Positions 1 through 64,000 of a stretch of 64,000 bases of DNA are shown piece after piece. The notes under the pieces are model-generated. The model had not been told where the DNA came from and did not search any database. It worked only from the letters and a program-made list of their open reading frames with translations. The stretch comes from Agrobacterium tumefaciens. GTDB lineage: Bacteria; Pseudomonadota; Alphaproteobacteria; Rhizobiales; Rhizobiaceae. The DNA lies in contig NZ_CP115841.1 of assembly GCF_013318015.2 (NCBI RefSeq), positions 2,101,001 to 2,165,000 of the forward strand, written 5' to 3'. The position numbers and the translations under genes are program-made. The first letter of the stretch is position 1; each line of letters begins with the position of its first letter.

Positions 1-27
1 CTTCAGATTTTCGATTTCGACCAGCAT
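1..27 (-). CDS. Peptide ABC transporter ATP-binding protein, N-terminal 9 codons only
   Basis: On the minus strand an ATG at 27-25 opens a frame reading MLVEIENLK, the usual beginning of DppD/OppD-type nucleotide-binding subunits. It starts 3 bases after the stop codon of the upstream permease, as expected for the next gene of a peptide importer operon. Only nine codons are inside the window, so no Walker motif can be checked. The call rests on this N-terminus and on the order binding protein, permease, permease, ATPase. Confidence 0.6.
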
Positions 28-30
28 GGC

Positions 31-933
31 TCAATGTCCCTTCGGGTCGAGCACGTCGCGCAGACCATCGCCAAGGAAGTTGAAGGCGAGCGAGACGAGG
101 AAGATGGCGATGCCCGGAATGGTGGCGACCCACCATTGTTCGAAGATGAAGCGCTTGGCCGTCGCAATCATCGCACCCCACTCCGGCGAAGGCGGCTGCG
201 CGCCCATGCCGAGGAAGCCGAGGCTTGCGGCGGTGATGATGATCGAGCTCATGTCGAGCGTGATGCGCACGATGAGGCTCGGCACGCAGAGCGGCGCGAT
301 GTGACGGGCGATGATGCGCCAGGCGGAAGCGCCTGTCAGCCGGTAGGCCGCAACGAAATCGCTGCCGCGAACCGTCATGGTTTCGGCGCGAGCGAGACGC
401 GCATAGGGCGGCCAGGCGGTGAGCGCAATGGCGAGAATGGCGCTTTCGACGCCAGGCTTCAGCGCCGCGACGAAGGCAAGCGCCAGGATGAGGCGCGGGA
501 AGGCCAGGAACACATCGGTCACCCGCATCAACACCGTATCGACGATACCGCCGAAATAACCGGCGATGCAGCCGATGGCGAGACCGATCGGCGCAACGAG
601 AACGACGACGGCAATGACCATGCCAAGCGTGACGCGACCACCATAAAGAATGCGGGAAAGAATGTCGCGACCCAGCTCATCCGTGCCGAACCAGTGCTCG
701 GCACTCGGGAAGGCAAGGCGGTTGCCGAGGTTCTGCGCGGCCGGATCGTAAGGCGCGATGAACGGCGCCAGCAGCGACAGCGCAATGAAGACGATGATGA
801 TCGTGAGACCGACCACCGCCAGCGGATTGGACTTGAGGTTCAGCCAGATGCGGTACCGGTTTCCCCAGGCAGCCTGCCTGCGGGAATGCGGCGTCTCATC
901 CAGAGCCCAGTTTCTGAAAGTTGCTAACATCAT
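31..933 (-). CDS. Peptide/dipeptide ABC transporter permease, DppC/OppC type
   Basis: Inner-membrane permease of 300 residues for uptake of peptides or related compounds. A cytoplasmic N-terminus of about 35 residues with the family's conserved LKSNPLAVVGL entry into the first membrane helix is followed by the OppC N-terminal domain and a BPD_transp_1 region with four to five further hydrophobic segments. The coupling-loop region (EAAA-type motif) reads DFVAAYRLTGAS near residue 190. Length is normal for DppC. The start overlaps the end of the DppB-like gene by 4 bases; a second ATG one codon later is equally possible. The substrate cannot be read from the sequence, but the divergent dipeptidase gene suggests peptides. 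Confidence 0.9.
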   Translation of the reverse strand: MMLATFRNWALDETPHSRRQAAWGNRYRIWLNLKSNPLAVVGLTIIIVFIALSLLAPFIAPYDPAAQNLGNRLAFPSAEHWFGTDELGRDILSRILYGGRVTLGMVIAVVVLVAPIGLAIGCIAGYFGGIVDTVLMRVTDVFLAFPRLILALAFVAALKPGVESAILAIALTAWPPYARLARAETMTVRGSDFVAAYRLTGASAWRIIARHIAPLCVPSLIVRITLDMSSIIITAASLGFLGMGAQPPSPEWGAMIATAKRFIFEQWWVATIPGIAIFLVSLAFNFLGDGLRDVLDPKGH

Positions 934-1943
934 CGAACGCGGGGATCCATTACTCGGTAAAGTACGTCTGCGAGCAGGTTGAGGCCGACATAGATCAGGC
1001 CGATCAACAGGGTCGCTCCGACGACAGGGTTCATGTCCGCGTTCATGAGCGAGACGGTGAGATATTGGCCAAGGCCCGGCCAGCTGAAGACGGTTTCCGT
1101 CACCACGGCACCTTCCAGAAGGCCGGCATAGGTGAGTGCGAGAACCGTGACGAGCTGTACGGCAACCGTCGGGAAGGCGTGCCCCCAGATGACGGTCATT
1201 GCCGAAAGCCCCTTGGCACGGGCGGTAATGACATATTCGCCCTTCAGCGCATCGATCATGAAGGCGCGTGTCATGCGGGTGATATAGGCCATGCTGAAAT
1301 AGGCAAGGATGCAGACGGGCTGCACCATATGGGCGATGGCGTCGTAAAACGCGTCCCAGTCGCCGGCAAGCAGCGTATCGACCGTCATCAGGCCCGTGAC
1401 CGGCGAGATCATGCCGTCATAGATGATGTCCTGCCTGCCCGGTCCGGGTGCGACGCCAAGCGTGGCGTAAAATACCAGCAGCGAAATCAGCGCCAGCATG
1501 AAGACGGGCACGGAATGGCCGGCAAGGCAGACGACGCGGATGATCTGGTCCGTCAACTTACCCTGCTTCACGGCGGCCCATACGCCGAGCGGAATGCCGA
1601 TCAGCGCCGCGAGAACGAGTGCTGCCGTAGCAAGCTCGAAGGTGGCGGGGAAAACGCGCTTTATATCGATCCAGACCGGGTTGCGGGTCAGAATGGAATT
1701 GCCGAAATCACCGTGCAGCACCTGCGACACATAGTGGAAAAACTGAACGACCAGTGGCTGGTCCAGGCCCATTTCGGCCCGAACCCGCACGATGACGTCT
1801 TCAGGCGCGTTGTCGCCGACTGCCGCGATGACAGGATCGACAGGCATGACGCGCCCGATCAGGAAGGTGATGACCATCAACCCGAACAGCGTCAGAATGA
1901 CGCTGCTCAGTGTCGACGATATGCTTTTGACGCGCTTGTTCAA
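930..1943 (-). CDS. Peptide/dipeptide ABC transporter permease, DppB/OppB type
   Basis: Inner-membrane permease of 337 residues, partner of the DppC-like subunit. A first membrane helix at about residues 13-35 carries the DppB-typical TFLIGRVMPVDPV sequence. A periplasmic region with the family's motif (FFHYVSQVLHGDFGNSI, about residues 87-103) follows, then five more hydrophobic segments and the coupling-loop sequence KGEYVITARAKGLS. Length is typical. It starts 2 bases after the stop of the binding-protein gene and overlaps the next permease by 4 bases, which indicates translational coupling in one operon. Confidence 0.92.
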   Translation of the reverse strand: MNKRVKSISSTLSSVILTLFGLMVITFLIGRVMPVDPVIAAVGDNAPEDVIVRVRAEMGLDQPLVVQFFHYVSQVLHGDFGNSILTRNPVWIDIKRVFPATFELATAALVLAALIGIPLGVWAAVKQGKLTDQIIRVVCLAGHSVPVFMLALISLLVFYATLGVAPGPGRQDIIYDGMISPVTGLMTVDTLLAGDWDAFYDAIAHMVQPVCILAYFSMAYITRMTRAFMIDALKGEYVITARAKGLSAMTVIWGHAFPTVAVQLVTVLALTYAGLLEGAVVTETVFSWPGLGQYLTVSLMNADMNPVVGATLLIGLIYVGLNLLADVLYRVMDPRVR

Positions 1944-1945
1944 TG

Positions 1946-3541
1946 TTACGCTTTCTTAGCATCGTGGTAGGAATTGCCCTCGGAGAGAACGCCGAGTTCA
2001 AAGCCGGAAACGCCCTTGCGGAACGCGGCCGTCTTCGTCGTCTGGAACATGAAGACGAAGGGGCTGTTTTCCATGTGCTCGCGCTGCAACGCTTCATAAA
2101 GCTCGATGCGCTTTGCCGGGTCCTTCTCGTCACGGGCGGCTTCTGCCTTCGCGGCAAAGTCGTCGTTCTTGAAGCGCGAACGCCACAGGAAGGGCTTGGA
2201 CTTGGCGTCGTCGCCATTGTCCTTGTTGATGTTGAAGACATCGGCATTGGAATGCGGATCGAAGTAATCCGTGCCCCAGGCGGAAAGCGCCATCTGGTGT
2301 TCGCGGCCACGCATCTTGGTCAGAACCTGACGGTTCTCGGCAGATTGCAGACGCACCTTGATGCCGATATCGGCAAGATTTGCCTGGATAGCCTGCGCCA
2401 GATCCGGGTAAGGCTGGGCGGAATAGTGATCCATGGTGATTTCGAAACCGTCGGCAAGACCGGCTTCCGCCATCAGCGCCTTGGCCTTTTCGACATCGCG
2501 CTGGTACGGCGTGTCGTTAACGGCGCCGGGGAAACCTTCCGGCTCGAAGCTCTGGTGAACCTTGTGCGTCAGCGGCACGATGTTTTCCTGCATGCCCTTG
2601 TAGTCCAGCGCCCATTTGATGGCCTGCCAGACCTGTGGCTTGGCAAGGTTCTCATTGCCCTGATTGAGCGAGATCAGCACCAGCGAGGCGATGCTCTTGC
2701 GCTGCAACTCGATGTTGGCGTCGTTCTGGACGGTACGCAGCTGTTCCGAGGTCAGGTCGCGGGCAATGTCGATATCGCCCTTCTGCAACATCAGAAGCTG
2801 GGAAGACGGATCGGTGACATGGCGCAGGATGACGCGCTTGATGTTACCCTTGTAGGGGCCATTCGGGTTGACGGTGAGCGCTACGCTCTCGCTCGGCTTC
2901 CAGGCCTGCAACATGAAATCGCCGGAACCGGCGCTGTTTTTCTGCAGCCAGCCATTGCCGAGGTCTTCGCCCGAGGCATTTGCCAGCACGGCCTTCTTTT
3001 CAACGATCGCGCCGATATTGGCGGAGAGGCAATAGAGCAGGAACGAGATTGCGGTCGGCTTTGCCGTCGTCAGCTTCACCGTCTTTTCGTCGGCGGCAAC
3101 GATGGTCGTTTCGGCATTGTCAGGCGTGAAGCCGAACTGGCCGATGATGAAGGCCGGGCTCTTGTTCATCTTGATGGCGCGCTGCAGAGAAAAGGCCACG
3201 TCTTCCGCGGTCACTTTCGCACCGCTCGAGAAGGTCGCATCGTCACCGATCACAAAGGTGAAAACCTTGCTTTCCGCATCGGCTTCCCAGGACTTCGCGA
3301 TGACCGGATCGACCTTGGTGGAATCTTCACGGTTCGCCCGCACCAGCTTCTGGTACATGTTGGACATGATTTCACCGCCGACGGCTTCGAAACCCTCATG
3401 CGGATCAAGGCTCGTCATGTTGTCCAGCTGCTGCGCGACCACCAGAATATCCTTGGGTGTCGCAGCAAATGCCGGAATGTGCGCATAGGACAGGAACGGT
3501 ACAGCAGCGCCGGCAATCAGCAGGTTGCGTCTTGAAATCAT
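1946..3541 (-). CDS. Peptide ABC transporter substrate-binding protein (SBP family 5)
   Basis: Periplasmic binding protein of 531 residues, first gene of the importer operon. The chosen start at 3541 has a strong ribosome site (AAGGGG) 9-10 bases upstream and opens with MISRRNLLIAGAAVPFLS, a signal peptide with an SRR-N-L sequence resembling a Tat signal, cleaved near AFA-AT. A longer frame to 3658 exists but adds an N-terminus unlike a secreted protein. The body has SBP_bac_5 features: the region around TSLDPHEGFE, a GSGDFMLQAW segment, and the conserved VWQAIKWALDYKGM stretch. The pairing with a divergent dipeptidase suggests peptides or D-amino-acid dipeptides; this is inference. Confidence 0.9.
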   Translation of the reverse strand: MISRRNLLIAGAAVPFLSYAHIPAFAATPKDILVVAQQLDNMTSLDPHEGFEAVGGEIMSNMYQKLVRANREDSTKVDPVIAKSWEADAESKVFTFVIGDDATFSSGAKVTAEDVAFSLQRAIKMNKSPAFIIGQFGFTPDNAETTIVAADEKTVKLTTAKPTAISFLLYCLSANIGAIVEKKAVLANASGEDLGNGWLQKNSAGSGDFMLQAWKPSESVALTVNPNGPYKGNIKRVILRHVTDPSSQLLMLQKGDIDIARDLTSEQLRTVQNDANIELQRKSIASLVLISLNQGNENLAKPQVWQAIKWALDYKGMQENIVPLTHKVHQSFEPEGFPGAVNDTPYQRDVEKAKALMAEAGLADGFEITMDHYSAQPYPDLAQAIQANLADIGIKVRLQSAENRQVLTKMRGREHQMALSAWGTDYFDPHSNADVFNINKDNGDDAKSKPFLWRSRFKNDDFAAKAEAARDEKDPAKRIELYEALQREHMENSPFVFMFQTTKTAAFRKGVSGFELGVLSEGNSYHDAKKA

Positions 3542-3770
3542 CGAAAATCCCCTTTCGGACCTTATTTTTCGGAAACGGTATGGGTTCGCCCCAATCCAGT
3601 CATTTTTTTTATGTTTTCCCGCGATTACCACGAGCAAACGAGGCGCGACCAATTCCAAATTTGGCAGAGCCTATGCACGGATTGCATTTGCTCCGACCTT
3701 GACCTTTCCTCTACCAATTCTCAAAAGTCTGACGACCGCGCGCCCGCGCCCCGCCCGTATCCAAAGGTGA

Positions 3771-4817
3771 ATGACCATGACCGATGAAAAAACCGTACCC
3801 GTCTTCGACGGCCACAACGACGTGCTTCTGCGGTTATGGCGATCGGGCAATGCCTCTCCCGAAACGCTTCTCATCGAGGGTGATACGGTCGGCCACATCG
3901 ACCTGCCGCGCGCCAGGAAGGGCGGGTTGGCCGGTGGCCTCTGCGCCATCTACGTCCCCTCGCCCAGCATGGAGAAGGACGCGAACGGCGACTTCACGAC
4001 ACCGGCTGAAGCGGACGCGCTGAAGGCGACGCTTGGCATGGCGGCCCTACTGTTCCGCGCCGAGAAACAATCAGGCGGTGCGCTGAAAGTCTGCCGCACG
4101 GCCGCCGAGATCCGCAGCGCGATGGCAGAGGGCGCCTTTGCCTCCGTCTTCCATATCGAGGGCGCAGAAGCGATCGGCGCCGATCTGGATGCGCTGCATG
4201 TTCTCCACGAGGCTGGCCTTCGCACGCTCGGCCCGGTCTGGAGCCGCCCGAACATCTTCGCCTACGGCGTTCCCTTCCGCTTCCCGTCGACACCGGATAT
4301 CGGCCCCGGCCTCACCGATGCCGGAAAACGGCTGGTAAAGACCTGCAACGAACTGAAGATCATGGTCGACCTGTCGCACATGAACGAACAGGGTTTCTGG
4401 GACATCGCGAAGATTTCGGACGCACCGCTGGTGGCGTCCCATTCCAACACCTATGCGCTGTGCAACCACAGCCGCAACCTGACGGACCGCCAGCTGGACG
4501 CGATCCGCGACACAGGCGGTCTTGCCGGCATCAATTTCGGCGTTCTGTTCCTGCGCCAGGACGGCGTGAAGAACCCGGCTACCGATCTTGGCGAACTGGT
4601 CCGCCATGTCGACTATATCGTCAACCGCATCGGCATCGATCACGTCGCACTCGGCTCGGATTTCGACGGCACCACCATTCCAGCAGCCATGAAGGATGCG
4701 GCCGATCTGCAATTGCTGGTCACAGCCCTACGCAACGGCGGTTATGACGACGCCGCACTCGCCAAGATCTGCCATGGCAACTGGGTACGCGTGCTGGAGA
4801 AAACGTGGGGCGCGTAA
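3771..4817 (+). CDS. Membrane (renal)-type dipeptidase, peptidase family M19
   Basis: Zinc metallodipeptidase of 348 residues that hydrolyses dipeptides, in this family often with a D-residue at the C-terminus. Family metal-site motifs are in place: H15-x-D17 (FDGHND), E130 (HIEGAE), the histidine of ASHSN, the histidine of CNHSRN, and D in GSDFDG near the C-terminus. There is no signal peptide, so it is predicted cytoplasmic. It is transcribed divergently from the peptide importer with a 229-base gap, fitting a two-part import and hydrolysis function. A start at 3777 (MTDEKT) is possible. A rho-independent terminator follows at 4866. Confidence 0.93.
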   Translation: MTMTDEKTVPVFDGHNDVLLRLWRSGNASPETLLIEGDTVGHIDLPRARKGGLAGGLCAIYVPSPSMEKDANGDFTTPAEADALKATLGMAALLFRAEKQSGGALKVCRTAAEIRSAMAEGAFASVFHIEGAEAIGADLDALHVLHEAGLRTLGPVWSRPNIFAYGVPFRFPSTPDIGPGLTDAGKRLVKTCNELKIMVDLSHMNEQGFWDIAKISDAPLVASHSNTYALCNHSRNLTDRQLDAIRDTGGLAGINFGVLFLRQDGVKNPATDLGELVRHVDYIVNRIGIDHVALGSDFDGTTIPAAMKDAADLQLLVTALRNGGYDDAALAKICHGNWVRVLEKTWGA

Positions 4818-4865
4818 CGCGCCCCGACTTTGGCATTCTCCCCGGACTTCCGTGCCGGAGACATG

Positions 4866-4901
4866 AAGCGGCAGGCCTCAGGCCTTTGCCGCTTTCTTTT
4901 T
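4866..4901 (+). terminator. Rho-independent terminator of the M19 dipeptidase gene
   Basis: AAGCGGCA at 4866-4873 pairs with TGCCGCTT at 4887-4894, with an inner GGCC/GGCC stem at 4874-4877 and 4881-4884, followed by TCTTTTTT. It lies inside the last codons of the convergent small gene, whose lysine-rich tail is encoded by the T-tract. Confidence 0.75.
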
Positions 4902-5171
4902 GCCCGTGGACCGAAACGCCAGCAGGCCTGCGACCAGACCAGCAATGGCCCATTTGATCGGCAGTACATCCGCCGTCTCGCTACGGATCGGCAGAACGGT
5001 CACTGTTCCCGGACGCGATTCATATCCGGCCTGCCCGCCGGCCTTCGCATCAGCGATCTGCTGCGGCGAGACAACCCATTCGGCGCCCCGCATCTTGTCA
5101 TAAGCCATGTAGCCGCCGCCCACCAAAAGGGCTGCGATCAGCGAAATTACTATTCTTGTAGGCATGTTCAT
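4878..5171 (-). CDS. Small membrane protein of unknown function
   Basis: 97 residues with two hydrophobic segments: residues 6-24 (IVISLIAALLVGGGYMAY) and about 71-86 (IKWAIAGLVAGLLAF). Between them is a soluble stretch of about 45 residues containing QQIADAKAGGQAGYESRPG, and the protein ends with GKKKAAKA. I do not recognise a characterised family. The positive tail suggests both ends are cytoplasmic with the middle loop in the periplasm. It is convergent with the dipeptidase gene and divergent from lpiA, so it is probably monocistronic. Codon use matches its neighbours, so it is likely a real gene. Confidence 0.7.
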   Translation of the reverse strand: MNMPTRIVISLIAALLVGGGYMAYDKMRGAEWVVSPQQIADAKAGGQAGYESRPGTVTVLPIRSETADVLPIKWAIAGLVAGLLAFRSTGKKKAAKA

Positions 5172-5446
5172 TTTGCATTTCCTTCAATTGAAAGAAGCGT
5201 TTAATCACATCAAACATCGCCTCCAAGCAATCGGAACGTTTAATTCACGGAGTTTTTGATCTAAAATTTGAACATCGCTCTTTTTGGTTGCATTTTTCAT
5301 TTTAACGGCGAAAATCCCGTTGGTTTGTCGCCAAACTTCACATCGACACGTCACGCATTTCTGCTAAGCAAATTTCCTCAACCGAAACGAATTAGCGACA
5401 CAATCCTGTGGTTCGCCAACCAAGGGACTGGCGCTGGAAAAAGCAA

Positions 5447-8047
5447 ATGGCAGACAAGAGCGAAATTATACAGACCGATATTACCGAATCCCCGGTTGAA
5501 AGCTTCTTTGCCAGAAACCGGCCCTATCTGACGGCCATCGCCATTACGCTCATCTTCGTGATGATGACGTTTGCGATTTACCGCCTCACATCCGAAGTGC
5601 GGTACGATGATGTGATCGCAGCCCTTCTGGACACTTCGCTTCCGGCCATTCTTCTTGCAATGGTCTTTACGGCGCTGAGCTTCCTGTCGCTGATTTTCTA
5701 TGACGCCAACGCGATCGAATATGTCGGAAAAAAGGTGCGCTTCCCGTCCATGGCGGCCACCGCTTTTGCCGCTTACGCCATCGGCAACACTGCTGGATTT
5801 GGCCCCTTGAGCGGCGGCGCCATACGCTTTCGCGCCTATTCCAGGCTGGGACTTTCGCCGGGTGACATCGCCCGTGTCATCGCCTTCGTCACGCTGTCCT
5901 TCGGGCTGGGGCTTTTGTCGGTCAGCGCCCTTTCGACCTTCATCGTCGCACCACGCATCGCCGCCATCATCGGTCTCGACCCGACTGTTCTAAGGGGCGG
6001 AGCGCTCGCCGTCATTGCCGTTCTCGTTACCACCGCCTACGTCGGCCGCAACGGCAAGGCGATCCGGCTTGGCAAATGGCGACTGCGCCTTCCCGACAGC
6101 CGCACCTCCTCGCGCCAGTTCCTCGTCTCCGCCTTTGATATCGCCGCCTCCGCCTCCGTGCTTTACGTGCTCCTGCCCGAGACACATCTCGGCTGGCCGA
6201 CATTCTTCGCGATCTATGCCACCGCCGTTGGCCTTGGCGTTCTCAGCCATGTTCCCGCCGGTCTCGGTGTGTTCGAAACGGTCATGGTAGCCGGGCTCGG
6301 CAACGCGATCAGCGTCGATCAGCTGCTCGGAAGCCTCGTTCTTTATCGCGTCATCTATCACGTCCTGCCGCTGGTTGTTGCCATTCTGGTGATGATCGTT
6401 TCCGAAATGAAGCAGTTCGCGGCCAAGCCGGTGGTCTCCGATATCAGCCAGCTTGCCGTGCGGCTGGCGCCACCGCTGCTCTCCACCTTCGCGATTATTC
6501 TCGGCACCATGCTGATCTTTTCGAGCGTGACTCCGACGCCCGGCAGCAATCTGGATTTCCTGTCGAATTTCGTGCCACTGCCGATCATCGAGGCGGCGCA
6601 CTTTCTGACGAGCATTCTCGGCCTTGGCCTCGTTGTCGCCTCCCGCGGCCTCGGGCAGCGGCTGGATGGGGCGTGGTGGATTGCCCTTGTCGCCGCATCG
6701 CTGGCGCTCATCCTGTCGCTGGTGAAGGCGATCGCCGTTTTCGAGGCAATCTTCCTCGGCATCTTCATCGCGGCGCTCGCCCTCAATATGCGCAGCTTCA
6801 ACCGTCATGCCTCGCTGGTCAAACAGGCGCTGGGACCGAGCTGGCTCGCCGCTATGGCCGTCATCATCGCCGGCGCGGCAACGATCCTTCTGTTCGTCTA
6901 CCGCGACACCGATTACAGCCACACATTGTGGTGGGAATTCGAGTTCTCCGAAGAAGCCCCGCGCGGTCTGCGCGCCCTTCTCGGCCTGGTGCTCGCTTCC
7001 TCCACCATTGCAATTTTCAGCCTGATGCGGCCGGTCACTTTCAAGCCGGATTCCATCCAGCCGGAAGACGTTGAACGTGCAACCGACATCGTCATGCAGC
7101 AGGATTCGGCCGATGCCAATCTGGTGCGCATGGGCGACAAGCATGTGATGTTCTCGGAAAGCGGCAGCGCCTTCATCATGTACGGCATTCAGGGCCGATC
7201 ATGGATAGCCTTCGCCGACCCCGTCGGTAACGAGGAGGATTTTCCCGATCTGGTCTGGCAATTCGTGGAATCCGCCCGTTCGGCGGGTGCGCGCGCCGCC
7301 TTCTACCAGATTTCGCCCTTCCTCCTGTCCCATTGCGCCGATGCGGGCCTGCGTGCCTTCAAGCTTGGCGAACTGGCGCTGGTCGATCTTACCGCATTCG
7401 AATTGAAGGGCGGCAAGCTCGCGACCCTTCGCCAGTCACTGAGCCGCGGCGCCCGCGACGGGCTGACCTTCGAAGTTGTCGAGCAATCGCATGTTGCCGA
7501 TATTCTGGATGATCTCAAGCAGGTCTCGGATGGCTGGCTCACCCACCACAATACAAGGGAAAAGCGATTTTCTCTTGGTGCGTTCGAGCCCAACTACATT
7601 CTCTCCCAGCCCGTCGCCGTGCTGCGCAAGGATGGCAAGATCACCGCCTTCGCCAATCTGATGGTGACGGACACGAAAAAGGAAGCCACCGTCGATCTCA
7701 TGCGCTTTTCACCGGATGCACCGCGCGGCTCGATGGATTTCCTCTTCGTCAGCATCATGCAGCACCTGCGCGAGGCGGGATATGAAAGCTTCAATCTCGG
7801 CATGGCACCCATGTCCGGCATGTCGAAGCGCGATGCGGCACCGGTCTGGGACCGCATTGGCAGCACGCTTTTCGAACATGGCGAACGTTTCTACAACTTT
7901 AAGGGCCTTCGTGCGTTCAAGACGAAGTTCCACCCGAAATGGGAACCGCGTTACCTCGCCGTACAGAATGGCGCAGACGCCGCTCTGGCGCTGATGGACG
8001 CGACGGTTCTGATCAGTGGCGGTGTCAGAGGAGTGATCGGAAAATGA
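5447..8047 (+). CDS. lpiA: Lysyl-phosphatidylglycerol synthase/flippase LpiA (MprF family)
   Basis: Bifunctional inner-membrane enzyme of 866 residues that transfers lysine from lysyl-tRNA to phosphatidylglycerol and flips the product. The N-terminal two thirds are a multi-helix flippase domain that begins with a hydrophobic segment at about residues 27-48 and contains the UPF0104-like GNTAGFGPLSGGAIRFR region. The C-terminal third is the cytoplasmic DUF2156 GNAT-fold transferase, with SRGARDGLTFE, MRFSPDAPRGSMDFLF and FYNFKGLRAFKTKF(H/N)P, all typical of MprF. The start at 5447 removes 13 unlikely residues of a longer frame. The stop overlaps the acvB ATG (ATGA). In Rhizobium tropici lpiA is acid-induced; nothing in the 275-base upstream gap shows the control here. 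Confidence 0.95.
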   Translation: MADKSEIIQTDITESPVESFFARNRPYLTAIAITLIFVMMTFAIYRLTSEVRYDDVIAALLDTSLPAILLAMVFTALSFLSLIFYDANAIEYVGKKVRFPSMAATAFAAYAIGNTAGFGPLSGGAIRFRAYSRLGLSPGDIARVIAFVTLSFGLGLLSVSALSTFIVAPRIAAIIGLDPTVLRGGALAVIAVLVTTAYVGRNGKAIRLGKWRLRLPDSRTSSRQFLVSAFDIAASASVLYVLLPETHLGWPTFFAIYATAVGLGVLSHVPAGLGVFETVMVAGLGNAISVDQLLGSLVLYRVIYHVLPLVVAILVMIVSEMKQFAAKPVVSDISQLAVRLAPPLLSTFAIILGTMLIFSSVTPTPGSNLDFLSNFVPLPIIEAAHFLTSILGLGLVVASRGLGQRLDGAWWIALVAASLALILSLVKAIAVFEAIFLGIFIAALALNMRSFNRHASLVKQALGPSWLAAMAVIIAGAATILLFVYRDTDYSHTLWWEFEFSEEAPRGLRALLGLVLASSTIAIFSLMRPVTFKPDSIQPEDVERATDIVMQQDSADANLVRMGDKHVMFSESGSAFIMYGIQGRSWIAFADPVGNEEDFPDLVWQFVESARSAGARAAFYQISPFLLSHCADAGLRAFKLGELALVDLTAFELKGGKLATLRQSLSRGARDGLTFEVVEQSHVADILDDLKQVSDGWLTHHNTREKRFSLGAFEPNYILSQPVAVLRKDGKITAFANLMVTDTKKEATVDLMRFSPDAPRGSMDFLFVSIMQHLREAGYESFNLGMAPMSGMSKRDAAPVWDRIGSTLFEHGERFYNFKGLRAFKTKFHPKWEPRYLAVQNGADAALALMDATVLISGGVRGVIGK

Positions 8048-9429
8048 GAAAATACAGCATGCTGAAGGCAGCCCTTGCCGCTTCCGCCCTGTTCCTCTCC
8101 CCGTTGTTTGCTTCCAGTGCCGCCTTTTCGCAGGACAAGCCAGCCTATGACACCGGCATGATCCCCGCCGAGCACATCATGGTGCCTGATGGCGAAATTC
8201 TCGCCAGCGTCTTCCTGATTTCCGATGCGGACGGATGGACCGGCACCGACGAAGAACGCGCCAAAGCACTGGTGGAAAAGGGTGCCGCGGTGGTCGGCAT
8301 CGATTTCAAGGAATATCTGAAGGCGCTCGAGGCCGATGATGACGAGTGTATCTATATGATCTCGGACATCGAGTCGCTGTCGGAGCAGATCCAGCGCACC
8401 GCCGGGACGGCCAGCTATCGCCAGCCTATCCTCACCGGCATCGGCAAGGGCGGAACGCTGGCGCTCGCCATGATCGCGCAAAGCCCGGTCTCCACCGTTC
8501 AGGAAGCCATCGCGGTCGACCCCAAGGCTGGCCTGCCGCTTGAGAAGATACTCTGCACCCCCGCCACCAAGGACAAGGTGGACGGTGAAACGGTTTATGG
8601 CCTGACCGATGGCCCGCTGCCAGCTCCTGTCAGCGTGCTGTTCACGCCCGATGCGGATCAGAAGGGCCGCGACCACGTTAACGCCCTGGTGAAGCTTCAT
8701 CCCGATATCGAAGTGACTGATGTGACAGGCAAGGCGGATGAGATTTTGTCCCAGACCCTGTCCGACAAGGTCGATGCGGCGGGCGACACCAGCAGCCCGC
8801 TAGGCCTGCCGATCACGGTTCTCGAAACGAGCCCGGCGATGGACACCATGGCGGTGATCTATTCCGGTGACGGCGGCTGGCGCGATCTGGACGAGGAAGT
8901 CGGCGGCGCGCTGCAAAAGCAGGGGATACCTGTGATCGGCGTCGATGCCCTGCGTTACTTCTGGAAAGAAAAACAACCGCAGGAAGTGGCCAATGACCTT
9001 GCACGCATCATCGACACCTACCGCAAGGAATGGAAGGTTCGGAACGTCGTGCTGATCGGCTATTCCTTTGGCGCCGATATCATTCCCGCCACCTATAATC
9101 TCCTGCCCGAACGCGCGAAATCGCATGTCGTGCAGCTGACGCTGCTTGGACTTTCGACCGAAGTCGATTTCGAGATTTCCGTCCAGGGCTGGCTCGGCGT
9201 TGCCGGCGAAGGCAAGGGCGGCAAGACCATCGATGACATCGTCAAGATCGATCCGAAGCTGGTGCAATGCGTCTATGGCACGGAGGAAGAGGATGAAGAC
9301 CCCTGCCCCGGCCTGAAGGCAAAGGGCGTGGAGACGGTCGGCATCGAAGGTGGCCACCATTTCGATGAGGACTATGAGGGGCTTGCCAAGCGCATCGTGA
9401 CCTCCCTGAAAACCCGGCTACCGAAATAG
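8044..9429 (+). CDS. acvB: AcvB, periplasmic lysyl-phosphatidylglycerol hydrolase / VirJ homologue
   Basis: 461 residues with a clear Sec signal (MLKAALAASALFLSPLFASSAAFSQ) exporting it to the periplasm. The C-terminal half is an alpha/beta hydrolase with nucleophile elbow GYSFG, serine at about 341, and a probable histidine in the GGHHFDEDY stretch near the C-terminus. The N-terminal half repeats a VirJ-like domain. A. tumefaciens AcvB is known to be needed for virulence, to resemble Ti-plasmid VirJ and to hydrolyse lysyl-phosphatidylglycerol made by LpiA. The ATGA overlap with lpiA means maker and breaker of the lipid are co-translated. Confidence 0.95.
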   Translation: MRKYSMLKAALAASALFLSPLFASSAAFSQDKPAYDTGMIPAEHIMVPDGEILASVFLISDADGWTGTDEERAKALVEKGAAVVGIDFKEYLKALEADDDECIYMISDIESLSEQIQRTAGTASYRQPILTGIGKGGTLALAMIAQSPVSTVQEAIAVDPKAGLPLEKILCTPATKDKVDGETVYGLTDGPLPAPVSVLFTPDADQKGRDHVNALVKLHPDIEVTDVTGKADEILSQTLSDKVDAAGDTSSPLGLPITVLETSPAMDTMAVIYSGDGGWRDLDEEVGGALQKQGIPVIGVDALRYFWKEKQPQEVANDLARIIDTYRKEWKVRNVVLIGYSFGADIIPATYNLLPERAKSHVVQLTLLGLSTEVDFEISVQGWLGVAGEGKGGKTIDDIVKIDPKLVQCVYGTEEEDEDPCPGLKAKGVETVGIEGGHHFDEDYEGLAKRIVTSLKTRLPK

Positions 9430-9446
9430 GCTGTCGCAACCTCTGC

Positions 9447-9470
9447 GGCTTCGGGAGAATTCCCGAAGCC
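9447..9470 (+). terminator. Hairpin downstream of acvB, probable terminator
   Basis: A perfect 10-base-pair stem (GGCTTCGGGA 9447-9456, TCCCGAAGCC 9461-9470) with a GAAT loop lies 18 bases after the acvB stop. No T-tract follows, so it may be a weak or factor-assisted terminator, or an mRNA 3' stabiliser. Confidence 0.5.
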
Positions 9471-9717
9471 CATACTTCCATCAGAATTCAATCACCCGAA
9501 GCGCCGCCGGCAGGATGCCGGCTCCCCGACTTGCCGATCTCGGCTCGCAAACCTTCCTTGAAGGTTCCACGCATCACGGCCATACTTGCGGAATCGATTA
9601 AACTATTATTCAAAAGAAATATGCTGGCAGCGAATATCCATGGCATTTCCGCAACCATGCTTCTGTTGATTGCCAATCATAGATTTTATATTTCCCGACC
9701 GGTTCAGGGGCCGCCGC

Positions 9718-11043
9718 ATGCTCGCACGAAAGACCAAAACTCCAGTTCTCGTGGAACGCATCGACCAGTTCGTCGGTCGGGTCAGGGAGGCAATGAAAAG
9801 CAGCGAGACGTTGCGAAACAAAAAAATCCGCGATCTTTGGGACGCAGAGGTCCGCTACCATTTCGACAATGGCCGCACGGAAAAGACGCTCGAACTTTAC
9901 ATCATGAAATATCGCTATGCCCTGAAGGCCGAATTTGGAGCAAAGAGCACCCCGCTTGCCATCTGCAACATGAAAAAGCTGCGGGAGCGGCTGAAGACCT
10001 ATATAGAGCGGGCCGACTATCCGAAATCCGGCGTGGCGACCTCCATTGTCGAAAAGATCGAACGGGCGGAGTTCAACACCGCCGGCCGCAAGCCGACAGT
10101 GCTTTTGCGGATCGCGGATTTTATTGCAGCGATGAACGGCCTGGGCTCGAAAGAAGAGATGCAGGCCTTGTGGGACGCCGAAATCGCCGTCATGAAGGGC
10201 CGCGCCCAGACGACGATCATTTCCTACATCACCAAATATCGTAACGCCATCCGCGAAGCCTTCGGTGACGACCATCCGATGCTGAAGATCGCCACCGGCG
10301 ATGCCGCAATGTATGACGAGGCACGCCGGGTGAAGATGGAGAAGATCGCCAACAAGCACGGCGCGCTCATCACATTCGAGAATTACCGGCAGGTGCTGAA
10401 GATCTGCGAGGATTGTCTCAAGTCCAGCGATCCACTGATGATCGGCATCGGCCTGATCGGCATGACGGGGCGACGCCCCTACGAGGTCTTTACGCAGGCC
10501 GAGTTTTCACCCGCCCCCTATGGCAAGGGCGTTTCCAAATGGAGCATCCTGTTTAACGGCCAGGCCAAGACGAAGCAGGGCGAAGGAACGAAATTCGGGA
10601 TTACCTACGAGATCCCGGTCCTTGCACGCTCCGCAACCATCCTGTCCGCCTACCAGCGCCTGCGCGAAAGCGGGCAGGGAAAATTGTGGCACGGCATGTC
10701 GATCGACGATTTTTCATCGGAAACCCGCCTGCTGCTTCGGGACACGGTTTTTAATCTGTTCGAGGATCTCTGGCCGAAGGAAGAACTGCCCAAGCCCTAT
10801 GGCTTGCGGCACCTTTATGCGGAGGTGGCGTATCACAATTTCGCGCCGCCCCATGTCACCAAGAACAGCTATTTCGCGGCCATCCTCGGACACAACAATA
10901 ACGACCTCGAAACCTCGCTGTCCTACATGACCTACACGCTGCCGGAAGACCGCGACGATGCATTGGCGCGAGCCAAACGCACGAATGAGCGCACATTGTT
11001 GCAGATGGCGACCATCGCCCCCGTCTCCCGCAAGAACCCGTAG
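9718..11043 (+). CDS. telA: Protelomerase (telomere resolvase) TelA
   Basis: 441-residue enzyme that cuts both strands at replicated telomere junctions and rejoins them as covalently closed hairpins, maintaining the Agrobacterium linear chromosome. The protein closely matches the A. tumefaciens C58 TelA sequence I recall, shorter by two residues at the N-terminus and longer by one at the C-terminus. The active-site set is intact with an offset of two: R253 (GRRPYE), K284 (GQAKTK), R364 (YGLRHLY), H392 (LGHNNND) and nucleophile Y403 (LSYMTY). The start at 9718 has CAGGGG about 8 bases upstream; a longer frame begins with a non-ATG codon. It follows acvB on the same strand. It is not a phage-type integrase. 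Confidence 0.96.
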   Translation: MLARKTKTPVLVERIDQFVGRVREAMKSSETLRNKKIRDLWDAEVRYHFDNGRTEKTLELYIMKYRYALKAEFGAKSTPLAICNMKKLRERLKTYIERADYPKSGVATSIVEKIERAEFNTAGRKPTVLLRIADFIAAMNGLGSKEEMQALWDAEIAVMKGRAQTTIISYITKYRNAIREAFGDDHPMLKIATGDAAMYDEARRVKMEKIANKHGALITFENYRQVLKICEDCLKSSDPLMIGIGLIGMTGRRPYEVFTQAEFSPAPYGKGVSKWSILFNGQAKTKQGEGTKFGITYEIPVLARSATILSAYQRLRESGQGKLWHGMSIDDFSSETRLLLRDTVFNLFEDLWPKEELPKPYGLRHLYAEVAYHNFAPPHVTKNSYFAAILGHNNNDLETSLSYMTYTLPEDRDDALARAKRTNERTLLQMATIAPVSRKNP

Positions 11044-11420
11044 CGGTACCCGGAACTGCCCTAGAAAACGCCTCTAATACGGCCTTGCCTCAGGATAGCG
11101 CTGAACACGCTGCCAGCGGTATTTTCGCATGTCTGTCCCAACAGCCCGGACAAATGTGCCGCCCTCAGCTTTTGCCAAGTCTTTCCCCTTTGTCTGCCGG
11201 CGTGGTATTGGCGTTGGCGCTTGGGGCCGCTTCTGCCTGCACGCGATCTGAACGCAGCCACGCACCAAACAATCAATATAAATCTCAACTAATTTAATAA
11301 TACAAAATATTCATCCTAAATATTACTTTTAATTATACAGCTACGCGCAAGACTATACTGCAATTATCCGCTTCATAACTGGTTCACGCACAGATTTTGC
11401 CATAGTTTTTTCGGAGACAC
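11044..11420. other. 377-base intergenic region with AT-rich core, no gene seen
   Basis: The first 220 bases have ordinary GC content and no convincing frame. The segment at about 11270-11370 is strikingly AT-rich (runs such as aatttaataataca and attacttttaattata) and probably holds the promoter of the DUF1217 gene. I saw no telomere-like palindrome, tRNA or terminator with a T-tract. Confidence 0.5.
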
Positions 11421-13748
11421 ATGGTGCTGCCCGCATATACGACTTACGCTCTTTACAATCGTGATATGGAATTGTCGCTGAAACGCGTCGCGAACGACCC
11501 CGTCGTATCGCGCGACGCCAAATATTATGCGGATAATATCGGCAAGGTCAAAAACCTCGACGCGTTCCTGAAGGACTTCCGGCTCTATTCCTACGCCATG
11601 AAGGCACATGGACTGGAGGAAATGATCTATGCCACCGCCTTCATGAAGAAGGTGCTGGAAAGCAATCTCAACGATCCGAACAGCTTCGCCAACAAACTGA
11701 AGGATACGCGATACCGCGACTTCGCTGCCTCTTTCGATTTTGGCACGATCAAAGCGGAAAAATCGGTTCAGACAAAATCCCAGCAGGACCGGTTGATTGC
11801 CACCTATCACGCTACGATCGAACAGGAAGGCGCCGAATTAAAGGAAGAGACCCGTTTTTACAACATTGCCATCGAGAAGGTCGGGCATGTCGACGATATC
11901 TTCAAGAACACGCGGCTTCGGGATTATATCTTCAAATCCTTCGGCATCGACCCCGAGACCTTCAGCTACAAGCACGTCAAAAACGTTCTGACGAGCGATA
12001 TCAGCAATGCCGATAGCTACATCAACAAGACCTACAAGTCATTGATCCCGGAGTGGAAGGCAAAGGCGGCCGATCTGCGCATAGAACGTGCAGGCGTCGC
12101 GTCCACCGACAAACCGGCGCTCGCAAAGATCGACTACCTGATCAGCCAATATAACAAGCGTATCAACGATGCCAACAAACTGTTCGAGATGGCGGCCGCG
12201 TTTAATTTCCGGGACGACGGCCGCGTAGATGACGGCATGCCGGCGCAGACGGCTGCGCAGAGGCGACTGATTAACGAAACCTACGTTCTTTCAAATCCCC
12301 GCCTGACGCAGGCCGGAGCTGTTCTCAACCGCGAGTATTTCGCGGACAAGATGAAAACCATCACCGAGGCCAGCCAGATGACGCAGTTTGCGCGCCTGAG
12401 AACGATGCTCATCGTCAGCTTCAATCTGACCGACAATGATGAGACGGACAAGAAAATCGGCTGGGCCGTCTTGCAGGATCCGAATGATCCGAAAAGCCCT
12501 ATCCATAAGGAGAAGGACAAAGGTCTTGTCGATCTGGCACGCGCCTTCAATTTCGGTGCGGATGGCAAGATCAAGACCGGCAAGGTAGCGCAGACCGCCG
12601 AACAGCTCAACACCATGATGAACCTCTACTTCAGCCGTTACGATGACAAGGACGAAGCAGCGGACGAAAAGGCAATCAAGAACTACCAGCGCTACATCGG
12701 CCTGACGAAAAATCTCGAGGATTTTCTGTCGAACGCGCAGGGCGCGGTCATCATTCGAAACTTCGCCCTGAAGGCCTTCGATATTACCGCTGAAGAAGCC
12801 TCGTCCTTCACGCTGAAACGGGTATTTACCAGCGATCTGTCAGACACGAAAAGTTACGTTTATACTTTGAAAGACGAGCGTTTCGTGCGGCTGGCCAAGG
12901 CTTTCAACTTTGATGCCGAGGGCAAGATCGGCTCACCCCGGCTCGCCCAGTCGGAAAACGAGATCACTCGAATATCGCGAAATTATCTGAAGGAAGTTAC
13001 CCGTTGGGACAAGGACAAAAAGGTCAGGGAGAAAGGCGAAAAGGAGGTCACCTACTATCGCCAGAAAATGGAAACGATTGAAACCGTCGATCAATTGCTC
13101 TCCGACCGCCGCCTTCTCGATTTCATGCTGATTGCGCAGCGTATCGACCCCAAAACGGTCACCACCGACTACCTCAAGAAGATCTTCAAGTCCGACCTCA
13201 AGGACCCCAAAAGTTTCGCCAATACCGAAAAAGATGCCCGCTTCCGCGCACTTGCCGGCTCCTTCAATTTCGACGCCAAGGGGAATATCGTCGCGAAAGC
13301 CGGCCAGAGCGTGCAGAACACCCGCAGCCTCATGGAAACACGCGACAAATATGTTCGGCAGACGCTGGAACAGCGGGTCGGCGAAGAAAATTCCGGCGTT
13401 CGCCTTGCGCTCTATTTCAAGCGCATGGCTGCCAGCATTTCCAATCCCTATGACATACTCGCCGATAATGCGCTTGCGGAGTTCACCCGCACCGCCCTTG
13501 GAATTCCCGCAGAAACCGCAAACTCCAAGGTGGATGCGCAGGCAAAGATGATCGAGAAGAAGTTGAAGATAAAGGACCTGCAGGACCCCAAGAAGGTCGA
13601 AAAACTGGTCAATCGCTTTTTGCTGACATTCGAAGCGAACAACGCAACGTCGGATCCGCGTCTCGCTCTATTCGGCAGCGGCAGCACGTCCATTAGCGGC
13701 AATACACTCGCGACGTTGGGGCAACTCCGCAGCCGCCGCAGAGGTTAG
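11421..13748 (+). CDS. Large multi-repeat DUF1217 protein
   Basis: 775 residues without signal peptide or membrane helix, built from about five degenerate copies of the DUF1217 unit. Each copy has a D-P-(x)-S-x-(A/Y)-x-x-x-(K)-D-x-R-(F/Y) stretch followed by A-x-x-F-(N/D)-F. Examples lie at about residues 95-115, 375-395, 475-500 and 600-625 (DPKSFANTEKDARF then AGSFNFD). The ends are rich in lysine and arginine (RSRRRG tail). DUF1217 proteins are common in rhizobia, often near flagellar genes, but no biochemical role is known to me and no flagellar gene is nearby here. The start at 11421 has GGAGA 6-9 bases upstream. It is monocistronic, followed by a hairpin shared with graK. Confidence 0.85.
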   Translation: MVLPAYTTYALYNRDMELSLKRVANDPVVSRDAKYYADNIGKVKNLDAFLKDFRLYSYAMKAHGLEEMIYATAFMKKVLESNLNDPNSFANKLKDTRYRDFAASFDFGTIKAEKSVQTKSQQDRLIATYHATIEQEGAELKEETRFYNIAIEKVGHVDDIFKNTRLRDYIFKSFGIDPETFSYKHVKNVLTSDISNADSYINKTYKSLIPEWKAKAADLRIERAGVASTDKPALAKIDYLISQYNKRINDANKLFEMAAAFNFRDDGRVDDGMPAQTAAQRRLINETYVLSNPRLTQAGAVLNREYFADKMKTITEASQMTQFARLRTMLIVSFNLTDNDETDKKIGWAVLQDPNDPKSPIHKEKDKGLVDLARAFNFGADGKIKTGKVAQTAEQLNTMMNLYFSRYDDKDEAADEKAIKNYQRYIGLTKNLEDFLSNAQGAVIIRNFALKAFDITAEEASSFTLKRVFTSDLSDTKSYVYTLKDERFVRLAKAFNFDAEGKIGSPRLAQSENEITRISRNYLKEVTRWDKDKKVREKGEKEVTYYRQKMETIETVDQLLSDRRLLDFMLIAQRIDPKTVTTDYLKKIFKSDLKDPKSFANTEKDARFRALAGSFNFDAKGNIVAKAGQSVQNTRSLMETRDKYVRQTLEQRVGEENSGVRLALYFKRMAASISNPYDILADNALAEFTRTALGIPAETANSKVDAQAKMIEKKLKIKDLQDPKKVEKLVNRFLLTFEANNATSDPRLALFGSGSTSISGNTLATLGQLRSRRRG

Positions 13749-13763
13749 ACCATCTATTAGTGC

Positions 13764-13789
13764 TGGCCGCAGGTTTTGCCCTGCGGCCA
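13764..13789. terminator. Hairpin between convergent DUF1217 and graK genes
   Basis: TGGCCGCAGG (13764-13773), loop TTTTGC, and CCTGCGGCCA (13780-13789) form a perfect 10-base-pair stem in the 53-base gap between two convergent stops. It probably ends both transcripts, though neither side has a strong T-tract. Confidence 0.6.
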
Positions 13790-13801
13790 ACATCGTCTTA
13801 G

Positions 13802-15088
13802 TCAAACCCGCCCGTCGCCTGAAGTGCGGTAGAGCAGGGTCAATACGGTCAAAGCCAGCCCGACCAGCGCGACCGAGCCGAAAATGTAGAAGTTCCACTC
13901 CGGAGCCAGGCCCCGTTGCAGCACGAGACCGCCGATCATCGGACCGGCAATGCCGCCCAGCCGCCCGACGGCCAGGGAAAAGCCAAGACCCGTACCGCGA
14001 ATATGGACAGGATAAAGCCGTCCCACCAGAACATTTGCAAGAATCTGGGTTCCAATCGTTCCCGCACCCGCAAGGGCAACGAAAAGATAGAGCAACGGCC
14101 CCTTGTTTACCGTCAACGCCCAGATCGAGGCCGCGCCAATGGCAAACAGGACGGCCACAACCACTTTAACGTTACCCTTGTCGGCGAAACGCCCGCCGAT
14201 GAGAATGCCAATTGCGGCTCCGACATTGAGCATGATGGAAAAACTGAGCGCCGAACTGATGTCGTAGCCCATCTTGTTCATGATGGTGGGCAGCCAGTTG
14301 ACCATGCCGAAGGTCAGCAGAAGCGAGCAAAAGTGAATGCCCCAGGCATTCAGCGTCGAAAGCAGCCGGCCTTCCGAGAAGAGGGCGCCCACGCCGCCCT
14401 TTTGGATCTTGGCATGCGGCGTAATGCGTTGCAGGCCGTAAGTGTCGCAAATCCCGTCTGCCTCTGCCTGCCGGCCCTTGCTTGCCAGCCATTCCGGCGA
14501 TTCCGGCAGGAACCGCATGAAGATCGGCAGAAGAATAAGCGGCAGGCCGCCGATCAGCATCAATGGCCGCCAGCCATAGCTCTCCAGAAGCAAAATACCC
14601 ATGAGGCCGGAAATAATGCCGCCGATAAGATAACCGAGGAACGACAGGGAGTTTGCCTGTGCCCTGCGCTTGGGCGGCGAGAATTCCAGCACGAGCGCGG
14701 TAACCGTCGGCAGGAGCGCGCCAAGGCCGAGACCGGCGAAGAAGCGCGTGATTTCGAAAGCAAGAAAGTTCGGCGTCATGGCCGAGGCGATCATCATCGC
14801 TGAAAATCCGGCAAGGCTGATGAGAACGACCTTCCGGCGGCCGATACGGTCCGCCATGGTGCCGGCAAACAGCGCGCCGAGCAGCATGCCCACCAACGTC
14901 AAGGCGGCAGCGCGCCCGACCATGGCCGGATTGAGCGCCCATGCGCCTTCTTTCAGCAACGCCGGTGCGACAGCGCCGTAAACGACAAGATCGTAACCGT
15001 CGAACATGATCATCAGGCCGCATGTCGCGATGACGCCAGCCGGGTTCTTCGTCCGCACCGAGGCGGCGCTCATATAGTTCGTGGACAT
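13802..15088 (-). CDS. graK: Aromatic acid:H+ symporter GraK (MFS, AAHS family)
   Basis: 428-residue inner-membrane transporter with 12 predicted helices, expected to import gamma-resorcylate or a related aromatic acid. The first helix carries the AAHS signature DGYDLVVYG (near residue 30), and the loop between helices 2 and 3 has the MFS motif GTMADRIGRRKV. The start at 15088 has GGGAGGAA just upstream; a longer frame to 15118 is less likely. It is the last gene of graRDAFCBEK as described in Rhizobium sp. MTP-10005. A 220-base gap with a candidate operator before it suggests its own promoter. Confidence 0.92.
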   Translation of the reverse strand: MSTNYMSAASVRTKNPAGVIATCGLMIMFDGYDLVVYGAVAPALLKEGAWALNPAMVGRAAALTLVGMLLGALFAGTMADRIGRRKVVLISLAGFSAMMIASAMTPNFLAFEITRFFAGLGLGALLPTVTALVLEFSPPKRRAQANSLSFLGYLIGGIISGLMGILLLESYGWRPLMLIGGLPLILLPIFMRFLPESPEWLASKGRQAEADGICDTYGLQRITPHAKIQKGGVGALFSEGRLLSTLNAWGIHFCSLLLTFGMVNWLPTIMNKMGYDISSALSFSIMLNVGAAIGILIGGRFADKGNVKVVVAVLFAIGAASIWALTVNKGPLLYLFVALAGAGTIGTQILANVLVGRLYPVHIRGTGLGFSLAVGRLGGIAGPMIGGLVLQRGLAPEWNFYIFGSVALVGLALTVLTLLYRTSGDGRV

Positions 15089-15250
15089 ATTCCTCCCTTT
15101 CACGCATGAACGCGCCACCCGGAATGGATCGACGTCTTCCCGTTCCTGCGATTGCTCCCTGGGTGCCCGGCTTGCTCCACCCTGATGTGCGTCTCGCTCC
15201 TGTCAAGACACATATCGCCGGCATCACCCGCCTTCGATTAAATGTTGCGT

Positions 15251-15265
15251 TTGCAAAAATTGCAA
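15251..15265 (-). promoter_or_regulatory. Inverted repeat upstream of graK, candidate GraR operator
   Basis: TTGCAA-AAA-TTGCAA, a perfect palindrome 163 bases before the graK ATG in an AT-rich patch. The same TTGCAA core occurs in the palindrome between graR and graD, so both may be bound by GraR. This is a pattern match only. Confidence 0.4.
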
Positions 15266-15308
15266 TTGAAATATTAACAATCGTCAACAGCCATTCCAGG
15301 CGTGTATT

Positions 15309-15647
15309 TCAGTCGCCTTCCAGCCCCGAAATCCTCGACAAAGTCGGCGTCCAGTTCAAAATACGAATGCGGTTATAGACGCCGTGAATGACAAAGGGGT
15401 CGGCGTCGCTAAAAGCCATGACGTCCTCGATACAGCGGGCTTCAGCAATGATGAGGGCCGCGGCAGACCCTCCGCTTTCCGCCTGCATCGGGCCGGATGC
15501 GAGAATTCTGAATCCTTCCGGAACGCCATCTTCGTTGCGTAAATGAGCCTTATGGGCACTCATCTGCGCCAACCTTTGCTCAGCGGCAGCGGGATCACTT
15601 TCCGCAAAACGCACATAGAGCCGGGGACGGTCGCTACGGCGGGTCAT
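15309..15647 (-). CDS. graE: GraE, YciI-like protein of the gamma-resorcylate cluster
   Basis: 112 residues of the YCII fold (dimeric alpha+beta barrel). Visible features are a beta-strand start LYVRFAESDP, a histidine in MSAHKAHLR (residues 30-38), and the family's central GP-x-x-AESGGSAAALIIAEA followed by DADPFVIHGVYN. The family histidine-aspartate pair (here H32 and the D of DPF) is kept. Its catalytic role in the pathway is unknown; it was named graE, of unknown function, in the MTP-10005 cluster. It overlaps graB by 4 bases. A role as a muconolactone-isomerase-like helper on a ring-cleavage product is possible but unproven. Confidence 0.85.
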   Translation of the reverse strand: MTRRSDRPRLYVRFAESDPAAAEQRLAQMSAHKAHLRNEDGVPEGFRILASGPMQAESGGSAAALIIAEARCIEDVMAFSDADPFVIHGVYNRIRILNWTPTLSRISGLEGD

Positions 15648-16531
15648 CGGGCGAGCACGAAATCGTGGTCCACCGACCAGAACCAGCCGTTGGCGAACCC
15701 AAGCTCCTGCGCCCTCTGCGCATCCTCCACGCGCTGAAAATCGGCCAGCAGGCTTTCCTTCACACCGAAAACTGCATCCGAACGAATGTAAGGATCATCA
15801 GGGTCGAAAATATGCGTGACGAGCGTGGTGAAGCCTTCTGCCGAAACGATGTAGTGCAGATGCGCTGGTCGGTAGGGATGACGCCCCATGGCTCGCAGAA
15901 GCTGCCCCACGGGGCCATCATCCGGTATCGGGTAATATTTCGGCTTCGCCGCCCGGAACCAGTAGCGTCCGTCCTCACCGGTGACGAATACGCCACGCAG
16001 GTTGAAATCGGGCTGAATGCCCTTCTGCTGCACGTCGTAGAAACCTTCATCATTGGCCTGCCAGACGTCAATGCGGGCGCCTGCGACCGGCATTCCGTCG
16101 GCGTCGAGAATGCGGCCGGTTACCAGCATGTCCTCGCCCTTGCCGTCGAGGCAGATATTGGCGCCCATCGGCATCTCAGGCGCATCGGCCACATGAAAAG
16201 GCCCGAGAACGGTGGATTCCGAGGCGCCGCTCGGCTTGCGGTGGTTGATCGCATCGACCAGCATGGAAACGCCGAGAATATCGGAAAAGAGGATCCACTC
16301 CTGCCGCCATTCATTGCAGATCTGGCCGACCTCGGTCAGAAAATGGATCGCCTTCATCCATTCCTCTTCAGTCGGCTCAATCTCTTTCACCGCCTCGTGA
16401 AGCTTGCGGGTGACGACCGACATGATCTCCTTGAGACGCGGATCGTCACAATCGCGCATACGGGCAATCACGGTTTCGGCCGAACGTTCCTCGACGAAAT
16501 AGCCGTCGTCACCGGTCGTTTTCATGTCCAT
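15644..16531 (-). CDS. graB: Hydroxyquinol 1,2-dioxygenase GraB (intradiol)
   Basis: Non-haem Fe(III) intradiol dioxygenase of 295 residues that cleaves hydroxyquinol (1,2,4-trihydroxybenzene) to maleylacetate. The N-terminal helical dimerisation domain spans about residues 15-100, then the catalytic beta-sandwich with iron ligands Y165 (EGFYDVQ), Y200 (YYPIPDDGPVG), H224 and H226 (RPAHLH), spaced like the characterised enzyme. GASESTVLGPFH at about 102-113 is typical of the hydroxyquinol rather than the catechol group. It lies 40 bases after graC and overlaps graE. Confidence 0.95.
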   Translation of the reverse strand: MDMKTTGDDGYFVEERSAETVIARMRDCDDPRLKEIMSVVTRKLHEAVKEIEPTEEEWMKAIHFLTEVGQICNEWRQEWILFSDILGVSMLVDAINHRKPSGASESTVLGPFHVADAPEMPMGANICLDGKGEDMLVTGRILDADGMPVAGARIDVWQANDEGFYDVQQKGIQPDFNLRGVFVTGEDGRYWFRAAKPKYYPIPDDGPVGQLLRAMGRHPYRPAHLHYIVSAEGFTTLVTHIFDPDDPYIRSDAVFGVKESLLADFQRVEDAQRAQELGFANGWFWSVDHDFVLAR

Positions 16532-16571
16532 AATGTCCTCCTCCCATCATTGCTACTCCCTGCTTGCCGGA

Positions 16572-17627
16572 TCACTCTGGCCTTGCGCCCTCGAAGGCGC
16601 GTTGCAACAGGGCGCGGATCGCGGTTTTTTCAACTGGCCGCGGGCACCAGTAAGGATTGGCGGTCGCAAGCTCGGCCATAGCGTCGAGATGTTCCTCGCC
16701 AACACCGAGTGCTGCAAGGCTTGCCGGCGCGCCGAGCCGGGCGGCAAAATCGTAAAGACCCGTCCCTGCCCTGCCACCGACAAGTGCGGCCAGCGGCGCA
16801 AGCTGATCCGGCACCGCCTGTTCCACATAAGCGATGGTATGCGGCAGAAGCACCGCATGGGTTTCCGCATGCGGCAAATCCAGACTGCCGCCCAGCGTAT
16901 GACAAAGCTTGTGATGCAGCGACATGCCAACAGCGCCAAGCACCGTGCCACACAGCCACGCGCCGTAAAGTGCCGTTTCGCGCGCCTTGGTATCTTGCGG
17001 CGCCATCCTCACACCGGGAAGCGCCTCGATCATCGCACGCAACCCTTCCACCGCCATCATACTGGCGATGGGATTGCGATCCCGAGCATAAAGCACCTCT
17101 GCCGCATGGGCCATGGCGTTTAGCCCGCTGGTCATGCTGATGCCAACAGGTAATCCAAGTGTCAGCTCGGCATCGTAAATCACCACTTCCGGCAGGATTT
17201 CCGGACCGCGCAGGGTGGTCTTCACGCCATTTTCCGTCTGGCCAAGAATGGGCGTCACCTCAGAGCCGGCATAGGTCGTTGGAATGACGATCTGGGGCGC
17301 ATCGGTGCGCAAGGCAATGGCCTTGCCAAGACCGGTGGTAGAGCCGCCGCCGAGCGATACGACGCAATCGGCACCGGCAGCGCGATAGGCCTCGACCGCC
17401 CTTTTCGTCACCTCGACCGGCGTGTGCATGGCCGCATCGGCAAAAACACCGGCAGCCAATTGGCCAAGCCGGGCGGCCAAAGCCTCCGCATCGCCCTTCT
17501 GATGGGGTGTGGAAAGCACCAACGCCCGTGACAGCCCGAGGCGACGGATTTCCTCCGCCACCCCCACGGAGCTACCCGTGCCAAAGACGATGCGGGCCGG
17601 GGCCGTCGTGTAGACGAACGGCTGCAT
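16572..17627 (-). CDS. graC: Maleylacetate reductase GraC
   Basis: 351-residue NAD(P)H-dependent reductase of the iron-containing alcohol dehydrogenase fold, turning maleylacetate into 3-oxoadipate. Visible signatures are IVFGTGSS at the N-terminus, the dinucleotide-binding GGGSTTGLGKAIA near residue 95, PTTYAGSEVTPI near 116, and the C-terminal half with HKLCHTLGGSLDLPHAETHA. Length and motifs match maleylacetate reductases (MacA/GraC). It follows graF by 3 bases, clearly in the same operon. Confidence 0.94.
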   Translation of the reverse strand: MQPFVYTTAPARIVFGTGSSVGVAEEIRRLGLSRALVLSTPHQKGDAEALAARLGQLAAGVFADAAMHTPVEVTKRAVEAYRAAGADCVVSLGGGSTTGLGKAIALRTDAPQIVIPTTYAGSEVTPILGQTENGVKTTLRGPEILPEVVIYDAELTLGLPVGISMTSGLNAMAHAAEVLYARDRNPIASMMAVEGLRAMIEALPGVRMAPQDTKARETALYGAWLCGTVLGAVGMSLHHKLCHTLGGSLDLPHAETHAVLLPHTIAYVEQAVPDQLAPLAALVGGRAGTGLYDFAARLGAPASLAALGVGEEHLDAMAELATANPYWCPRPVEKTAIRALLQRAFEGARPE

Positions 17628-17630
17628 GGC

Positions 17631-18614
17631 TCAGGCTGCGTCGAGCTTGAACAGGCGGCGCGCATTGGTACGGCCGATCTTTACCCGGTCGGCCTCGGCA
17701 ATGCTCGTCGCATTGAACCAGTCGGAGGCATGATCGATGTTCTCGAAGGGCCAGTCGGTGGAGAACAGGATGCGGTCGGCACCGATTTCCAGAATGGCAT
17801 CGATCAGGGTCTGGGTGCGGAAATTGCCAGAGGTGGTGATGTGGAAATTCTCGTTGAAATAATCCATGAAACGGCGCTTGGCCGGATAGCGCGGCGGCAG
17901 CTTCACCCAGGCATTGCGGTGGTCGATGCGCCACATCATGTAGGGCAGGCCCTCGCCCATATGGCCAAGAATGATGTTGAGGCGCGGATGCTCGTCGAAC
18001 AGGCCTGATGCCATGAGGCGCAGCGCGTGAACCGCCGTTTCCTGCGCAAACGCCCAGGTGGGGCCAAGCAGCCAGGGGTGGCCGTCATAGATGCGGGAAT
18101 CCTGCGGCAGCGGATTGCGCGGATGCAGATAGAAAGGCACATCAAGCTTTTCCACCTCGCCCCAGAATGGACGATATTGCGGCAGGTCGTAATATAGCGG
18201 TGTCTGGCCATCGCCCTCCTGGCTGAAGCCGTTGACGAGCGCGCCGACGAAACCGAGATCGTTGACGCAACGCTGAAGCTCCTCGGTCGCCGCATCCGGG
18301 TCCTGCAACGGCAGGGCTGCGAAGGCAAGGAAGCGGTCCGGCCGCTTTGCGCATTCTTCAGCCAGGACGTCATTGGCGCGGCGCGCAATCTCGATCGCCT
18401 TCCTCCTGTCGGGAATAGCCTGCACCGCCGGCGCATTCAGCGACAGGATCATGGTTTCGATGCCATGCGCATCCATCAGCTTCAGGCGCGTATCCTGAAT
18501 GTCGAGCAGGCGATGCTGCAGTTCCTTCCAGTAATCACCGGGCACGAACCCGGCCGAATCCTGAAGTGTTTCCGGGATTGCGAAATGCTCTTCGAGAGCG
18601 ACCTTGCCTTGCAT
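17631..18614 (-). CDS. graF: Gamma-resorcylate (2,6-dihydroxybenzoate) decarboxylase GraF
   Basis: 327-residue metal-dependent, non-oxidative decarboxylase of the amidohydrolase superfamily (ACMSD-like) that turns 2,6-dihydroxybenzoate into resorcinol reversibly. The metal ligands known for the Rhizobium enzyme are at the same numbers: E8, H10 (ALEEHF), H164 (FYLHPRNP) and D287 (LFSTDWPF), with H218 in LGHMGEG. Length equals the characterised enzyme. The pathway starts here: decarboxylation to resorcinol, then GraDA, GraB and GraC. It starts 46 bases after graA. Confidence 0.96.
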   Translation of the reverse strand: MQGKVALEEHFAIPETLQDSAGFVPGDYWKELQHRLLDIQDTRLKLMDAHGIETMILSLNAPAVQAIPDRRKAIEIARRANDVLAEECAKRPDRFLAFAALPLQDPDAATEELQRCVNDLGFVGALVNGFSQEGDGQTPLYYDLPQYRPFWGEVEKLDVPFYLHPRNPLPQDSRIYDGHPWLLGPTWAFAQETAVHALRLMASGLFDEHPRLNIILGHMGEGLPYMMWRIDHRNAWVKLPPRYPAKRRFMDYFNENFHITTSGNFRTQTLIDAILEIGADRILFSTDWPFENIDHASDWFNATSIAEADRVKIGRTNARRLFKLDAA

Positions 18615-18660
18615 GTTATTTCCTCCGAAAATCGCTGTTCACTTGCCGCCAAGTGTGCGG

Positions 18661-19890
18661 TCAATATTGGCCCTTGGGTTCCAGGCCGAGCATGCTCTGG
18701 CCGATCATGGTGCCCACGGCATCCCAGTTCATGCTGATATGGCGGCCCACCGCATTCGCATCCCGCCAGGCCCGCTGGACCGGATTGGAAAGATCAAGCC
18801 CGACACCGCCGGTGGAATCGTTGAGTGCCTGCACGGCGCGCAGCGCCAGAGAGACCGAAAAGGACTGGCCGCGACGGCTCAATAGCCGGTCGTCCACCGA
18901 AAATTCCGCCCGCCCTTCAAGCCTTGCCTGTGAGAGTGCCTGAGCCCGGGCAACGTCGCGCAACAGGATTTCACAAGCGGCATCCACGCTCGCAGCGGCT
19001 TCCGCGACACGCAGCTGGATGGTTGGAAATTCCGCCATGCGGTTATTGCCGCCCGCCACCGCACCGCGGGTCACCCGGCCACCGACATGATCGACATAGG
19101 CTGCCAGGGCACCCTTGGCTGCGCCGACGCCAGCCGAGGCGAGACAGGAAGGAATGCCGGTAAGAAGCGGCATGTTGAAGAGACCTTCCTGCGCATAAAA
19201 CCGCCCGCCCGGCGTGTGGCCGCTGGTCGCGTCCGGAAAGGTCAGAACCCGATGTTTGGGAACAAAGACATCATCGAGAACCAGCGTCTTGGAACCCGTG
19301 CCGGCCAGCCCGACCACATGCCACGTGTCTTCAATGGCATATTGGCTTGCAGGCACGAGAAGGAAGGCCGGAACCGGCCTGCCTTCGCCCTGCGGCGGCA
19401 GGATGGCGGCGCAGAGAGACCATTGGGCATTCTCGCAGCCCGAGGCAAAGGCCCATTTGCCGCTCAGGCGGTAACCGCCGTCAGCGGCCTCCGCCATCTT
19501 TACCGGCGCATAGGAACCACACAGAAGCGCGTCAGGGTTTTCGTCCCAGACATCCGCCTGCGCCTCCTCTGGAAACATCGCCAGCAGCCATTGATGGGCG
19601 GAAAGCAGGCCGGCAACCCAGCCAGTCGACGCGCAGGCCGCCGAAAGCTCGATATTGGCTTCGACAAGCTCAGCAAATTCACCGCCCTGCCCACCGAAAG
19701 CCCGCGGTTTGACGACATCGAAATAGCCGATGCCGCGCAGCGCCGCGATATGACTGGCGGGAACGCGGCGCGCCTCCTCTGTTTGTCGGGCGCTGGACCG
19801 GAAAAGATCCGCTACACCGGCAACGCGACCGACGAGGCGGACATGCGGGTTCGTTTGCGCCGGCTGCGGCGCATGGCTCATATCGTTCAT
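18661..19890 (-). CDS. graA: Resorcinol hydroxylase, oxygenase component GraA
   Basis: 409-residue group D flavin monooxygenase with the acyl-CoA dehydrogenase fold (HpaB/HsaA type). It uses reduced flavin from GraD to hydroxylate resorcinol to hydroxyquinol. The N-terminal helical domain includes VPASHIAALRGIGYFDVVKPR; the middle beta domain includes KWAFASGCENAQWSL and GTGSKTLVLDDVFVPKHR; the C-terminal helical bundle includes ALNDSTGGVGLDLSNPVQR. Order and type match graA of the MTP-10005 cluster. It starts 36 bases after graD, so both components are co-transcribed. Confidence 0.93.
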   Translation of the reverse strand: MNDMSHAPQPAQTNPHVRLVGRVAGVADLFRSSARQTEEARRVPASHIAALRGIGYFDVVKPRAFGGQGGEFAELVEANIELSAACASTGWVAGLLSAHQWLLAMFPEEAQADVWDENPDALLCGSYAPVKMAEAADGGYRLSGKWAFASGCENAQWSLCAAILPPQGEGRPVPAFLLVPASQYAIEDTWHVVGLAGTGSKTLVLDDVFVPKHRVLTFPDATSGHTPGGRFYAQEGLFNMPLLTGIPSCLASAGVGAAKGALAAYVDHVGGRVTRGAVAGGNNRMAEFPTIQLRVAEAAASVDAACEILLRDVARAQALSQARLEGRAEFSVDDRLLSRRGQSFSVSLALRAVQALNDSTGGVGLDLSNPVQRAWRDANAVGRHISMNWDAVGTMIGQSMLGLEPKGQY

Positions 19891-19926
19891 GATTGTCTCC
19901 TCCGAGAATAGTCTAGCCGGGAAATA

Positions 19927-20466
19927 TCAGGCGGACAGGCCTGCCGGGCTTGCGGCGCAATATTGGGCATTTTCGTAAAGCAGCGGTCGTGTCGTCTCGC
20001 TTACATCGGCCGACACCACCTGTCCGATAAACACCGTATGCGTTCCATATGGCATTGCCGCGACACGGCGGCAGGCGATGGCGGCATGGGCCGTGGGCAG
20101 ATAAAGAACACCGTTGTCATGACGCTGCCACTCGCCGTTGCGGAAACGCTCCTCCGGTGAAACCTTGCCGCTGAAAGCATCAGACAAGGCAATCTGGTCC
20201 TGCGTCAGCACATTCACGATGAAATCGGGCCGGCAGAGCAGCAATTCGTGCAGAAACGTGCGGTTGTTCAGGCAAACCAGAAGAGAGGGCGGCTCCATCG
20301 AAACCGAGGTGACGGCGGTAACCGTCATGCCGTGATCGCGCTGATCACCCGTGGCACAGGCAGTGATGACCGTCACGGTCGCCGGAAAACGGCGCATCGT
20401 CGTGCGGAAATTCTGGCCGACGCCTTCAGGCGCAAGATTGTTCAGGCCAAACAGTGCTGATGTCAT
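19927..20466 (-). CDS. graD: Resorcinol hydroxylase, flavin reductase component GraD
   Basis: 179-residue NAD(P)H:flavin reductase of the HpaC/NtaB (split beta-barrel flavin-binding) family that supplies reduced flavin to GraA. Typical segments are FRTTMRRFPATVTVITA near residue 20, GMTVTAVTSVSMEPPSLLVC at about 46-65, FIVNVL, and an N-terminal position in the operon. It is the first gene after the graR-graD divergent promoter; GAGGAT lies a few bases before the ATG. Confidence 0.93.
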   Translation of the reverse strand: MTSALFGLNNLAPEGVGQNFRTTMRRFPATVTVITACATGDQRDHGMTVTAVTSVSMEPPSLLVCLNNRTFLHELLLCRPDFIVNVLTQDQIALSDAFSGKVSPEERFRNGEWQRHDNGVLYLPTAHAAIACRRVAAMPYGTHTVFIGQVVSADVSETTRPLLYENAQYCAASPAGLSA

Positions 20467-20501
20467 GAGATCCTCCCAAATCCTGCATTTTTAAATATTT
20501 T

Positions 20502-20530
20502 CATTTGCAACATTTGTCAATGCAAATGTT
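20502..20530. promoter_or_regulatory. Overlapping inverted repeats between graR and graD, candidate GraR operator
   Basis: CATTTGCA (20502-20509) pairs with TGCAAATG (20521-20528), and AACATTTG (20509-20516) pairs with CAAATGTT (20523-20530), both perfect. They sit 36 bases upstream of the graD ATG in an AT-rich segment of a divergent gap, where a MarR repressor would be expected to act. A TTGCAA core recurs before graK. Confidence 0.55.
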
Positions 20531-20672
20531 TTATGGCGGGGGAGGCTGCGATATGGCCTCGCCGTCCCCGGTCTTCTGGAGCGAAACTATTGAAACTGAT
20601 AGATTATGCCGGTACAGCCGATGGGTGCGCCACGTCATCCGCGCACGTGTTTCTCAAAACGGGGTTTTGCTT

Positions 20673-21104
20673 GTGTCTTATCAGTTCACTGACTCGGTAC
20701 CCTACCTGCTCAACTGGGTAGGTGTTCGGCTTGGAGAGCGCTTCTCCCTGAGGCTGGCATCCTATGACATCACCCTGCCGATGTATCGTGTGCTGGCAAC
20801 GCTGAGACAACAGGAAAGCAAAACGCTGACCGAGCTTTCAGACCTCGTGTCGGTGGAGATTTCCACGCTCTCCCGGCTTGTTGGCCTGCTCGTCAGACGC
20901 AACCTCGTCAGCCGCGAGCGACCTGTCGACAATGCGCGGATCGTGCGCATCACGCTGACGCCAAAGGGTGAAGAACTTGCCGAGGAACTGATGCCCATCG
21001 CCGCCATGTTCGAAAAGACCGCGATCGAAGGCCTTGACCCGGCCGAAGTGAAACTTTTCAAAAGCATCCTGCGCCACATCGGACGCAATATTGCCGGTCT
21101 CTGA
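20673..21104 (+). CDS. graR: MarR-family regulator GraR
   Basis: MarR-type DNA-binding repressor, 143 residues from a GTG at 20673, diverging from the gra catabolic operon it should control, with the aromatic substrate or an intermediate as likely inducer. The winged helix-turn-helix covers about residues 45-100 (LTELSDLVSVEISTLSRLVGLLVRRNLVSRE is split between helices 3 and 4; the wing follows with VRITLTPKGEEL). The start is uncertain: the TTG at 20667 gives two more residues, and an ATG at 20553 with a very good ribosome site (GGGGGAGG, 7-base spacing) would add 40 residues. That extension has atypical codons and does not look like the family, so the short form is preferred. Confidence 0.85.
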   Translation: MSYQFTDSVPYLLNWVGVRLGERFSLRLASYDITLPMYRVLATLRQQESKTLTELSDLVSVEISTLSRLVGLLVRRNLVSRERPVDNARIVRITLTPKGEELAEELMPIAAMFEKTAIEGLDPAEVKLFKSILRHIGRNIAGL

Positions 21105-21208
21105 TCCCCCAAGGATCCGCTGACCCGTCACGACCTTCGCGTGCAATGTACTTGCAATGGCTGGTTCCTATCCCTGTGGCAACTCACCACAGCGGAGGGA
21201 AATTGCCC

Positions 21209-21595
21209 ATGTCCGAGAGATTGTCACCCGCCTACCTGACAACGCTCGCCCTTGTCACAGCATCGATCCTGGTTTCGGCCTGCGCCTCGACAGTCATGAA
21301 AAACTACATCGGCGCGCCCATCACCAGCGTGATGCTGGACTATGGGCCGCCGGACAATATCTATAGCCTTGGTGGTGGACAGCAGGTCTACCAGTGGCGG
21401 AAGAACAAGACACAGGCTGTCGCCGGATCATCGAGTGGCGAAGTGCGGACAACACGGCGCGGAGAGCGTTACGAAGTGTCCGAGACGCCGGGTTATGTCG
21501 AGCGCATAGACTGCTTCTATACTTTCTACACACGCAATTCCGGCGGCGAATGGTATGTCACGAGCTTCCGGCAACCGGCGCTCGAATGCGAGTGA
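21209..21595 (+). CDS. Predicted small lipoprotein of unknown function
   Basis: 128 residues from an ATG at 21209 with GGAGGG upstream. The N-terminus is a lipoprotein signal with lipobox LVSAC, so cysteine is the lipidated first residue. The mature protein includes YIGAPITSVMLDYGPPDNIYSLGGGQQVYQWRKN split by short turns; a G-x-P-x-x-x-x-x-x-x-GPP start like this is seen in small envelope lipoproteins of proteobacteria. Two cysteines (ERIDCFYTFY and the penultimate ECE) could form a disulfide. It is unrelated by context to graR upstream and is followed by a terminator. Confidence 0.8.
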   Translation: MSERLSPAYLTTLALVTASILVSACASTVMKNYIGAPITSVMLDYGPPDNIYSLGGGQQVYQWRKNKTQAVAGSSSGEVRTTRRGERYEVSETPGYVERIDCFYTFYTRNSGGEWYVTSFRQPALECE

Positions 21596-21635
21596 TCGTT
21601 TCCGGATTTCAAACTCCGCCCTCCCAGATTTTTGA

Positions 21636-21666
21636 CCGCCGCTTTGATGCTCGAAGCGGCGGTTTT
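21636..21666 (+). terminator. Rho-independent terminator of the lipoprotein gene
   Basis: CCGCCGCTT (21636-21644) and AAGCGGCGG (21654-21662) form a 9-base-pair stem with a TTTT tract at 21663-21666, 40 bases after the stop. Confidence 0.8.
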
Positions 21667-21708
21667 CGTTGGAACGTTCTCCCTGGGATTTCTCATCGGA
21701 TGGGCCGG

Positions 21709-21931
21709 TCAGAAGCGGCAGTTCAGGCCGGCCTTGATGACGTGATCATTTAGATCGGTCTTCGACCTGCCGCTTGCCAAACTTGGCCGACAGGCCGCCG
21801 CCGAAGCTCTGTTCGACGCCGGCGCCAACCCGATAGCCCTGTTTCCAGCCGTCGGCACCCGTGAAGCCGTTTCCATCCTTGAGCTTGGTGGTGGTAAGGC
21901 CGGGGAAACGTGCCTGATCGCTTAAAATCCC
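21709..21931 (-). pseudogene. Frameshifted C-terminal remnant of an Omp25/porin-like outer membrane protein
   Basis: Reading the minus strand from about 21931 gives FPGLTTTKLKDGNGFTGADG, then WKQGYRVGAGVEQSFGGG, then LSAKFGKRQVEDRSK and a stop. One base out of frame the sequence continues as NDHVIKAGLNCRF and a stop at 21711-21709. Together these make the end of a rhizobial beta-barrel protein of the Omp25/31 type, which normally closes with a strand ending in aromatic F (usually NYRF). No start or N-terminal part is present: the fragment abuts the stop of the histidine kinase gene upstream. It is therefore a truncated, frameshifted relic left by a deletion. Confidence 0.65.
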
Positions 21932-21936
21932 GTCAG

Positions 21937-23373
21937 CTAGACAGTGTCAGCCGCAGCACCTTTCGAAGCCACCGAGCGAATTTCCAGTCGGACGCAAAAA
22001 CCGGGATTGAGGTCGAGGAAGACAACGCGTCCGCAATGGATCTCTGCCGCCTTCTGGACTAGGTTCAACCCGAGGCCTGCTCCTGGCGAGTTCGTATTGA
22101 CGCGGTGAAACGGCTCGAATACCTGCTCGCGCTCCGAGACGGGGATGCCCGGCCCTTCATCGCAAACGTCAATGAAGCCCGCAGCACCGACCCGGATCGT
22201 GATAGCACCCTTGCCGCCGCCATGATCGATTGCGTTGCGAACGAGATTGACGACCGCCATCTCGATGATCGAAGTCTGGACCGTGAACACGGCCTCTCCT
22301 TCACTTGGCTCGAAATCGAACTCGTAACCGGCATCCATCGCAATCGGCGCGAGATCGGTCGCGATGCGCTCGACAAGGATGTTCAGGTCCTGCCGCTCGG
22401 CGGGTAATTCCACCACGCCGACCGCCTGCATCTCCAGCAACTGGTGCGCAACGCGTGTGAGGCGATCGATATCGGCCCGGAGTTGTCGGCTCAGCGCGTC
22501 ATCGGGCAAAAGATCAGCCCTGATCCGCGCGATTGCAATCGGCGTTCTCAACTCATGCGCGGCATCGGCAAGGAAGCGGTTACGCCGATTATATCCCTCA
22601 TCCAGCTTGGAGAGCGCGACGTTGAAGGCATTTACCAGGGGAATGATTTCGCTGGGCACCTTGGAACGATTGATACGGGCAGACCGGTTCTCGAAATCGA
22701 TGGATTGCGCCTGGCTGACCGTTTCCATGAGGCCGCCAAGTGAACGGCCGACCGCCCTCGGGGTCACGATCAATGTCGCGATACCAGTCAGGATCAGCAT
22801 GGGCACGACGGCGATAAGAATGACGAAGCCCACACCCGGCAAGACAGTAAGCCAGCGGATCTCGCCGTTGGCATCTTTTTCCAGATCTAACTGCATACTG
22901 ATCCATAGGCTGAGGCCGTCATTCGGGATGCCTTTTTCCGTCCCGGCAATGAATTGCAGCCGCCCGGCAGGTGTATCGCGGTTTTCCATGGTGGCCCGGA
23001 CTGTTTCACCCGCTTCCAGACGCGCCCTTTCGATGCTTGACGGAAAAACTGCCGCCAAAGCCGGTACTGGGATTTCTCCATATCGCAGGACGATTTCATC
23101 GGCGTCCCGCACCAAGAACCAAAGATTCGGATAGCGCTGTTTCAGCTCGACCAATCCGGGCGTGGGCAAAACTTGCGCCCGGCCCTGCCCATCCTTTGTC
23201 ACGCTTTCCGCAACGATGCGGACAGCCTCTTCATTGGCGCCCTCCAGCCGTGGATCGATGATCCAGATCCAGCCGACGAGGAGGATGACAAACAGAACGA
23301 GCAAGAACGCCTGCAAGGCGAAAAGACGCTTCATCAGCGCCCACCGCAGGGATCGGTTGCGCTCCTGCTTCAT
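21937..23373 (-). CDS. Sensor histidine kinase
   Basis: 478-residue inner-membrane kinase. The first membrane helix is at about 18-39, a periplasmic sensor domain at about 40-177, the second helix at about 179-203, then a HAMP-like linker. The HisKA domain has the phospho-accepting H273 in DAAHELRTP, and the HATPase has N-box NLVRNAIDHG, G1 DEGPGIP and G2 GAGLGLNLV. It overlaps its response regulator by 4 bases. The signal is not evident. The target may once have been the outer membrane protein whose relic lies directly downstream. Confidence 0.93.
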   Translation of the reverse strand: MKQERNRSLRWALMKRLFALQAFLLVLFVILLVGWIWIIDPRLEGANEEAVRIVAESVTKDGQGRAQVLPTPGLVELKQRYPNLWFLVRDADEIVLRYGEIPVPALAAVFPSSIERARLEAGETVRATMENRDTPAGRLQFIAGTEKGIPNDGLSLWISMQLDLEKDANGEIRWLTVLPGVGFVILIAVVPMLILTGIATLIVTPRAVGRSLGGLMETVSQAQSIDFENRSARINRSKVPSEIIPLVNAFNVALSKLDEGYNRRNRFLADAAHELRTPIAIARIRADLLPDDALSRQLRADIDRLTRVAHQLLEMQAVGVVELPAERQDLNILVERIATDLAPIAMDAGYEFDFEPSEGEAVFTVQTSIIEMAVVNLVRNAIDHGGGKGAITIRVGAAGFIDVCDEGPGIPVSEREQVFEPFHRVNTNSPGAGLGLNLVQKAAEIHCGRVVFLDLNPGFCVRLEIRSVASKGAAADTV

Positions 23374-24044
23374 GTATTCGCCCGGATGAGATAGCCGATG
23401 TTTCGCACGGCTCTTATCTCGACCGTTGCTTCGGCCTGCGCGAGCTTCTTCCTGATGCGGGAGATATGGGCGTCGAGAGCGTTGGATTCGATCTCATCAT
23501 CCAGATTGTAAACCGCTTCGACCAGATTGGAACGCGTCACGATGCGGTTCGGACGTCGCATCAGAGCCTCGAGCGCCAGATATTCCCGCCGTCGAAACTC
23601 GATGATGGCACCGGCAACCGTGACTTCATTGCTCTTCGGATCAATGCTCAGATTTCCGAAGCTCACATATTGACTGGAGAGCGAAGGGCCGCGCCTGTGC
23701 AGCGCCCGAAGGCGGGCAAGCAATTCCTCGATCGCAAAGGGCTTGGCGAGGTAATCATCCGCGCCGGCGTCAAGACCGTCAACGCGGTGATCGACACTTC
23801 CGAGCGCCGTCAGAACGAGGATCGGCACCGAATGCCTGGCTTTGCGAAGCGAAGACACAAGGTTCAACCCTTCACCATCCGGAAGACGGCGATCAAGAAC
23901 CAGCACATCGTAAGAGCCGTCACGCGCCAGCGCGTCGGCATCGGCAATCGTCCTGACATGATCCGCAAGCACATCACACCGTCGCAGGGCTTCGAGCAGG
24001 GCCCGCGCCATTTCCGGTTCATCCTCGAGAAGCAGGATTCGCAA
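23370..24044 (-). CDS. OmpR/PhoB-family response regulator
   Basis: 224 residues. The receiver domain (1-115) has acidic pair E7/D8, phospho-acceptor D51 (VLVLDRRLP), T in LVLTALG and K in AKPF. The C-terminal winged helix (about 125-220) has the family's FRRREYLALEALMRRPNRIV, DAHISRIRKKL and IRAVRNIGYLI stretches. It is the first gene of a two-gene operon with the kinase. Confidence 0.94.
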   Translation of the reverse strand: MRILLLEDEPEMARALLEALRRCDVLADHVRTIADADALARDGSYDVLVLDRRLPDGEGLNLVSSLRKARHSVPILVLTALGSVDHRVDGLDAGADDYLAKPFAIEELLARLRALHRRGPSLSSQYVSFGNLSIDPKSNEVTVAGAIIEFRRREYLALEALMRRPNRIVTRSNLVEAVYNLDDEIESNALDAHISRIRKKLAQAEATVEIRAVRNIGYLIRANT

Positions 24045-24183
24045 TGACTTTTCCCCAAAGGTGAACTCTTGCCGTCCTCACCACTGGTCGGTGAATGTTA
24101 CAGCTACATTGCAGGCAAGGAGCCGGACTATCCTTCTCTCACCGTCCTGCCAGACGCAAATCGACCGTCACACCTTGGATGCC

Positions 24184-24813
24184 TTATCCCGGCCTGTACC
24201 CATGTCTTGCATAAAACCGGTCAAGCTCGCGCTGCTGCGGCACCTCACCAGTGTAGATCGCAATATAGTCCGGGATCCTTTTCATGCGCACGGCCATATC
24301 TTCCTCCGACTGCATGGAGATATAGCCGATCTGCACGAGATAGGTGGTGCGGGCACGCACATCCGCCATATTTTCGGAATGGCCAAACCGCATGAACATG
24401 CGCGAAAGCGCATCCATTCTCGTCTGATCGGCCTTACGCACCTCGGCAAGAATATCATCGGACTGAAGAGCCCAACTGCGAACCGCAAATTCGAACCTGT
24501 TGTCGAAGAGGCCGGCATCCAGCCAGCAATCGAAGACATTCAGCATCGCTTCGGCCAGGGTCTCCGCATAGGCCTCCGACTGCCTGACGATGCTGCCGGT
24601 ATTCTTTTCGCGCCAGCGGGAGACGAGTGCGGCCAGCAACTCCTCCCGATCCCGGAAGAACCAGTAGAAACTCGTGCGCGACAGACCGAGTTTTTTCGCC
24701 AACGGCAGGATTTTCACGGAATCCACGCCGGATTCGAGAAGTGCCTGGTAGGCGGCCTCAAGCCAGCCCTCCTGCGATCCGCGCCAACCGGTCTCGTTCA
24801 ATGTCGCTTCCAT
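24184..24813 (-). CDS. TetR/AcrR-family regulator
   Basis: 209 residues. The N-terminal helix-turn-helix is at about 18-62, with LLESGVDSVKILPLAKKLG followed by LSRTSFYWFFRDREELLAALV. The C-terminal ligand domain is helical and includes a family-typical SWALQSDDILAEVRKADQTR. It diverges from the OYE-like gene, with inverted repeats in the 145-base gap, so it most likely represses that gene until its substrate or product binds. Confidence 0.9.
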   Translation of the reverse strand: MEATLNETGWRGSQEGWLEAAYQALLESGVDSVKILPLAKKLGLSRTSFYWFFRDREELLAALVSRWREKNTGSIVRQSEAYAETLAEAMLNVFDCWLDAGLFDNRFEFAVRSWALQSDDILAEVRKADQTRMDALSRMFMRFGHSENMADVRARTTYLVQIGYISMQSEEDMAVRMKRIPDYIAIYTGEVPQQRELDRFYARHGYRPG

Positions 24814-24876
24814 GATGATTTCCTAGCAAATCGGTCTGGTCGCGACAAGGCGAATGTCCACTCATGTCGAATGCAT

Positions 24877-24905
24877 AAACACAAGTGTTTTATTAATTGA
24901 CACTT
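24877..24905. promoter_or_regulatory. Inverted repeats in the tetR/OYE gap, candidate operator and promoter
   Basis: AAACAC-AA-GTGTTT (24877-24890) is a perfect palindrome and AAGTGT (24883-24888) also pairs with ACACTT (24900-24905). A consensus -35 hexamer TTGACA sits at 24897-24902, pointing toward the OYE-like gene that starts at 24959. The overlap suggests repression by the divergent TetR protein. Confidence 0.5.
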
Positions 24906-24958
24906 ATGTACATTCCCGCTTAGCCTTCTCCCATAAACGTTCTCGGAGCACGGTCGCC

Positions 24959-26995
24959 ATGTCGAATGACCCCCTTCTTCAGCCCTACCAGCTAAAGCAT
25001 CTCACCCTGCGAAACCGCATCATCGTTACCTCGCATGAACCCGCCTATCCGGAGGACGGCATGCCGAAAGGACGCTACCGCGCCTATACGCTCGAGCGGG
25101 CAAAGGGCGGCGTCGCCATGACAATGACGGCAGGCTCCGCAGCCGTCTCGAAAGACAGCCCGCCCGTCTTCAACAACCTCTTGGCCTACAAGGATGAAAT
25201 CGTTCCGTGGATCAGGGAAATGACCGACGCCGTGCATGAAGAGGGTGCAGCGATCATGATCCAGCTGACGCATCTCGGCCGCCGCACGCGCTGGGACAAG
25301 GGCGACTGGCTGCCGGTGCTGGCACCATCCCACCAGCGGGAGGCCGCGCATCGCGCTTTCCCAAAGAAGATCGAGGATTGGGATATCGAGCGCATCATCA
25401 AGGACTTCGCCGACGCTGCGGAACGCATGAAGGCGGGCGGCATGGACGGGGTGGAGCTTGAAGCCTATGGCCATCTCATCGACCAGTTCGTCTCGCCGCT
25501 GACCAACGAGCTGGATGGCCCCTATGGCGGCTCGCTGGACAACCGCATGCGTTTCTGTTTCGACGTCTTCAGGGCGATGCGCGAACGTGTCGGCGACGAT
25601 TTCATCCTCGGGGTTCGCTATACCGCCGACGAATGTCTTGAAGGCGGCACCGGAAAGGCGGAAGGCCTCGAAATCTCGCGCCGGTTGCGGGAGAGCGGCC
25701 TGATCGACTACCTCAACGTTATCAGGGGCCATATCGACACCGATCCCGGCCTGACCGACGTCATTCCCATTCAGGGCATGGCGAACGCGCCGCATCTGGA
25801 CTTCGCGGGCGAAATCCGCGCGGCAACCAGTTTCCCCACCTTCCACGCCGCCAAGATCCAGGATGTCGCCACCGCCAGATACGCCATCGCTTCCGGCAAG
25901 GTCGATATGGTCGGCATGACCCGCGCTCACATGACGGACCCGCATATCGTGCGCAAGATCATGGAAAAGCGGGAGGACGATATCAGGCCTTGCGTTGGCG
26001 CCAATTACTGTCTCGACCGCATCTATCAGGGCGGCCTCGCATTCTGCATTCACAATCCGGCGACAGGCCGCGAAGAAACGATGCCGCACGAGATTACCAA
26101 GGCGACGGAAAGCCTGAAGGTCGTGATCGTCGGCGCCGGTCCGGCCGGGCTTGAGGCCGCGCATGTCTGTGCCGAACGCGGCCATGAGGTCGTCGTCTTC
26201 GAGGCCGCAAACGATCCGGGCGGCCAGATCCGCCTGACCGCGCAAAGCGAACGCCGCCGCGAAATGATCAGCATTATCGACTGGCGCATGAGCCAGTGCG
26301 AAAGGCTCGGCGTTACCTTTCACTTCAACAGCTGGGCGGAAGCGGACACGGTTCTCTCGGAAAGCCCAGATGTCGTCATCATCGCCACCGGCGGATTGCC
26401 GCATACCGATGTGCTTTCAAACGGCAATGATCTGGTCGTTTCCTCGTGGGATATCATTTCCGGCGACGTCAAGCCGGGAACGAATGTGCTGGTTTTCGAC
26501 GATGCCGGCGACCATGCGGGCTTGCAGGCAGCAGAATTTCTCGCAAAGGCGGGCGCAAAAGTGGAGATCATGACCCCGGATCGCGCCTTCGCGCCCGAAG
26601 TCATGGCGATGAATCTGGTTCCTTACATGCGCTCACTGCAAAAACTCGACGTCACCTTCACCGTCACCTATCGGCTGGAAGCGGCGGAAAGAAACGGCAA
26701 CCAGCTCGTCGCCCACATCGGCAGCGATTATGGCGGCGTGACGAAATCAAGGACCGTGGACCAGATCGTCGTCAATCACGGCACGGTGCCGCTGGACGAT
26801 CTCTATTTCGACCTCAAGCCCGGCTCCAGGAACCTTGGCGAAATATCCTACGACGCCTTGCTGGAGGGCTCCGCCCAAACCGTCGAGCGCAACCCTTGCG
26901 GTGCCTACCGGCTGTTCCGCATCGGCGATGCGGTCGCCGCACGCAATACACATGCGGCGATCTACGATGCGCTGCGTCTCGCAAAGGACATTTGA
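24959..26995 (+). CDS. FMN/Fe-S NADH:flavin oxidoreductase, stachydrine/N-methylproline demethylase-like
   Basis: 678 residues. The N-terminal Old Yellow Enzyme TIM barrel (about 1-370) binds FMN and includes the Q-x-x-HxGR motif (IQLTHLGRR). A cysteine cluster follows (RPCVGANYCLDR...FCIHN) and then a C-terminal FAD/NAD(P)-binding half (VVIVGAGPAGLEAAH and GGLPHTDVLS). The layout is that of trimethylamine dehydrogenase, 2,4-dienoyl-CoA reductase and the rhizobial demethylases of methylated prolines or glycines. The second cysteine of the usual C-x2-C-x2-C is alanine (CVGA), which I recall from the demethylase group. Substrate is unproven. The start at 24959 was chosen over a longer frame running through the operator region. 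Confidence 0.88.
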   Translation: MSNDPLLQPYQLKHLTLRNRIIVTSHEPAYPEDGMPKGRYRAYTLERAKGGVAMTMTAGSAAVSKDSPPVFNNLLAYKDEIVPWIREMTDAVHEEGAAIMIQLTHLGRRTRWDKGDWLPVLAPSHQREAAHRAFPKKIEDWDIERIIKDFADAAERMKAGGMDGVELEAYGHLIDQFVSPLTNELDGPYGGSLDNRMRFCFDVFRAMRERVGDDFILGVRYTADECLEGGTGKAEGLEISRRLRESGLIDYLNVIRGHIDTDPGLTDVIPIQGMANAPHLDFAGEIRAATSFPTFHAAKIQDVATARYAIASGKVDMVGMTRAHMTDPHIVRKIMEKREDDIRPCVGANYCLDRIYQGGLAFCIHNPATGREETMPHEITKATESLKVVIVGAGPAGLEAAHVCAERGHEVVVFEAANDPGGQIRLTAQSERRREMISIIDWRMSQCERLGVTFHFNSWAEADTVLSESPDVVIIATGGLPHTDVLSNGNDLVVSSWDIISGDVKPGTNVLVFDDAGDHAGLQAAEFLAKAGAKVEIMTPDRAFAPEVMAMNLVPYMRSLQKLDVTFTVTYRLEAAERNGNQLVAHIGSDYGGVTKSRTVDQIVVNHGTVPLDDLYFDLKPGSRNLGEISYDALLEGSAQTVERNPCGAYRLFRIGDAVAARNTHAAIYDALRLAKDI

Positions 26996-27022
26996 GAGGG
27001 CCGCCGCGATACGCTTTGAAAC

Positions 27023-28084
27023 TCAGGCCTGGATCAAGGCAATGCCACGGTTCTTGAACCCGAGTGTTACATCGCTTTCGGGCGGCAGGCTGGTCTCGAC
27101 GGCATGGTCGATGATGAAGAGCGTGCCGATATCGGTCTCGACTTCATATTCGACGTGACCGCCGAGATAGGCACTGTGCAGCACCCGCCCGGCAAGTCCC
27201 TGCCCGCCCGATTGGGCGATGGAAATCGAACCCGGACGAACCGCAAGCTTTGCCGGGCCGGGTTTAGCGTTGCGTGCCGCAACACGATGATCGATCCCCC
27301 CAACGCGGATCAACGCATCGGCGCCCTCAAGGCTGACCACCTCGCAGCCGACGACATTCGCCTCGCCCATGAAGTCGGCGATGAAGGAAGAAGCCGGCGC
27401 CTCGTAGAGTTCCCGCGGCGCGCCTGACTGGGCGATCTCGCCTTCCTTCATCACGATGATCCGGTCGGAAACGGCCAGCGCCTCGTCCTGATCATGCGTC
27501 ACATAAACGGCGGTAAAACCAAGCCGCTGCTGCAATTCCCGGATTTCGGTACGAACCCGGCGGCGAAGACGCGCATCGAGGTTGGAAAGGGGTTCATCGA
27601 GCAGCAGCACCTGCGGCTCCAGCACCAGAGCACGGGCAACCGCCACGCGCTGCTGCTGACCACCGGAAAGCTCGGCAGGCAGACGATGTCCCATGCCGGC
27701 CAGCCCCACGAGCTTCAGACCTTCCTCGGCCTTCTCCCGTGCTTCCGCCTTGCGCAGTCCGGAGGATTGCAGGCCATAAGCGACATTGTCGAGCGCCGTC
27801 ATGTGGGGGAACAGGGCATAGGACTGGAAAACCATCGAGACATCGCGCTCATTGGCCGGCAGCATGGTCACATCCTTGTCGCCGATCAGAATGCGACCGG
27901 CCGTCGGATGTTCGAGCCCCGCCAGCATGCGCAGCGTCGTCGTCTTGCCGCAACCGGAGGGACCGAGAAGTGTCACCAGCGTGCCGGGTTCGATGGTGAG
28001 CGAAAGGTCGGGGATGGCGGTGAAGGCGCCAAATGTCTTGCGGACATTCTGAAAGGTGACGGAGCCGGGCTTTACGGAAATCAT
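27023..28084 (-). CDS. ABC transporter ATP-binding protein, FbpC/AfuC/PotA type
   Basis: 353-residue ATPase. Walker A is GPSGCGKTTT (about 39-48), the Q-loop is MVFQSYALFPHM, the signature is LSGGQQQR, Walker B is VLLLDEPLSNLD, and the H-loop is YVTHDQ. A C-terminal TOBE domain starts near residue 280. It overlaps the fused permease by 4 bases. It is convergent with the OYE-like gene, leaving a 27-base gap. Confidence 0.93.
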   Translation of the reverse strand: MISVKPGSVTFQNVRKTFGAFTAIPDLSLTIEPGTLVTLLGPSGCGKTTTLRMLAGLEHPTAGRILIGDKDVTMLPANERDVSMVFQSYALFPHMTALDNVAYGLQSSGLRKAEAREKAEEGLKLVGLAGMGHRLPAELSGGQQQRVAVARALVLEPQVLLLDEPLSNLDARLRRRVRTEIRELQQRLGFTAVYVTHDQDEALAVSDRIIVMKEGEIAQSGAPRELYEAPASSFIADFMGEANVVGCEVVSLEGADALIRVGGIDHRVAARNAKPGPAKLAVRPGSISIAQSGGQGLAGRVLHSAYLGGHVEYEVETDIGTLFIIDHAVETSLPPESDVTLGFKNRGIALIQA

Positions 28085-30312
28085 GCGGTTTTCTCCTGAG
28101 CGAGAGGAACGGAGGATGCGGACGGCAGTCCCGCGACGCGGTTTTCGCGGCGCAGGCGACGCTCGCCTACAATGAGCTGGAAGCCGGTGATAACAGTGAT
28201 CATCACCACGATCAGCATGGAGGAATAGGCAATGGCGACACCGTATTCACCGTTTTCGACGAGACCGACGATATAGGAGGTCGCCATGTTGTACTGGGCG
28301 CTGACGAGGAAGATGACGGCGCTGATCGAGGTAATCGCTCGGACGAAGGAGTAGACCAGAGCCGCCGTGATCGCCGGGCGCAGCAGTGGCAGGATCACTT
28401 TCCTGATCGTGCGGAAACTGTCGGCGCGCAGCGTCAGCGAGGCCTCATCGAGGCTTTTGTCGAGTTGGCTCATTGCCGCAATGCCGCCGCGCACGCCGAC
28501 CGGCATGTTGCGGAAGACGAAGCAGGCGATCAGGATCAGCGCCGATCCCGTCATTTCCACCGGCGGCAGGTTGAAGGCCATGATGTAGCTGACGCCGATG
28601 ACCGTTCCGGGAATGGCAAAGCTCATCATCAGGGCAAATTCGAAGATGTTCCGACCGGCAAACTTCTGCCGCACGATGATATAGGCCGTCAGCAGACCGA
28701 CGGCAGCGGTCAGCGGCGCCGACACCAGCGCGATCTCCATGGTGGTCCAGAACGAGTTCCAGGCAACACCGGTCCAGGCGATCGAGCCGTTGGAGAAGCT
28801 GACGGAGAACGCGCGGATGTAGTGGTCGAGCGTCAGCGAATTGTCCAGACCCCAGGTCTTCACGAAACCGCCGACGAGGATCATGCCGTACACGACGATG
28901 GTGAAGACCATCCACGGCACGACGACAGCGTGGACACCAATGGACAGGCCGCGTGGCAGCGCGATATGCGCGCCGCTGTCGCCCTTGCCGGTAACCGTGG
29001 CGAAGTTCTTGCCGGCCAGCCAGAAACGCTGGGCGAGGAAGGCCGAAAGCGTGAAGCACAGGAGGATAATGGCGAGAACAGCGGCGCGTGAAGGGTCGTT
29101 CTGCGAACCGACAACGGCAAAGAAGATTTCCGTCGACAGCACCCCATGCGTGCCACCAAGCACCAGCGGATTGCCGAAATCCGCCATGCTTTCGATGAAG
29201 CCGATGAGAAACGCATTGGCGAGACCCGGCTTCATCAACGGCAGCGACACGCGCCAGAAGGTGCGCCAGCGGTCGGCGCGAAGCGTTTGCGACGCCTCCT
29301 CCATCGACGGGCTGACACCTTCGACGACACCGATCAGCACCAGGAAGGATATCGGCGTGAAGGAGAGAACCTGCGCGATCCATATGCCGGTCATGCCGTA
29401 AAGCCAGCGGCCGGGTTCGATGCCGAAGAGATAGGAAAGCCATTCAGTGACGACACCGGCGCGGCCGAAGAGCAGCGTCAGGGCAAGACCGATGACGAAA
29501 GGCGGCGTTATGATCGGTAGAACCGTCAGAAGGCGCAGGCCCTTCTTGAACGGAAAACGGGTGCGGGTGGCGACCAGCGCGAAACCCAACCCAAGGACTG
29601 TGGAGCCGAAGGCGGTCATCAAGGCGAGGAAGAGCGTTCGCCAGGCAACGCCGCAGCGCTCTTCACCCGTGACACAGCCAAGGCTCCAGATGCCGGGATC
29701 CTGAATATTGCGGATGAAGCCATCGGCATTAAAGGAGCCATCGAAATCCTGAACGGATGCGATCAGCATGCTGCCGATCGGATAGAACACGAAAACGGTA
29801 ACGAGGAAGGCCAGAATGGAAATCGAGCCGACGACAAAGGCATCGCCCTTCATCACGCCGCGTTCGGCAAGCCCGAAGGCAAAGAAAAGCACAAAGACCA
29901 GCGACATGACGACGGCGCCGGCGCCCATGGCGGGCTGGCCATCGGAAAGCACGCCGAACAGGTTTTCACTGACGCTCCATGTCCAGCCGGTAAAGCCGAT
30001 CGCCAATCCCTGCAAAATCAGAACCACGAGACCGGCAGCACCAATCCACGCAAGCAGCTTGCCCCGCAACATCGGATCGCCAATCGGGCGGACAAGGCAT
30101 CCGGCAAGGAAAAACAGGCCAGCACCGGCAAGCCAGGGTTTTCCATAAACCAATATTTGCAGCACACCGGGCGCATTGCTGGGGGAAGAAAGAAACTCAG
30201 ACAGCCAGCGGAAGCTGAAGAAGCCGCCTTCAATGCGATACCAGGGAAGAAAAACCAGGGCAAAAGCCCCGAGCGCCAGGACAATGTTCAGCCTGCGATT
30301 GCCACGTGTCAT
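28081..30312 (-). CDS. Fused two-domain ABC permease, AfuB/FbpB type
   Basis: 743-residue inner-membrane protein holding both permease halves in one chain. After an N-terminal hydrophobic region of about 180 residues come two BPD_transp_1 domains, each ending with a coupling motif: EEASQTLRADRWRTF near 340 and DEASLTLRADSFRTI near 635. Fused permeases of this kind serve the ferric-iron and hexose-phosphate (AfuB) importers. The extra N-terminal membrane region, rather than a simple short leader, makes it longer than AfuB. A hairpin separates it from the binding-protein gene upstream. Confidence 0.92.
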   Translation of the reverse strand: MTRGNRRLNIVLALGAFALVFLPWYRIEGGFFSFRWLSEFLSSPSNAPGVLQILVYGKPWLAGAGLFFLAGCLVRPIGDPMLRGKLLAWIGAAGLVVLILQGLAIGFTGWTWSVSENLFGVLSDGQPAMGAGAVVMSLVFVLFFAFGLAERGVMKGDAFVVGSISILAFLVTVFVFYPIGSMLIASVQDFDGSFNADGFIRNIQDPGIWSLGCVTGEERCGVAWRTLFLALMTAFGSTVLGLGFALVATRTRFPFKKGLRLLTVLPIITPPFVIGLALTLLFGRAGVVTEWLSYLFGIEPGRWLYGMTGIWIAQVLSFTPISFLVLIGVVEGVSPSMEEASQTLRADRWRTFWRVSLPLMKPGLANAFLIGFIESMADFGNPLVLGGTHGVLSTEIFFAVVGSQNDPSRAAVLAIILLCFTLSAFLAQRFWLAGKNFATVTGKGDSGAHIALPRGLSIGVHAVVVPWMVFTIVVYGMILVGGFVKTWGLDNSLTLDHYIRAFSVSFSNGSIAWTGVAWNSFWTTMEIALVSAPLTAAVGLLTAYIIVRQKFAGRNIFEFALMMSFAIPGTVIGVSYIMAFNLPPVEMTGSALILIACFVFRNMPVGVRGGIAAMSQLDKSLDEASLTLRADSFRTIRKVILPLLRPAITAALVYSFVRAITSISAVIFLVSAQYNMATSYIVGLVENGEYGVAIAYSSMLIVVMITVITGFQLIVGERRLRRENRVAGLPSASSVPLAQEKTA

Positions 30313-30353
30313 GGCCGACCTCGCTTATTTCATGCCGATGAAAGAACGGCGGA

Positions 30354-30379
30354 CATCCCGGCTTTCAAAAGCCGGGATG
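30354..30379 (-). other. Intergenic hairpin between binding protein and permease genes
   Basis: CATCCCGGCTT (30354-30364) and AAGCCGGGATG (30369-30379) form a perfect 11-base-pair stem with a 4-base loop and no T-tract after it. Such structures after binding-protein genes usually stabilise that mRNA or partly stop transcription, raising binding protein over permease. That role is inferred here. Confidence 0.6.
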
Positions 30380-30398
30380 CCGATCGCCGGAGTTCAGA

Positions 30399-31424
30399 TC
30401 AGTTTGCGACTGCACCGACCTCGCGGTCCCAGCGTTCCAGCAGCGCCTTGCGCTTGGCCGGGTCGCCATAGGTCTTGAAGTCGTAGTCGATGAGCTTGAT
30501 GTCCTCGAACTTCGGCGCTTCCTTCGGCACTTCCGCGGTTTTGTTGGATGGAAGCTGGAAGGACTTGGCGTCCTTCATGCGTGACTGGACCTCTGGCTTC
30601 AGCGCCCAGTCATACCAGGTCTTGGCATTTTCGAGGTTGCGGGCACCCTTGATGATCGACATGGAGCCAATTTCGTAGCCGGTACCTTCGCAGGGCGCGA
30701 TGGACTTGACGGGGAAACCTTCCGCTGTCTGCGCCACGGCATCATGCATGAAGACGATGCCGAGTGCCGTCTCGCCACGCGCTGCCGCCTTCACCGGCGC
30801 GGAGCCGGACTTGGTATATTGCGAGATGTTGGCGTTGAGCTTCTTCAGATAATCGATCGCCTGGTCTTCGCCCATGATCTGCACGAGCGAGGCAAGCGCC
30901 GTATAGGCTGTGCCCGAAGAGTTGGGATTGGCGATCTGGATTTCGCCCTTCAGTTCCGGTGCCAGCAGATCGGCCCAGCACTTCGGCTCCTTGTAACCCT
31001 TGGATTTGAAGATTTCGGTGTTGTAACCCCAGCCCAGCGCGCCGGCATAAACGCCGACGGTTCTGTAACCGGTGCTTTCCGCCTGTTTGACGGCCCAGTC
31101 CTGCAGCTGATCCAGCATCGGCGACTTGTATTCGAGCGTCAGGTTTTCGGAGGCCGCCTGCATGTGCGGATCGCCGGTGCCGGCCCACCAGATATCGGTC
31201 TTCGGGTTGCGGGCTTCCGCACGCACCTTGGCATAAGTTTCGCCGGAAGACAGGCGAACCATATTGACCTTGATGTCATACGACTTTTCGAAATCGCCCT
31301 TCATCTGTTCGCAGATGACGACATCGGCCGAGCATATCAGGTTAAGCTCGCCTGCCGCCTGCACCGATGTGGTGCCGAGTGCCGTACCGGCAAAAAGCAA
31401 TGTGGAAAGTATCGTCAGTCGCAT
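30399..31424 (-). CDS. ABC transporter periplasmic binding protein, AfuA/FbpA-like (transport partner)
   Basis: 341 residues with signal peptide MRLTILSTLLFAGTALGTTSVQAA. The mature part begins LNLICSADVVICEQMKGDFE and keeps the family's WWAGTGDPH, AGALGWGYN, NPNSSGTAY, GSAPVKAAARGE and GTGYEIGSMSI segments. The family includes iron binders and the hexose-phosphate binder AfuA. The tyrosine pair of classical FbpA near the C-terminus is not evident, which favours a non-iron ligand such as a sugar phosphate. This is inference from the sequence type, not proof. Two cysteines near the mature N-terminus (C31, C38) could form a disulfide. Confidence 0.88.
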   Translation of the reverse strand: MRLTILSTLLFAGTALGTTSVQAAGELNLICSADVVICEQMKGDFEKSYDIKVNMVRLSSGETYAKVRAEARNPKTDIWWAGTGDPHMQAASENLTLEYKSPMLDQLQDWAVKQAESTGYRTVGVYAGALGWGYNTEIFKSKGYKEPKCWADLLAPELKGEIQIANPNSSGTAYTALASLVQIMGEDQAIDYLKKLNANISQYTKSGSAPVKAAARGETALGIVFMHDAVAQTAEGFPVKSIAPCEGTGYEIGSMSIIKGARNLENAKTWYDWALKPEVQSRMKDAKSFQLPSNKTAEVPKEAPKFEDIKLIDYDFKTYGDPAKRKALLERWDREVGAVAN

Positions 31425-31541
31425 GGTTATCCTCCTGTAGCTTGCGTCTGAATGGTTCGGCAGTCCACAAACATGGCGCTGCCGTTCGTGGCATCTTGTG
31501 CTGCCACGCTGTCTGTATTTTCGGTCTTCGATTGCTGACCC

Positions 31542-32564
31542 CTACTGGCTCGGGTGAATTTCGTTGTCGAAGCGGCTTAACAATCGACTTCGCTCTTCGG
31601 GTTGGCCAAAGGTGGCGAAGTCGTAATCCACCATCTTGATCATCGATATATCGGGCGCCGTCAGCGGCAATGTCGCCCGGGGGTTGGATGGCACCTGGTT
31701 CTGCCCCGCCTTTGCACCGGTCGCCTGTCCTTCCGGGGTCAGCGCGAATTCAACGAAGGCCTGCGCCAGCGCATCGTTGTGGTTGCCCTTGACGATGCTG
31801 ACCGCCCCGATCTCGTAACCGGTTCCCTCGCAAGGGGCGACGATCACCAGCGGAAAGCCTTCGATCTTCTGTGTCACGGCGTCATGCATGAAGGAAATCC
31901 CGATTAGAACCTCCCCCCGCGCCGCCGCCTTTACGGGCGCCGAGCCGACCTTGGTGTAACTCACCACATTCTGGTTAAGCTTGCCCATGAAACTGAAAGC
32001 CTCCTCCTCGCCAAAGAGCTGGACAAGCGTGGCAAGCATGGTGAAGGCCGTGCCCGAATAGTTCGGGTTGCCGGTCTGGATATGGCCGCGATAAATCTCC
32101 TTCGCCAGATCCTTCCAGCATGTCGGGGCCGGCAGATTGTTCTTGGCAAGCAGTTCCGAATTATAGGCAAAACCGAGCGCACCAGCATAGATTCCGGCCG
32201 ATTTCGATCCCGACATCGCATTGAAATTCTGCGCCCATGGCAGCAGATCCTGCTGATGGGCGGGCTGATACTCTTCCAGAAGGCCTTCCGAACCCGCCTG
32301 CAAATGAGTGTCGCCGGTACCGCCCCACCAGACGTCGACAGTCGGATGGGCGCGTTCGGCACGAATCTGATCGAGGATTTCGCCGGTGCTCTTGCGAACC
32401 ATCGAAATCTCGACCCCCATCCGCGCTTCGAAAGCCCGCTGCATGGTCACGCACCAAGCCTCGTCGACGCCGCACAGGACGTTCAACTTCGTCGCGGCCA
32501 TGCCATGCCCTGCGCCGCACAGCCATAAGGCCATGCTCGCCGCAAGTGCGGTCAATGCTCTCAA
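31542..32564 (-). CDS. Second AfuA/FbpA-like periplasmic binding protein, probable sensor partner of the adjacent kinase
   Basis: 340 residues with a signal peptide (cleavage near GMAA-TK). It is paralogous to the binding protein just downstream: both share LN(L/V)LC, (W/V)WW(A/G)GTGD(P/T)H, GIYAGALGFAYN/GVYAGALGWGYN, GTAFTMLATLVQ, GSAPVKAAARGE and APCEGTGYEIG. It lies 117 bases from that gene, and its start faces the response regulator across a 199-base divergent gap. The position beside a sensor kinase with a large periplasmic domain suggests that it presents ligand to the kinase, as HptA does for HptRS and AfuA-like proteins may elsewhere. Confidence 0.85.
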   Translation of the reverse strand: MRALTALAASMALWLCGAGHGMAATKLNVLCGVDEAWCVTMQRAFEARMGVEISMVRKSTGEILDQIRAERAHPTVDVWWGGTGDTHLQAGSEGLLEEYQPAHQQDLLPWAQNFNAMSGSKSAGIYAGALGFAYNSELLAKNNLPAPTCWKDLAKEIYRGHIQTGNPNYSGTAFTMLATLVQLFGEEEAFSFMGKLNQNVVSYTKVGSAPVKAAARGEVLIGISFMHDAVTQKIEGFPLVIVAPCEGTGYEIGAVSIVKGNHNDALAQAFVEFALTPEGQATGAKAGQNQVPSNPRATLPLTAPDISMIKMVDYDFATFGQPEERSRLLSRFDNEIHPSQ

Positions 32565-32763
32565 CTGAGCCTCCCTGCTTGGAACCTCCCCGTTCCAATC
32601 TCCGCCATTAGCATGTCACATCCTGACCGCACCGCAATCGAAGAATGGTTACCAATCTTTCCGAACAAGATTACAGATATTACAAATATGACAGGGCGGA
32701 TAACCAGCTAGGCTTTGAAGATCGCGTCCGCCGCGCCTATGATGATGGCGGGAGGAATACGCA

Positions 32764-33504
32764 GTGCTTAATCAGAAGGTTCGCATTCTGATCGTCGAGG
32801 ACGATCCGGATATGGCAGAGCTTATCTCGGACCTCGTCGAGGCCGAGGGCTGGCTGCCCACCTGCGCGCGCTCCGCCGAGGAAGCGGACGAGATATTGGC
32901 GAAGGACGTGATGCAGCTGGTGCTCGTAGACCACAACTTGCCCGGCACCTCCGGCCGCACCTTTGCCCAGAGACTACGCAGCAAGGTTGATATCGGCATC
33001 GTCATGGTAACGGCTGCCGGCAGCGCCGCCGACCGGGTTCTCGGCCTGGAAACAGCGGCCGACGATTATGTCGTCAAACCCTTCGAACCGATCGAACTCA
33101 CGGCACGGATCAAGGCCGTTCTGCGCCGGACGATCCCCTCCTTGAAGCAGGAAAAGGACAGCGAGCGCGACCACGGCCGGGCAGCATTGCTCCTCAGCGA
33201 CTGGGCGATTGATCTCAATGCCCGACAGGCGGTCTGCCTGACCGATCGCAGCCGAACGCTGACAAGTGCCGAATTCGCACTTCTGGAAATTCTGGCCGAA
33301 ACGCCCAACCAGCCCGTCAGCCGCTCCCAGATCCTCGACAGACTGGGCTCGGAAAGCGACCGCTATATCGATAGAAACGTCGATGTGCTGGTGCTGCGGC
33401 TGAGGCGCAAGATCGAGCGAAACCCCGATCTGCCGCGTCACATCAAGACGCGGCGCGGCAGGGGTTATGTGCTCCACACCGACGAGGGCGAGCTTTCTCC
33501 GTGA
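32764..33504 (+). CDS. OmpR-family response regulator
   Basis: 246 residues. The receiver has E12/D13/D14, phospho-acceptor D56 (LVLVDHNLP), MVTAAG and K in VKPFEP. The C-terminal winged helix has SAEFALLEILAETPNQPVSR, NVDVLVLRLRRKIE and KTRRGRGYVL. It is divergent from the sensor-type binding protein and overlaps the kinase gene by 4 bases. The likely targets are the importer genes 27023-31424. Confidence 0.93.
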   Translation: MLNQKVRILIVEDDPDMAELISDLVEAEGWLPTCARSAEEADEILAKDVMQLVLVDHNLPGTSGRTFAQRLRSKVDIGIVMVTAAGSAADRVLGLETAADDYVVKPFEPIELTARIKAVLRRTIPSLKQEKDSERDHGRAALLLSDWAIDLNARQAVCLTDRSRTLTSAEFALLEILAETPNQPVSRSQILDRLGSESDRYIDRNVDVLVLRLRRKIERNPDLPRHIKTRRGRGYVLHTDEGELSP

Positions 33505-35615
33505 TCAGCCGCTCCTTCCTTTCCTCGATCGCCTTTCGCCTGCCCTTTGCGATCGTCTTCATCTGCATCCTCGTCTTCAGCCTATCCGCCATCGCCATCT
33601 ACGGCCTGCAACGCGCCCGCGATGAAATGGCCGCCTACGGCCTGCAGGCCTTTTCCAGCCTTGCCAAGGCATCGCTGGTTTCGCGGCAGGTCTCCGACCT
33701 CGTCTCGAGCGCACCTTTCCTGATGAATGCCGCCTCGCCCTATCGCGTCTCCAGCGAAAGCCGGTCCGTGGTCCAGCAGGTCGATATCCTGCTGGAGATG
33801 ACAGGGCCAGGCAACGGTGATCGGGTCGCCCGCGGCTTTGCCAACGAGCGCATCGTCGAACTCCTTGAATTGATCAGAACACAGACGCTGGATCTGGCAA
33901 AGGATGCCGATGCGGCGCAGGGCCACAAGGCGGAAGCGGCAGCCGCGCTTGGCGAAATTGCCACGGGTCGCGGCATCACCGATCCCGAACTGCGCCGGCG
34001 GATGAACGGCATCGTGCAGGCCGCATCCGCATCCGACAGCCTCTTCCAGCTTGGTGAACTGCGCCGCCGCTATGTTGCCGAAACCACCGCGCGCCAGGAA
34101 GGTTATCCCGGAGAGCGGCTCCCCGTGGCCGAGCTGCAACCCTATGAGCGGGTCTTTGAAGCGCAGAGCCGTTACCTCTTGGAAATGTTTGCGATCCGCG
34201 CCTCGGTATCGCGGCTTCACATTGTGTCGCGCGATCTGTCTCATGTCACCGAAACCCAGAGCGATGCGGTTGCCCGCAGCCTCAACGAGGACCTGATCTC
34301 GACCTCGGACGCTCTGAGCCGGCTATTGGTCATCGTCGCAGTCGCTTCGCTTCTGGTTCTGGTCATGGCAACATTCTCGATTCGATCAGTGATGCGTGTC
34401 TCACGCGGGATCGCGACGCTTTCCAACGGCATGAACGCGCTCGCCAAGGGTGAAAAGGATGTCGGCCCGCCATCCTACACCGGATCGGAGACGGAACTGA
34501 TCCGCCTGCTCGATGCTTTCCGGGCTTTCCATGACAGCGTCGATCGTGTCTCCCGCCTGCGGCGCACGGCGGAAGCGGCGGCCCGAACCATCCGCTCGAC
34601 CTTCCGCAACATGAATGAGGGAATAGCGCTGTTCGATCCGACCGGTCGGCCAATCACCATGAACCGCCGGATCATAGAACTTGTCGGTCGTTCCGGCTCG
34701 TCGCGTAAGCTGCCGCTTCGCCGTTTTGTCGAACCGATACCGGAGATCGATCCCGCACTGTTCCCTTTCGAGAGCGGCCGAGGCGAGTTGATGGACCGGG
34801 CAGTCGTGCGCCATCGCACTGGAGATCAACGAGTGATCGAAGTATCGATGTCACGCCAGCCGGATGGCGGTATCGTGCTGCTGGCGCGGGATGTAACTTC
34901 TCTCGATCGTCAGGAGGCGGAGGCCGCAAAAGCCCAGAGGCTTGATGGCATCATGCGCATGACCCATCAGGTCAGTCATGAAGTGGGCAACATGATCGGC
35001 ATCATCACCGGCAGCCTCGGCCTGCTGGAGCGCGAAACTGGTTTCAACGATCGCCAGAAACGCCATATCGCCCGTATCCGCAAGGCGGCGGATCGCGGCC
35101 GTTCTCTGGCCAGCAGCATGCTGACCATCGGCAGCCAGCAGCCCATTCATCCGAGCTGCATCAACGTCGCAAACCTGCTGCGCGGCATGGCCGATATCCT
35201 TGAGATTGCAGTCGGCCCGAAATGCCGGATTGCGCTGGAGATTGACGAGGATCTTCCCTCGGTTGCGCTAGACCCTGCCCTCCTCGAGCAGTCCATCCTC
35301 AACCTTTGCCTGAATGCGGCAGCGGCCATGCCCGATGGTGGCCTGATCTCGATCAGCGCCGCTTCCGAGAAGGATACACTGTTGATCGCGGTCACCGACG
35401 AGGGGGTGGGCATGACGCCCGAGGCGGTGGACAAGGCCTTCGAGCCCTATTTCACCACCCGGCAGGAACACGGCGGGGCAGGCCTCGGCCTTGCAATGGT
35501 CTACGGCTTCGTCCGGCAGAGCGGCGGCGAGGCGCATATCAGCTCAATGCCGGGCGATGGCGCAAGGGTACAACTGACTTTTCCGGTAGGCGCGGACCAC
35601 GTCCAGATTCGATAA
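33501..35615 (+). CDS. Sensor histidine kinase with large periplasmic domain
   Basis: 704 residues. Membrane helix 1 is at about 9-32, a mostly helical periplasmic domain of about 240 residues follows, and helix 2 is at about 274-295. Then come a HAMP domain, a PAS-like domain (about 360-465, NMNEGIALFDPTGRPITMN) and HisKA with phospho-accepting H493 in HQVSHEVGN. The HATPase has N-box NLCLNAAAAM, DEGVGMTP and GGAGLGLAMVYG. A helical periplasmic sensor of this size is common in kinases that read a periplasmic binding protein. Together with its neighbours it forms a binding-protein/kinase/regulator signalling unit. Confidence 0.92.
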   Translation: MISRSFLSSIAFRLPFAIVFICILVFSLSAIAIYGLQRARDEMAAYGLQAFSSLAKASLVSRQVSDLVSSAPFLMNAASPYRVSSESRSVVQQVDILLEMTGPGNGDRVARGFANERIVELLELIRTQTLDLAKDADAAQGHKAEAAAALGEIATGRGITDPELRRRMNGIVQAASASDSLFQLGELRRRYVAETTARQEGYPGERLPVAELQPYERVFEAQSRYLLEMFAIRASVSRLHIVSRDLSHVTETQSDAVARSLNEDLISTSDALSRLLVIVAVASLLVLVMATFSIRSVMRVSRGIATLSNGMNALAKGEKDVGPPSYTGSETELIRLLDAFRAFHDSVDRVSRLRRTAEAAARTIRSTFRNMNEGIALFDPTGRPITMNRRIIELVGRSGSSRKLPLRRFVEPIPEIDPALFPFESGRGELMDRAVVRHRTGDQRVIEVSMSRQPDGGIVLLARDVTSLDRQEAEAAKAQRLDGIMRMTHQVSHEVGNMIGIITGSLGLLERETGFNDRQKRHIARIRKAADRGRSLASSMLTIGSQQPIHPSCINVANLLRGMADILEIAVGPKCRIALEIDEDLPSVALDPALLEQSILNLCLNAAAAMPDGGLISISAASEKDTLLIAVTDEGVGMTPEAVDKAFEPYFTTRQEHGGAGLGLAMVYGFVRQSGGEAHISSMPGDGARVQLTFPVGADHVQIR

Positions 35616-35659
35616 GCCCCGAGAAGGCCTTCCAGGGGGAGAGGAATTCGTCAACCAAT

Positions 35660-35685
35660 TGAGTTGTTAACTCCCGATCAACTCA
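35660..35685. repeat. Inverted repeat upstream of the soluble MCP-like gene
   Basis: TGAGTTG (35660-35666) and CAACTCA (35679-35685) are a perfect 7-base inverted repeat with a 12-base spacer, in the 121-base gap between the kinase stop and the MCP-like gene. It could be an operator or a weak terminator; no T-tract follows. Confidence 0.35.
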
Positions 35686-35736
35686 GAATATTCACTGTCC
35701 GTTTCTTCCTGCTCTCTAGGATCACGCCATCCGAGT

Positions 35737-37482
35737 ATGGGAAACAGTACCGTCGTGAAAAATCAACCAAAAGCTGAAGCCAGTGATCCGCAAGCGTACC
35801 TGACCGCGCGCCTTGCAACCGCACAGTCTCGTATCGAGAAGACCTTTCTCGAAGGCGGCTCCGTGCTCGTTTCAGTCATGGACATCCTGAACCAGCTCAT
35901 CACCATATTGGACCGCATGACGGGTTCGATGGACGGCGATACCGCGGATGCGGCAATGGCCAACATGCAAAAGACCATTGAGGACATGGTCCGCCTGCCG
36001 GAAACCGAACAGTTGCGACAGGCCGCCTTCGTTGAAATGAGTTCCCTTTGCAAGTCTGCAAACGGCCATGTCGATGATATCCGCGAGACGATCCGTTACC
36101 TGAAAACCTTTGCGGTCACGGTAAAGATCACCGGCGCAGGCATCGCCGAATTTTCCTCCTTTGCCGAGGAAATCCGCGAACGCATCCATTTCGGCGGTAC
36201 TGAAGTCGGCAAATTCGCGCAATATCTCGATCTCATGGACAAGCAGCTTGCCAGAGCGCGCGACGTCTCCTCCGCCATCGGCGCCGATTTCGAAGCAACG
36301 ATCCCCGGCATCGTCGGAGGTTTGAAGACAAATTCCGGTCGCATCGGCGAACAGCATCGCGCCATGACGGCCATGGCTGCCAAGGTGAAATCCGTCGCGC
36401 AGGGCGTGCAGGGCAAGATAGCGGCAACGCTGTCCTCCCTCCAGATCGGCGACATCACCCGCCAACGTGTCGAACATGTGCAGACGACACTCGCCCTGTT
36501 CAGCGATTATCTGAATTCCGAAGAGGCGCAGGCGTTAAATTCCGCCGAAATGGACGCTCTTTACGACACCGTTTTCGAGATGGTCAGCGCCCAGATCGAC
36601 GAGATGGCAACCACCTTCCAGCAGGATTGCCGCAAGATTTTTGCAGGCATCTCAAGTTTCGCCGACGATGCCGCAACCATTCTTTCACTGCGCGACACCT
36701 TGGTGGAAGATGCTGCCAATGATGGCGGCAGCGCGTTGCAGCTGCTTGAGAAGGACATAGCAAAGGCGTGCGATCTGGCCGGGCGCGTTCAGGAAGGCAT
36801 GGCGGATGCCAATGCGGTCGTCGCTTCCGTTACCGGTACCGCACAGGACCTGTTGCACGGCATTGAAGTGCTGCGCTCGATCAAGACTGAAATCCATTAT
36901 ATGGCGCTGAACTCAAACCTGCGCTGCTCGAAACTGGGCGACGAAGGCCGGTCGGTCAATGTCGTCAGCGGCGAGCTGCGGGTCTTTGCCGACAAGCTGG
37001 AAAGCCCGGCGGATTCGATCGTTGCCGATCTCCACCGGATCGAAAGCGTCATTACAAATCTGAAGACGGCTGAGAACCGGAGCGCCGGTGACCTGCGGGA
37101 ACCATTGAACGAAGCACTGGAAGCCATAAGCCACGCCAAGGGTCAGATGGAAACCGGTCTTCAGAATCTCGCCACGGAAGGTCAGGCCGTTTTCAGCCGC
37201 ATCAGTGCAGCCGTGATCAAGCTCGATTTCGAAAGCGAACTCGGCGATGTCCTGAAAGAATGCCATCACGTGGCAAGCGGGCTGGCCGCCGGCGGCGCCG
37301 GAGACATTTCCGGCTTCGCAGAGAAAATCCAGCCGTTTTCGACACGCATCTACAAGATCTACACGATGGCGCAGGAGCGCGACGTGCATCTTCGCTACTT
37401 GCCGGTCGATTTTGCGCCCGGGCAGAAAGCACCCGCCGCCGTCGAAGATGACGACGATCTGTTTGCCGACGCGCTTTTCTAG
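35737..37482 (+). CDS. Soluble methyl-accepting-chemotaxis-like protein
   Basis: 581 residues with no signal peptide or membrane helix, mostly predicted long helices. The segment at about 385-420 (EIHYMALNSNLRCSKLGDEG then RSVNVVSGELRVFADKL) resembles a degenerate MCP hairpin tip, where the usual form reads LLALNAAIEAARAGE-GRGFAVVA-EVR-LA. The CheW/CheA contact residues are thus altered (NLRCSKLGDEG). It ends with an acidic patch, EDDDDLFADALF. It is convergent with the ParA-like gene. It could be a cytoplasmic receptor of the adjacent chemosensory array or a scaffold with no methylation role. Confidence 0.8.
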   Translation: MGNSTVVKNQPKAEASDPQAYLTARLATAQSRIEKTFLEGGSVLVSVMDILNQLITILDRMTGSMDGDTADAAMANMQKTIEDMVRLPETEQLRQAAFVEMSSLCKSANGHVDDIRETIRYLKTFAVTVKITGAGIAEFSSFAEEIRERIHFGGTEVGKFAQYLDLMDKQLARARDVSSAIGADFEATIPGIVGGLKTNSGRIGEQHRAMTAMAAKVKSVAQGVQGKIAATLSSLQIGDITRQRVEHVQTTLALFSDYLNSEEAQALNSAEMDALYDTVFEMVSAQIDEMATTFQQDCRKIFAGISSFADDAATILSLRDTLVEDAANDGGSALQLLEKDIAKACDLAGRVQEGMADANAVVASVTGTAQDLLHGIEVLRSIKTEIHYMALNSNLRCSKLGDEGRSVNVVSGELRVFADKLESPADSIVADLHRIESVITNLKTAENRSAGDLREPLNEALEAISHAKGQMETGLQNLATEGQAVFSRISAAVIKLDFESELGDVLKECHHVASGLAAGGAGDISGFAEKIQPFSTRIYKIYTMAQERDVHLRYLPVDFAPGQKAPAAVEDDDDLFADALF

Positions 37483-37540
37483 AGCGTACCCGATCTAAAC
37501 AGGATCGATGGGGCGCTTTTACTGCGCCGGGTTCCCGGCG

Positions 37541-38242
37541 TCAGGCCGCCTGCATCAGTTTGCCAGGGCTTTTCTTGCTGGAGGCCTCAAGGAGACGGAG
37601 AACCTCGGCGGCAAAAGCTTCGGCATTCTGCAGAGCTTTGTCGAGATTGCTGACATGGCTGGCTTTCATCATATGCAGGCATCCATCGAATTCGAACATA
37701 TCGCGAAACGCAGAACGTTCGAAAATGGGCGTATCGAGAACACGTACATTCCTTTGCGCCAGCAGTTCCCGTGCGGCCAGAAGCGCGCGGGTCGTGACCA
37801 GCGGATTGACGCGGGTCAGCACGACGGAATGGTCGATCCGGATATTCGCCTTTTCATCGAGATAACGCAGCAGCTCCAGCACCTGCGCCCCGCCCTGCGC
37901 ATCCATGGTGCTGCCCTGAACGGGTATCAGCACATGGTTGGAGAGACCGATCGCAGTCGCGAGCAGGGGCGATTGCGCACCGGGCAGGTCGATGATCACA
38001 TGATCGAATGCACGGCGGCTGTCGATGACATGCTGCTGTAACGTAGCCGCCGTCACATAGGTGATGACTGAAAAATCGACACGCGCATCGGCCTTTTCAC
38101 GCCAGCGGGAAATCCAGCGCTGTGGATCGGTATCGATGACGCAAACCCGTGATCCGCGCCGCGCCAGTTCGGACGCCAGGAGAAGAACCGCCGTGGTTTT
38201 CCCGGCGCCGCCCTTGGTATTCGCGAAGGTGATAACTGGCAT
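37541..38242 (-). CDS. ParA/MinD-family ATPase of the chemotaxis cluster
   Basis: 233 residues. The deviant Walker A KGGAGKTT is at 9-16, the A' motif IDTDPQRW starts near residue 36, and Walker B is HVIIDLPG. It lacks the N-terminal DNA-binding domain of plasmid ParA and resembles VirC1/ParC/PpfA-type orphan positioning ATPases. It lies 117 bases after cheB on the same strand with no partner parB gene. In Rhodobacter (PpfA) and Vibrio (ParC), ParA-like proteins distribute chemosensory arrays between daughter cells; the same role is inferred here. Confidence 0.88.
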   Translation of the reverse strand: MPVITFANTKGGAGKTTAVLLLASELARRGSRVCVIDTDPQRWISRWREKADARVDFSVITYVTAATLQQHVIDSRRAFDHVIIDLPGAQSPLLATAIGLSNHVLIPVQGSTMDAQGGAQVLELLRYLDEKANIRIDHSVVLTRVNPLVTTRALLAARELLAQRNVRVLDTPIFERSAFRDMFEFDGCLHMMKASHVSNLDKALQNAEAFAAEVLRLLEASSKKSPGKLMQAA

Positions 38243-38359
38243 GGCATGATCCGGAAAACTGGGCGGAGACGGTCATGCCTCGCGGAACGCACCTGTCGCA
38301 TGGTGTTACCGCCATCATTGGCGAGTTTGGTTAATGCCGGGTAAAAAAGGGTCGCGCCA

Positions 38360-39448
38360 TCAGCGGCGGCGGTCTTCGGCCTGAATTTCCAGCGCGATCC
38401 TGTCGAGTGGCAGAACCTTGTCGACACCGCCATGGGCGATCGCTTCCTTCGGCATGCCGAAGACAACAGAGGATGCTTCGTCCTGCGCCACCGTGAAGGC
38501 GCCGGCCTGATGCATTTCCAGCATGCCGCGTGCGCCATCATCACCCATGCCTGTCATGATGATGCCCATAGCGTTGGCACCGGCGGCACGCGCGGAAGAA
38601 CGAAACAGAACGTCCACTGAAGGCCGGTGTCGCGAAACCAGTGGCCCGGTGCGGACCGAAACGCGATAACGTGCACCCTGCCGCTCCAGCAGCATATGTC
38701 TGTCGCCCGGCGCAATCAGCACATGGCCGCGCAGCACCGGATCGCCGTCCTCGGCCTCCTTGATCTCGACATCGCAGAGACTGTTCAGGCGTTTTGCAAA
38801 TGCGGCGGTAAATTTTTCCGGCATATGCTGAACGATCACGATGCCGGGTGAATTGGCTGGCAGCTTCATCAGCATTGCGCGCAACGCTTCTGTGCCGCCG
38901 GTGGATGCACCGACACAGACCACCATTTCAGTAGTGCGTGCCATGGCCTTGCCCGAAGGCGGCGGCAGCACGGCATCGGCGGTCAGCTTGGCCTGCGGAC
39001 CGCTTGCGGCAGCCGAACGCAGCACCGCCCGCGCATTGCCGACGCGGGCGTGCGCCGCACTTTTGACGACCTCGCAGATGCGCGTGGCCTGCTCCGCCAG
39101 ATGATCCGCAGCGCCTATCCTCGGCTTCAGGATGATGTCGACCGCCCCCGCCTCCAGTGCCTGAAGCAGGGTTTCCGATCCGGCCTCGGTCAGCGACGAG
39201 CACATGACTACAGGGATCGGTTTCTGCGACATGATCTTGCGCAGGAAGGTGATGCCGTCCATGCGCGGCATTTCCACATCAAGCGTGATGACATCGGGAA
39301 TTTCTTCCTGAATGCGCTTGGCCGCAACAAACGGATCGGCAGCGGCCCCGATCACCTCAATGCCGGGATCGCTTTCGAGAACCTCCGTCAGGGTCTGCCG
39401 GACGCTGGCGGAATCGTCGACGATAAGAACGCGGATTTTTTTCGACAT
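38360..39448 (-). CDS. cheB: Chemotaxis response regulator protein-glutamate methylesterase CheB
   Basis: 362 residues. The receiver domain (1-120) has D11/D12, phospho-acceptor D57 (VITLDVEMP) and K in ILKPR, then a linker. The C-terminal methylesterase/deamidase has catalytic serine in [11 protein letters not shown], histidine in [10 protein letters not shown] and aspartate in MTGMGDDGA. It removes methyl groups from receptors. It starts 12 bases after cheR. Confidence 0.95.
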
Positions 39449-39460
39449 GGCTCTCTGCCG

Positions 39461-40330
39461 CTATTGCTTCTTGAAAACGGTATTGGCGACCTGCCGCAGG
39501 GGCAGGTCGATACCGGTTATCGTTTCGGAATGACCGATGAAAAGGTAACCGCCCGGCACCAGGCGCTTGCACAATTGAGTCAGGACGTGCACCTGCGTTT
39601 TTTTATCAAAGTAGATGAGAACGTTACGGCAGAAGAGAAGGTGCACCGCATCGCCGATCTGGTAGGTCGGGTCCATGAGGTTGAGGCGGGCAAAACCGAT
39701 CTTGGAACGCAGCCGCGGCACGATCCGAACCTCCCGTCGTCCGGCATCGACCGACCGCATGACATATTTGCGCATCATGTCGGCCGGAACCGGTTCGAGC
39801 AGTTCACGGGCATAGATACCGCTATGGGCTTTCCTGAGCACATCAGTGGAAAGGTCGGTCGCAAGGATGCTGAAATTGTTGATGACCTGTTTCTCGGCCG
39901 CTTCGGCCAGCACCATCGCCATGGTATAGGGTTCCGCACCCGTCGAACAGGCGGAACTCCAGGCGCGGATACGCCCATGGCCTTCACCCGCAAGTGCAGG
40001 CAAAGCGAATTTCTCCATGTAGTCGAAATGGTTCGGTTCACGGAAAAAATCCGTCTTGTTGGTCGTCACCACGTCAATCAGGTAGATCGCTTCCTCTTCC
40101 AGCCCGTCTTCGCGGAAGAGGAAATTGCAATATTGAGCGAAGGTGGCATGCCCCGTGGCGCGAAGGCGCTTGCGAAGACGCCCTTCCAGCATGGTGCGCT
40201 TGCTGTCCGGCATCTTTATGCCGCTGTAATTGTAGATGTATTCGGCGAGCAGCCGGAAATCCCGCTGACTCAGGCCATCATGCGCGGAGCTGGCAGCAAT
40301 TGAGGCATCCACGGAAAGGGCTCTCCTCAT
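39461..40330 (-). CDS. cheR: Chemotaxis protein methyltransferase CheR
   Basis: 289-residue SAM-dependent methyltransferase that methylates receptor glutamates. The N-terminal helical domain (to about 95) includes FRLLAEYIYNYSGIKMPD. The SAM domain has RAWSSACSTGAEPYTMAM, NLMDPTYQIGDAVHLLFCRNVLIYF split by turns, and GGYLFIGHSE near the end. There is no pentapeptide-tether domain. Overlaps the cheW stop by 4 bases. Confidence 0.95.
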   Translation of the reverse strand: MRRALSVDASIAASSAHDGLSQRDFRLLAEYIYNYSGIKMPDSKRTMLEGRLRKRLRATGHATFAQYCNFLFREDGLEEEAIYLIDVVTTNKTDFFREPNHFDYMEKFALPALAGEGHGRIRAWSSACSTGAEPYTMAMVLAEAAEKQVINNFSILATDLSTDVLRKAHSGIYARELLEPVPADMMRKYVMRSVDAGRREVRIVPRLRSKIGFARLNLMDPTYQIGDAVHLLFCRNVLIYFDKKTQVHVLTQLCKRLVPGGYLFIGHSETITGIDLPLRQVANTVFKKQ

Positions 40331-40821
40331 GCCGCCTGAACCGGTGTGCCGCCCTGGCGGGCAATGGCGTTTTCTTCGTTCGAGAAAAGCTTTGCAAGAT
40401 CGATGATGACGACGAAATCACCTTCCCGGCGAACCACACCTGCAATGTAGTCGGAGTTCCAGTGAACGCCGATATCGGGTGCCGTTTCCATCTGGTCGCG
40501 ACGGAACGGCGTCACCTCGAACACCTTGTCCGCCACGAGACCTATCGCCAGCGTGCGGGATGGAAACGGAATATCCAGCACCAGCACGCGGGTATGGGGT
40601 GTCCGCACGCTGCGGCTCATTCCGAGCCGCAGCCGCAGATCGATGATGGGCACACCCTGCCCGCGCACATCTCTCAGACCCAGCAGATATTCAGGACTAT
40701 GCGGAATCTTGAACGTGTCCTCATAGTCGAGGATTTCACGGACGACCGCGACGGATACCGCAAAGACCTCCTCACCGAGGCTGAATGTCACGAACTGGCC
40801 TTCTGAAGATGTGCTGGTCAT
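40327..40821 (-). CDS. cheW: Chemotaxis adaptor CheW (second copy)
   Basis: 164-residue adaptor linking receptors to CheA. It has the CheW fold throughout: VTFSLGEEVFAVSVAVVREIL, a central RGQGVPIIDLRLRLG and GLVADKVFEVTPF, ending GDFVVIIDLAKLF. It sits 2 bases after the MCP stop. It differs clearly from the other CheW of this operon, so the array may use two adaptors for different receptors. Confidence 0.94.
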   Translation of the reverse strand: MTSTSSEGQFVTFSLGEEVFAVSVAVVREILDYEDTFKIPHSPEYLLGLRDVRGQGVPIIDLRLRLGMSRSVRTPHTRVLVLDIPFPSRTLAIGLVADKVFEVTPFRRDQMETAPDIGVHWNSDYIAGVVRREGDFVVIIDLAKLFSNEENAIARQGGTPVQAA

Positions 40822-40823
40822 GG

Positions 40824-42641
40824 TCAGGCGCTTTCGCGGAAATCCGCGTCGTCAGCATCGGGACCGCCCATGGACATATCCAGTGCGAAACCTTTGACGC
40901 GGGCTTGCTGGGCGCTGACGGTATTGCCCGTCTGCGGTTTGCGAACGGGGGCCGGCTTCATCGCCGGACGCGTCGCAGCAGGCTTTGCGGCAGGCCGATG
41001 TGCAGCCTGTGCGGGGCGCGACGAGACGCTTGAGGTATCCACCTTGAAGAAGGCGATACTGCTCTGCAACTCTTCGGCCTGCGCTGCCAGCTCTTCTGAA
41101 GTCGCCGACATTTCTTCCGAAGCGCCGGAGTTCTGCTGCGTCACCTTGTCAAGCTGCTGGATTGCCTCGTTGATCTGCGAGGCGCCGATATCCTGCTCAC
41201 GGCAGGCGGCGGAGATTTCGGCGACCAGCTCGGCGGTCTTGCGAATGTCCGGCACCAGACGGTTCAGCATGTCGCCCGCTTCGGTTGCCACCTGCACGGT
41301 CTCGCCGGAAAGCGAGCTGATCTCGCTGGCAGCAGCCTGGCTGCGTTCGGCGAGCTTGCGCACTTCCGATGCCACGACAGCAAAACCCTTGCCGTGTTCC
41401 CCAGCGCGCGCCGCCTCAACGGCGGCGTTCAGCGCCAGAAGATCGGTCTGGCGGGCAATTTCCTGCACGATGGAAATCTTCTCGGCGATGGTGCGCATGG
41501 CGACCACAGCGCGGTTGACGGCTTCACCGCTGGCTTCGGCGTCCTTGGACGACTGACGCGCGATCTTTTCCGTTTGCGCGGCATTGTCGGCATTCTGCTT
41601 GATGTTGGCAGCCATCTCTTCCATCGAGGCCGAGGCCTCTTCGGCAGACGATGCCTGCTCGGTCGCGCCCTGGCTCAGCTGTTCGGAGCTGGCCGACAGT
41701 TCCTGGCTGCCGGAGGACACATTGTCGGAAGCGGAAAGCGCATCGGCGACAATGCCGCGCAGGCGCTCAACCATCCGTTCCAGCGCAAGGCCGAGAGTAT
41801 CCCTGTCGGACAGGGGTTTCGGCATGACGGTAAGATCGCCATCCGCAATCCTGTCGGCAATGCCTGCGGTATTGCGCAGATTGCCCGTCATCGTGTTGAT
41901 GCGCGCAACGAGATCCTTGATCTCGTCATTGGTCTTGATCTCGACATTCTGATCAAGATCGCCGATCGCAACCGCCTCCGCCACGGTCATGATCTTGCGC
42001 AATCCGCTGCTGATGCCGAGCGCGATCCAGAATGCTGTCGCGATGGCGATGAGTACGGCAACGACCGATGCACTGACCAGCAGGGTGCGGGTCTGCTCAT
42101 AGTCATCAGCCGCCAATTGCTTCGATTCTTCAAGACGGTCGCGGTTCATCTTGACGCCCTCGCCCAGTTTCCCGGTCAGGGCATTGGCAGCGTCACGGCC
42201 CTTGCCGGACGAGTACGACGCGGCGAGCGACGTATTGCCCTGCGCAACCAGTTCCCGGACGTGATCATCACTGGCCTCGAAAGCCTTGGTGATGGCCTGC
42301 AGATCCGTCCAGAACGCACGCGTCTCGGCGCTGGCGGTGGCTGCCATATCATTCAGCATGGCCGTCAACTGGTCGCGACTTTCGTTACCTGCCGCCTTGA
42401 AAAGCTGGGTTTCCTCCGGCGAAGCAGCAAGGATGATATTCTTCTGCGACCGGACAGTTGCCAGCGCCAGTGCGTTCATCTGGTGAACCTTGTCGAGGCG
42501 CACGACAGTGCCATCGACCACATCGTCCATGGCATTCTTGGCGATACCGAGGCTGTAGATGCCGTAGCCGGCCGTTCCGGCAAGCATCAGGATCAGAAAG
42601 CCGAAGGCAACCGCCAGCTTCATCTTGATTGTAAATCGCAT
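40824..42641 (-). CDS. Methyl-accepting chemotaxis protein
   Basis: 605-residue receptor. The start at 42641 (AAGGAG upstream, 1 base after the preceding cheW stop) gives [20 protein letters not shown], a first membrane helix at about 8-28. A four-helix-bundle periplasmic domain (about 30-190) contains [19 protein letters not shown], typical of small-molecule-binding 4HB sensors. Helix 2 is at about 192-213, then HAMP. The signalling tip reads [19 protein letters not shown] then [19 protein letters not shown]. The C-terminal extension of about 85 residues is rich in Ala, Pro and Lys and ends [11 protein letters not shown], with no NWETF-like tether. Confidence 0.94.
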
Positions 42642-42642
42642 C

Positions 42643-43188
42643 TCAATGCTCCTTGGAAAGTTCGATGACGTTGCCACGCGCGCCGGACGAAACCGGTCCG
42701 GACTCGCGATGCCCCGTGAAAATTGCTGTCAGATTTGGAAGAATGACGAACTCGCTGCCGCGTTTGATGAGGCAATGGATGTAATCCGCCCGCCACCGCA
42801 TGCCGACGCTCGGCGGCGGTTCGCTGGCTGCCCGGCTGAACGTGGTCACCTCGTTGACCTTATCGGTCCTGATGCCGATCAATGCCGGCTCGCCATCAAA
42901 CGGCAGTTCTATGACGACGATACGGCTATCAATGGTTCGCTCGGTGGCTTCCATGCCAAAGGCAAGACGGATATCGGCCAGAGGGATGACCTTGCCCCGG
43001 AAGTTGATAACACTCGCCACAAAGGCTTTAGCACCGGGAACGGCGGTTTCGGGCAGAAGATCCAGAATTTCCCGGACCTTCACCGCCTCGATGGCGAAGG
43101 TCTCGCCCGCGATGTTGAAGGTCAGAACTTCCACGGCGTCGGACACGCCCCAAAATTCGTCCGTCTGCTTCAAGAGAGACTGGTTCAT
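42643..43188 (-). CDS. cheW: Chemotaxis adaptor CheW (first copy)
   Basis: 181-residue CheW with an N-terminal extension of about 18 residues. The fold includes [40 protein letters not shown] and [15 protein letters not shown]-terminal tail of about 25 residues after [11 protein letters not shown] is unusual. It overlaps cheA by 4 bases. Confidence 0.94.
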
Positions 43189-45152
43189 CCCGCGGCCCGC
43201 AATCGCGCCTCCTGTTGTTGCCCCGCCATCACCAGATGTGCGACATCGAGGATAAGGGCGACATTGCCGTCACCGAGGATGGTCGCGCCGGAGAATGTCG
43301 CGACGTCATGGTGCAGTTTCGACATGGCCTTGATGACCGTCTGGTGGTCACCGATGATCTGGTCGACCACAAGCCCGACCCGCTCGGAGCCGGTGGAAAT
43401 GACGACGATCTTCTGGAACTGATCCGGCTTGGTTCCGGTGTTGAACAATTCGCGCAGGCGAATGAAGGGAACGAGGCTCTCGCGCAGTGAAATGAAGGAC
43501 CGGCCCCGCGAACGAATATCGTCGTCAGGCGACAGTTCCAGGCATTCCTCCACCGCCGGCAGCGGAATGACGTAACAACCATTGCCGACCCGCACCAGCA
43601 GGCCGTCGATGATGGCCAGAGTCAACGGGATCGCCAGCGAAACTTCCGAACCCGCGCCCGGCGTGCTGGTAACGCTGATCGTGCCGCGAAGGGCCTCGAC
43701 ACTCTTTTTCACCACATCCATGCCGACACCACGGCCGGAAAGACTGGTAACTTCAGAGGCTGTCGAAAAGCCCGGCTGGAAGATCATCTGCAGCAGTTCC
43801 TGATCGCTGACCTGCGCGTTCGGAGCCAAAAGGCCGGAAGCCTCAGCTTTTGCCCGGACGCGCTGGCGATCAATGCCACGGCCATCGTCACGGATGGTGA
43901 TCGTCACATCACCGCCCGACTGGCGGGCAATGAGGGTGATCCGCCCCGTCGCCGGTTTGCCGGCCGCCACACGCTCATCGCTTTTTTCGAGTCCATGGTC
44001 GCAGGAGTTACGGACAAGGTGCACAAGTGGATCAGCCAGGCGTTCGATCACCGCCTTGTCGACCTCTGTGCCTTCGCCCTCGGTCTCCAGCTCGATCTGT
44101 TTGCCCGTTTCCCGCGCCAGGTCATGGATCAGACGGCGGAACCGACCAAAAAGCTGGGCGATCGGCACCATTCGCAGGACCATCATCGTATCGCGAAGTT
44201 CTCCGGAAAGACGCTCGACATCCTCCGAAACAGAGCGCAAAAGAATATCGACGCTGCTACCCGCCAGCTGCGAAAGTCGGGACTGGGCAATGACGAGTTC
44301 ACCGACCCGATCCATCAACTCGTCAAGTCTTTCAGCAGGCACCCGCACGTTTTCGGCCGCCTTGCCGCCCTTCGGATCGGCGGCGACCTTTCTGGCTTCC
44401 GGCAGGATTTCGGAAACGGGGAGCTCTTCTTCGACAACCGCTTCGATTGCGCGGATATCGATCTCCATGTCATCCATCACGAAGATGAAAACGTCGTCGA
44501 TTGCCGATTGCGGCTGCTCGGTCGTCAGCCGGACTGTCCAGCCCAGATGGAGATCGCTCGGATTGAGTGCATCGAGAGACGGCACCGTCGAGGTGTCGGC
44601 AACGATTTCACAATCGCCGAGTTCGGCCAGCTCATCGAGAAGACCAAGGGGATTGGTTCCGTTTGCCATGGCATTGACGGGCAACCGGAACCGGATTTCC
44701 CAGGTGGCGGCTTTTGCCTTTGCCTGCTTCCTGGCGAGATTCTGCGCCGGAACATGTGTCAGGACACCGCCATCGCCACGAGTGCCGACTGCCGCACGAA
44801 GCTTGGCGAGCAGCTGCTCTCCAACATCACCCTGCACACCGTGCGGATTGTCGACCAGCGCCTGCATATGATCCTGCGCTTCAAGAACGGCTGCGACCAG
44901 TTCGCTGGTTGCCGGAACCTCGCCCTTGCGCACCCGGTCAAAGGCGGTTTCGCAATGGTGGGTGAAAGCGGCAAGCGCCTCGAACCCGAACATTGCCCCG
45001 GACCCCTTCAATGTATGCAGTCCGCGGAAAACGGCGTCGATCTGATCCTGATCGGTCAAATCGTGAAGCAGATCGAGAAGGCCACCCTCGATTTGCTCGA
45101 AAAGCTCCGCAGCCTCCGTTCTGAAAACCTGAATAGGGTCCAGCGTCGTCAT
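43185..45152 (-). CDS. cheA: Chemotaxis histidine kinase CheA
   Basis: 655-residue kinase. P1 (1-110) has phospho-accepting H46 in GLHTLKGSGAMFG. A middle domain of about 80 residues (155-235, IRFRLPVNAMANGTNPLGLL) replaces a classical P2. P3 begins near VRVPAERLDELMDRVGELVI. P4 has LVRNSCDHGLE, DDGRGID and GRGVGMDVVKKSVEAL, and P5 is the CheW-like end. It is longer than enterobacterial CheA cores without P2. It couples to CheY at its 5' side and CheW at its 3' side through 4-base overlaps. Confidence 0.95.
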   Translation of the reverse strand: MTTLDPIQVFRTEAAELFEQIEGGLLDLLHDLTDQDQIDAVFRGLHTLKGSGAMFGFEALAAFTHHCETAFDRVRKGEVPATSELVAAVLEAQDHMQALVDNPHGVQGDVGEQLLAKLRAAVGTRGDGGVLTHVPAQNLARKQAKAKAATWEIRFRLPVNAMANGTNPLGLLDELAELGDCEIVADTSTVPSLDALNPSDLHLGWTVRLTTEQPQSAIDDVFIFVMDDMEIDIRAIEAVVEEELPVSEILPEARKVAADPKGGKAAENVRVPAERLDELMDRVGELVIAQSRLSQLAGSSVDILLRSVSEDVERLSGELRDTMMVLRMVPIAQLFGRFRRLIHDLARETGKQIELETEGEGTEVDKAVIERLADPLVHLVRNSCDHGLEKSDERVAAGKPATGRITLIARQSGGDVTITIRDDGRGIDRQRVRAKAEASGLLAPNAQVSDQELLQMIFQPGFSTASEVTSLSGRGVGMDVVKKSVEALRGTISVTSTPGAGSEVSLAIPLTLAIIDGLLVRVGNGCYVIPLPAVEECLELSPDDDIRSRGRSFISLRESLVPFIRLRELFNTGTKPDQFQKIVVISTGSERVGLVVDQIIGDHQTVIKAMSKLHHDVATFSGATILGDGNVALILDVAHLVMAGQQQEARLRAAG

Positions 45153-45520
45153 TTTCCGAGGACCTTTCTGACGATCTTGACCAGATGTTCGGCATCGAAG
45201 GGCTTGGTCAGCCAGCCGGTGGCACCGGCGGCCTTGGCGCGCGCCTTCATGTCCGCATCGGATTCCGTCGTCAAAAAGATGATCGGAATGCCGGTATGAG
45301 CCGGAGATTGCCGAAGCGCCTCAATCATCTCGAGACCATTCATGTTCGGCATGTTGAGATCAGTGACGATGAGGTCGAAATTCGCGGCCTTCGCCTTGGC
45401 AAGACCGTCCTGCCCATCAACGGCCTCGGTAATCTGGTAGCCCGCGCCTGTGAGGGCGATCTTCGTCGTCATGCGAATGCTGGCGGAATCGTCGACCGTT
45501 AAAATATGTGCGCTCATCAT
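45149..45520 (-). CDS. cheY: Chemotaxis response regulator CheY
   Basis: 123-residue single-domain receiver with D10/D11, phospho-acceptor D54 (LIVTDLNMP), IIFLTTES and K in TKPFDAEHL. It has the features of PilH/CheY proteins of alternative chemosensory operons. It overlaps both neighbours by 4 bases. The output may be the flagellar motor or another target. Confidence 0.93.
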   Translation of the reverse strand: MMSAHILTVDDSASIRMTTKIALTGAGYQITEAVDGQDGLAKAKAANFDLIVTDLNMPNMNGLEMIEALRQSPAHTGIPIIFLTTESDADMKARAKAAGATGWLTKPFDAEHLVKIVRKVLGK

Positions 45521-45843
45521 ATGTCCTTTCCATGCAACCAGAACTGGCGGGAGGCTTCATCCATCCGCGACAGGAAACCGCCCCGCCGCAATGTCTGCAA
45601 AACCTGACCGTCAGCCGGCTCTTTCAATGTTATCGTCTTGTTGTTCTGCGCCGCGAAATTGCGCGAGGCTTCCATCAGCTGCACGAAGCTCAAATCCGCA
45701 TCCGCATCCTTGGGCACCTCGACCACCAGCCTGTCGGTGTCTTTGAGACGGTCGAGAAGAAGACCATGTGCCGACGCAATCGACCGTATGGAAAGCGCTT
45801 GCGGCATCTTCAGTGTGTCGTTCGTGGTTTCATCAAAAAACAT
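45517..45843 (-). CDS. STAS-domain protein of the chemosensory operon
   Basis: 108 residues from 45843, where GGGAG lies 7-8 bases upstream; a longer frame to 45882 would overlap the previous gene more. The fold is STAS-like: LSIRSIASAHGLLLDRL, then RLVVEVPKDADADLSFVQLM, then ASRNFAAQNNKTITL. STAS proteins sit at the head of several alternative chemosensory operons; their role is undefined, possibly as an adaptor or phospho-switch. The serine in the DADLSFVQL loop is at the position usually phosphorylated in anti-sigma antagonists. It overlaps the HD-GYP gene by 11 bases. Confidence 0.82.
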   Translation of the reverse strand: MFFDETTNDTLKMPQALSIRSIASAHGLLLDRLKDTDRLVVEVPKDADADLSFVQLMEASRNFAAQNNKTITLKEPADGQVLQTLRRGGFLSRMDEASRQFWLHGKDI

Positions 45844-46969
45844 GGGGAGTCTCCCGAACGGCTGCGGCTTGCATGCCGCCATCCGCCCTGATCGGTTGTT
45901 CTTCCGGTGTTTCGAGGCTCGGCACTTCGATCTCCAGAACGCCGTGGCCCGTCATGAGCCTCTCGATCAGCGTCCATTGGCGCTGGAACGCCGCGACGCA
46001 AGCGGGATCGAAATGGCTGCCGCTCTGCGCGACAACATGCGCATAGGCCTCTTGGGTCGACCACGCCTTCTTGTAAGGGCGCTCGGAGCAGAGAGCCTCA
46101 AAGACGTCCGCAATGGCGACGATACGGGCTTCCAGCGGAATGCCATCGCCCGACAAGCCGTGCGGATATCCCGTTCCATCCCATTTTTCGTGATGGCCAC
46201 CTGCAATCGCCTCGGCTATGCGCAGCAGGTCGGATGAACCGTTTTCGAGAATCTGCACGCCGATACCGACATGTTTTCGCATTTCGGTGATCTCATCAGG
46301 CGTCAGGCGACCCGGCTTCAGCAGCACGCTGTCGGAAATTCCAATCTTGCCGACATCGTGCAAGGGTGCCGCGAGATAGATCATGCGGCAATGCTCGTCA
46401 TCGAGGCCGATATCCTTTGCCATCAGCATGCTGATTTGCGCGACGCGGGAAATATGGTCGCCGGTGTGGCCGTCGCGGAATTCGATGGCCCGCGCCAGGC
46501 GCCAGATGATTTCTTCTTCGCGGGCCGCGAGTTGCCGGGTGGCCTTGCGCACCTCATCCACAAGGCTGCGCGCCTGTCCGGCAAGATCGCGCTGCGCCTT
46601 GCGCAAGGCGAGAAGGTTGCGCACCCGCGCCTTCAGCTCCACCGGGTCAAAGGGCTTGTGGATGAATTCCGTGACACCGCTCTCTATCGCTTCGATAAGG
46701 ACAGGCCGGCCTCTTTCCGATGTGATCATGATGACAGGCACATGCGCGAAATGCTCATACGTATTCAGTGCCTTGAGGAGCTGTATGCCGTTATATTTCG
46801 GCATCGTATAATCCACCACAAGCAGATCGACCGCATTGTTGCGGCAGAATTCCAACGCCTCCGTGGGATCGGTGAAGCCCACGATGGTGCCGACATCCGG
46901 AAGCCCGCGGACCGTCGCTTTCAGGGCAACAAGAATCGACTTGCTGTCATCGACCAATACGATTTGCAC
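45833..46969 (-). CDS. Response regulator with HD-GYP cyclic-di-GMP phosphodiesterase domain
   Basis: 378 residues, first gene of the chemosensory operon. The receiver domain is 1-120, with phospho-acceptor aspartate in LLVVDYTMP and K in HKPFDP. A coiled-coil linker (125-165) precedes an HD-GYP domain with HDVGKIGI and HHEKWDGTGYPHGLSGD, both catalytic motifs intact. It should hydrolyse cyclic-di-GMP in response to phosphorylation, probably by CheA, linking chemosensing to the motile-sessile switch. A CtrA-type site lies about 190 bases upstream. Confidence 0.93.
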   Translation of the reverse strand: MQIVLVDDSKSILVALKATVRGLPDVGTIVGFTDPTEALEFCRNNAVDLLVVDYTMPKYNGIQLLKALNTYEHFAHVPVIMITSERGRPVLIEAIESGVTEFIHKPFDPVELKARVRNLLALRKAQRDLAGQARSLVDEVRKATRQLAAREEEIIWRLARAIEFRDGHTGDHISRVAQISMLMAKDIGLDDEHCRMIYLAAPLHDVGKIGISDSVLLKPGRLTPDEITEMRKHVGIGVQILENGSSDLLRIAEAIAGGHHEKWDGTGYPHGLSGDGIPLEARIVAIADVFEALCSERPYKKAWSTQEAYAHVVAQSGSHFDPACVAAFQRQWTLIERLMTGHGVLEIEVPSLETPEEQPIRADGGMQAAAVRETPHVF

Positions 46970-47162
46970 TTGTCCTCGCTATCATTGGATTGCGGGCGAA
47001 TAGACGCGCGAACTCCTCGGCTTTTACCGAGCGAATTCAACGGATCTGGAAACATTTTTTTGGGAAAAGACGACCGCGTCATGTGGTCATAAAAATGAAG
47101 CGCCTGCGCGAAATTCGCCTGCGAAGACAACTTCTTATATGAATAAATTGACCAGATGTTGG

Positions 47163-47177
47163 TTAACAGCGACTTAA
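47163..47177. promoter_or_regulatory. CtrA-type binding site (TTAA-N7-TTAA)
   Basis: TTAACAGCGACTTAA matches the alphaproteobacterial CtrA consensus TTAA-N7-TTAA exactly. It lies 194 bases before the first gene of the chemosensory operon (start at 46969) and 220 bases before the monooxygenase gene. CtrA controls motility and chemotaxis in this class, so cell-cycle-linked expression of the operon is plausible. Confidence 0.5.
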
Positions 47178-47215
47178 GTGTGACTTATGAATACTTATAG
47201 TGAAGCGCCATCATC

Positions 47216-47294
47216 AGGCCTCCCAACGGGAATGTGATCCCGTGGCGTGGCGCCGCAGCCTCTCGGGCTGATGCGCAGACGCGCCACTAAGCCT
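47216..47294 (+). other. GC-rich foldable element resembling part of a cobalamin riboswitch
   Basis: AGGC (47216-47219) can pair with GCCT (47291-47294). Inside are CGGGA/TCCCG, AGCC/GGCT and GTGGCG/CGCCAC pairings. The order AACGGGAATGTG, CCGCAGCC and GCCACT resembles conserved parts of B12 riboswitches, but the classical B12 box and a normal distance to the gene are missing. It lies upstream of the LysR-type dyad, so it may not be in the monooxygenase mRNA. Confidence 0.3.
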
Positions 47295-47295
47295 T

Positions 47296-47310
47296 GTTAG
47301 TATTTCTAAC
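47296..47310. promoter_or_regulatory. LysR-type dyad upstream of the LLM monooxygenase gene
   Basis: GTTAG-TATTT-CTAAC, centred 94 bases before the ATG. It has the same core (TTAG-N5-CTAA) and spacer as the dyads at 50264 and 60003. Confidence 0.5.
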
Positions 47311-47396
47311 CTACGGAGAAGATTTCGGCCGATTGTTGCAGCGTTGATCCTCGAATAGCCTGAGACCAGAATTGGTATCAGTCAAAAGAGGGAACG

Positions 47397-48761
47397 ATGT
47401 CGAAACGGCAGGACAAGATCAAGCTCGGAACCTTTGTTTACACGTTCGGCTTCCATGCAGCCGCATGGCGGCACCCGGCAAGCAAGGTAACGGCAGCAAC
47501 CGACTTCAGCCACATGTTGAATGTGGCCAGAATTTCTGAAGCTGCCAAATTCGATTTCATGTTCCTCGCCGATTCCGCTGCGGCTGCCGTTGGTGACCCC
47601 GACGCCCTGGCGCGCAGCCCGACCAAGCAGAACCGGTTCGAACCGCTTTCTCTCATCTCGGCACTTTCAGTGATGACGGAAAGACTGGGCCTGGTCTCGA
47701 CGGTATCGACGAGCTATTATGAACCCTTCAATGTCGCCCGGATTTTCGCGTCTATCGATCAGCTGAGCCGGGGACGCGCGTGCTGGAATGTCGTCACCTC
47801 CGATCATGACGAGACCGGCTACAACTTCAATCGTCAGGGTCTCGATCCTCACGCCGTCCGTTACGAGCGCGCGCAGGAATTCATCGACGTAGTGTTCGGC
47901 CTATGGGACAGCTTTGAACGCGACGCCTTGCTGCTCGATCGCGAAAGCGGCGTTTATTATGACAAGGCCAAGCACCATACCCTCAATCATGTCGGCAAGC
48001 ATTTTCAGGTGCGCGGCCCCCTCAACATTGCGCCTTCCGAGCAGGGGCGGCCTGTTATTGCTCAGGCCGGCGGCTCCGAGGCCGGAATGAACCTTGCTGC
48101 ACGGACGTCTGAAATCGTCTTCAGCCTGGCATCCAACATCGAGAGCAACAGGGCTTTCTACCAGAACGTCAAAGGACGTATGCCGGCATTCGGTCGCGAT
48201 CCCGAAGATCTCAAGGTCATGCCGGGCATTGTCGTCAATGTCGGGGAGACCGAGGCCGAGGCGAAGGCAAAAGTCGATTTTCTCATCGACAGCCTGCATC
48301 CGGACGTGGGTCGCTTGATGCTTTCGGAGTTCCTCGAAGCCGACCTTCGTGGCGTTCCCCTCGATCAACCATTTCCGATGGACCGGCTGCCCGCCGAGCC
48401 GAAAGGCTCGCGCAAGATGTTTGACCAGCTCGTCGAGTTCGTCAAACAAGGACAGACAGTGGGACAATTGATCCGCCACTACGCAGAACGCCACACCGGA
48501 AACGGAATAACCGGGACACCAAAACAGATCGCAGACTACATGGAAGAGTGGTTCGAAACCCGTGCCGCCGACGGTTTCATTCTTATGTTCCCGACACTTC
48601 CCGCAAGCCTGGAAGATTTCGTCCGCCTTGTCTTGCCGGAGTTGCGGCGACGCGGACTGTTTCGTGAGGAATATGAAGGATCGACGCTGCGCGAGAACCT
48701 GGGGCTTTCGATGCCTGCCAACCGTTACACGGCCGCCAAAGGCGATAAAGAGCGCATCTGA
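47397..48761 (+). CDS. LLM-class flavin-dependent monooxygenase (NtaA/SnaA/DszA family)
   Basis: 454-residue, two-component FMNH2-dependent monooxygenase with the bacterial-luciferase fold. Family segments visible are KIKLGTFVYTFGFHAAAWRHP, MFLADS, LGLVSTVSTSYYEPFNVAR, SRGRACWNVVTSDHD, PVIAQAGGSEAGMNLAA and GTPKQIADYMEEWFETRAADGF. Relatives open nitrilotriacetate, EDTA, dibenzothiophene sulfone or alkyl sulfides. The flavin reductase 11 bases downstream supplies FMNH2. The substrate is unknown; the context suggests an amino-acid-like or methoxylated compound. Confidence 0.92.
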   Translation: MSKRQDKIKLGTFVYTFGFHAAAWRHPASKVTAATDFSHMLNVARISEAAKFDFMFLADSAAAAVGDPDALARSPTKQNRFEPLSLISALSVMTERLGLVSTVSTSYYEPFNVARIFASIDQLSRGRACWNVVTSDHDETGYNFNRQGLDPHAVRYERAQEFIDVVFGLWDSFERDALLLDRESGVYYDKAKHHTLNHVGKHFQVRGPLNIAPSEQGRPVIAQAGGSEAGMNLAARTSEIVFSLASNIESNRAFYQNVKGRMPAFGRDPEDLKVMPGIVVNVGETEAEAKAKVDFLIDSLHPDVGRLMLSEFLEADLRGVPLDQPFPMDRLPAEPKGSRKMFDQLVEFVKQGQTVGQLIRHYAERHTGNGITGTPKQIADYMEEWFETRAADGFILMFPTLPASLEDFVRLVLPELRRRGLFREEYEGSTLRENLGLSMPANRYTAAKGDKERI

Positions 48762-48772
48762 AGGAGCCAATC

Positions 48773-49288
48773 ATGGTGGACCAGATGAAAATGCAGGTGC
48801 CGTCTCCGGGCGCTGACCTCTTCAAATCCTCCATGCGGAATCTGGCGGGTGCCGTTTGCGTCATCACGACAGGCACGGGTGAAACACGAACCGGCTTCAC
48901 CGCAACATCCGTCACAGCACTTTCTGCGGATGGCCCGACGGTGATGGTCGCACTCAATCGTGGATCCTCGTCCTGGGAAATCGTCGAGAAAGCCAGACGG
49001 TTTTGCGTCAACGTCGTCGCTGAAGGTCAGGAAAACGTCGCCCACTCATTCTCGGGTTTTAATGGCCTTAAGGGTGCCAGCCGCTACGATGGCGCCGTCT
49101 GGCACACGATGGCGTCAGGCGGCCTTGCGCTGGATGGCGCTCTGGCAAGTCTGGACTGCGAACTCGAAGACGCGATCATCCATCGATCTCATGTGATCCT
49201 GATCGGCCTCGTCCGGTCGATAAGGACACATGACGATGCCCGGCCACTTCTGTACTGGCGCGGAGAATATCAACACATCAGAAGGTGA
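48773..49288 (+). CDS. NADH:flavin reductase, partner of the LLM monooxygenase
   Basis: 171 residues of the NtaB/HpaC flavin reductase family: FKSSMRNLAGAVCVITTG, GFTATSVTALSADGPTVMV, NVVAEGQENVAHSFSG and LLYWRGEYQ at the end. It lies 11 bases after the monooxygenase with GGAG upstream. It produces reduced FMN for that enzyme. It is convergent with the lysR gene, 23 bases away. Confidence 0.92.
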   Translation: MVDQMKMQVPSPGADLFKSSMRNLAGAVCVITTGTGETRTGFTATSVTALSADGPTVMVALNRGSSSWEIVEKARRFCVNVVAEGQENVAHSFSGFNGLKGASRYDGAVWHTMASGGLALDGALASLDCELEDAIIHRSHVILIGLVRSIRTHDDARPLLYWRGEYQHIRR

Positions 49289-49311
49289 TATCCCGAGCGG
49301 TAGGCCCTTAT

Positions 49312-50238
49312 TCACGCACTGCGGTTCGGGGACGATGCGACAGACTGCTTTTTCGCGATCCCCATCACCCACATGTGAAATTCTCTTCCGTAGGGCTTAT
49401 CGAAAACGGAACGATCCCATGCCAGATAGTAGCTCTCGGGAAGCGGAAGGCGGATGTCGAAAGGAACAACAAGTGTACCGGCCTGCAACTCGTCCTCGAT
49501 CATCGAGACCTGAGCCAGCACGAAGCCGTGTCCGTTGACCGCAGCGTCGATTGCGTTGCTCGACAGCGCGAAAAACAGGCTCGAGAGTTTTTCATTCACG
49601 GTCGCGCCAACCAGCTGCGCCCACTCGCTCCATTGTGGCGGACGGCTGTAATGGGCTTCCCACTCGATATTGAGCAAAGGGAATTTGAGAAGGTCGGCGG
49701 GCGCCGATAATGTCCGTCCCCCGAGCAAACGCGGCGAACATGCGGGAACCACCCAATCCGTATAAAGCGGCACGAAATGCGCGTGCACCTCTGCCCGCTT
49801 TCCATAGGTTATGCGAAAATCGCTCTGGCCGCCCGACAGGCTGGGTTCGTCATCCTTGCCGATGATACGGACATTGGCTTCCGGATAGAGAGCCTGCCAC
49901 TCGAAGATCTTGCGGCCGATCCACTTGTTCACCACCGAGCTGAGCGCAGTCAGCACGATGCCGGTCTGGCTCCGCGCCCGTTCGAGAACATCGACGGAAT
50001 GATTGAGCTGGCTGAAGCCTTTGGCGACTTCCTTGTGAAGAAGAACACCCCACGACGTCAGTTCCACACGGCGTCCGATACGTTCGAGGAGCGTAACGCC
50101 GAGATGGTTCTCAAGCTTGCGCACCTGTTGGCTGATGGCACTGGGTGTTACGCCCAGTTCTTTGGCGGCCGTGCTCATCGTGCCGCACCTTCCTACGGCT
50201 TCGAAAGCTTGCAGGGCATGGAGTGGGGGCATAGCCAA
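49312..50238 (-). CDS. LysR-family transcriptional regulator
   Basis: 308 residues (306 if the third-codon ATG is used). The N-terminal winged helix-turn-helix is at about 5-65 (FEAVGRCGTMSTAAKELG then VTPSAISQQVRKLENHLG), and the GcvA-like effector domain covers 90-300. It is divergent from the Rieske oxygenase gene with a dyad in the 123-base gap. By position it should activate the monooxygenase, Rieske and reductase operons, which all have the dyad upstream. The inducer is unknown. Confidence 0.93.
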   Translation of the reverse strand: MAMPPLHALQAFEAVGRCGTMSTAAKELGVTPSAISQQVRKLENHLGVTLLERIGRRVELTSWGVLLHKEVAKGFSQLNHSVDVLERARSQTGIVLTALSSVVNKWIGRKIFEWQALYPEANVRIIGKDDEPSLSGGQSDFRITYGKRAEVHAHFVPLYTDWVVPACSPRLLGGRTLSAPADLLKFPLLNIEWEAHYSRPPQWSEWAQLVGATVNEKLSSLFFALSSNAIDAAVNGHGFVLAQVSMIEDELQAGTLVVPFDIRLPLPESYYLAWDRSVFDKPYGREFHMWVMGIAKKQSVASSPNRSA

Positions 50239-50263
50239 TAGAGTATCTCCAGTTCTGCTTTTT

Positions 50264-50280
50264 GTTAAGTTTTTCTAAAC
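50264..50280. promoter_or_regulatory. LysR-type dyad between lysR and the Rieske oxygenase gene
   Basis: GTTAAG-TTTTT-CTAAAC (one mismatch from a perfect palindrome) begins 25 bases upstream of the lysR start and ends 81 bases before the Rieske ATG, a classical LysR autoregulatory position. The 18 bases 50271-50288 recur exactly, in inverted orientation, at 59995-60012. Confidence 0.65.
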
Positions 50281-50361
50281 AAAAACGCAACGAAAATCCG
50301 CTTGTTCCGCATCGCAACAAGGAAAATACTGATCCGATTAAAGCGAGAACGGGGGAAGAAA

Positions 50362-51402
50362 ATGTTTCTCAAGAATGCTTGGTACGTCGCCACCTGGGAT
50401 CACGAAATCGGACGAGACCTGACACCCGTAACGATGCTCGGCGAAAATATCGTTCTTTATCGTCTTCAGAATGGCAAGCTTGCAGCGCTCGAAGATGCCT
50501 GTCCCCATCGCAAGCTCCCCTTGTCCATGGGGCGTATCAAGGGCGACGACGTCGAATGCGGCTATCACGGACTGACCTTCGACTGTTCCGGCGCCTGCAC
50601 CCGCGTGCCGGGTGCAGAGCGTATTCCACATGTGGCCTGCGTCCGCTCCTACCCGGTGGAGGAACGTTACGGGCTCGTCTGGGTCTGGATGGGTGAGGCC
50701 GCGAAAGCCGATCCTGCAGAGATTTTCCATGTCGAACATTTCGGTGATCCGTCCTGGGGCGTCAATCGCGGCGAGTCGATGACGATCAACTGCAATTACC
50801 TCTACATGACGGACAATCTGCTGGACCCATCCCACGTCGCATGGGTACATCAGAGCTCGTTCGCCAGTTCCGCCTGCGAAGAAACGCCATTGGAAACAAC
50901 GGTGAAAAGCGATGGCGTCGTCGTCTGGCGCTGGATGCTGGATTCAGATCCAGCCCCCTTCTACGCACCGTTCCTGCAATTTGAGGGGAAATGCGATCGA
51001 AAACAGCATTACGAGGTTCGCTACCCCAGCAATGCCATCATCAAGGCCATCTTTGCACCATCAGGCTCCGGCGGCGAAGGCCGCGAATTGCCAGCCAATA
51101 CGTTCTTGATGGACAGCTACAATTTCATGACGCCAGTCGATGAGAACCGCACGAAGTATTACTGGTTTCAGATGCGAAATTTCGCGCCCGACGACCCGGA
51201 AGTTTCAGCGCGCTTCGCAACATCCGTACGCGGCGCATTCGAGGAAGACCGTGTCGTGCTGGAGGCGGTCCACCACGGGATCGCGAACAAGAAGACTCCA
51301 AACCTCGATCTGAAGATCGATGTCGGACCGCTGCGGTTCAGACGCAAGCTTTCACAGATGATCGATAGCGAGACCATGAATGTCGTCGCTGCCGCGGAGT
51401 AA
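50362..51402 (+). CDS. Rieske-type aromatic oxygenase, VanA-like
   Basis: 346-residue terminal oxygenase. The Rieske [2Fe-2S] ligands are C47, H49, C66 and H69 (CPHRK and CGYHG). The mononuclear iron site includes D155-x2-H158-x4-H163 (LLDPSHVAWVH). The N-terminus FLKNAWYVATWDHEI is typical of O-demethylases such as vanillate or dicamba demethylase, though related enzymes act on N-methyl or ring carbons. Its electron donor is probably the VanB-like reductase at 58633-59742, encoded 7 kb away under the same dyad. The start at 50362 has GGGGGAAG upstream. Confidence 0.93.
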   Translation: MFLKNAWYVATWDHEIGRDLTPVTMLGENIVLYRLQNGKLAALEDACPHRKLPLSMGRIKGDDVECGYHGLTFDCSGACTRVPGAERIPHVACVRSYPVEERYGLVWVWMGEAAKADPAEIFHVEHFGDPSWGVNRGESMTINCNYLYMTDNLLDPSHVAWVHQSSFASSACEETPLETTVKSDGVVVWRWMLDSDPAPFYAPFLQFEGKCDRKQHYEVRYPSNAIIKAIFAPSGSGGEGRELPANTFLMDSYNFMTPVDENRTKYYWFQMRNFAPDDPEVSARFATSVRGAFEEDRVVLEAVHHGIANKKTPNLDLKIDVGPLRFRRKLSQMIDSETMNVVAAAE

Positions 51403-51537
51403 GCGCCTGCGCCGGAATGACTAACGATATGGTCTTCGCCTGCTCAAATGGTCAGGCGGAGATGGCAAAAAAATAATAACCGGGAACATAGCTGGTGATC
51501 GGCAAAAGCCGACGCCCGCCACAAATCGGGAGTATCC

Positions 51538-53502
51538 TTGATGCGCCACATCAGGCAGCCTGAGCTCTATTCAGTGGACTATAATGTGCTGCGGCAACGT
51601 TTTCTTTCCGCCGCGCGCCGGTCGAATGCTGCGTTGTTCGAATATAAGCATCCATTGCATGGCCCAGGTGGAGAGCACCTTTTCACGGATGTTGCATATC
51701 TGGGCGAACGCAACGCGTCAAAAAAACTCGTCATCTTGTCCGGCACGCACGGAGTTGAGGGGCAATTCGGATCGGCTTGCCAGGCTGAATGGCTTGCCGC
51801 AAATAACCCGTTACCGCTTCCTCCCGATACGGCTGTGGTGATGATCCATCTGATCAACCCGTGGGGAACAGCATGGAGCCGACGGGTCAACGAGGACAAT
51901 GTCGATCTCAACCGAAACTTCGTTGACTGGAAGAGAGCCGTTCCACGAAACGAACGATACGCCCCACTGCACAATGCATTTGTCTGCGCCGAGTGGGATG
52001 GACCCGATCGTGACCGTGCCGATCAACTGCTGAGAGATGCCAAGGCCGCATTAAACGGTCACGCCGGTATCGCCGCGATTATCGAAGCAGGCCAATACGA
52101 CTTTCCAGACGGACTGTTTTATGGCGGCAACGGCCCGACATGGTCGAACCGCACCCTCAACGATATCTTGAGCACTTTCGTCAGCGGCGCGTCGGATGTC
52201 GTCGTCTTCGATCTTCACACCGGTGCAGGCCCTTACGGATATCCCGCGCTGCTATCCGTGGCGGAAGAGGACCATGCCGGTCTGGAATGGGGCAGAAAAA
52301 CCTATGGCCACGCACTCGCGGTCGTGATGACCGGCAAGGGCGCAACGACCGATACCGGCATTGCGGCAACGGCCACGGGCTACGTTTCAGCAGCGGTCTG
52401 CAAATCCTTGCCGGACAGCCGCGTATTGCCGCTGGTAATCGAATGCGGAACCCTTGAAGGCCCGGTGGTGATGGACGCCGTGCAGGCGGATAACTGGCTG
52501 CATCTTTTCGGGAATATCGAATCTCCGCTTGGGCAGAAAATCAAGAAGACGCTGAGAACTGCGTTCATTCCTGACGATCCCGAATGGCAGCAGAACTGTC
52601 TTGGGACAAGCTTGCGATATTTCGACCGCGCGCTGACCGCACTTGCCTCGGTTACTCCCCCGGCTTCAAAGGGCGCAACCGCTCCGGCTTTGGTGAGCGA
52701 CTGGCCACCGGCCGTGCCTGTCAACACCAAACGCCATGAACGGCCAGCCGTTGAAGTTCATGATCTCCACAAAAGCTTCGGCACGCACGAAGTCCTGTCG
52801 GGCGTGGGGCTGAGTGCCGATCCCGGTGAAGTCGTTTCGATGATCGGCTCGTCAGGTTCCGGCAAGAGCACGTTTTTGCGCTGTATAAACCTGCTCGAAC
52901 AGCCCAGCAGTGGAACGATCGTCGTTGATGGCGAGGAAATACGAATGAAGGGCGGAGCGAATGGCCGTTCGCAGCCAGCAGACATGCGCCAGGTCGAAAG
53001 AATTCGCGCCCGCGTGGGAATGGTATTCCAGAACTTCAATCTCTGGCCCCACATGTCCGTGCTTGAGAACATCATCGAGGCTCCCGTCCATGTTCTTGGC
53101 GAGCGTCGCCAGGATGCAATCGACCATGCCCATCAGTTGTTGAAGAAAGTGGGACTGTCGGAAAAGCATGCCCAATATCCCGGGCAGCTCTCCGGCGGCC
53201 AGCAGCAACGTGCGGCCATCGCAAGAACACTGGCCATGCGGCCAAAAGTCATCCTCTGTGACGAACCGACATCCGCTCTCGACCCCGAACTTGTGGGAGA
53301 GGTCCTGCGCGTGATCCGTCAGCTGGCAGAAGAGGGCAATACCATGATCCTCGTGACGCATGAAATGCAGTTTGCGCGCGAGGTATCTCACAAGATTCTC
53401 TTCTTACACAAAGGAAAGGTGGAGGAAGAGAGTACCCCGGCGGAATTGTTCACCAATCCGCGATCGGAACGCCTGCGTCAGTTTCTGTCGCGAACGTTAT
53501 GA
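51538..53502 (+). CDS. Fusion of a DUF2817/M14-like metallopeptidase with an amino-acid ABC transporter ATPase
   Basis: 654 residues in one uninterrupted frame. Residues 1-365 are a DUF2817 carboxypeptidase-like (M14/aspartoacylase fold) domain with zinc ligands H71, E74 (GTHGVEGQ) and H227 (FDLHTGAG), the N125-R126 pair in DLNRNF and probable catalytic E302 (VIECGTLEG). A linker of about 35 residues rich in Ala, Pro and Val leads to a HisP/GlnQ-like ATPase (403-654) with Walker A GSSGSGKST (437-445), Q-loop FQNFNLWPHM, signature LSGGQQQR (551-558), Walker B VILCDEPTSALD and H608. It is followed by the matching binding protein and two permeases. The fusion would tether hydrolysis of an amide or peptide bond to the cytoplasmic side of the importer. 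I know of no described case. Confidence 0.93.
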   Translation: MMRHIRQPELYSVDYNVLRQRFLSAARRSNAALFEYKHPLHGPGGEHLFTDVAYLGERNASKKLVILSGTHGVEGQFGSACQAEWLAANNPLPLPPDTAVVMIHLINPWGTAWSRRVNEDNVDLNRNFVDWKRAVPRNERYAPLHNAFVCAEWDGPDRDRADQLLRDAKAALNGHAGIAAIIEAGQYDFPDGLFYGGNGPTWSNRTLNDILSTFVSGASDVVVFDLHTGAGPYGYPALLSVAEEDHAGLEWGRKTYGHALAVVMTGKGATTDTGIAATATGYVSAAVCKSLPDSRVLPLVIECGTLEGPVVMDAVQADNWLHLFGNIESPLGQKIKKTLRTAFIPDDPEWQQNCLGTSLRYFDRALTALASVTPPASKGATAPALVSDWPPAVPVNTKRHERPAVEVHDLHKSFGTHEVLSGVGLSADPGEVVSMIGSSGSGKSTFLRCINLLEQPSSGTIVVDGEEIRMKGGANGRSQPADMRQVERIRARVGMVFQNFNLWPHMSVLENIIEAPVHVLGERRQDAIDHAHQLLKKVGLSEKHAQYPGQLSGGQQQRAAIARTLAMRPKVILCDEPTSALDPELVGEVLRVIRQLAEEGNTMILVTHEMQFAREVSHKILFLHKGKVEEESTPAELFTNPRSERLRQFLSRTL

Positions 53503-53573
53503 CGTGATCCGCTGTGCCGGCGCTGTGTCCGGCAAATCAAACCCAACAAATAACCAAATAGGGGAATTCGCAT

Positions 53574-54368
53574 ATGAATCTGAAAGTCCTGTCACTCGCC
53601 CTGCTTCTTGCAGGCGTCAGCACGGCGCACGCTGCCGAAGGCGAATTGTCGATCGGCACCGAAGGTGCCTATCCACCATGGAGCATGGCCGATGCTGCCG
53701 GCAATGTAACCGGCTTCGACGCCGATGTCGGCAACCTGCTCTGCACGAAGCTCGCCGTGAAGTGCCGGTTCGTCGTGCAGGCCTTTGATGGCCTGATCCC
53801 TGCCCTCAAGGCGAAGCGCTTCGACGTCATCATCTCCGGGATGTCGATTACCCAGGATCGAAAAAAGGAAATCAATTTTTCGGTCGGATATGCTGAGCTG
53901 GCAAACATGTTCCTCGTTCCCAAGACGTCCGATCTCTCCGGCATCAAGGATATCGACACTTTGTTGAAAGGCTTGGACGGCAAGACGATCGGCGTTCAAA
54001 CCGGCACGACGCACGCCCATTTCATCGAAAAGCGGGTGCCGAATGCCAATCTCAAAACCTACGACACGCTCGATAATATGCAGATCGATCTCGCAAGCGG
54101 CCGCGTTGAGGCAGCATTTGCAGACGCCTCTGCACTTCAGGATTTTCTCGCCAAGCCCGAAGGCAAGGACTTTCAGTTTGTCGACGTGAAAGTTCAGAGC
54201 AAATTCGATTCCACCCTCGGCGAAGGGATCGGCGTCGGAATTGCCAAGGAGAACACCGAACTGAAGACGAAGATCGACAAGGCACTGTGCGAGCTCGTCG
54301 CGGATGGTTCGATCGGCAAAGCGAGCCAGAAGTGGTTCAAGATGGATATCTCCAGACCCTGCAACTAA
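53574..54368 (+). CDS. Polar amino acid/opine-type ABC transporter binding protein
   Basis: 264 residues with signal peptide MNLKVLSLALLLAGVSTAHA. The mature part has SBP_bac_3 features: LSIGTEGAYPPWSM, GFDADVGNLLC, FDGLIPALKAKRFDVIISGM split by a turn, SITQDRKKEINFS, GVQTGTTHAHF and GEGIGVGIAKENTEL. The EGAYPPW start is shared with lysine/arginine/ornithine, octopine and nopaline binders. Two internal cysteines near residues 57 and 64 and a late C-terminal one are present. AGGGG precedes the ATG. It is the second gene of the transporter operon. Confidence 0.92.
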   Translation: MNLKVLSLALLLAGVSTAHAAEGELSIGTEGAYPPWSMADAAGNVTGFDADVGNLLCTKLAVKCRFVVQAFDGLIPALKAKRFDVIISGMSITQDRKKEINFSVGYAELANMFLVPKTSDLSGIKDIDTLLKGLDGKTIGVQTGTTHAHFIEKRVPNANLKTYDTLDNMQIDLASGRVEAAFADASALQDFLAKPEGKDFQFVDVKVQSKFDSTLGEGIGVGIAKENTELKTKIDKALCELVADGSIGKASQKWFKMDISRPCN

Positions 54369-54505
54369 GACGCCTGCCCCGCTCTTCCCAGAAGTGCGGG
54401 GCAACCACTCAATCGCAACCTGACAGGGTGCGCACGGTCGAAGACGCTGACGATGCCTGCTGCCAAAAAGGCAAGGGAGTGCGCAGCAAAACCAAGGCAA
54501 ATCCA

Positions 54506-55213
54506 ATGGAGTCTAGTCTGATCCTAGTTTGGCAGGGTGGTTGGATAAGAGCCATTCTGCAGGGGGCCGCAATAACGATTGCCGTCGGTACGGTCAGCAT
54601 GCTTGTCGGTGCGTTGATCGGAACCTTGTGCGGGGTCATCAAGTGGGCGCGGATATTCCCGCTGACACTTGTGGTAGACGCCTATACCTCTCTCGTGCGG
54701 GGGGTGCCGGAACTGCTTATCATCTATCTGCTGTTCTTTTCTTCCGTGCAATTCGTGACACAGGTTGCCACAGCTTTCGGATATGCTGCCCTTGCGGACA
54801 GCGGATATGCCTTCATCATTGCCATCATTGCCATCGGTACGATTTCAGGCGCCTACTCGACCGAGGTTATCAGGGGAGCATTGGCTTCCATTCCGACGGG
54901 ACACATCGAAGCTGCGCGTGCACTGGGGATTCCCGGGCGCCGCATCTTCAGGCGCATCATCATCCCGCAAATGCTACGCATTGCCATCCCCGGCATGAAC
55001 AATGTCTGGCAGACAACCATCAAGGACACGGCACTGGTATCGGTTGTCGGGCTGCAGGAACTGATGCGCGCCGCCTCGGTTGGCGCCGGTAGCACCCGCA
55101 ATCCCCTGATTTTCTTTCTTATCGCAGCCGTCGTGTATTTCGCGATCACCATCATAAGCCAGGCTGGATTCGACAGGGTCGAACGCCTGGTGAGACTAAG
55201 GGCGAGGAAGTAA
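54506..55213 (+). CDS. Amino acid ABC transporter permease (HisQ/OccQ type)
   Basis: 235 residues from an ATG at 54506, with five hydrophobic segments. The conserved permease stretch reads YTSLVRGVPELLIIYLLFF, and the coupling loop is GALASIPTGHIEAARALG. The longer frame upstream of 54506 lies in the spacer and is not protein-like. It ends 4 bases before the second permease start. Confidence 0.92.
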   Translation: MESSLILVWQGGWIRAILQGAAITIAVGTVSMLVGALIGTLCGVIKWARIFPLTLVVDAYTSLVRGVPELLIIYLLFFSSVQFVTQVATAFGYAALADSGYAFIIAIIAIGTISGAYSTEVIRGALASIPTGHIEAARALGIPGRRIFRRIIIPQMLRIAIPGMNNVWQTTIKDTALVSVVGLQELMRAASVGAGSTRNPLIFFLIAAVVYFAITIISQAGFDRVERLVRLRARK

Positions 55214-55217
55214 CGCG

Positions 55218-55904
55218 ATGGATATCGAATTCCTGAAAACATCGATGCCTTTCCTCTTGAAAGGACTTTCCACAACGGCGACCATAACCGCGATATCTGT
55301 CGCGATCGGTTTCAATCTCGGCCTTGGTCTTGCGCTCATGCGGCTGTCCGAAAACCGCTTCCTTGCCGGGTTTGCAAAATATTACAGCATGGTCTTTCGC
55401 GGTACACCGCTGCTTGTACAACTGTTCCTGTTTTACTACGGGCTTGGCCAAATTGGATTTATCAAAGGCAATGCCATAACGTGGTGGGTGATTAGTGATG
55501 GTGCGCGCTGCGCGGTCATGGCGATGGCGCTCAACACAGCCGCCTATACATCGGAGATTCTGCGAGGCGGATTATTATCGGTTCCCGCGGGTCTCAAGGA
55601 AGCGGCCAAAGCCACGGGAATGTCACCATTTATGCGTTTCCGCCGGATCGAATTCCCGCTCGCCATTCGCCAGGCTCTGCCGGCTTACGGCAATGAGCTG
55701 ATCCTCGTCGTCAAGGGTACGAGCCTTGCCTCGACAATCACGGTTCTCGAGATCACGGGATATGCAAAGCGCCTGATGAGCCAGACATTCGCGATTTTCG
55801 AGGTTTTCGCTCTGGCCGGTGCCATCTACCTCGTCATCAACCTCACCCTCGTCATGCTCATCCGCATGCTTGAGGCACATCTGATGCGTCACGAAGCGCG
55901 CTGA
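55218..55904 (+). CDS. Amino acid ABC transporter permease (HisM/OccM type)
   Basis: 228 residues with five hydrophobic segments, the YSMVFRGTPLLVQLFLFYYG motif and coupling loop GGLLSVPAGLKEAAKATG. It pairs with the preceding permease to form the channel energised by the peptidase-ATPase fusion protein. A GC-rich hairpin follows. Confidence 0.92.
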   Translation: MDIEFLKTSMPFLLKGLSTTATITAISVAIGFNLGLGLALMRLSENRFLAGFAKYYSMVFRGTPLLVQLFLFYYGLGQIGFIKGNAITWWVISDGARCAVMAMALNTAAYTSEILRGGLLSVPAGLKEAAKATGMSPFMRFRRIEFPLAIRQALPAYGNELILVVKGTSLASTITVLEITGYAKRLMSQTFAIFEVFALAGAIYLVINLTLVMLIRMLEAHLMRHEAR

Positions 55905-56018
55905 AGGCCATTAGACTCGAACCTTACGACTGCCTGTCACGCGCATTTATGGACTATATCGCCGCCTGGACAGCCAAAAAAATGGCGTTCTGAAACGTAG
56001 TCGCCTATATCGTGTCCG

Positions 56019-56043
56019 CGCCGCGCGCCTAGAGAGCGCGGCG
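56019..56043. terminator. Hairpin between the convergent transporter and FAD dehydrogenase operons
   Basis: CGCCGCGC (56019-56026) and GCGCGGCG (56036-56043) form an 8-base-pair stem with a 9-base loop, then TTGT. It lies between two convergent stops, so it probably ends both transcripts. Confidence 0.6.
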
Positions 56044-56051
56044 TTGTCATG

Positions 56052-57473
56052 TCAGCCGGTGACTTTGCCGGGGTTAAGAGTGTATCCGCCATCGATTGCG
56101 GCCTTGATCTGCGTCATCAGGGCAAATTTTACCGGGTTCGCTGTCTCCCGCAACGCATGAATGCGTTTGGAGCCGATCCCATGTTCCGCCGAGAACGAAC
56201 CACCCGATTGCGTCAGGTCGCGGTAGAGAACGGATTCGATGGCAGCAATCTTGGCGGGCGTCAGAGCTGTCCCGGCTGCATTGAGAACAATGTGAAGATT
56301 GCCATCGGCAATGTGGCCGAAGAGGTAGGGATCGAGGAGAGGATCGATTGACCGAAGCTCCGGTACGCAGCGAGCCACATATTCTCCGATCTGCGACAAG
56401 GGGACGGAGACATCAAAGGACGGCGCAGCCGGATATCTGCGATAGATAAGGTCCGTGTCCTCCCTCAGACGCCACAACTCTGCTTCCTGCGCCTTCGATG
56501 TTGCGACGACAGCGGACACGTTCGGATAGGTTTCATACAGCTCCTCGTAAATCCGGCCGAGCTCCATCTGAAGCTGTTCCTCGTCACCGCCGGCCAGAGA
56601 CACGATGAGGTTGACGGGATAGTCAGGGGCATAATCTGGCGCCGACCAAAGGTGCTCGCCCGCCGTCAGGGAGAAAAACGAATTCCAGATCGCTTCCGCC
56701 GCACGCATGTGGCCATACCTCACGGTCAACCCCAGCCTGGTCGCCTCAAGAGCCGCTTCAACGGAGGGAAGCCCAAAAAGTGCGGTTGCGGTTGCTGCGG
56801 GAACCGGCTCCAGCTTGATGGCAACCCTGGTCACAATACCAAGCGTACCCTCGGCCCCGATGAAGAGATGCTTGAGATCGTATCCTGCGGCGTTCTTCAC
56901 CACGCGTGTCAGGTCGGAATATATCGAGCCATCAGGCAATACGACTTCCAGCCCGAGCACGCGATGTCGCATCACCCCATATCGAAAGGCAGAAATCCCG
57001 CCGGCATTGGTCGAGACCATTCCGCCAATCGTGGCAGAACCACGCGATGGCAAGTCGATGCCTGGCTCGAGACAATGCTCCGATGCGGCCGCCTGCAACG
57101 CTTGAAGCGTAACGCCCGCCTCCACAACGGCAACCCGCTCATCTGGATAGATTTCCACGATCCGGTTCAGCCGGGCGGTCGACACCACGATTTGACCGGG
57201 GACGGACACACCCCCGCCAACAAGCCCGGTTCGGCCACCCTGTGGTACAACCGATATACCATGGGCAACCGCAGTTTTTATGATCGACGCAACCTCGTGC
57301 GGAGATGAAGGGAAAGCAACCGCATCCGCACCGAAATTCGCAGGCGTTACGCCATAATCGAGATTGGCAACGGCATCACCGCGTTTCAGGTTCGACAGGC
57401 CGATAATCTGGTCGATTTCATTAAGAAACGCGGCGGACAAATCCCGTGTTAAGGCGGTATTGTGTTCGATCAT
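56052..57473 (-). CDS. FAD-linked D-2-hydroxyacid dehydrogenase, GlcD/D2HGDH family
   Basis: 473 residues. The FAD_binding_4 domain (about 40-220) has VVPQGGRTGLVGGGVSV and PSRGSATIGGMVSTNAGGI split by a turn. The C-terminal FAD-oxidase domain closes with SAEHGIGSKR. Relatives oxidise D-lactate, glycolate or D-2-hydroxyglutarate, passing electrons to quinone or a flavoprotein. Last gene of a three-gene operon, overlapping the aminotransferase by 4 bases. A 2-hydroxyacid made from an amino acid could be its substrate here. Confidence 0.92.
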   Translation of the reverse strand: MIEHNTALTRDLSAAFLNEIDQIIGLSNLKRGDAVANLDYGVTPANFGADAVAFPSSPHEVASIIKTAVAHGISVVPQGGRTGLVGGGVSVPGQIVVSTARLNRIVEIYPDERVAVVEAGVTLQALQAAASEHCLEPGIDLPSRGSATIGGMVSTNAGGISAFRYGVMRHRVLGLEVVLPDGSIYSDLTRVVKNAAGYDLKHLFIGAEGTLGIVTRVAIKLEPVPAATATALFGLPSVEAALEATRLGLTVRYGHMRAAEAIWNSFFSLTAGEHLWSAPDYAPDYPVNLIVSLAGGDEEQLQMELGRIYEELYETYPNVSAVVATSKAQEAELWRLREDTDLIYRRYPAAPSFDVSVPLSQIGEYVARCVPELRSIDPLLDPYLFGHIADGNLHIVLNAAGTALTPAKIAAIESVLYRDLTQSGGSFSAEHGIGSKRIHALRETANPVKFALMTQIKAAIDGGYTLNPGKVTG

Positions 57474-58591
57474 GACGCGACTTTTGCCTCACGAAGCTTA
57501 TCTTTGAGTGAGCGTAACGCTTCGAGAAAACGGTCGTTTTCCGCAGGAAGCCCGACGGTCACACGAATGAAGCTGGCGAACTCCGGTTCTTTCCAGGGTT
57601 TGACGATGACGCCATGGGACAGGAAATGATCGAAAGCGATCGAACTGTCGCAACCAACATCGATGAAGAGAAAATTCGTCTCAGAGTCCGGAACGAAAAG
57701 ATCAAGCGAGGCGATTGCCGCAGCCATGCGCCTGCGCTCCTTGACGACGCTTTCGACGGAAACCCGCATCCAGTTTTCGTCATCGAGCGCGGCAACTGCG
57801 GCCAATTGCGCGGCCGCATTGACGTTGAACGGTGTCTTTGCAGATGACATGGCCTGTGCCAGCCGCTCATCGGAAGCCACGGCATATCCGACGCGCAACC
57901 CAGCCAGCCCATAGGCCTTCGAGAAGGTTCTGAGCACGACCCAGGAGATAGCGCTGTCAGCCAGTGTCTTAAGCCCATCTGGCGTATTCCCGTCGCAGAA
58001 TTCGAAATATGCTTCGTCGAAAACAAGCAACGTCTCTTTCGGGACAGCTGCAATGAGGCTTGAGAGCTGATCCTGTCGCAACGCCGGGCCCACGGGATTG
58101 GAAGGCGAGGAGATGAAGAATATCGATGGCTTTTCGCGCAATGCGGTCGTCATCGCCTCAAGATCGAACCGAAGATCCTTCGTCATCGGTATCTTGATGA
58201 TTTTCGCACCATTTGCTCTAGGCTCGATTTCGTGAAGGCCGAAACCAGGTATCATCGCGACCACGGTAGCATCCGGACGCAGGACCGCGCGACAAACGGC
58301 AGCGATCATCTCTTCGGAGCCGTTTCCAATGACAATCCGGTTTCCGGCAACGCCGAGCTTTCGACTAAGCGCATCACGCAAGATCACACAGGCAGGATCC
58401 GCATAGCGTGAAGGGTCGAGACTGGCCAGCGCAGCGGTTACCTTCGGAGAGCAACCATATGGATTCTCATTGCTGGCAAGGGCCGCAATATCGGTCAAAC
58501 CCGTCTTGCTTCGCGCAACGGCGATATTCATTCCAGCATTATAAGGCGGGAGTTCAGCAACGTGCGGGTTGAGTCTGAGTGTATCGGCCAT
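57470..58591 (-). CDS. PLP-dependent aminotransferase, HisC-like (fold type I)
   Basis: 373 residues from 58591; a longer frame to 58672 would run into the reductase gene. Class I/II aminotransferase features are LASNENPYGCSPKV, NGSEEMIAAVCRAVL, SPSNPVGP, DEAYFEFCDG and the PLP lysine in RTFSKAYGLAGLRVGYA. It resembles histidinol-phosphate aminotransferase, but a catabolic cluster with no other his gene argues for turning an imported amino acid or amine into a keto acid. Confidence 0.9.
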   Translation of the reverse strand: MADTLRLNPHVAELPPYNAGMNIAVARSKTGLTDIAALASNENPYGCSPKVTAALASLDPSRYADPACVILRDALSRKLGVAGNRIVIGNGSEEMIAAVCRAVLRPDATVVAMIPGFGLHEIEPRANGAKIIKIPMTKDLRFDLEAMTTALREKPSIFFISSPSNPVGPALRQDQLSSLIAAVPKETLLVFDEAYFEFCDGNTPDGLKTLADSAISWVVLRTFSKAYGLAGLRVGYAVASDERLAQAMSSAKTPFNVNAAAQLAAVAALDDENWMRVSVESVVKERRRMAAAIASLDLFVPDSETNFLFIDVGCDSSIAFDHFLSHGVIVKPWKEPEFASFIRVTVGLPAENDRFLEALRSLKDKLREAKVAS

Positions 58592-58632
58592 GGGTTGATC
58601 TCGCTGATTTGGATAAACGCTGGAATCTGGTT

Positions 58633-59742
58633 TCAGAGGTCGAGTACGACTGAACTCACGGGCTTGGAACAACAGAGGAGAATCTGCCCGGACGGCACGT
58701 CATCCAGCGGCTCTTCCACATATTCAACGTCGCCGGACACAAGGTTTTGGACACAGCTGCCGCAGACACCCGCGCGACAGGAGAATGCTGGCTCAATACC
58801 CCGGCTCTCCAGAAAGCTCAGGATGGATTCCGAGGCTGAATCCCACTCGAATCTGGCATTTGACTTTCCAAGAACGATCTCGATGCCGGAGTACTCAGGC
58901 TCTGACGCCACCGGAGCAACAGTGAGGCTGAGGTTTGCTTCCTTCTTCGGCTGCGATGGCGAAAGCAGGGAGGCAGGCCCGAAAAACTCGTAGGCAATCT
59001 TGCTTTTCTCCAAGCCGAGGGAGAGGAGCAGGTCATACATCGCCTGCATGAACGGCGGTGGTCCGCACATATAGACTTCGTAATCGTCCAGCGGCAGAAA
59101 CGACTGCAAGGTCTCCCGCGTGATGAAACCGGCGGAATGGAACAGCCCGGCTTTAGCATCCTCGTCGGTCGGAAAACGATAACAGTAATGAATATGGACG
59201 TTGCTGCGCTGTTCAGCGAGCACCCGTACTTCTTCACGCAGCGCATGGGTAGCAGCCCCGTCGCAGGCATGGACGAACCAGACGGGCCGATCGCTTTCCG
59301 CAACCAAGACCTTCAACATGGATATCGTAGGTGTCAGCCCGACGCCACCGGACAAGAGAATAACCGGTCGCTGACTGGCCTTGTCGAGTTTGAAGGCACC
59401 ACGCGGCCTGTCAATATGGATGACCGCACCCTCTTCTACGGCGTCATGGAGCCAGCACGAAACAAGACCATCGGCCATATCGGGCGCTAAAGCGGCCTCC
59501 CGTTTCACGGTAATACGATAGACTCCGATCTCATTTGGTCCTGACGAAACCGTGTAATTCCGGACAAGCGGTTCTTTGCCTTCGGGATGCGGTATCTGGA
59601 TCGTCAGAAACTGGCCCGCCTCAAAAGTACACCAATCCGCAGGATCGACAGGCGTGAGGTAAAATGACGTGATCGTGGCACTCTCGCGCACCTTGCGCTT
59701 TACCTCGAACGGGCGAAAACGTGGATCCAGGCGGGTCGTCAT
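58633..59742 (-). CDS. Ferredoxin-NAD(P)H reductase with C-terminal 2Fe-2S domain, electron donor of the Rieske oxygenase
   Basis: 369 residues. The FAD-binding beta-barrel (1-110) has RNYTVSSGP; the NAD(P) domain (115-265) has LLSGGVGLTPTISML and YMCGPPPFM; the plant-type [2Fe-2S] ferredoxin domain (about 285-369) has CRAGVCGSC and a last cysteine in LLCC. It is longer than VanB (about 320) and resembles HCR/GbcB-type reductases. The split Rieske system (oxygenase at 50362) is connected by the shared LysR-type dyad. Confidence 0.92.
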   Translation of the reverse strand: MTTRLDPRFRPFEVKRKVRESATITSFYLTPVDPADWCTFEAGQFLTIQIPHPEGKEPLVRNYTVSSGPNEIGVYRITVKREAALAPDMADGLVSCWLHDAVEEGAVIHIDRPRGAFKLDKASQRPVILLSGGVGLTPTISMLKVLVAESDRPVWFVHACDGAATHALREEVRVLAEQRSNVHIHYCYRFPTDEDAKAGLFHSAGFITRETLQSFLPLDDYEVYMCGPPPFMQAMYDLLLSLGLEKSKIAYEFFGPASLLSPSQPKKEANLSLTVAPVASEPEYSGIEIVLGKSNARFEWDSASESILSFLESRGIEPAFSCRAGVCGSCVQNLVSGDVEYVEEPLDDVPSGQILLCCSKPVSSVVLDL

Positions 59743-60302
<560 letters not shown>

Positions 60303-60304
60303 TT

Positions 60305-60366
60305 ACCAGCGTAAATCCCTATGGGATTTATCGCGACCAGCGTAAATCCGTATTGGATTTATCGCG
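60305..60366 (-). repeat. Two tandem 31-base repeats next to tRNA-fMet
   Basis: 60305-60335 and 60336-60366 are identical at 29 of 31 positions. Each contains a palindrome AAATCC-N5-GGATTT, and the two differences keep or change only the loop-side pair, so each unit can fold as a small hairpin. They lie directly upstream of the tRNA in its transcription direction. They may be processing signals or a duplicated spacer. Confidence 0.8.
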
Positions 60367-60480
60367 ACTGCATCACAGGGAAGCTGTGATGTATATTGCC
60401 GGAGCAAATTGCCGAAGGCGATTTGTCTCCTTTAAGGGACGCACGAGGCGTTTTCCTTATGTTTTCATGTTCCGTAATGC

Positions 60481-60502
60481 AAAAAGGCCGCTTTGAGCGG
60501 CC
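60481..60502 (-). terminator. Rho-independent terminator between 5S rRNA and tRNA-fMet
   Basis: GGCCGCT (60486-60492) and AGCGGCC (60496-60502) form a 7-base-pair stem with a 3-base loop. Read on the minus strand, the stem is followed by TTTTT (60485-60481). It lies 57 bases after the end of 5S. Confidence 0.75.
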
Positions 60503-60558
60503 CTTTGTATCGGCTGGGCCGAAGAGTTTGCTTGAGAAGATATTTGTTGCGTTTTGCA

Positions 60559-60676
60559 GACCTGGCAGCGACCTACTCTCCCGCGTCTTGAGACGGAGTA
60601 CCATTGGCGCTGGGGCGTTTCACGGCCGTGTTCGGAATGGGAACGGGTGCAGCCGCCCCGCGATAACCACCAGGTC
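60559..60676 (-). rRNA. rrf: 5S ribosomal RNA
   Basis: About 118 bases. The ends GACCTGG and CCAGGTC pair, and the interior has the conserved CCGTTCCCATTCCGAACACGG stretch (given in two parts: CCGTTCCCATTC, CGAACACGG) and CAATGGTACT. Exact ends may differ by one or two bases. Confidence 0.95.
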
Positions 60677-60921
60677 GGCAAAACGCAACACAGTTCATGT
60701 TTTCACATGAGTGTTGTTTCGAGAAGCTGGGAAGCTTGCGCTTCATTTAATTTAACACGTCTTTCTGCGACCCTTCCCGTATGTTTGCCATACAGACCAG
60801 AGGTCGTCGCGCCTTCCGGTTTTTGCTTTCAAGCAAAATACCTGTGGCGCGGCCCGTCCGGAGCGCTATGCGCGTCAGGACAGAACAGATGATGCTCATC
60901 TTTGATGAGCATGAACAATGG

Positions 60922-63734
<2,813 letters not shown>

Positions 63735-64000
63735 TCATTGTCTATGCTCATCCATAGCCGTTCCAAAGGAACGGCAATCCGGTTACCTTTTACAACCAGA
63801 TCATCTCCTGATGACATCGACGTGTTCGATACAATCCTCTTTGAAGGCACGCCGGTGCACTTCGAGGTCGTATCATTAAGACCAGCTTCTCGAGATATCA
63901 TCCGGTGATGCGCGGTCAGGCAACATCAATCCAGCATTCCCATCAGAGGAGCAAAAGCTCCAACAACAAAAATGCCTCGGACAAGCGATCCTTCCTACCT
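63735..64000 (-). other. 23S-proximal part of the 16S-23S spacer
   Basis: 266 bases of internal transcribed spacer. It contains the outer arm of the 23S processing stalk (to 63752) and a short CCGTTCC/GGAACGG stem at about 63758. No tRNA lies in this part; tRNA-Ile and tRNA-Ala would be expected beyond the right edge. Confidence 0.7.

Follow-up and report, generated by a model that had tools for sequence, protein, structure and literature searches.

The window analysed here, a stretch of 64,000 nucleotides from Agrobacterium tumefaciens, encodes a single protein in which a DUF2817 zinc hydrolase is joined to a HisP-like ABC ATPase, and sequence comparison confirms that this joining of hydrolase and motor is real and conserved across many soil and root bacteria. 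We think it probable that the protein is both the ATPase subunit of a polar-amino-acid ABC importer and the hydrolytic enzyme of a small catabolic module, the genes of which surround it (Table 1). The comparison covers 70 loci: 36 with the fusion, two from Pseudomonas, one from Paraburkholderia, three from Pantoea, one from Shinella that has only DUF2817, and 27 distant loci with a stand-alone DUF2817, hand-picked from search matches. The fused loci include repeat records (L109/L105, L111/L017 and L112/L014), and 33 remain without them. Module genes in the fused loci were counted at a threshold of 100 bits, and these counts are lower bounds, as contig ends cut some of the stretches.

Table 1. 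The fusion, the importer and the module genes around it (window positions; counts are fused loci with a match)
Feature	Position	Strand	Remarks
LysR-type regulator, divergent from module	49315..50238	-	Pfam HTH_1 + LysR_substrate; 34/36
Rieske oxygenase alpha subunit, VanA/DdmC-like	50302..51402	+	likely start ATG 50362; Pfam Rieske + VanA_C; 34/36
Two-domain protein, DUF2817 hydrolase + HisP-like ATPase	51541..53502	+	653 aa; TTG alternative start 51538
DUF2817 / M14-type zinc hydrolase domain	51568..52602	+	residues 10-354; H70, E73, N124, R125, H226, E301
Linker	52603..52746	+	residues 355-402
HisP-like ABC ATPase domain	52747..53499	+	residues 403-653
Family-3 substrate-binding protein (SBP), NocT/LAO-like	53574..54368	+	profile and structure matches
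Permease 1	54506..55213	+	likely ATG 54506; ORF open from 54287; 36/36
Permease 2	55218..55904	+	36/36
FAD-linked oxidase, D-2-hydroxyglutarate/D-lactate dehydrogenase type	56052..57473	-	26/36
HisC-like aminotransferase	57470..58672	-	likely start ATG 58591; 29/36
VanB-like reductase for Rieske oxygenase	58633..59742	-	FAD, NAD, 2Fe-2S domains; 32/36

Frame, layout and junction

The first-pass annotation had read hydrolase and ATPase as one continuous frame, and this is confirmed: the frame runs from TTG 51538 or ATG 51541 to the stop at 53502 with no internal stop. Residues are counted here from the ATG, and the earlier numbers, counted from the TTG, are one higher. It had also allowed for a sequencing error at 52700–52760. 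Separate genes do occur in Pseudomonas, as would suit a sequencing or assembly artefact that joined two genes; however, the domain junction is in frame in all 36 fused loci, a conspecific assembly agrees with the window's fusion at 99%, and both domains are present in all of the best 120 relatives, so that such an error is excluded and an artefact refuted. One fused locus, L107 (Rhizobium beringeri), keeps the junction in frame but has a frame shift farther upstream that breaks the DUF2817 half; in this strain (TP37), the LysR, DUF2817, permease 1 and HisC matches between positions 5773 and 15018 of the locus each fall in two pieces. The L107 assembly may be rich in errors; in another record of R. 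beringeri (H3) the fusion is unbroken.

When codons of the window and of eight loci were compared, dN/dS was 0.04–0.12 for the DUF2817 half and 0.02–0.07 for the ATPase half, with dS near saturation in five of the eight comparisons; for the linker, values of 0.14–0.40 could be computed in five of the eight. Among the relatives the linker has a mean identity of 36% and a length of 36–66 aa. In the structural model a helix extends up to residue 370, residues 376–386 and 390–398 are of low confidence (pLDDT <50), and the full-length model (pTM 0.61) leaves the relative placement of the domains undefined. Such weak conservation suits a loose tether and is by itself no argument for tight channelling. 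Membership of this protein family, with no signal sequence present, suggests that the hydrolase would be tethered on the cytoplasmic side.

A separate internal start for the ATPase half was considered and rejected: every one of the 37 sequences has start-type codons in the stretch 90 to 11 codons before Walker A, and a 4-base ribosome-site match precedes one of these codons in only four (L013, L014, L112 and L118), at unlike places. A scan of 50100–56100 for promoters and terminators gave nothing beyond what shuffled sequences give.

Hydrolase, ATPase and importer

The N-terminal half matches DUF2817 (PF10994) at residues 10–354 over positions 1–339 of the 341-position profile, with 322.6 bits against a gathering score of 23 (E 5e-96). 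Zinc-site and catalytic residues previously listed as H71, E74, H227 and E302 (here H70, E73, H226 and E301) are indeed intact and near-invariant in relatives. Among 120 full-length fused relatives and the window, H70 is found in 121/121, H226 in 120/121 and E73 in 119/121; E301 reaches a conservation of at least 90% in alignment A1 (65 rows), and H70, E73, N124, R125, H226 and E301 are invariant in 54 DUF2817 sequences that include distant ones. In M14 enzymes the HxxE motif and a further His form the zinc site, Asn-Arg clamps the carboxylate and Glu is catalytic. The domain has this residue set, and its structural model shows the M14 metallocarboxypeptidase fold. Its HGxE and DLNRNF motifs align with those of MpaA in a weak match (E 0.004), and no sequence relative in the PDB scored below E 0.17. 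The window's protein falls short of the gathering score of the AstE/AspA deacylase family PF24827 (22.7 bits vs 25), and some close relatives of the fusion are annotated with that family. Because the 50 Foldseek matches listed for the full-length model were all ABC ATPases, the DUF2817 domain was modelled alone. CphZ is among its Foldseek neighbours; superpositions over the 50 matches listed are poor (rmsd 6–19 Å), and the M14 fold claim does not rest on them. We know of no substrate for DUF2817. By name, the family turned up in a single, unrelated paper among the 5.39 million open-access PMC papers searched.

Regulatory domains on importer ATPases are known, as in MetN, whose C-terminal domain regulates its ATPase. 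With this precedent, and with DUF2817 covalently attached to an importer ATPase, there is a slight chance that the domain is a sensor or brake that binds cytoplasmic cargo and regulates the ATPase, catalysis being secondary; against this, fused and unfused forms both keep the catalytic and zinc residues with little or no variation, and unfused forms sit in modules that have no adjacent HisP-type ATPase.

The C-terminal half had been called a complete HisP-like ATPase, and it holds up as one. ABC_tran (PF00005) covers residues 420–578 (E 1.5e-35); Walker A, Q-loop, LSGGQ, Walker B and H-loop are all present, and K442 of Walker A, LSGGQ, D574-E575 of Walker B and H607 of the H-loop are each found in 121/121 of the fused relatives and window. 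Its closest match is HisP (PDB 1b0u), though it reaches 355.9 bits against the cut-off of 466 of the HisP equivalog NF007908, and by sequence we class it as HisP-like, not as HisP.

The operon does supply a binding protein and two permeases (53574–55904), as had been noted, and these adjoin the fusion in 36/36 fused loci. The permeases score 45.7 and 81 bits against the TIGR01726 cut-off of 42.2, as in polar amino acid (HEQRo) importers, and the SBP scores 127.8 bits against 26.4 for SBP_bac_3. The arrangement supports the view that the fused ATPase belongs to the adjacent importer. The sole other close HisP-like ATPase near fused loci (65% identity) belongs to a second, complete transporter in L010; distant ABC ATPases (22–37% identity) occur in 10 of the 36 stretches. 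Alternatively, the ATPase might power the enzyme and not transport, as PhnK does on C-P lyase, complexes of which (7z15–7z19) are among the Foldseek ATPase matches listed; we consider this very improbable, since the ATPase domain is far closer to HisP/ArtP and the SBP and both permeases are constant neighbours.

The closest solved structure to the SBP is NocT, followed by LAO and HisJ. We aligned 19 positions, mostly the ligand positions in Table 3 of PMC5740067, and 18 of them are identical in the window and the 36 other module copies; the invariant residues include E11, Y14, F52, S69, G70, S72, R77, Q117, T120, T121, H122 and D161, with either T or A at position 118. According to the same paper, Ser72 and Asp161 of LAO hold the alpha-amino group, and the carboxyl group is bound alike by LAO and OccJ. 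From the pocket we infer that the cargo has its alpha-amino and carboxyl groups free and bears a side chain that is polar or cationic. Opine signatures, given there as Gly97-Met117-His170-Ser207 for NocT and Ser91-Asn111-Thr163-Ala164-Asn202 for OccJ, are incomplete in the window's SBP, which has S, T, H and D at the four LAO positions compared, 72, 121, 122 and 161, and so matches one of three compared NocT residues (His) and two of four OccJ residues (Ser, Thr). An opine as cargo is thus disfavoured, and only disfavoured, because OccJ tolerates Asp at the place of Asn202: its N202D variant is reported still to bind octopine (PMC5740067).

Probable catabolic module, distribution and unfused relatives

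The first-pass annotation had recognised the importer genes of the operon and overlooked the Rieske oxygenase, its reductase, the HisC-like aminotransferase, the FAD dehydrogenase and the formaldehyde genes. The Rieske protein has both the Rieske and VanA_C domains that mark the demethylases, and its best PDB matches are 7qwt and dicamba O-demethylase DdmC (3gb4); no Rieske gene was detected in two of the 36 fused loci (L096 and L113). The aminotransferase is closest to HisC and a putative phenylalanine aminotransferase, and the FAD enzyme to a putative oxidoreductase (3pm9) and D-2-hydroxyglutarate dehydrogenase. S-(hydroxymethyl)glutathione dehydrogenase (FDH) was found in 9/36 fused loci, Gfa in 8/36 and either in 10/36; neither was detected in the other 26, including the window's conspecific, some stretches being cut by contig ends, and neither has a match in the window itself. 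Without repeats (n=33) the counts are LysR 31, Rieske 31, reductase 29, HisC 26, FAD enzyme 25, FDH 8 and Gfa 7.

DNA similarity to L156 and L157 spans 49339–60022 and 49346–60022 of the window, and the FDH-GFA pair that these two loci have between permease 2 and the FAD enzyme is absent from the window at 55904–55919. An LLM (NtaA/DmoA-family FMN) monooxygenase and a flavin reductase at 47397–49288 fall outside the DNA that the window shares with L156 and L157; we rejected them as module members, as they were matched at 100 bits in only one of 36 loci, the conspecific. Farther left lie chemotaxis-type genes (CheB, CheA, methyl-accepting proteins) and an HD-domain response regulator (35737–46969). 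On the other side, genes for tRNA-Met, 5S and 23S rRNA (60226–63730, minus strand) adjoin the module, and the shared DNA stops near 60022.

The two-domain architecture, proposed earlier as something to search for, is present elsewhere in the family: DUF2817 occurs in 15 of 297 genomes sampled from it, 13 of which hold it in one open frame of at least 667 aa, and the fusion was seen in the neighbourhoods of all 12 of these other than the window. Only 6 of 39 genomes of the window's genus carry the whole fusion, so its distribution is patchy; together with the rRNA genes at the module's end, this suggests insertion next to an rRNA operon. With the whole protein as query, both Pfam domains were found in all of the best 120 relatives (with Rhizobium, Agrobacterium, Mesorhizobium, Ensifer, Shinella, Ochrobactrum and Paracoccus among the named sources), under database names such as 'DUF2817 domain-containing protein' and 'polar amino acid transport system ATP-binding protein'. 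When only the DUF2817 half was searched, 117 of the best 120 had both domains, the exceptions being P0121, P0125 and P0126.

A DUF2817 tree (86 rows, quick method, SH-aLRT support) sets 58 module-linked rows apart from 28 distant rows (support 99). All 48 fused rows (the window, the 36 loci with L107 as two rows, and 10 proteins) fall in a 52-row clade (support 98), whose other members are the Shinella protein L101, P0121, P0125 and P0126. The start of the ATPase is still visible in P0126, from a contig of 1.6 kb, so this protein is probably truncated and not a real exception; the L101 protein ends within the linker. Proteins of Pseudomonas, Paraburkholderia and Pantoea lie outside this clade. 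The tree is consistent with one fusion followed by two or three later separations.

In plasmids of Pseudomonas fragi and P. bubulae (L098, L099) the module functions are separate adjacent genes (identities: DUF2817 46%, Rieske 62–63%, reductase 45%); type IV secretion genes adjoin this unfused module. On Shinella p3 (L101) the module keeps DUF2817, and no HisP-type ATPase, SBP or permease match was found in the 13 kb covered; the hydrolase can thus be of use where this importer is missing. Beside DUF2817 in the stretches covered from Paraburkholderia and Pantoea there are likewise no such permeases or ATPase; the Pantoea megaplasmids (L102, L103, L104) have an amino-acid SBP, DUF2817, a 2OG-Fe(II) oxygenase (HalD-like in L102, the one scanned with Pfam) and a LysR gene. 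SBPs of Pseudomonas, Paraburkholderia and Pantoea are of another type, 52–58% identical to one another across genera and 30–36% to three fused-type SBPs, so DUF2817 seems to have become associated with uptake on more than one occasion.

The 27 distant DUF2817 loci gave no match at 100 bits for the SBP, permeases, Rieske oxygenase, reductase, HisC, FDH or GFA; LysR was matched in one and the FAD enzyme in four. With the threshold lowered to 60 bits, one of these loci (L123, positions 11453–14291, from the window's family) has an amino-acid-type SBP (26%), permeases (33–35%) and an ATPase (46%) nearby, on the opposite strand from its DUF2817 and without the rest of the module. Vicinity to an amino-acid-type transporter is therefore not unique to the module, and L123 is perhaps a further independent pairing.

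These arrangements bear on the main rival to our reading, in which the fusion does no more than keep enzyme and transporter co-expressed at a set ratio, the hydrolase being an ordinary cytosolic enzyme that acts, perhaps, further along the path on a product of the Rieske oxygenase or the aminotransferase and not on the cargo during entry. The long, variable and weakly conserved linker, the unfused versions that retain related neighbours and the stretch around L101 with its lack of an importer would all fit; on the other hand, the 52-row clade keeps the fusion with few departures, and lineages whose SBPs are of different types all pair DUF2817 with an amino-acid SBP, in keeping with action on the cargo. 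We judge this rival rather unlikely.

Proposed function and known systems

Our preferred reading, that importer motor and module enzyme are one protein, would work as follows. HisP is established to act as a dimer, as ATPases of its type do, so that a complete importer would have a pair of M14-type zinc hydrolase domains, flexibly tethered in the cytoplasm. The SBP would hand over a free alpha-amino acid whose polar or cationic side chain is modified, the importer would carry it inside, and DUF2817 would cut an amide or isopeptide bond in it; the Rieske oxygenase and its reductase would take off a methyl group as formaldehyde, the HisC-like enzyme would transaminate the amino acid, and the FAD enzyme would handle a D-2-hydroxy acid. 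Cargo class, amide hydrolysis, demethylation and transamination are what we infer, and the order of steps is a proposal; oxidative demethylation is suggested by the class of the oxygenase and by formaldehyde genes, which a minority of loci have. The module probably breaks down a methylated amino-acid compound. Methylhistidine or anserine, prompted by HisC and a meat isolate of Pseudomonas, was set aside as having no direct evidence; a literature search gave nothing related to it. Methylarginines, methylated diamino acids and cyanophycin-type beta-Asp-Arg dipeptides are guesses, CphZ being the Foldseek neighbour noted above. Still more tentatively, hydrolysis might be coupled to import, the two tethered domains catching the derivative as it leaves the permease, cleaving it and feeding the Rieske demethylase. 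If true, cargo would be cleaved before it could act on the cell or leak out, an import-side counterpart of the peptidase-containing exporters. The first-pass idea that a tethered deacylase or peptidase would hydrolyse the substrate on entry and so keep up the gradient is likewise speculative.

Textbook ABC importers pass intact cargo to free cytosolic enzymes; here many rhizobia retain a catabolic-looking hydrolase as an integral part of the importer's motor subunit. The fusion is thus a simple test case for physical coupling of uptake to the first metabolic step, and the module offers a setting for finding the function of part of DUF2817 and points to a probably methylated amino-acid compound used by root bacteria. 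The earlier statement that no characterised system resembles it stands as far as searches of open-access PMC papers go, which found no report of a zinc hydrolase on an importer ATPase; the architecture itself is common in databases. The novelty lies in the combination, as each half is ordinary.

PCATs, which are exporters with a C39 cysteine peptidase domain, likewise have a hydrolase covalently joined to an ABC transporter. They run in the opposite direction with unrelated domains, whereas the fusion has a zinc hydrolase on an importer's ATPase subunit; Pfam found neither a C39 peptidase nor an exporter membrane domain in it. HisP/ArtP importers (HisQMP-HisJ; PDB 1b0u, 2olj) share the ATPase domain, permease pair and family-3 SBP, to which the fusion, below the NCBI HisP cut-off, adds an N-terminal hydrolase and linker of about 400 residues. 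M14 carboxypeptidases A/B/T, AstE/AspA-type deacylases, MpaA (5hxd), 3fmc and CphZ (8ein) have the fold and HxxE-NR-H-E residues in common with DUF2817, which is a separate Pfam family and is here joined to an ATPase. In NocT/OccJ opine uptake of Agrobacterium, the NocT pocket Glu, Gln and His are common to the window's SBP; the latter has the LAO-like Ser72 and Asp161 (LAO numbers) where NocT has Gly and Ser (PMC5740067). Finally, the DdmC, VanAB and NdmA demethylase modules share the VanA_C/Rieske oxygenase and VanB-like reductase, with formaldehyde genes in some loci, but here these are paired with a hydrolase-importer fusion, an aminotransferase and a D-2-hydroxyacid dehydrogenase.
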